This document shows, one piece after another, positions 1 through 20,914 of a DNA stretch of 20,914 nucleotides (position 1 is its first letter; the number at the start of each line of letters is the position of its first letter). This stretch comes from Candidatus Uhrbacteria bacterium. GTDB taxonomy: Bacteria > Patescibacteriota > Patescibacteriia > UBA9934 > GWF2-40-263. Where the stretch lies: contig CAIKXH010000015.1 in assembly GCA_903831335.1 (NCBI GenBank), positions 1-20,914 on the forward strand. Reading direction: 5' to 3'. The notes under the pieces were generated by a model that saw only the letters and a list, made by a program, of their open reading frames with translations, was not told the origin of the DNA and did not search any database. The position numbers and the translations under genes are program-made.

Positions 1-195
1 CCCCTCGAGTTTATTTTGATTGAAACAGATTCTCCTTATTTGGCGCCAGTTCCGTTTAGAGGAAAGCGCAATGAACCAAGCTACGTAAAATTTGTTGCAG
101 AAAAGATTGCAGAAATAAAACAGATTTCTGTTTCAGAGGTAGAAAAGATCACCACAGAAAATGCGAAACGACTATTTCGGTTACCGGTCGCATAA
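1..195 (+). CDS. tatD: TatD-family metal-dependent deoxyribonuclease, C-terminal fragment (5' end outside window)
   Basis: Frame 1 is open from the first base to the TAA at 193-195 and gives the last 64 residues of a protein whose start lies outside the window. The fragment reads [19 protein letters not shown] and ends with a [12 protein letters not shown] segment. Both are hallmarks of the C-terminal part of the TatD/YcfH metal-dependent hydrolases: the ETDSPYL aspartate belongs to the metal-binding active site of the TIM-barrel, and the P-x-RGK-x-NEP loop follows it. Family members are 3'-5' exonucleases or DNases of the cytoplasm; the substrate here cannot be known from the fragment. The next gene on this strand starts only at 2125, and a hairpin overlaps the stop codon, so this is probably the last gene of its transcript. 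The family call is secure; the in vivo role is not. Confidence 0.9.
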
Positions 196-215
196 AACAC
201 CTGGATGGGTGTTTT
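194..215 (+). terminator. Intrinsic terminator after tatD
   Basis: AAAACACC at 194-201 pairs perfectly with GGTGTTTT at 208-215 around a 6-base loop. The last T's of the stem and the following ATT serve as a weak U-tract. It overlaps the tatD stop codon. Confidence 0.65.
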
Positions 216-222
216 ATTGTAT

Positions 223-249
223 AAAAAAACTCGAGATGAATCTCGAGTT
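223..249 (-). terminator. Intrinsic terminator of the repeat-protein gene
   Basis: A 9-bp perfect stem (228-236 with 241-249) closes a TGAA loop. On the minus strand it is followed by seven T's (complement of 223-229). It overlaps the stop codon of the minus-strand gene by two bases and faces the tatD terminator, so the two converging transcripts end back to back within about 55 bp. Confidence 0.8.
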
Positions 250-1897
250 ATGAGTTGGAGTACATGTGTTTGTACTCTGGTGATTTCGGATTTGCGCCCA
301 TGCGTAGAACGCGGATTACGGTGAGCATGTAGTCCCCAAATAGGACGAGTTCTTTTCCAGAACTTCCTTCCTTGTGCTCACGCATTCGTTGTTGCCAGCG
401 ATCCAGGCTTTCCATACCGTCCATTCGAACAGCAAGGTCTGAGCTCTTCATATTCTCGAACGCAAGTTCGATACGTGTGCGAGCTGTGTCCCAATAGGGA
501 TTGGACATGACTTTGCGTGCCCATTCCGGTGGCGATACTTTTGGTTTGAACTTGACCTCAAGTATCGGGGTGGGTTCTAGCGGAGGTCCGTCCATTGGAT
601 CCGTCTCGGGCTTCTGACCAGTATCCATCAGCAAACCGAGCAACAGCCTGAGGTACTCGATGTGAGATTCTGACAGGTCTGGCCTTGTTCTGCTGTTGAT
701 CGCCTCAATGTAGCCTTCTCGGTCCTCTGCGAACAAACGCATTTGCTCGACTGTCTCTTGCGGCAGCACAAGGGTGTCGCCAGGTTCAGGACGGAATCGA
801 GCCCCAATTGCTTCAGCGTGGCGTTTCAAATGCGATGTTGACGACTTGTCGAAAAGGCAGCTCAATGCGATCTGCCGATCATTAGGCATCTGGAGCGTGC
901 TGAGTAGCAACTTCAGGTGCTCAATATGGTATTCGGAAAGGTCTGGTCGTGTTTTTTTGCTGATCGACTCAATGTATCCTGTTCGATTCTCGGTGAACAA
1001 ACGCATTTGCTCAATCACATGGGGTGACAGAACGAGTGAGTCATTCTTTTCGGGCTGGAATCGATTTCCAATTGCTTCAATGTGATGTTTCAGAGGGTGT
1101 ACTGAAGACCTTTCGAAAAGGCAATACAGTGCAACCTGTCGAACATCAACAACAAGGAGCAAACCGAGCAACAACTTGAGGTACTCGATGTGAGGTTCGG
1201 AAAGGTCTGGCCTCGTTTTCCCGTTGATCGCCCCAATGTATCCTTCTCGATCCTTTGTGAACAAACGCATTTGCTCGACTGTCTCATGCGGCAGAACAAG
1301 AGTGTCGCCAGGTTCAGGACGGAACCTGATTCCAATGTCAACAACATCCTTCTTCAGATGCGATTTTGATGACTTGTCGAAGAGATGACTCAGTGCGACT
1401 TGTCGATCGTCTGGTTCTGGTTTTGTGACAGCCGGTGGGGAATCGAGCTCTTTTGTTGGAATGGGTTTTGGTGGACTATGAGGTTTGGCAGGCTTTGGTT
1501 TGGGAACCTTTGCCTTATCATCTTCGCCATCCACACTCAAATCACTCAGGTCTGGAGCTTTCTCTTTTGTGGCTGATGCTCCTGGTGTGGTTGCTTCTTT
1601 TTTGTCTACTTGTGCAGGCACAGGATCATCGCTAGGCATTGCATCTTCCGGGACTCCGAGGAGTCTCTGAAGAAACACCTTTTGACGCGTGATGACATTC
1701 ATTTGCTCAATGTAGGCCAGATGGTCCTTTGACCAGGCCTTGAAATTGTTGAATGCTCCCGCGTTCAACTGGAAGAGTTTGTCTTCTTCGCCTTTCTTGA
1801 TCTTGGGGGCTTTTCTGAGTTCTGCAAGGTGTTCTTCTGACGGAACCCCTTCAGGGCTGAAAAGACCGACGATTGCATGGGATCTCTTGGTGTCCAT
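248..1897 (-). CDS. Orphan protein with three 88-residue tandem repeats
   Basis: I do not recognise this 549-residue protein. The ATG at 1897 is chosen because AGGAGG lies 4 bases upstream (1902-1907) and a promoter sits just above it; a longer in-frame start at 1969 would lie upstream of the promoter. Layout: residues 7-82 are a diverged copy of the repeat unit (LF near the start, HLAYIE in the middle, LQRLLG at the end). Residues 83-163 are a low-complexity linker rich in Pro, Lys and Asp. Three tandem repeats begin at Arg165, Arg253 and Arg341, exactly 88 residues apart. A separate C-terminal domain (about 445-549) is rich in Met, Arg and Trp. Typical repeat landmarks are RQ-x-AL, EQMRLF, GYI, TRPDLSE and HIEYL-x-LLL. 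There is no signal peptide or membrane segment, so it is probably cytoplasmic. G+C is visibly higher than in the ATP synthase genes. Function unknown; repeated helical domains suggest a binding or scaffold role (inference). Confidence 0.8.
   Translation of the reverse strand: MDTKRSHAIVGLFSPEGVPSEEHLAELRKAPKIKKGEEDKLFQLNAGAFNNFKAWSKDHLAYIEQMNVITRQKVFLQRLLGVPEDAMPSDDPVPAQVDKKEATTPGASATKEKAPDLSDLSVDGEDDKAKVPKPKPAKPHSPPKPIPTKELDSPPAVTKPEPDDRQVALSHLFDKSSKSHLKKDVVDIGIRFRPEPGDTLVLPHETVEQMRLFTKDREGYIGAINGKTRPDLSEPHIEYLKLLLGLLLVVDVRQVALYCLFERSSVHPLKHHIEAIGNRFQPEKNDSLVLSPHVIEQMRLFTENRTGYIESISKKTRPDLSEYHIEHLKLLLSTLQMPNDRQIALSCLFDKSSTSHLKRHAEAIGARFRPEPGDTLVLPQETVEQMRLFAEDREGYIEAINSRTRPDLSESHIEYLRLLLGLLMDTGQKPETDPMDGPPLEPTPILEVKFKPKVSPPEWARKVMSNPYWDTARTRIELAFENMKSSDLAVRMDGMESLDRWQQRMREHKEGSSGKELVLFGDYMLTVIRVLRMGANPKSPEYKHMYSNS
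629..1405 (-). repeat. Three tandem 264-bp coding repeats
   Basis: The units run, on the minus strand, from 1405, 1141 and 877, each 264 bp (88 codons) apart; the third is trimmed at about 629. Copies 1 and 3 are the most alike: both contain FRPEPGDTLVLP and both end with LLLGLL. Copy 2 has diverged (FQPEKNDSLVLS). This order suggests an older duplication followed by a later copy or gene conversion between the outer units. Confidence 0.9.
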
Positions 1898-1925
1898 GGT
1901 TCCTCCTGATTGAATTGGACACAAA

Positions 1926-1954
1926 TATTTATCATGATTTTTGCAATTTGTCAA
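1926..1954 (-). promoter_or_regulatory. Sigma70-type promoter of the repeat-protein gene
   Basis: On the minus strand a perfect TTGACA (complement of 1949-1954) is followed after 17 bases by TAAATA (complement of 1926-1931), 3 of 6 matches to the -10 consensus. The implied leader is about 20 bases and carries the AGGAGG site. Confidence 0.55.
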
Positions 1955-2034
1955 GGAAAATTTACGCAATACACGATAAATTCATTTATGGAATCATAGC
2001 TTTTGTCATCTTTCATCAACAATGTCATAAACCA

Positions 2035-2063
2035 TTGACATTATCGATTTTTATTGCTACTCT
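2035..2063 (+). promoter_or_regulatory. Sigma70-type promoter of the 516-residue orphan gene
   Basis: A perfect TTGACA at 2035-2040 is followed after 17 bases by TACTCT at 2058-2063 (3 of 6 matches). It shares the AT-rich 227-bp divergent intergenic region with the minus-strand promoter; the two -35 boxes are about 80 bp apart. Confidence 0.5.
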
Positions 2064-2069
2064 CATCCT

Positions 2070-2097
2070 CTGGTTTCCAGCGCTGACAAGGTGTCAG
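2070..2097 (+). promoter_or_regulatory. Two small stem-loops in the mRNA leader
   Basis: CTGG-TTT-CCAG (2070-2080) lies at the predicted transcript start. CTGACA-AGG-TGTCAG (2083-2097) follows directly. Both stems are perfect, and both precede the ribosome-binding site at 2114-2119. Such 5' stems can protect mRNA ends; that role is inference. Confidence 0.4.
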
Positions 2098-2124
2098 TGG
2101 GTCGGTCTTTCACAGGAGGAAGTC

Positions 2125-3675
2125 ATGACAGAGTCTACAGCTATCGTTCAAAGCCCGCGTGTAGCTTATATGCGGGCACTCAAGAACAATTTGGTCTGGA
2201 TCGCCTCGATCACGGATCAAAGTCGGAACGAAATGCAAGAGAAGGTCGATCGCATGCTCGATCGACTCGTGACCGAGTACGGCAATGGAGAGATGCCGCT
2301 TGTCGTGAATGTCACGTTCAAGCCCATCAAGTCTCGGAATGGAACCGGCATCGTCATTGACGACATGCGCGTAAGCATTCCGGATCCGAAAGGGTCTCAC
2401 AAGACGATTGACGTTCCTGCTCGCGCCCATCTTGTGGTGGACGGGAAGGGGAGCAATTTGCCCTACTTCGGTGTTCAGCAATACACAACTGGCGAAGGGG
2501 TGGTGAAGTACAAGGCTGTGGCAAAGACGCATTGGTGCATGGTGCTCGAACCACGCACACCGCGTGATCGCTACTATCGGCTCTTGCCGCTGGCGCTTGG
2601 AACTCATGCGCTCACACGCTGGAACAACATCGCGTTGAACAAGCGTGCAGTTGCACAGCCGGATCAGATGGCGTCGCTTGACCAAGAGTGGCCGATCATC
2701 GAGCCGTTCGATCACTGCCTCGAGCTTCCGGATCGGTTCCGTGATCGAGATTTGCGGAGACTCAACCTGTGTCTCGAGTTCAAGCCTCTGTGCTATGAGC
2801 CGTGTAGACCGGAGGATCCGAAGTCGGAGAACAAGTACGGAAGCATCCTCGGTCAGACGATCGTGGATCAGTCGGACGGCGCAGAGGTTCGTGTGCCCGC
2901 CCCCGATCAGGAAGACGCAGAAGGCAACGCCTGCTTCGGCAAGCACGTCTTCCGCATCTTCTCTATCACCGAAACCTCGATTCGTGTTTTGTGGGAAGGT
3001 GCCGTCGGAATCGCGAAGATTCAGCGGCAAGAAACCATGAAGTTCGAAAAGCCTGGAATGAATGGCTATCAGGCGCTGGGTCTGAAGCAGGTCGAAGTGA
3101 ATCCGCTTGAAGTGTATGAGTATGCGCTCAAGCTCGCCGCAGACCCTTTGGATGACAAGAATATCTTGTACGTGTACGCGCGCAATACGGAAGAAATTCT
3201 GGAAGATTGGCAGTTGCGTGAAATCAGGCTCATGATGAAGACTCTTGCGATGAATGCGGCATATCAATTGCAGCATGAGATCCAAGAGGTCAGGAGGGAG
3301 ATGCTCTCTCGATACTCGACCGCGGTGTTGCCGACATTCCAGGAAGTCCTTGGAGGAAAGAGCTTCGCCAAAGTCTGGTTCGCAGAAAGTGGCGATGATG
3401 ACGTGATTGCGCATCGGATCGCGGATGACATCGAAAGTGAGTTCCGTTGGGATTCGTGGTTGCACACACGTGTTCGCCTCGAAGTCCTGCGCATGATTGC
3501 GAGCAAGGAGGGCATTCAGCCTCCTGAGTCGGAAGAAGAAGAGACTGTGCCGGAATCCACGGATTCTCAGGTGGCCGAGTCGACCACTCCTGAGAAGAAG
3601 GTGAAGAAACCGCGTGCACTGCGACCCAAGAAGATCCGACCGAATCTCCGGCGGGACAACCCGCTCCCTAGCTGA
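2125..3675 (+). CDS. Orphan 516-residue protein with charged C-terminal tail
   Basis: I do not recognise a family. The ATG at 2125 is chosen because AGGAGG (2114-2119) lies 5 bases upstream, and because the longer open frame back to 1873 would run through the promoter. The predicted protein is soluble: no signal peptide and no membrane segment. The N-terminal 60 or so residues are helical and charged. The middle (about 60-330) looks mixed alpha/beta with several Cys (for example LCYEPCRP), and has no recognisable nucleotide-binding or catalytic motif. Residues about 330-460 look helical (LREIRLMMKTLAMNAAYQL). The last 55 residues are a low-complexity tail, first acidic (SEEEE) then strongly basic (KKVKKPRALRPKKIRPNLRR), as in some nucleic-acid-binding proteins. 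One sampled line (2701-2760) has 35 of 60 G+C, against 24 of 60 in atpD (9061-9120). It diverges from the repeat-protein gene and shares its promoter and ribosome-site style, so the pair may work together (inference). Confidence 0.8.
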   Translation: MTESTAIVQSPRVAYMRALKNNLVWIASITDQSRNEMQEKVDRMLDRLVTEYGNGEMPLVVNVTFKPIKSRNGTGIVIDDMRVSIPDPKGSHKTIDVPARAHLVVDGKGSNLPYFGVQQYTTGEGVVKYKAVAKTHWCMVLEPRTPRDRYYRLLPLALGTHALTRWNNIALNKRAVAQPDQMASLDQEWPIIEPFDHCLELPDRFRDRDLRRLNLCLEFKPLCYEPCRPEDPKSENKYGSILGQTIVDQSDGAEVRVPAPDQEDAEGNACFGKHVFRIFSITETSIRVLWEGAVGIAKIQRQETMKFEKPGMNGYQALGLKQVEVNPLEVYEYALKLAADPLDDKNILYVYARNTEEILEDWQLREIRLMMKTLAMNAAYQLQHEIQEVRREMLSRYSTAVLPTFQEVLGGKSFAKVWFAESGDDDVIAHRIADDIESEFRWDSWLHTRVRLEVLRMIASKEGIQPPESEEEETVPESTDSQVAESTTPEKKVKKPRALRPKKIRPNLRRDNPLPS

Positions 3676-3697
3676 TCTATAAACGATCAGTTTTTTT
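3672..3697 (+). terminator. Intrinsic terminator after the 516-residue orphan gene
   Basis: CTGATC (3672-3677) pairs with GATCAG (3685-3690) around a 7-base loop and is followed by seven T's (3691-3697). It overlaps the TGA stop. Confidence 0.85.
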
Positions 3698-3716
3698 ATT
3701 CAAATATTCAATTCGA

Positions 3717-3745
3717 TTGACCCAATTTCAAAAAGCCTATACACT
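3717..3745 (+). promoter_or_regulatory. Promoter of the ATP synthase operon
   Basis: TTGACC (3717-3722), 17-base spacer, TACACT (3740-3745, 4 of 6 matches). The predicted transcript start (about 3752) is only about 7 bases before the ATG at 3759, so the operon mRNA would be almost leaderless. The box sits between the upstream terminator and the first gene. Confidence 0.6.
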
Positions 3746-3758
3746 ATCGGCGTCTTTT

Positions 3759-4013
3759 ATGAATACTGACGCTGCATATTATCGTCTTGCCATCAGAATT
3801 TTCGCCGATTTTAGCGGATCTATTGCGGTTCCTGCCGTTTTCGCTGCCCTGATCGGGAAGTGGCTTGATGAGAAATATGGGACAGAGCCAAAATTTCTTG
3901 CTTTATTCCTCTTGCTTGCGCTTTTGTCCACAGCCTGGATCGTGGTAAAAAAGGCGAAACGCTATCAAAAGGAATATGATGCTTTGAACAAAAAAGCATC
4001 AAGTGGGAAGTAG
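3759..4013 (+). CDS. atpI: AtpI/AtpZ-like F1Fo ATP synthase accessory protein
   Basis: An 84-residue protein with two membrane segments (about 16-34 and 45-62) separated by a LIGKWLDEKYGTEPKF loop, then a basic tail. This is the pattern of the small ATPase_gene1 (AtpZ/AtpI) family found at the head of ATP synthase operons. Family members are linked to c-ring assembly and to Mg2+ or Ca2+ supply; which applies here is unknown. I use the ATG at 3759. An in-frame TTG at 3717 would add 14 residues, but that TTG is the start of the predicted -35 box. There is no Shine-Dalgarno sequence. atpB follows after 51 bases. Confidence 0.8.
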   Translation: MNTDAAYYRLAIRIFADFSGSIAVPAVFAALIGKWLDEKYGTEPKFLALFLLLALLSTAWIVVKKAKRYQKEYDALNKKASSGK

Positions 4014-4064
4014 AGGCCTTCCTGTTACTCTAACCACAAAACACCAACGTCTAATTTCTTTCCT

Positions 4065-4904
4065 ATGGAACTTGTTATCCCACCTGCTGCGGCCGAATCC
4101 CTATTTCATGTGGGTCATTTTCCGATCACAAACTCAATGATCAATGGCTGGATTGCTGTTGTTTTTTTTGTGGTGATCGCCCTTATTTTGCGAACGAAGA
4201 AAAATATTGTTCCAAAAGGAATTCAAAATCTTGCGGAAGGTTTGGTTGAATTCATGTTGTCAGAAATACAAAAAGTGACAGGTGATACAAAACGATCAAG
4301 ACAATTTCTTCCCATCGTCGGAACATTATTTCTATTCATTCTCTTTTCAAACTGGATTGGATTGTTCCCAGGAACTGGATCGATCGGCATTTGGGAAACA
4401 AAAGAGGGGGTAAAGGAACTCGTTCCGCTTCTACGTCCAGCTGCATCTGATTTGAATTTTACGTTAGCGATCGCTGTTTTTGCGGTTGTGACATCACACT
4501 TGATCGGCCTTACCTCTGTTGGTTTCATGAATCACGTCAGTAAATTTTTCAATCTGCGTGGAGTTTGGAGATCAATAAAAAAAGGACCAATTGCGATTGT
4601 TGTTGCAGTCATTGAATTTGGAGTCGGTCTTATTGAGGCGGTAAGTGAACTTGCAAAAGTTGTTTCCCTTTCTCTTCGTTTATTCGGAAACGTATTTGCT
4701 GGAGAGGTTCTCATGACCGTCATGCTCGGACTTTTTTCTGTGTTTTTGCCAATCCCATTTATTTTCCTTGAAGTATTGGTTGGAGTCATTCAAGCAACCG
4801 TTTTTTCCATGTTAACACTTGCATATCTTACGGTTGCGACAACTTCTCATGATGATCATGAAGAAGAACACGCAGCGGAAGCAACAGAGACGGTTCATGC
4901 GTAA
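4065..4904 (+). CDS. atpB: F1Fo ATP synthase subunit a
   Basis: A 279-residue integral membrane protein that forms the proton half-channels beside the c-ring. The key arginine is Arg205, in the SLSLRLFGNVFAGE segment that marks the family. FSNWIGLFPGTGSI (about 94-107) is also typical. Several hydrophobic segments are visible (about 27-43, 84-101, 131-149, 175-195, 211-235 and 238-262). The last 16 residues are rich in His and Glu (DDHEEEHAAEAT) and probably cytoplasmic. No Shine-Dalgarno precedes the ATG; the upstream bases are a pyrimidine-rich TTTCTTTCCT. Length is somewhat above the usual 240-270, owing to the N-terminal extension and the charged tail. Confidence 0.97.
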   Translation: MELVIPPAAAESLFHVGHFPITNSMINGWIAVVFFVVIALILRTKKNIVPKGIQNLAEGLVEFMLSEIQKVTGDTKRSRQFLPIVGTLFLFILFSNWIGLFPGTGSIGIWETKEGVKELVPLLRPAASDLNFTLAIAVFAVVTSHLIGLTSVGFMNHVSKFFNLRGVWRSIKKGPIAIVVAVIEFGVGLIEAVSELAKVVSLSLRLFGNVFAGEVLMTVMLGLFSVFLPIPFIFLEVLVGVIQATVFSMLTLAYLTVATTSHDDHEEEHAAEATETVHA

Positions 4905-4991
4905 TTTTACGCGGAACACGGCTTGTTGAATCGTTCGACAAGTGGTGTTCATCGTGAAACGATGGAGTCATTAACTCATTTATTTATACAT

Positions 4992-5210
4992 ATGGATGCA
5001 GAAAGCGTCGTTACACTCACCAAGGGTTTGACCATTGCGTTGGGTGGATTTGGACCAGCGATTGGTATCGCGATCATCGGTTCTAAAGCTATGGAAGCGA
5101 TTGGTCGCAATCCAGAAGCAGCAGGAAAATTGTTCGTGCCAATGCTTCTCGGAATGGCTTTTGCTGAAGCGGTTGCTATTTACGCTCTTGTTGTTTCGTT
5201 TACCCTCTAA
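4992..5210 (+). CDS. atpE: F1Fo ATP synthase subunit c (proton type)
   Basis: A 72-residue hairpin of two membrane helices joined by the polar loop GRNPEAAGK (38-46). The ion-binding carboxylate is Glu59 in AFAEAVAIY. The Na+-type signature (Gln in helix 1, then E-S-T in helix 2) is absent: helix 1 has GPAIGIA where Na+ enzymes have Q, and Glu59 is followed by Ala-Val. I therefore predict proton coupling. The start at 4992 gives MDAESVV, a standard c-subunit N-terminus; in-frame starts at 4962 and 4923 would add 10 or 23 atypical residues. A stem-loop separates it from atpF, as might suit the c subunit's higher stoichiometry. Confidence 0.95.
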   Translation: MDAESVVTLTKGLTIALGGFGPAIGIAIIGSKAMEAIGRNPEAAGKLFVPMLLGMAFAEAVAIYALVVSFTL

Positions 5211-5265
5211 ACAACAATAGACGCAGGGTCGTTGATTTATCGACGATCTTCGTTGTTTGTTGTTT
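5209..5265 (+). promoter_or_regulatory. Stem-loop between atpE and atpF
   Basis: Outer arms AAACAACAA (5209-5217) and TTGTTGTTT (5257-5265) pair perfectly over 9 bp. An inner stem (5227-5235 with 5240-5248, two G-U pairs) closes a TTTA loop. A T-rich run follows up to the atpF start. This could stabilise the atpE mRNA end or partly attenuate the downstream genes (inference). Confidence 0.5.
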
Positions 5266-5280
5266 ATCATTTTCATTTTT

Positions 5281-5784
5281 ATGACTGAACCAACCGGAAT
5301 CGCGACTCTTGGAATCAATTTGAATATTTTCATTGCTCAACTCATCAACTTTGTGGTTGTGTTGTTGGTTTTATGGAAATTCGCTTACGGACCTATTGTA
5401 AAAATGCTTGATGAACGATCAAAAAAGATTGAAGACAGTATTAAGCTGTCTGATGAAGTGAATACACGAGTCAAAAAACTAGAGGTGGAACAAAAGGAAG
5501 TCATTGCTTCTGCAAAACAAGAAGCCATGCTTATTCTTGAAGCTGCAAGAAATGATGCAGAAACACGTAAACAAGAATTACTCGCCACAGCAAAGAAAGA
5601 GGTGGAGCGTGTTGTGCAGCAAGGAAAGGAACAACTCAAGGCAGAGAAAACGCAAATGATTCAAGAAGTAAAGACAGAACTGGTTGGAATCGTTGTTGCT
5701 GCCACAAAAAAGATTTTGGAATCAGAAGTAGATGAAAAGACTTCACACAAAATTGCTTCAGATGTGATTGAAAAAATGTCTTAA
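5281..5784 (+). CDS. atpF: F1Fo ATP synthase subunit b
   Basis: 167 residues. One N-terminal membrane segment (about 16-36, IAQLINFVVVLLVLWKF) is followed by a long, highly charged, Ala/Glu/Lys-rich coiled coil that forms the peripheral stalk. The segment ILEAARNDAETRKQELLATA is typical. The start at 5281 gives MTEPTGIATLGIN, which fits family N-termini; an in-frame ATG at 5257 would add eight hydrophobic residues encoded by the 3' part of the preceding stem-loop. Only one b gene is present, so the stalk is predicted to be a homodimer. No Shine-Dalgarno is visible. Confidence 0.95.
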   Translation: MTEPTGIATLGINLNIFIAQLINFVVVLLVLWKFAYGPIVKMLDERSKKIEDSIKLSDEVNTRVKKLEVEQKEVIASAKQEAMLILEAARNDAETRKQELLATAKKEVERVVQQGKEQLKAEKTQMIQEVKTELVGIVVAATKKILESEVDEKTSHKIASDVIEKMS

Positions 5785-5788
5785 GCGT

Positions 5789-6172
5789 ATGAAACTTACG
5801 AATAAACAATTAGCAACCGTCTTCATTGATTCGGTTCAGAATGTTACGGAGCACGAACTCAATGAATTATCAAAAGTGTTCATCGAATTTCTCAGAACAA
5901 GAGGTGAACTCAAAAGATTGAAAGATATTGTTCGCTCCATTGATCAGATTTGGATAGAAAGGCATGGAATGGCAACACTTACCATTCAGAGTGCGCATCC
6001 GCTCACTGCAGTATTGAGAAATTCTGTTGTAAAACTCGCGGCAGGCGCAGAGGTGAGAGAAGTGGTTGATCCAACACTTATCGGCGGGGCAAGACTTCGT
6101 ATAGATGAACGGATTATTGATGGTTCACTTAAAGGCGCGCTTGATCAACTCACTGTGACGTTATCGAAATAA
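5789..6172 (+). CDS. atpH: F1Fo ATP synthase subunit delta, short form
   Basis: 127 residues, compared with about 175-180 for typical delta/OSCP subunits. The C-terminal half is recognisable: an [11 protein letters not shown] strand, then [20 protein letters not shown], matching the family's 'D-x-x-L-I-G-G' and 'DGS' landmarks. The N-terminal helical domain that caps the F1 alpha subunits is shortened to about 55 residues. The start at 5789 lies just after the atpF stop. A start at 5768 would overlap atpF by 17 bases and is less likely. Its place between atpF and atpA is canonical and supports the call. Confidence 0.88.
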
Positions 6173-6176
6173 TTTT

Positions 6177-7679
6177 ATGCAAACAAAAACAGATATCATT
6201 GACGCCCTGAAAAAATCACTTGAATCTTTTCAAACAAGTGCTGCAGAAGAACAAGTTGGAACAGTCCTTTCTGTTGCAGACGGAACAGCACGCATGAGCG
6301 GACTTTCAAATGCGAAGTCATCTGAAATGCTTGAGTTTCCTGGAGGAGTTTTTGGAGTGGTGTTGAACCTTGAAGAAGACACTGTTGGGGCTGTTATTTT
6401 GGGAGATACAACCAAAATTAAGGAAGGAGATACGGTGCGTGCACTCGGACGTATTCTTTCTGTTCCTGTCTCTGACGAAATTGTTGGACGTGTTGTTGAT
6501 CCGCTTGGAAATCCAATTGATGGCAAAGGAGCTTTTCGTGCTTCTACGTTTTATCCTATTGAAAAAGTTGCGCCTGGAGTGATGACACGTAAGTCTGTGG
6601 GTGTTCCGCTGCAAACGGGTATTAAAGCGATTGACGCTTTGATTCCAATTGGTCGTGGCCAACGCGAACTTATTATCGGAGATCGTCAGGTTGGAAAGAC
6701 TGCGATTGCTGTTGATACAATCATTAACCAAAAAGGTCAGGGGGTTAAGTGTATTTACGTTGCGATTGGACAAAAAGAATCAAAGATCGCAAAAATCGTA
6801 GCTAAGCTTGAAGAAGCGGGTGCAATGGAATACACAACTGTTGTTGTGGCTGGAGCTTCAGACCCTGCGGCTTTGTCATATATTGCTCCATATACAGGTT
6901 GTACGATTGGAGAATACTTCATGGCAAAAGGGGAAGATGCGCTTGTTGTTTATGATGATCTTTCCAAGCACGCATGGGCTTACCGTGAAATTTCCTTGCT
7001 CCTTCGCCGACCACCCGGACGTGAAGCATACCCTGGAGATGTTTTTTATCTTCACTCTCGTTTGCTCGAACGTGCAGCACGTTTGAATGAAGAAAATGGA
7101 GGCGGATCACTGACAGCACTTCCTATTATTGAAACGCAAGCCGGAGACGTTTCTGCATATATTCCAACAAACGTAATTTCCATTACAGATGGTCAGATTT
7201 ATTTGGAAAGCGATTTGTTCTACCGTGGAATTCGTCCAGCTTTGAACGTAGGTCTTTCTGTTTCTCGTGTAGGGTCATCTGCTCAAACAAAAGCCATGAA
7301 AAAAGTGGCTGGAAAATTACGTTTGGACTTGGCACAGTTCCGTGAGCTTGAAGCCTTTGCGCAATTCGCAACAGATTTGGATGCAGGAACACGTGCACAA
7401 ATTGAACTTGGACGCCGCACAACAGAATTGCTTAAACAATTGCAATACGTTCCACTTCCGTTTGAAGAACAAGTGGCTGTCATTTTTGCTGTGACAAACG
7501 GATTCTTGAATGAAGTTGCTATTGATCAAGTTGTTCGTTGGGAAACAGATTTCAGAAACTACATGAATACAGCTGGGGCTGAAGTGCTGAAAAAACTGAG
7601 AGAAGAAAAAGCATTGTCAGATGAGATCATTGCCGCTCTCAAAGAATCCATTCAAAGCTTTAACGCACAATGGAAATAA
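6177..7679 (+). CDS. atpA: F1Fo ATP synthase subunit alpha
   Basis: 500 residues, the normal family length. It forms the non-catalytic nucleotide-binding positions of the F1 hexamer. The Walker A motif is GDRQVGKT at residues 168-175, with Gln where beta subunits have Gly, which marks it as alpha. The beta-barrel domain occupies about 1-95. The central domain contains [20 protein letters not shown] and the [15 protein letters not shown] signature. It follows atpH by 4 bases and precedes atpG by 3. No Shine-Dalgarno is visible; the ATG follows ATTTT. Confidence 0.99.
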
Positions 7680-7682
7680 CTT

Positions 7683-8588
7683 ATGGCCGGTCAAACAAAA
7701 GCCATTCGTCGTCGGATCAAATCCGTTACAAACACTCGCAAAATCACAAAAGCGATGGAGCTTGTTGCTGCCAGTAAAATGCGAAAGGCCATGCAATCTG
7801 TGCTTGGAACAAAGCCTTACGCAAAACTCGCATGGAGTACGGTGATGTCTATCAGTTCAGCGATTGATACGCACATGCATCCGTTGCTTCGTTCGCACAA
7901 GAAAATCAATCGCATTCTCTTGTTGGTCATTTCTTCAGATCGTGGATTGGCTGGTGGATTCAATACAAACGTTTTGAAAAAGACGTTTGAACAAATTCGC
8001 GCTTATGAACGAAGACAAGACTCAGATGAGTATGTTGAAATCAGGTCTGTGTGTGTAGGAAAACGTTCCGCAGACGCAATGAGACGTGCACAAATCCCAA
8101 TGATCGCGCATTTCACAGACATAACCAACAATACAAAATTTGAGGAAGTCTTACCGATCGGTCGACTCTTGATTGATGAGTTTACAAACGGGAATTACGA
8201 TAAAGTACTTGTTGTCTATACAGATTTCGTGAGTGCTCTCACGCAAAACCCAACCGTTCTGGAATTACTTCCACTTGGAAATCCAAAAGATTTAACACAC
8301 CAAGATTCGTTATCGGTTGTCGAAGCAGTAGAATATCAATTTGAACCTTCACCCCAAATCGTGCTGGACCGGATTTTACCGAGGCTTGTTGAAACAATGG
8401 TTTATCAAGCCGTGCTCGAATCTGCCGCTTCTGAACATTCGGCTCGTATGATGGCCATGCGTAGTGCATCAGACGCAGCAAAGGATATGCTCGGAGACCT
8501 GACATTCACTTATAACCAAGCCCGCCAAGCAGGAATTACTCAAGAAATTGCGGAGATCAGTTCTGGTGCCGCTGCATTAGAAACATAA
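7683..8588 (+). CDS. atpG: F1Fo ATP synthase subunit gamma
   Basis: 301 residues, slightly longer than the usual 285-295. It forms the rotating central shaft. The N-terminal shaft helix (RRIKSVTNTRKITKAMELVA) and the C-terminal helix (ITQEIAEISSGAAALE) are both canonical. The middle Rossmann-like domain contains ISSDRGLAGGFNTN, another family landmark. It is followed by an 87-bp gap filled by a palindromic repeat, unlike the 3- or 4-base spacers elsewhere in the F1 part of the operon. Confidence 0.97.
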   Translation: MAGQTKAIRRRIKSVTNTRKITKAMELVAASKMRKAMQSVLGTKPYAKLAWSTVMSISSAIDTHMHPLLRSHKKINRILLLVISSDRGLAGGFNTNVLKKTFEQIRAYERRQDSDEYVEIRSVCVGKRSADAMRRAQIPMIAHFTDITNNTKFEEVLPIGRLLIDEFTNGNYDKVLVVYTDFVSALTQNPTVLELLPLGNPKDLTHQDSLSVVEAVEYQFEPSPQIVLDRILPRLVETMVYQAVLESAASEHSARMMAMRSASDAAKDMLGDLTFTYNQARQAGITQEIAEISSGAAALET

Positions 8589-10061
<1,473 letters not shown>

Positions 10062-10064
10062 CGT

Positions 10065-10487
10065 ATGCAATTTTCTCTTAAAGTCGTAACACCTGAACGC
10101 ATTGTCTATGAAGACATGGTTGATTCGGTTTCTGTCATGACTGAAATGGGTGAACTGACCATTCTTCCTCATCACATGCCGCTCGTTGCAAATTTACGCG
10201 CGGGAGAAGTGCGATTAAAGAAGAATGGGGAAGAATCCTACTTCGTGGCTTCAACAGGTTTTCTCGAAGTGCATGGAGGAAATCAAGTCGTCCTACTCGC
10301 AGATACAGCAGAAAGAGTGGATGAATTGGAATTAGAAAAAATTGAAGAAGCAAGAGATCGCGCGATAAAATTTCTTACAGAAACACGACATAAGGACGAC
10401 GTTGCATTTGCAGATGCTGCCGTGCACTTAGAAAGAGAATTGGCCCGATATCGAGTTGCGATCAAGAGAAGAAAAACACATAAGTGA
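10065..10487 (+). CDS. atpC: F1Fo ATP synthase subunit epsilon
   Basis: 140 residues. The N-terminal beta-sandwich (1-85) starts FSLKVVTPERIVYEDMVDSV and contains GELTILPHHMPLV, both diagnostic. The C-terminal helical pair (about 88-140) is complete and strongly charged, so inhibition of ATP hydrolysis by the epsilon C-terminal domain is possible here. It is the last gene of the operon; a hairpin follows 16 bases after the stop. Confidence 0.95.
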   Translation: MQFSLKVVTPERIVYEDMVDSVSVMTEMGELTILPHHMPLVANLRAGEVRLKKNGEESYFVASTGFLEVHGGNQVVLLADTAERVDELELEKIEEARDRAIKFLTETRHKDDVAFADAAVHLERELARYRVAIKRRKTHK

Positions 10488-10503
10488 TAAAGGACTATTT
10501 TAT

Positions 10504-10536
10504 AAATATCCACCGTGAAAACGCGGTGGATATTTT
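10504..10536 (+). terminator. Terminator-like hairpin after the ATP synthase operon
   Basis: A 12-bp perfect stem, AAATATCCACCG (10504-10515) with CGGTGGATATTT (10524-10535), closes an 8-base loop. The downstream T-run is short (TTTT, partly inside the stem), so termination may be incomplete. Confidence 0.7.
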
Positions 10537-10540
10537 GATC

Positions 10541-10569
10541 TTGACGAAATCCAGTGCGAGGAATATCAT
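10541..10569 (+). promoter_or_regulatory. Strong sigma70-type promoter of the carbonic-anhydrase-like gene
   Basis: TTGACG (10541-10546), exact 17-base spacer, TATCAT (10564-10569): 5 of 6 matches in each box. The predicted transcript start is near 10575-10577. Confidence 0.65.
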
Positions 10570-10574
10570 CTTGA

Positions 10575-10606
10575 TCTCCAAGATGCGTTCTGGAGACGTT
10601 CTTTTT
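10575..10606 (+). promoter_or_regulatory. 5'-terminal leader hairpin with T-rich tail
   Basis: TCTCCA (10575-10580) pairs with TGGAGA (10591-10596) around a 10-base loop, and TTCTTTTT follows (10599-10606). It begins right at the predicted transcript start. It may be a stabilising 5' stem or a short attenuator; the sequence alone cannot decide. Confidence 0.35.
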
Positions 10607-10632
10607 AGAAAAACTCGTTCATAGGGGTATTC

Positions 10633-11274
10633 ATGCCAACACGCGCAGAACGAAAAATTGACGAGCGTCTGATTCGTGAACTTCGCAACAAGGGTGTCCT
10701 TCTTGATGCGGAAGGGCACAAACTCGATTCACCAAAAGGTGCGATTCTTGTAACGTGCGCAGACTGTGATCAGTTTGAAGACATCTTCAATCATACGCTT
10801 GAAATGCTTCGTAAAGGTGGATATGAGGAACGACCTCAGCCACTGAGTCAGCATGGTGGCGGAATGCTGATCTCTGAAACGTGTCCTCTGGATCGAAAAT
10901 ACAAAATTGACGAATACTTGCTTTTGAATATTGCACGCGCTCGTCATATGAAAGCAATCAACACGCTTGCGCTTCTTGTTCACTATCCATGTGGTGCAGC
11001 TCGGCTTGCAGGCATTCCTCTGTTCGATGTCATCGAACATAATGTTGCGGCAAAACGTCGGGTCAAGTCGTTGTGGCCTGAACTCAAGGTTGGGTGCTTT
11101 GTCCACGTAGACTATCTGGACCGAAAGCGTACATACTTCCTGAGCCATGATGCGTTTACAGAATGGGCGCTTGAATATGGAGAAGAGTTTAGGACCCAAG
11201 CGCACGCACCTGATAATAGTTGTGAGCCTGAAGGCCTCATCATTTTTCCTTCGTTTTCCACCGTACCTCCGTAG
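10633..11274 (+). CDS. Beta-carbonic-anhydrase-like protein
   Basis: 213 residues. The spacing of motifs resembles beta-class carbonic anhydrases. VTCADCD places Cys42 and Asp44 where that family has the zinc-binding Cys and catalytic Asp of C-x-D-x-R. LLVHYPCGAA places His117 and Cys120 as the H-x-x-C zinc pair, followed by the usual Gly. If the fold is right, the zinc ligands are intact, but the arginine of the Asp-Arg dyad is Asp46, so CO2 hydration is uncertain. No signal peptide or membrane segment is seen. The ATG at 10633 has AGGGG 5 bases upstream (10623-10627). The gene stands alone between its own promoter and terminator, sandwiched between the ATP synthase and the complex-I-like operon. 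G+C is raised in parts. It could instead be a related zinc protein without anhydrase activity. Confidence 0.5.
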   Translation: MPTRAERKIDERLIRELRNKGVLLDAEGHKLDSPKGAILVTCADCDQFEDIFNHTLEMLRKGGYEERPQPLSQHGGGMLISETCPLDRKYKIDEYLLLNIARARHMKAINTLALLVHYPCGAARLAGIPLFDVIEHNVAAKRRVKSLWPELKVGCFVHVDYLDRKRTYFLSHDAFTEWALEYGEEFRTQAHAPDNSCEPEGLIIFPSFSTVPP

Positions 11275-11287
11275 TCTTTTTCTTCTG

Positions 11288-11311
11288 ACTGGATTTCTTT
11301 CCAGTTTTTTT
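11288..11311 (+). terminator. Intrinsic terminator after the carbonic-anhydrase-like gene
   Basis: ACTGGA (11288-11293) pairs with TCCAGT (11300-11305) around a 6-base loop, followed by a T-run to 11311. It separates this gene from the complex-I-like operon. Confidence 0.85.
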
Positions 11312-11330
11312 ATTTGTTAAAAATACTCAC

Positions 11331-11360
11331 TTGACTCTATGGATGATTCTGGAGTAGATT
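11331..11360 (+). promoter_or_regulatory. Candidate promoter of the complex-I-like operon
   Basis: TTGACT (11331-11336), 18-base spacer, TAGATT (11355-11360, 4 of 6 matches). The transcript would start near 11367, just upstream of an ATG at 11381. This mirrors the short-leader arrangement of the ATP synthase operon. Confidence 0.45.
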
Positions 11361-11380
11361 ATGCACGATTAAACTATCTT

Positions 11381-11920
11381 ATGAGCTTTGCAAAACTTCT
11401 TCATAGACTTTTTTTCGGCCCTCGTATTACGGAATCTAAAAAAATATTTCTTTCAGAGAATAATGAATTGGAGCAGGTGGGCAAAGAATTAAAATCCATT
11501 ATTCACTCTTTGTACGGAGGGAGATCTTTGCGCATTCGTGCCGTTGATGGTGGGTCTACAAATGCTGAGGAAATAGAACTAACAGCATTGAACAATGCAT
11601 ATTATGATATTGACCGTTTCGGTTTATCGTTTGTTGCTTCACCGCGTCATGCAGATATGGTTTGGGTAACAGGACCTATCACAAGGAATTTGGAACGTGC
11701 TGTGAAAACAACATATGAGGCCGCCCCAGAACCGTGCATTGTTGTTGCTGTTGGCGATGGTGCATGTACAGGTGGAATTTGGAAAGATTCCTATGCTGTT
11801 GTTGGTGCGTTGGAAAACGTTATTCCTGTTCATATCAAAATTCCTGGTGATCCTCCAACACCAACACAAATATTGAAAGGTGTCCTTTCTGCATTGAAAA
11901 ATTCGTCTTCTCGATCTTAA
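11381..11920 (+). CDS. hyfI: Group-4 hydrogenase / NuoB-like small subunit lacking Fe-S ligands
   Basis: 179 residues from ATG 11381; an in-frame ATG at 11339 would give 193. I prefer 11381 because the N-terminus MSFAKLLHRLFFGP fits the family and because 11339 leaves no room for a promoter after the terminator. The fold is clear: RFGLSFVASPRHADMVWVTG, TRNLERAV, GGIWKDSYAVVG and IPVHIKIPG match HycG/HyfI/NuoB. In that family four cysteines hold the proximal [4Fe-4S] (N2) cluster. Here the first motif (DCGGCNGCEIE in HycG-type proteins) reads DGGSTNAEEIE, with Thr60 and Glu63 at the ligand positions. The final GCPP is GDPP (Asp157). Only the third position (Cys129 in GACTGG) remains. A cluster is therefore not expected. 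The remaining Cys119 does not correspond to a ligand. It is the first gene of the operon, and hyfB starts one base after its stop. Confidence 0.9.
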   Translation: MSFAKLLHRLFFGPRITESKKIFLSENNELEQVGKELKSIIHSLYGGRSLRIRAVDGGSTNAEEIELTALNNAYYDIDRFGLSFVASPRHADMVWVTGPITRNLERAVKTTYEAAPEPCIVVAVGDGACTGGIWKDSYAVVGALENVIPVHIKIPGDPPTPTQILKGVLSALKNSSSRS

Positions 11921-11921
11921 T

Positions 11922-13913
11922 ATGGATATCAATTTTATGGCGTCCGTTATTTTATTTTCTCTGATTGGTTCTCTGATCTCCGCTTTTTTTTCATTCGTAG
12001 GAAAAGAAGGGAAGCAACATAAAGCAATCATGATTTTCCTTGCATTGTCGACTGGAGTAGGTGCAGTCGCTGGCATGTTCTTTCTTTTAAGCGGTCAGAC
12101 GCAGTGGGTCATTTTTCAGTCATCATGGATTTTTGGAGCACCACTTATTTTACAAACACTTTCCGCTCTCTTTTTTGTTCTCTTGAATACGGTTGCCTGT
12201 CTTGCATCTATTTATGCAATTCAATACGTTGAACAATATAGAAATATTTACAATGTAAAAACTCTTGATTCGCTCATGGCGATTTTTATTTTTGGAATGC
12301 AAGGAGTTTTGCTTTCAGCAACCCCATTTAGTTTTTTGCTTTTTTGGGAAATCATGTCTTTGTCTTCCTTTTTCCTTGTAATGGCAGATAAGGAAATCGC
12401 ATCTATTCGTGCGGCGCTTTTTTACCTTATCATGACACATTTAGGTGCTGGTGCTCTTCTTGCGGGATTTATGATCCTTTCGAATGGATCTTTTCTTGAA
12501 TCATTCACACGTCTTGCTTTTATCGCCCAACAATTGCCGCCACAAACCCTGTTCGGAGTTTTCCTTTTGTTTTTGTTTGGGTTTGGTTCTAAAGCTGGAC
12601 TCGTGCCGTTTCATGTATGGCTTCCTGAAGCTCACCCACAAGCACCATCACACATTTCTGCTCTCATGTCCGGAGTCATGTTGAAAATGGCTCTCTATGG
12701 TTTTTTCGTTTTAACACTCACAATTCTTCCGCCAATCGGAATGGTTGCGTCCATGATTGTGATTGCCCTTGGTCTTCTTTCTGCGTTCTTTGGCGTTCTG
12801 TATGCCGTGATAGAAAGAGATGTTAAGCGCGTTTTAGCATTTAGCAGTATTGAAAACATGGGGATTATTTTCACCATGGTTGGTGTAGCTTTTTTCGCCC
12901 AATCACAGAATCTAATAGCATTCTCTCATGCCGCTATTGGTGCTGCGCTTTTGTTTGCGATTGCTCATGCCTTCTTCAAATCAGGATTATTTATGGGGGC
13001 TGGAGTGATGGTGCATGCTGCGCACACACGTAGTTTGGAAGCAATGGGCGGACTTGCGAAGCGCATGCCTTTATTTTCCGGAGCAATGCTTATTCTTGCG
13101 CTTTCAGCAGCTGCACTTCCGCCATTTTCTGCGTTCGCAGCAGAATGGATCTTTATTCAGAACCTTGTTTCAGAACTCTCTGCCGCATCGCTTCTTGTTC
13201 AGGGGGTATTTGTTCTCATTCTCACACTAGTGGCACTTGTTGGGGGATTGGCCTTGTTTGCCATGATAAAGCTATTTGGAATCGGATTTCTTGGCGAACC
13301 TAGATCTGAGCATGTTGAACATGCAGATGTTCCTGGAAATCTTATCTCGGTTCCAATTTATATTCTTGCTGGGTTATCGGTTGTTGTTGCGTTTTGTGCA
13401 CCATGGGTTTTGCGTGTCATTAAATTTAATGATCTTTCAACTGCTGACGGACTGCAATCAAATCTTATCGCTTCTGGTGCTGCTCTCAACCCACTCTATT
13501 TGTTTCTGGCTTTAGTGATCGCGATTGCTGCAGTGTTTGTTCTCAGACGATTTCTGTCTGATGTAAAAAATGAACGACCGTATCACACATGGGATTGTGG
13601 TCAACCAATTACGTCTGGAATGGAATATACAGCAACAGCCTTTTCCTCTCCGATTCGCTTCTTTTTCCGAATGATTACAAGATCAGGAAAAATTGTGACT
13701 GTTACTCCAATTGTTGAAACAAACACCTGGATTGCAAGCAGGGTATTTTCTCTTGAACTGAGACAGATTTGGTATGACTGGTTCTATGTGCCAATAACAA
13801 AAATATTTCTTCGTGCCTCAACCGCCATAAGACGTCTTCAAAATGGAGTGATTCAATTTTACATTGCCCTCATCTTTATTGCTCTTGTTTTAACGTTGAC
13901 TATCGCTATATGA
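11922..13913 (+). CDS. hyfB: HyfB/HycC-like antiporter-type membrane subunit
   Basis: 663 residues with about 16 membrane segments, in the NuoL/M/N (proton-conducting, Mrp-antiporter-like) family. Key ionisable residues are kept: Glu143 in LLFWEIMSL, Lys224 in FGSKAGLVPFH, His231, His244 in PSHISAL, Lys255 in SGVMLKMALYG, and His349/Lys353 in HAFFKSGLF. The long C-terminal part, including HTWDCGQPITSGMEYTATAF, is typical of HyfB-type subunits rather than NuoL. Its expected role is ion translocation across the membrane. Start at 11922; an alternative ATG lies five codons later. It overlaps hyfC by ATGA at 13910-13913, which implies translational coupling. Confidence 0.95.
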   Translation: MDINFMASVILFSLIGSLISAFFSFVGKEGKQHKAIMIFLALSTGVGAVAGMFFLLSGQTQWVIFQSSWIFGAPLILQTLSALFFVLLNTVACLASIYAIQYVEQYRNIYNVKTLDSLMAIFIFGMQGVLLSATPFSFLLFWEIMSLSSFFLVMADKEIASIRAALFYLIMTHLGAGALLAGFMILSNGSFLESFTRLAFIAQQLPPQTLFGVFLLFLFGFGSKAGLVPFHVWLPEAHPQAPSHISALMSGVMLKMALYGFFVLTLTILPPIGMVASMIVIALGLLSAFFGVLYAVIERDVKRVLAFSSIENMGIIFTMVGVAFFAQSQNLIAFSHAAIGAALLFAIAHAFFKSGLFMGAGVMVHAAHTRSLEAMGGLAKRMPLFSGAMLILALSAAALPPFSAFAAEWIFIQNLVSELSAASLLVQGVFVLILTLVALVGGLALFAMIKLFGIGFLGEPRSEHVEHADVPGNLISVPIYILAGLSVVVAFCAPWVLRVIKFNDLSTADGLQSNLIASGAALNPLYLFLALVIAIAAVFVLRRFLSDVKNERPYHTWDCGQPITSGMEYTATAFSSPIRFFFRMITRSGKIVTVTPIVETNTWIASRVFSLELRQIWYDWFYVPITKIFLRASTAIRRLQNGVIQFYIALIFIALVLTLTIAI

Positions 13914-14845
13914 ACGCTTTTCTTTTAACAGGGATTCAAATTGTTGCCGTTCTGGGAATTTCTCCATTTACGGTTGGTCTGGTGCGCATGTTCAAGGCAC
14001 GATTACAAGGTCGTCACGGAGCATCTCCATTTCTTCCATACATCACCATTGCAACACTTTTGAAAAAACAAATGGTTATTTCTAAAAGTACTTCATGGGT
14101 ATTTAAAATAGTTCCATTCGTTGTATTAGGATCCACCATTTTCCTTGTTTGTGTTCTTCCACTCGTTGTGTTTGGGGGTATGTTCGCATCGCTTGGTCAC
14201 TTCATCATTATTGCAGGCGTTCTTGCGCTTGGTGCAGTATTTTTGGTTATGGGAGGACTTGAAAGTGCGAGTGCGTTTGGGGGTATGGGTGCGAGCAGAG
14301 AAATGACGTTAGCATCTCTTGTGGAGCCTGCGGTGATTACAACATTTGCCACATTTGCTGTGGTGACAGGTGCTTTCACAATTGATGCAATGTTTCAGGG
14401 TGCACACATTCTTACTTCACCAGCACTGGTTCCTGCTGTTGCCGCATTGATCATGATTGCTCTTGCGGAAAATGCTCGTTATCCCGTTGATAATCCTGCA
14501 ACACACCTTGAACTCACTATGGTGCATGAGGCAATGGTATTGGAATATTCTGGTCCGTACCTGGCACTTCTTGAATACGCATCTGCTATTAAATTAACAA
14601 TCTTTTCTTTGTTGGTAGCAAATGTTTTGTTTCCATTAACACTTGCATCCAACCTATCTGCTGCTGCAATCGCAATTGCACTTGGTTTTGTGGTAGTGAA
14701 AATTGTTATTGTTTCATTTTCTCTTGCTCTGCTTGAATCTGTTATTGCAAAAATGCGTTTTTATCGCATGCATGAATTTCTTACCATTGCTTTTTTCATT
14801 GCGCTTTCCGGTCTCGTGTTTGCGCTTATGAGCATTTCTCTATGA
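13910..14845 (+). CDS. hyfC: HyfC/NuoH-like membrane subunit
   Basis: 311 residues with about eight membrane segments. This subunit connects the soluble arm to the ion-translocating arm and, in complex I, forms the E-channel. Conserved elements are intact: RLQGRHGASPF (31-41), FGGMGASREMTLASLVEPA (123-141), and a long charged stretch from Ala186 to Gly215 that includes AENARYPVDNPATHLELT and VHEAMVLEYSG. These glutamates are among the most conserved in the superfamily. The coupling apparatus therefore appears to be under selection even though the redox centres next to it are lost. It overlaps hyfE by ATGA at 14842-14845. Confidence 0.95.
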   Translation: MNAFLLTGIQIVAVLGISPFTVGLVRMFKARLQGRHGASPFLPYITIATLLKKQMVISKSTSWVFKIVPFVVLGSTIFLVCVLPLVVFGGMFASLGHFIIIAGVLALGAVFLVMGGLESASAFGGMGASREMTLASLVEPAVITTFATFAVVTGAFTIDAMFQGAHILTSPALVPAVAALIMIALAENARYPVDNPATHLELTMVHEAMVLEYSGPYLALLEYASAIKLTIFSLLVANVLFPLTLASNLSAAAIAIALGFVVVKIVIVSFSLALLESVIAKMRFYRMHEFLTIAFFIALSGLVFALMSISL

Positions 14846-15471
14846 TGACTCTTTCTCTTTGGAATAACGTTTTTATCGGAGGTACCCTCGTGTTTGCGAT
14901 CGTTATGATGGGCAAACCACGCTTACCCGCAATGTTGCGCGCTTTCGCGCTTTCGTCGTTGTTTCTTGCGGGTCTTATTGTCACATCTTCTCTCGCACAT
15001 GGGGAAGAACAGCCTTACGCCATTGCTCTCGTAAATATTGCTTTTAAGGTAATTCTTGCACCATGGATTCTGCTTTATGCCGCTCGCAAGGTGAATGCTT
15101 CCATGGCATTGAAATTTTACTTGAGACCAACATCAACGTATTTTGCGGCATTACTCGTTCTTGTTGCATCAGTTTTCATTGCGATGAAACTTCCTGATGT
15201 TCCATATTTATCCATTGCACTTGTTTTATTGGGATTACTTTTCATGATCATTCGAAAAGACCTTTATTCTCAGATCATGGGATTTATGGTGATGGAGAAT
15301 GGAATCGCAGCATACGGAATTCTTATGATCGGAGGTTTTCCTTTTATGCTTGAAACGGGAATTCTCTTCGTTGTGATAACGGGTGCTATTCTCATGGCGA
15401 TTTTAAGTCGACACGTGCAAGAGCTTTATGCAACAGGGGATACAGAATCCTTAACAGAACTTACAGAATAA
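14842..15471 (+). CDS. hyfE: HyfE-like membrane subunit (NuoK-related C-terminus)
   Basis: 209 residues with about six membrane segments. The C-terminal half resembles NuoK: QIMGFMVMENGIAAYGI (about 151-167), then a Glu in FMLETGILF. These correspond to the buried glutamates of the NuoK/MrpC fold. The N-terminal half is the extra HyfE portion. It is translationally coupled to hyfC through the ATGA overlap and ends one base before the hyfF ATG. Confidence 0.92.
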   Translation: MMTLSLWNNVFIGGTLVFAIVMMGKPRLPAMLRAFALSSLFLAGLIVTSSLAHGEEQPYAIALVNIAFKVILAPWILLYAARKVNASMALKFYLRPTSTYFAALLVLVASVFIAMKLPDVPYLSIALVLLGLLFMIIRKDLYSQIMGFMVMENGIAAYGILMIGGFPFMLETGILFVVITGAILMAILSRHVQELYATGDTESLTELTE

Positions 15472-15472
15472 T

Positions 15473-16939
15473 ATGTCTATTCTTTTTTCCATTTTGCTAT
15501 TTGCTGCGGCAAGCGCCTACATTGCGCGTACAGAAAAACAGATACGCATATCCGCACTTGTTTTTGCACTCGTTGGGGGTGGTGCCATTCTTTTGACTGC
15601 TATTGCATCTCTTTTTGGGTATTCCATTCTTGCTGTTTCTGGTTGGCTTAAAGCAGATCTATATTCGTGGTTCATGGTAGCGCTTGTTGCGTTTACATAT
15701 ATAACAGCAACCATTGTAAGTGTCCGTTACACAGGTGAAGAAACAAGAGAAAAATTGATGACGATTGACATGGTTCGTATCTATTTTTTCTCCATACCGC
15801 TCTTTATTCTTTCCATGATTCTTGCTGTCTTTGCGGATCATCTTGCTGTCCTTTGGATTGGGCTTGAAGGAACAACCCTTACAACAACTCTTCTTGTTGC
15901 ATTGTATAGAAAGGATGCGTCTATTGAAGCTGCCTGGAAATTTATCATGCTTTGTTCTATCGGAATTGGACTCGGGATGATTGGAATGCTCATGTTTGTT
16001 CATGCTGGAATAGAATCAGGGCTTGATGTCTTCGAGTCGTTCTCATTGTCGACGTTACGTGAACACGCAAACATTCTTTCCGTATCAACAGCAAAACTCG
16101 CATTCGTTTTAATTTTAGTCGGTCTCGGAACAAAAGTAGGATTTGTTCCGATGCACACATGGCTTCCTGATGCTCACAGTAAAACTCCATCACCAATCAG
16201 CGCTCTTTTGTCTGGTGTCTTATTGAACGTTGCTTTTTATGCAGTGCTTCGATTCAAAACAACCACAGATCTTGTTATTGGAAATGCGTCCTGGACAAAT
16301 AATTTGATGATCGGTTTTGGGTTATTGTCCGTTGTGACAGCGGCATTATTTCTTCTTCAACAAAGAAATTACAAACGAATGCTTGCTTATTCGAGCGTAG
16401 AACACATGGGGCTTATGGGATTTGCTTCAGGACTTGGTCCTGTCGGAGTTCTTGCTCTCACGATTCATGCTGTTTTTCACACATTTACAAAATCCGCTTT
16501 ATTCTTCTTATCGGGTGAAATCTTGCTTTCTCAAAAAACAACGAAGATTGCGGGCATTAAGAATTTAATGAAGGTATTACCGATTACTTCATGTCTATTT
16601 TTGCTTGGAATTCTAGCAATTATTGCTGTGCCTCCATCTGGTTTGTTTACAAGTGAATTTATGATTGTTGGGGCAGGATTGCAGTTTTACAAATGGCCAA
16701 CGATCGTTCTTCTTGTTTCTTTGTCTGTCATTGCGTTTAGTATGCTGAAGAGCACTACTTCCATGCTTTACACAAAAGAGGAGGACTCAAAGATGTCTGA
16801 GGTGATTATTCACAAAGAACGTTGGACGCTTACCCACGGAGTTGCAATTGTTCAATTATGTTTGATTTTTCTGTTCGGTCTTCTCATTATGACAACACCT
16901 GTGATGGAGTTTTTCACAGCTATTTCAAAATCGATTTAA
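15473..16939 (+). CDS. hyfF: HyfF-like antiporter-type membrane subunit
   Basis: 488 residues with about 14 membrane segments, a second NuoL/M/N-type subunit. Visible functional residues are Glu132 in WIGLEGTTLT, Lys221 in LGTKVGFVPMH, His228 and His235 in LPDAHSKTPS. In the segment where HyfB has SGVMLK, HyfF has SGVLLN (Asn252), so the two antiporter-like subunits differ at that lysine. The C-terminus lacks the long lateral helix of NuoL. The operon thus encodes two antiporter-like subunits rather than three (no HyfD). Confidence 0.94.
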   Translation: MSILFSILLFAAASAYIARTEKQIRISALVFALVGGGAILLTAIASLFGYSILAVSGWLKADLYSWFMVALVAFTYITATIVSVRYTGEETREKLMTIDMVRIYFFSIPLFILSMILAVFADHLAVLWIGLEGTTLTTTLLVALYRKDASIEAAWKFIMLCSIGIGLGMIGMLMFVHAGIESGLDVFESFSLSTLREHANILSVSTAKLAFVLILVGLGTKVGFVPMHTWLPDAHSKTPSPISALLSGVLLNVAFYAVLRFKTTTDLVIGNASWTNNLMIGFGLLSVVTAALFLLQQRNYKRMLAYSSVEHMGLMGFASGLGPVGVLALTIHAVFHTFTKSALFFLSGEILLSQKTTKIAGIKNLMKVLPITSCLFLLGILAIIAVPPSGLFTSEFMIVGAGLQFYKWPTIVLLVSLSVIAFSMLKSTTSMLYTKEEDSKMSEVIIHKERWTLTHGVAIVQLCLIFLFGLLIMTTPVMEFFTAISKSI

Positions 16940-16940
16940 T

Positions 16941-18497
16941 ATGAATGCGCAACAAATCCTTCAAAATGTCCAGCTGTCCGGAGAATCCCGTGGGAATCTT
17001 GCGGTTGCTCAAACAATCGACAAGCAAGAGTTCACGCGTCTCTGTGAGCGTCTTGTTGCCGAGTTTCAATTACCGCTGTCATTGTTTTATGCCACCGATA
17101 AGCGCTCTGAAGGGCATGGTTTTGGCATACACGCTCTTTTTAGTGTGGATGCAACACATGAATGGATTTTGATTTCAGCGCATTTGCCAGAATCAGATCC
17201 ACGCTATGAATCTTTAACCAAATCTGTCATGGCAGCGCATTGGTATGAACGTTATGCCATGGATATGTTTGGTATTATTGCGGAAGGTCATCCAGATTTC
17301 CGTCGTCTGGTTCATCATGAGAACGTTCCGCTTCATACGCACCCACTCAGAAAAGATTTTGCTTGGAATACAAAAATGGAACACGCAAATGAACCGTATC
17401 CAATGCATCATATTAAAGGTGAGGGGATCTATGAAATTCCTGTGGGTCCAATTCACGCAGGAATCATTGAACCAGGACATTTCAGATTCAATGTGGCCGG
17501 AGAGCGTATTATCACTCTTGAAGGGAAGTTGTTTTTCACACACAAGGGGGTAGAAAAACTCCTTGAGGGAAAGACAATCACAGAAGCCATGCCATTTATT
17601 GAGGGCGTCTCTGGTGATATGGCAGCTTCCCACGCACTTGCTTACGTGCAAGCTGTTGAAGATCTCGCAAAAACAAACGTTCCACAACGAGCAAAGGAGT
17701 TGCGAACCCTCATTGCGGAACTTGAACGTATCACCATGCATACGCACGATATTGCGAATATGGCCGGAATGGGAACAGGATTTACGGTTATGGCTGCTCA
17801 CGGATTCCGTATCAAGGAAAAAATGATGCGATTGTCTGAGCGTGTGTTCGGAAATCGTTTTTGGAAAGGATTTGTTGTTCCGGGTGGAGTAGGGAAAGCA
17901 TTGTCGAAAGATCAACTTTCTGATATTGCAAAAACAACCAAAGAAGTTGTTGATGAAATGCAAGATCTTTATAACCTCGGTCGTCATTCAGATGGCTTGC
18001 GAGAACGATTAGAAACAACAGGATTGCTGACAAAAGAGGTTGCTGTTGCATACGGCGCCCTTGGGCTTCCGGCGCGTGCCTCAGGAATAGACAGGGATGT
18101 TCGACGTGATCATCCGTATGCGGCTTATGCAGAACTTAAACCAGAAATTCAGGTTCTGAGTAAGGGGGATGTTTACGCAAGATGGAAACTTCGCGCGCTT
18201 GAGATGGTAGAATCTTTAAAACTCGTCGAAACTGTCTGTGGCGCAAAAAATGAAGGTCCTATTTCTGCTGAAGTAAATATAAAGGAAGGAATGGGAATTG
18301 GGGCTGTTGAATCATGGAGAGGTGAATCCCTTTGTGTGGTCTATGTAAAAGACGGTGTTATTGATCGCTGTGTTGTTCGTGATCCGTCGTTTTGCAACTG
18401 GGCTCTATTTGGTGAAATTGGGCCAGGAAACATCGTCCCGGACTTTCCGCTTTGTAACAAGTCATTGAACCTCAGTTATTCTGGAACCGATCTGTAA
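16941..18497 (+). CDS. hyfG: HyfG-like large subunit (NuoC-NuoD fusion) without [NiFe] ligands
   Basis: 518 residues. Residues about 1-145 are NuoC-like (WYERYAMDMFGIIAEGHPDF, then HPLRKDF); about 160-518 are NuoD/large-subunit-like (PVGPIHAGIIEPGHFRFNV, FTHKGVEKLLEG). Group-4 hydrogenases bind [NiFe] with R-x-C-G-x-C near the middle and D-P-C-x-x-C near the C-terminus. Here the first reads GVSGDMAASHALAY: Ser224 and Met227 replace both Cys, and the preceding Arg is Gly222. The second reads NLSYSGTDL: Ser512 and Gly515 replace both Cys, and the protein ends there without the C-terminal extension that maturation proteases remove. It cannot hold a normal [NiFe] site. The rest of the subunit is well conserved, which argues against decay. 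The described Ehr (energy-converting hydrogenase-related) proteins share the missing ligands. Last gene of the operon. Confidence 0.93.
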   Translation: MNAQQILQNVQLSGESRGNLAVAQTIDKQEFTRLCERLVAEFQLPLSLFYATDKRSEGHGFGIHALFSVDATHEWILISAHLPESDPRYESLTKSVMAAHWYERYAMDMFGIIAEGHPDFRRLVHHENVPLHTHPLRKDFAWNTKMEHANEPYPMHHIKGEGIYEIPVGPIHAGIIEPGHFRFNVAGERIITLEGKLFFTHKGVEKLLEGKTITEAMPFIEGVSGDMAASHALAYVQAVEDLAKTNVPQRAKELRTLIAELERITMHTHDIANMAGMGTGFTVMAAHGFRIKEKMMRLSERVFGNRFWKGFVVPGGVGKALSKDQLSDIAKTTKEVVDEMQDLYNLGRHSDGLRERLETTGLLTKEVAVAYGALGLPARASGIDRDVRRDHPYAAYAELKPEIQVLSKGDVYARWKLRALEMVESLKLVETVCGAKNEGPISAEVNIKEGMGIGAVESWRGESLCVVYVKDGVIDRCVVRDPSFCNWALFGEIGPGNIVPDFPLCNKSLNLSYSGTDL

Positions 18498-18526
18498 AAA
18501 GCACCAAAGGAGACAAAAGCACCAAA
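18497..18526 (+). repeat. 12-bp direct repeat after hyfG
   Basis: AAAAGCACCAAA occurs at 18497-18508 and again at 18515-18526, an 18-bp period, directly after the hyfG stop codon. Confidence 0.8.
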
Positions 18527-18545
18527 TTCCAAAAAGAAAATATAT

Positions 18546-18582
18546 AATCCCGATTTCCAATTTTGGAATTTGGGATTTTTTC
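18546..18582 (+). terminator. Intrinsic terminator of the complex-I-like operon
   Basis: A 14-bp stem with one mismatch and one G-T pair (AATCCC...TTCCA with TGGAA...GGGATT, 18546-18577) closes an ATTT loop and runs into a T-tract. Confidence 0.85.
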
Positions 18583-18631
18583 TTTTGAAATTTTATGTCT
18601 TTCGGCGGTATACCCAACTTCCAATTTCTTC

Positions 18632-18640
18632 TGCTACAAT
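18632..18640 (+). promoter_or_regulatory. Extended -10 promoter of the helicase gene
   Basis: TGCTACAAT is an extended -10 element (TG-N-TACAAT, 5 of 6 matches to TATAAT). It ends nine bases before the ATG at 18650, so transcription would start at or within about three bases of the start codon. An alternative TTGAAA-18-TATACC pair lies at 18585-18614. Confidence 0.5.
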
Positions 18641-18649
18641 ACCGTCACT

Positions 18650-20914
18650 ATGAACCTGCTTGAAGACCTCAATCCAGAGCAAATATCTGCCGTGACACAC
18701 ACAACAGGTCCTCTTATGATTGTTGCAGGGGCGGGGACTGGGAAAACAACCGTTGTGACTCGCAGAATCGCCTGGCTTATTGAACAAGGCCTTGCAAAGC
18801 CTGAGCAGATTTTATCGCTTACCTTTACAGATAAGGCGGCGGGAGAAATGGAAGAACGTGTAGACATGCTTTTACCTTACGGTTATGTCGATTTGCAGAT
18901 CTCAACCTTCCACGCATTTTGTGAACGGTTGCTCAGAGAATATGGAGCAGAAATGGGTCTTGCGAGAGACTTTAAACTCTTAGCAGAATTGGATACGTGG
19001 TTATTGATACGGCAACATTTCGACAAATTCGAACTCGACTATTATCGCCCACTCGGAAATCCGACAAAGTTTTTAAAAGGATTCCTGACACATTTCTCGA
19101 GACTAAAGGATCAAGCCATTGAACCAGAAACGTATCTAGCGTTTGTGGAAAAGTTCGTGTTCGACAATGACTCGAAGCTCACGGCAGATGAGATCGAAAC
19201 AGAAAAGAAGCGGATGCTTGAACTTGCGCGTGCGTATCAGACTTACCAATCTATTCTTCAGGAACATGACGCATTAGATTTTGGTGATCTCATCTCTTAT
19301 GCAGTGAAATTATTGCGTGAGCGACCGAGAATTTTGAAATTGGTGCGTGACAAGTTTCGTTTCGTGCTCGTCGACGAGTTTCAAGATACAAACCACGCAC
19401 AATATGAACTCGTGAAGTTAATTGCGGCTCCAACGAACAACTTAACAATCGTTGGAGATGATGATCAATCCATCTATCATTTTCGGGGGGCATCTCTTGA
19501 AAACATTCTTCGGTTTGAAACAGATTTTCCTTCTACCGCACGAGTTGTTCTTACAAGGAATTATCGCTCATCACAATCGATTTTGGATCATGCACATACA
19601 TTTATTCAGATGAATAATCCACACCGTCTTGAGTCGAAGTCGAATGGACTCACGAAACGTTTGATTGCACATTCTGAGAAAGAGGGAACCATCGAACATA
19701 TTCATGCGGAAACACTGGAGGATGAGGTTTTGTCCGTCGTAAATAAAATGATTCATCTAAAAGAGCAGGATGTAGAGTTGGACTGGAATGATTTTGCGAT
19801 TCTCGTTCGCTCAAACAGTGCGGGCGATGATTTTGCGGACGCATTTGAACGTCACGGAATTCCATTTCAATTTCTTGCGCTCTCGGGTCTGTACACAAAA
19901 CCAGTTATCCTCGACCTGCTCGCGTTCATACGCGTAATCGATCATCCATTCGACAGCCCAAGCTTCTATCGTATTTTGACGTCCCCAATGTACGGAATCG
20001 ATGCTAGGACGATTGCAGAATTGAATCTTCTTGCTCAGAAAAAAGGAAAATCGCTCTTTGAGGCAACAGAGGCATCAGGATCGATTGAAACCATTTCTGC
20101 AGAGATTCAGCAAAAACTAAGCGCAATTATAACAGGACTCACAACTCTCAGGGCTGATTTGCAAGGAAAGGCTGCAACAGAGTGTTTTAAACAGATTGTC
20201 AGAAAAATTGGTTATATCGAGTATCTGAATGGGAGGCCAGAGGTGGAGAAAATGGAGTCATTCCGCTATCTCAACCAATTTCTAGAGCGAGTGAAATCCT
20301 TTGAAACAAGAAACGATCAAAAGAATTTGCATGCGTTTCTTTTAGAGTTTGCGAATGAGCGAGAGGCTGGAGAAGAAGGTTCATTATCTGTCGATTTTGA
20401 ATCTGGTCCTGAGCTTGTGCGTATCATGACGGTTCATGCGTCGAAGGGTCTCGAATTCAAACATGTCTTCATTGTAAATCTCGTTGACAGGCGTTTTCCT
20501 GCTCAGGCACGAGGAGAAACAATTCCTATTCCAGATGGCTTGTTTTCGACGTTGATCGAACACGAGGATGCTCATCTTCATGAAGAGCGCCGGTTGTTTT
20601 ATGTTGCAATGACACGTGCAAAGGAAGGTTTATATTTTACCTCTGCAGATGATTACGGAGGGGCAAGAGCCCGTAAACTTTCAAGGTTTTTGCATGAGCT
20701 TGGTTATGAGAAACCAGATGGAAAAGACAGAACACTCGTTCATTTGTTTGATGAGGATCGTGGGGAGCAAGAGGAACATATTTCTCAAACAGAAATTTCC
20801 ATTCCAATTCCAAAACAATTCTCCTTCACACAACTTGCAGCTTTTAACATGGATAGAATCGACTATACGATTCCAATCAACAGTATTGAAAAATGGAAGT
20901 TAGTCAATGAAACA
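18650..20914 (+). CDS. uvrD: UvrD/PcrA-type superfamily 1 DNA helicase, 3' end outside window
   Basis: 755 residues are visible and the frame is still open at the window edge. All SF1A helicase motifs are present: Walker A AGAGTGKT (26-33), motif Ia LTFTDKAAGEMEERV (57-71), motif II VDEFQDT (241-247), motif III GDDDQSIYHFRGA (269-281), motif IV NYRSS (304-308), motif V (IMTVHASKGLEFKHVF) and motif VI (EERRLFYVAMTRA). It unwinds DNA 3'-5' with ATP, in repair or recombination. Near residue 725 FSFTQLAAFN appears, resembling the start of the PD-(D/E)xK nuclease domains fused to some UvrD/AddA-like helicases, but the cysteine usually next to it is missing and the rest lies outside. The start follows an extended -10 box almost directly, so the mRNA may be leaderless. 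UvrD-family call certain; PcrA, AddA-like or other subtype not. Confidence 0.93.
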   Translation, partial: MNLLEDLNPEQISAVTHTTGPLMIVAGAGTGKTTVVTRRIAWLIEQGLAKPEQILSLTFTDKAAGEMEERVDMLLPYGYVDLQISTFHAFCERLLREYGAEMGLARDFKLLAELDTWLLIRQHFDKFELDYYRPLGNPTKFLKGFLTHFSRLKDQAIEPETYLAFVEKFVFDNDSKLTADEIETEKKRMLELARAYQTYQSILQEHDALDFGDLISYAVKLLRERPRILKLVRDKFRFVLVDEFQDTNHAQYELVKLIAAPTNNLTIVGDDDQSIYHFRGASLENILRFETDFPSTARVVLTRNYRSSQSILDHAHTFIQMNNPHRLESKSNGLTKRLIAHSEKEGTIEHIHAETLEDEVLSVVNKMIHLKEQDVELDWNDFAILVRSNSAGDDFADAFERHGIPFQFLALSGLYTKPVILDLLAFIRVIDHPFDSPSFYRILTSPMYGIDARTIAELNLLAQKKGKSLFEATEASGSIETISAEIQQKLSAIITGLTTLRADLQGKAATECFKQIVRKIGYIEYLNGRPEVEKMESFRYLNQFLERVKSFETRNDQKNLHAFLLEFANEREAGEEGSLSVDFESGPELVRIMTVHASKGLEFKHVFIVNLVDRRFPAQARGETIPIPDGLFSTLIEHEDAHLHEERRLFYVAMTRAKEGLYFTSADDYGGARARKLSRFLHELGYEKPDGKDRTLVHLFDEDRGEQEEHISQTEISIPIPKQFSFTQLAAFNMDRIDYTIPINSIEKWKLVNET

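Follow-up and report, generated by a model that had tools for sequence, protein, structure and literature searches.

A six-subunit Ehr complex of Candidatus Uhrbacteria that has lost its [NiFe] and N2 ligands and may translocate ions without moving electrons

RESULTS

The Ehr locus and its gene layout

The window, which is the whole 20,914-nucleotide stretch of DNA analysed here, is contig C15 of a Candidatus Uhrbacteria genome assembly of 852,255 bases in 176 contigs that is 81% complete. At 11381–18497 it carries a six-gene Ehr (energy-converting-hydrogenase-related) block on the plus strand, with Pfam matches to the families Oxidored_q6, Proton_antipo_M (in two genes), NADHdh, Oxidored_q2 and Complex1_30kDa together with Complex1_49kDa (Table 1). 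As an earlier note on this DNA had described, the six genes are coupled on one strand, being separated by one-base gaps (11920/11922, 15471/15473 and 16939/16941) or joined by 4-base overlaps of the ATGA type (13910–13913 and 14842–14845), and the block is found just downstream of an atp operon. The further claim that the operon holds no ferredoxin, NuoI, diaphorase or maturation gene agrees with a Pfam scan of ten window proteins, in which none of these families was detected. The first open reading frame of the block could start at 11339, and the relatives L098 and L100 start where the 11381 ATG lies. A terminator-like match (11287–11306) and a promoter-like match (11331–11360) are located between the neighbouring gene and the Ehr block, such matches being not far from chance in number.

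The block combines large and small subunits of the group 4 type with membrane subunits of the HyfB, HyfC, HyfE and HyfF types, and 4/4 of the [NiFe]-binding cysteines are replaced in its large subunit. In a 92-row quick tree, which was built without named Ehr-type reference sequences, the window's large subunit clusters with other Ehr and away from [NiFe] group 4. The block is an N2-less Ehr, that is, a six-subunit member of the complex I/group 4 hydrogenase superfamily without a [NiFe] or Fe-S site of its own.

Elsewhere in the window, a 573-residue open reading frame on the minus strand (248–1969) has about three similar repeats of ∼70 residues and matches no Pfam family over the cut-off, and a 600-residue frame on the plus strand upstream of atp (1873–3675) has a sub-threshold Pfam match only.

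Table 1. Coordinates of the Ehr genes, the former metal-ligand positions and neighbouring genes in the window
Feature	Coordinates	Strand	Evidence
Small subunit (NuoB/HycG-like), N2 ligands lost	11381–11920	+	Oxidored_q6 3.9e-23; best solved relatives MbhJ, HycG
HyfB-like antiporter subunit, charged residues kept	11922–13913	+	Proton_antipo_M 7.3e-50
HyfC/NuoH-like subunit with E-channel	13910–14845	+	NADHdh 1.8e-27
HyfE subunit, NuoK-like part C-terminal	14842–15471	+	Oxidored_q2 4.2e-6; hydrogenase 4 membrane subunit 9.4e-18 (below its cut-off)
HyfF-like antiporter subunit	15473–16939	+	Proton_antipo_M 4.9e-52
Large subunit (NuoC+NuoD/HycE-like), [NiFe] ligands lost	16941–18497	+	Complex1_49kDa 1.7e-42, 30kDa 8.6e-21; HycE 7.5e-60; model TM 0.80 to HycE
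First two N2 ligand positions, now Thr, Glu	11558–11569	+	Alignment to cysteine-bearing relatives
Third N2 ligand position, now Gly	11759–11761	+	Alignment to cysteine-bearing relatives
Fourth N2 ligand position, now Asp	11849–11851	+	Alignment to cysteine-bearing relatives
E177, beta1-beta2 loop glutamate (HycE E193)	17469–17471	+	Read by hand from HycE alignment; 77/77 Ehr rows
First [NiFe] cysteine pair, now S224, M227	17610–17621	+	Alignment
Second [NiFe] cysteine pair, now S512, G515	18474–18485	+	Alignment
Neighbouring atp operon	3717–10487	+	Open reading frames, Atp names from translations; same genes matched in relatives
Neighbouring beta-carbonic-anhydrase-like gene, linked to atpC rather than Ehr	10633–11274	+	

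Loss of both metal sites

In the large subunit of the window, Ser224, Met227, Ser512 and Gly515 occupy the cysteine positions of [NiFe] relatives. The residues S224, D226, S512 and G515 are kept in all 120 of the best 120 of 7742 large-subunit matches, and when 77 Ehr rows were compared with 17 [NiFe] rows, four columns (224, 226, 512 and 515) told the two sets apart at the chosen thresholds. One locus of the window's clade (L108, genome G052) has Cys at 224; its HyfB has lost K255 and K353, and E408 is changed to Asp.

The N2 ligand positions of the window's small subunit are Thr, Glu, Gly and Asp. The cysteine of its GDGAC motif was considered as a retained N2 ligand and ruled out by alignment, the ligand position being the preceding Gly. 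We refer to the window's clade (Uhrbacteria and Moranbacteria) as CPR-B and to its sister (Levy-, Davies-, Staskawicz- and Magasanikbacteria and others) as CPR-A. No Cys is found at the four N2 positions in 19/19 CPR-B rows (of which L021 and L197 are one genome) or in 3/3 archaeal-type rows, while 15 CPR-A rows (one of them short, with two positions unseen) have at most one, usually at the second position; the N2 ligands are lost in 34/34 of the CPR Ehr small subunits read. Among the other 54 small-subunit rows, 52 have four cysteines and two have three at these columns, both with adjacent cysteines at the first site and one being the genuine complex I in L206. Asp has taken the place of Cys at several of these positions in both CPR-A and the archaeal clade, and at one in the window's clade. 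The 120 top-ranking relatives of the small subunit of Methanosarcina all lack Cys at the four positions, with D-T-D-N in 101, a count that describes spread and not frequency because these relatives were picked by similarity to an N2-less query.

With 0/4 of the [NiFe] cysteines and 0/4 of the proximal Fe-S cluster ligands, the window's complex falls outside the group 4 [NiFe] hydrogenases proper, and the proposal of the earlier note that neither metal site is usable is confirmed, all four [NiFe] and all four N2-type cysteines being replaced.

Repeated loss of N2

In the 92-row large-subunit tree, obtained by a quick search, the CPR rows fall into a single group next to Nitrospira and Rokubacteria, and L072 (Methanosarcina), L081 (Altiarchaeales) and L095 (Dehalococcoidales) group away from CPR. 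Placing the N2 state on this tree requires two changes over the 80 rows whose state is known. A single N2-less clade was rejected (p-AU 0.008, quick tree) with a constraint set of 32 rows, comprising 26 read as N2-less and six CPR rows with an unread small subunit. N2 thus appears to have been lost at least twice, separately in CPR and in the methanogen/Dehalococcoidales clade; the evidence is strong but not final because of long branches and the six unread rows in the constrained set.

Conservation of the ion path and proton relay

The charged residues of HyfB (E143, K224, K255, K353 and E408), HyfF (E132, K221, K340 and E395), HyfC (E139, E187, E201, E207, E212 and E276) and HyfE (E152 and E171) are present in the window; nearly every CPR-B row retains them, just as the [NiFe] and N2-bearing rows do. 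The exceptions are HyfE E171, which is Gln in 10/12 CPR-A rows, and HyfF E395, which is Lys in 6/16 CPR-A, 3/3 archaeal and 7/15 [NiFe] rows.

Residues with proton-transfer roles in HycE, as given in PMC9474812, were mapped by hand on a pairwise alignment in which the chain numbering runs 12 ahead of HycE. The correspondences with the window's large subunit are E193 to E177, R478 to R460, E437 to E421, R395 to R379, H284 to H267 and D529 to N510. E177, R460 and E421 are found in 77/77 Ehr rows, position 379 is Arg or Lys, position 267 is mostly His (Leu in 2/3 archaeal rows), and at position 510 most Ehr rows have Asn where the 17 [NiFe] rows have Glu. HycE has a further acidic residue, D192; nearly all Ehr rows show Ile there, and so do these [NiFe] rows. 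The charged channel residues that the earlier note had reported for the four membrane subunits are kept in the E-channel and the antiporter-like subunits, and those of the large-subunit proton relay are kept as well. The model of the large subunit, made without its partner, keeps the HycE fold (TM 0.80 to 7z0s_E). Residues 151–201, 494–498 and 503–518, which include part of the emptied pocket, fall under pLDDT 50, and no pocket geometry is claimed because of this low confidence.

Electron-input partners in Ehr genomes

Of the 33 genomes in which Ehr gave any match, 15 were selected on block integrity and completeness and searched for partners; 14 are at least 90% complete, the exception being the window's own (81%). 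The ferredoxin search used PF12838 (Fer4_7) as its one model. Neither HypD nor NuoF was detected in any of the 15 Ehr genomes (controls positive in 4/14 and 9/14, respectively), and Fer4_7 was found in two, G084 and G210 (controls positive in 14/14); the window's own 81% complete genome gave no Fer4_7 and no NuoF match. In G084 the Fer4_7 protein is the NuoI of a separate, genuine complex I with a cysteine-bearing NuoB, and the Ehr there is still N2-less. The Fer4_7 gene of G210 (L212, C43:10875–11024) lies on another contig and is the sole match in the 15 genomes that is not accounted for. In the remaining 13/15 genomes the small-subunit family has one member per genome. The search for Fe-S partners elsewhere in the genome, which the earlier note had suggested as a check, therefore returned almost none with PF12838 as the sole ferredoxin model. 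The maturation gene HypD of group 4 [NiFe] hydrogenases (0/15) and the NuoI and NuoF of respiratory complex I were thus not found for the window's system, which also lacks the N2 ligands.

G084 (L206) combines, in one CPR genome, an N2-less Ehr within its atp locus and a genuine complex I cluster. G210 also has a second small-subunit fragment, which lies at one end of contig C25 and may belong to a second complex.

Linkage to the atp operon and distribution

In CPR-B, all 17 distinct genomes with 2 kb or more of upstream sequence, among them the window's own, have atpC 61–2894 bp upstream of the block on the same strand, a count that leaves out L022, L105, L107 and L109, where the sequence ends too near. 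In CPR-A, atpC is near the block in 6/12 loci with 2 kb upstream, five of them on the same strand with gaps of 7–186 bp and the sixth (L046) on the opposite strand; in L036, outside the 12, atpC is 683 bp downstream. None of the 63 named Ehr loci outside CPR, 58 of which have at least 2 kb on a side, has an atp gene. The linkage that the earlier note wished to see surveyed across Patescibacteria is thus general in the resolvable CPR-B genomes and extends to half of these CPR-A loci. The Ehr–atp linkage is real and recurs in CPR; in the window's order, some of it has to reflect descent of a single site lying between atpC and UvrD. Synteny with UvrD was discarded as functional evidence, the atpC–UvrD interval holding other genes or none where Ehr is absent. 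Ehr is present in 15 of 59 relatives (16 with the block of G054) and atpC in 57, so the ATP synthase does not need Ehr; across the class, Ehr is found in 22 of 286 genomes, in some as fragments only. The c-subunit of the window's ATP synthase lacks the letters of what we take to be the Na+-binding motif. In a Daviesbacteria locus (L046, 2986–20765), the Ehr block and other genes stand between atpC and atpD, so that the atp operon is split.

A carbonic-anhydrase-like neighbour

The protein encoded between the atp operon and the Ehr block has a beta-carbonic-anhydrase fold. C42, D44, H117 and C120 are invariant in ten sequences and form C-x-D ... H-x-x-C, which we take to be the beta-carbonic-anhydrase zinc-site motif. 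Both the fold and these predicted zinc-site residues place the protein among the beta-carbonic anhydrases, with the usual Arg of CxDxR replaced and no Pfam Pro_CA match in this protein. Profile A2 of the family, which includes sequences from some of the same genomes searched, matches 18/59 relatives, two of them weakly. The idea that the protein is an Ehr subunit was rejected as the leading one, as the gene is found beside atpC without Ehr (<1 kb from atpC in G016, G019, G028 and G032, which have no Ehr match) and is missing from many Ehr loci; any role with Ehr would be speculation. At the same site, G007 (L172) has a different family with a CsoSCA_cat match of 21.6 against a cut-off of 21.5 bits, and the relative of this protein in L101 has a Pro_CA match below the cut-off only. 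Two different beta-carbonic-anhydrase-like families are seen just 3' of atpC in the window's order (the window, L101, L171 and L172), with or without Ehr, a link between genes of this kind and the ATP synthase locus.

Selection and erosion

Comparison of the window with three same-genus relatives, in which dS is often above 1.5, gave dN/dS of 0.04–0.06 for the small subunit and 0.04–0.14 for the membrane subunits; the large subunit had 0.08 and 0.10 in two pairs, its ratio against L099 being not calculable. AtpA and AtpD had 0.02–0.03, and the carbonic-anhydrase-like gene had 0.16 in its one calculable pair. Against the more distant L104, most ratios were not calculable and HyfE gave 0.25. The six Ehr genes are under purifying selection, and the low dN/dS indicates that this constraint includes the emptied soluble module.

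In five of five genomes of genus g25 (L226–L230), only a HyfB-like gene and a shortened HyfF-like gene are left between atpC and UvrD, and this HyfB has lost four of its five key charged residues in every one of these genomes and the remaining one in four of them. G058 (L111, 4890–11549) has six diverged genes beside UvrD of which Pfam recognizes the large subunit only, and the Ehr of G271 has an internal stop. The complex is dispensable, since g25 has lost most of it and G052 several of its charges, and the erosion in g25 and G058 indicates that it can be dismantled, which argues against a vital role.

DISCUSSION

Our analysis suggests that the complex probably moves ions without moving electrons, because both metal sites are gone while the proton-path residues are kept. 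Part of this is not new: loss of the [NiFe] cysteines in CPR Ehr, the same family and lineage as the window, has already been published (Jaffe 2020, PMC7304191). The Ehr statement in that paper concerns the large subunit and does not itself take up N2 loss, atp linkage or missing partners. The interpretation in the earlier note is partly supported, by the lack of a usable metal site, the scarcity of electron partners in the genomes searched and the retained ion path. The family name Ehr, the parallel archaeal loss of N2 and the carbonic-anhydrase-like neighbour go beyond that note. The open-licence literature searched, as far as it was covered, yielded no report of N2-less Ehr, whether in CPR or in the separate archaeal-type clade, or of Ehr–atp linkage in CPR, and the portions of PMC12361115 and PMC10811913 consulted hold nothing on Ehr in CPR. 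The function of Ehr is described as unknown in accounts of Nitrospirales (2025) and comammox (2023).

Comparison with known systems delimits what the complex may be. The N2-bearing Ehr, for example that of Nitrospira, has the same six subunits and the same SGD/SYSG signature in place of the [NiFe] cysteines; however, it has all four N2 cysteines, another gene order and no atp linkage in the loci seen. Escherichia coli formate hydrogenlyase (HycB–G, FdhF) provides the best solved relative of the large subunit and shares the proton-relay and E-channel residues, but has [NiFe], Fe-S clusters and a formate dehydrogenase. Respiratory complex I has homologous B, C/D, H, K and antiporter-like subunits, whereas in the window's complex no NuoE, F, G or I was found, N2 is missing and a quinone site is only hypothetical. 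By analogy, the antiporter-like subunits may work without redox chemistry, as in Mrp cation/proton antiporters. The latter are not known to have subunits of the NuoB/C/D/H type, and no MrpE/F/G-type family was found by Pfam among the six operon proteins, which sets the complex apart from Mrp.

We put at roughly one in two the probability that the complex is a non-redox ion translocator, probably one in which the emptied hydrogenase module gates a gradient-driven antiport; both the redox-free transport and its driving force are inferred. The two antiporter-like subunits would carry out Na+/H+ or K+/H+ exchange, or else conduct protons. The emptied module may serve as a protonation-dependent gate acting through E177 of the beta1-beta2 loop, an R460/E421/R379 relay and the HyfC E-channel. 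An ion gradient used in common with the adjacent F1Fo ATP synthase, an enzyme that could operate as an ATPase, would supply the energy. Of the options in the earlier note, namely antiport, a pocket ligand and conformational signalling, we infer that antiport comes first. The fuller picture, of a redox-free coupling machine of the complex I type whose module was emptied in two lineages and kept as a protonation-gated ion exchanger with a gradient shared with the ATP synthase, is a tentative one and falls a little short of even odds. Ion translocation is also supported by a second HyfB-C-E-F set in L081 (Altiarchaeales, 15679–20702) without an adjacent large or small subunit, resembling a stand-alone membrane arm. 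Against it, other Na+/H+ antiporters (PF00999) are found in 54/59 relatives with or without Ehr, antiport alone would not need so conserved an emptied soluble module, and atp linkage is missing from the archaeal clade and from roughly half of the CPR-A loci that could be resolved. Replacement of other Na+/H+ antiporters by Ehr is unsupported: two of the five genomes without PF00999 have Ehr (G004, 77% complete, and G043).

The strongest rival to gradient-driven ion movement, though itself unlikely, is that the emptied [NiFe] pocket binds a ligand or substrate, or converts it without redox chemistry, and that this event powers or gates the membrane arm in the way that quinone reduction does in complex I. 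The near invariance of S224, D226, S512 and G515 in Ehr indicates that the pocket is not random, the soluble subunits are well conserved (dN/dS 0.04–0.10 where calculable), and beta-carbonic-anhydrase-like genes at the same place in several relatives make CO2 or bicarbonate one candidate; however, no ligand is known for the Ehr pocket, the carbonic-anhydrase-like gene follows atpC even without Ehr, and the model has low confidence in the segments around the pocket. It is considerably less probable that the complex is redox-active after all, with an unseen donor, a flavin or a quinone binding straight into the pocket, or a two-iron or other unsearched carrier. Such a reading would fit the HycE/complex I fold, the suspicion that Ehr couples redox chemistry to charge movement, with N2-bearing Ehr thought to be redox complexes (PMC6349859), and the Fer4_7 proteins in 2/15 genomes, of which that of G210 is unaccounted for. 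It has to contend with 37 N2-less rows that lack an N2-type ligand set and have at most one Cys each, with 0/15 for HypD and NuoF, with 13/15 genomes free of Fer4_7, and with G084, whose NuoI belongs to another complex. The sequence data argue against redox-coupled charge movement in the N2-less Ehr clades.

A role as partner or regulator of the ATP synthase in the membrane, and not as a transporter in its own right, is suggested by the repeated atp linkage in CPR, down to 7 bp from atpC; the far wider occurrence of atpC than of Ehr among the relatives, together with the unlinked archaeal-type loci and half of the resolvable CPR-A loci, renders it very improbable. Least credible is a decaying remnant without function, as could be read from the eroded g25, G058 and G271: the window has six open, coupled frames, dN/dS of 0.04–0.14 where calculable, conservation across CPR and a loss of N2 that is common to whole clades.

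The mechanism by which complex I links its chemistry to the movement of ions is still disputed, and a relative in which the ion path is kept and the electron path gone, apparently twice, would allow coupling to be studied without electrons. An ion translocator of this kind also bears on the use of ion gradients by CPR bacteria that have an ATP synthase and, in the genomes searched, mostly no ferredoxin or complex I. A membrane-bound hydrogenase-like operon without [NiFe] cysteines has been reported in Methanospirillum hungatei, Methanosarcina acetivorans and M. mazei (Anderson 2009, PMC2686161), and is probably the archaeal N2-less clade described here (L072), which is a separate branch from the window and has no atp linkage. 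If this archaeal clade is indeed the operon of M. acetivorans, a genetically tractable organism has a version of the complex.
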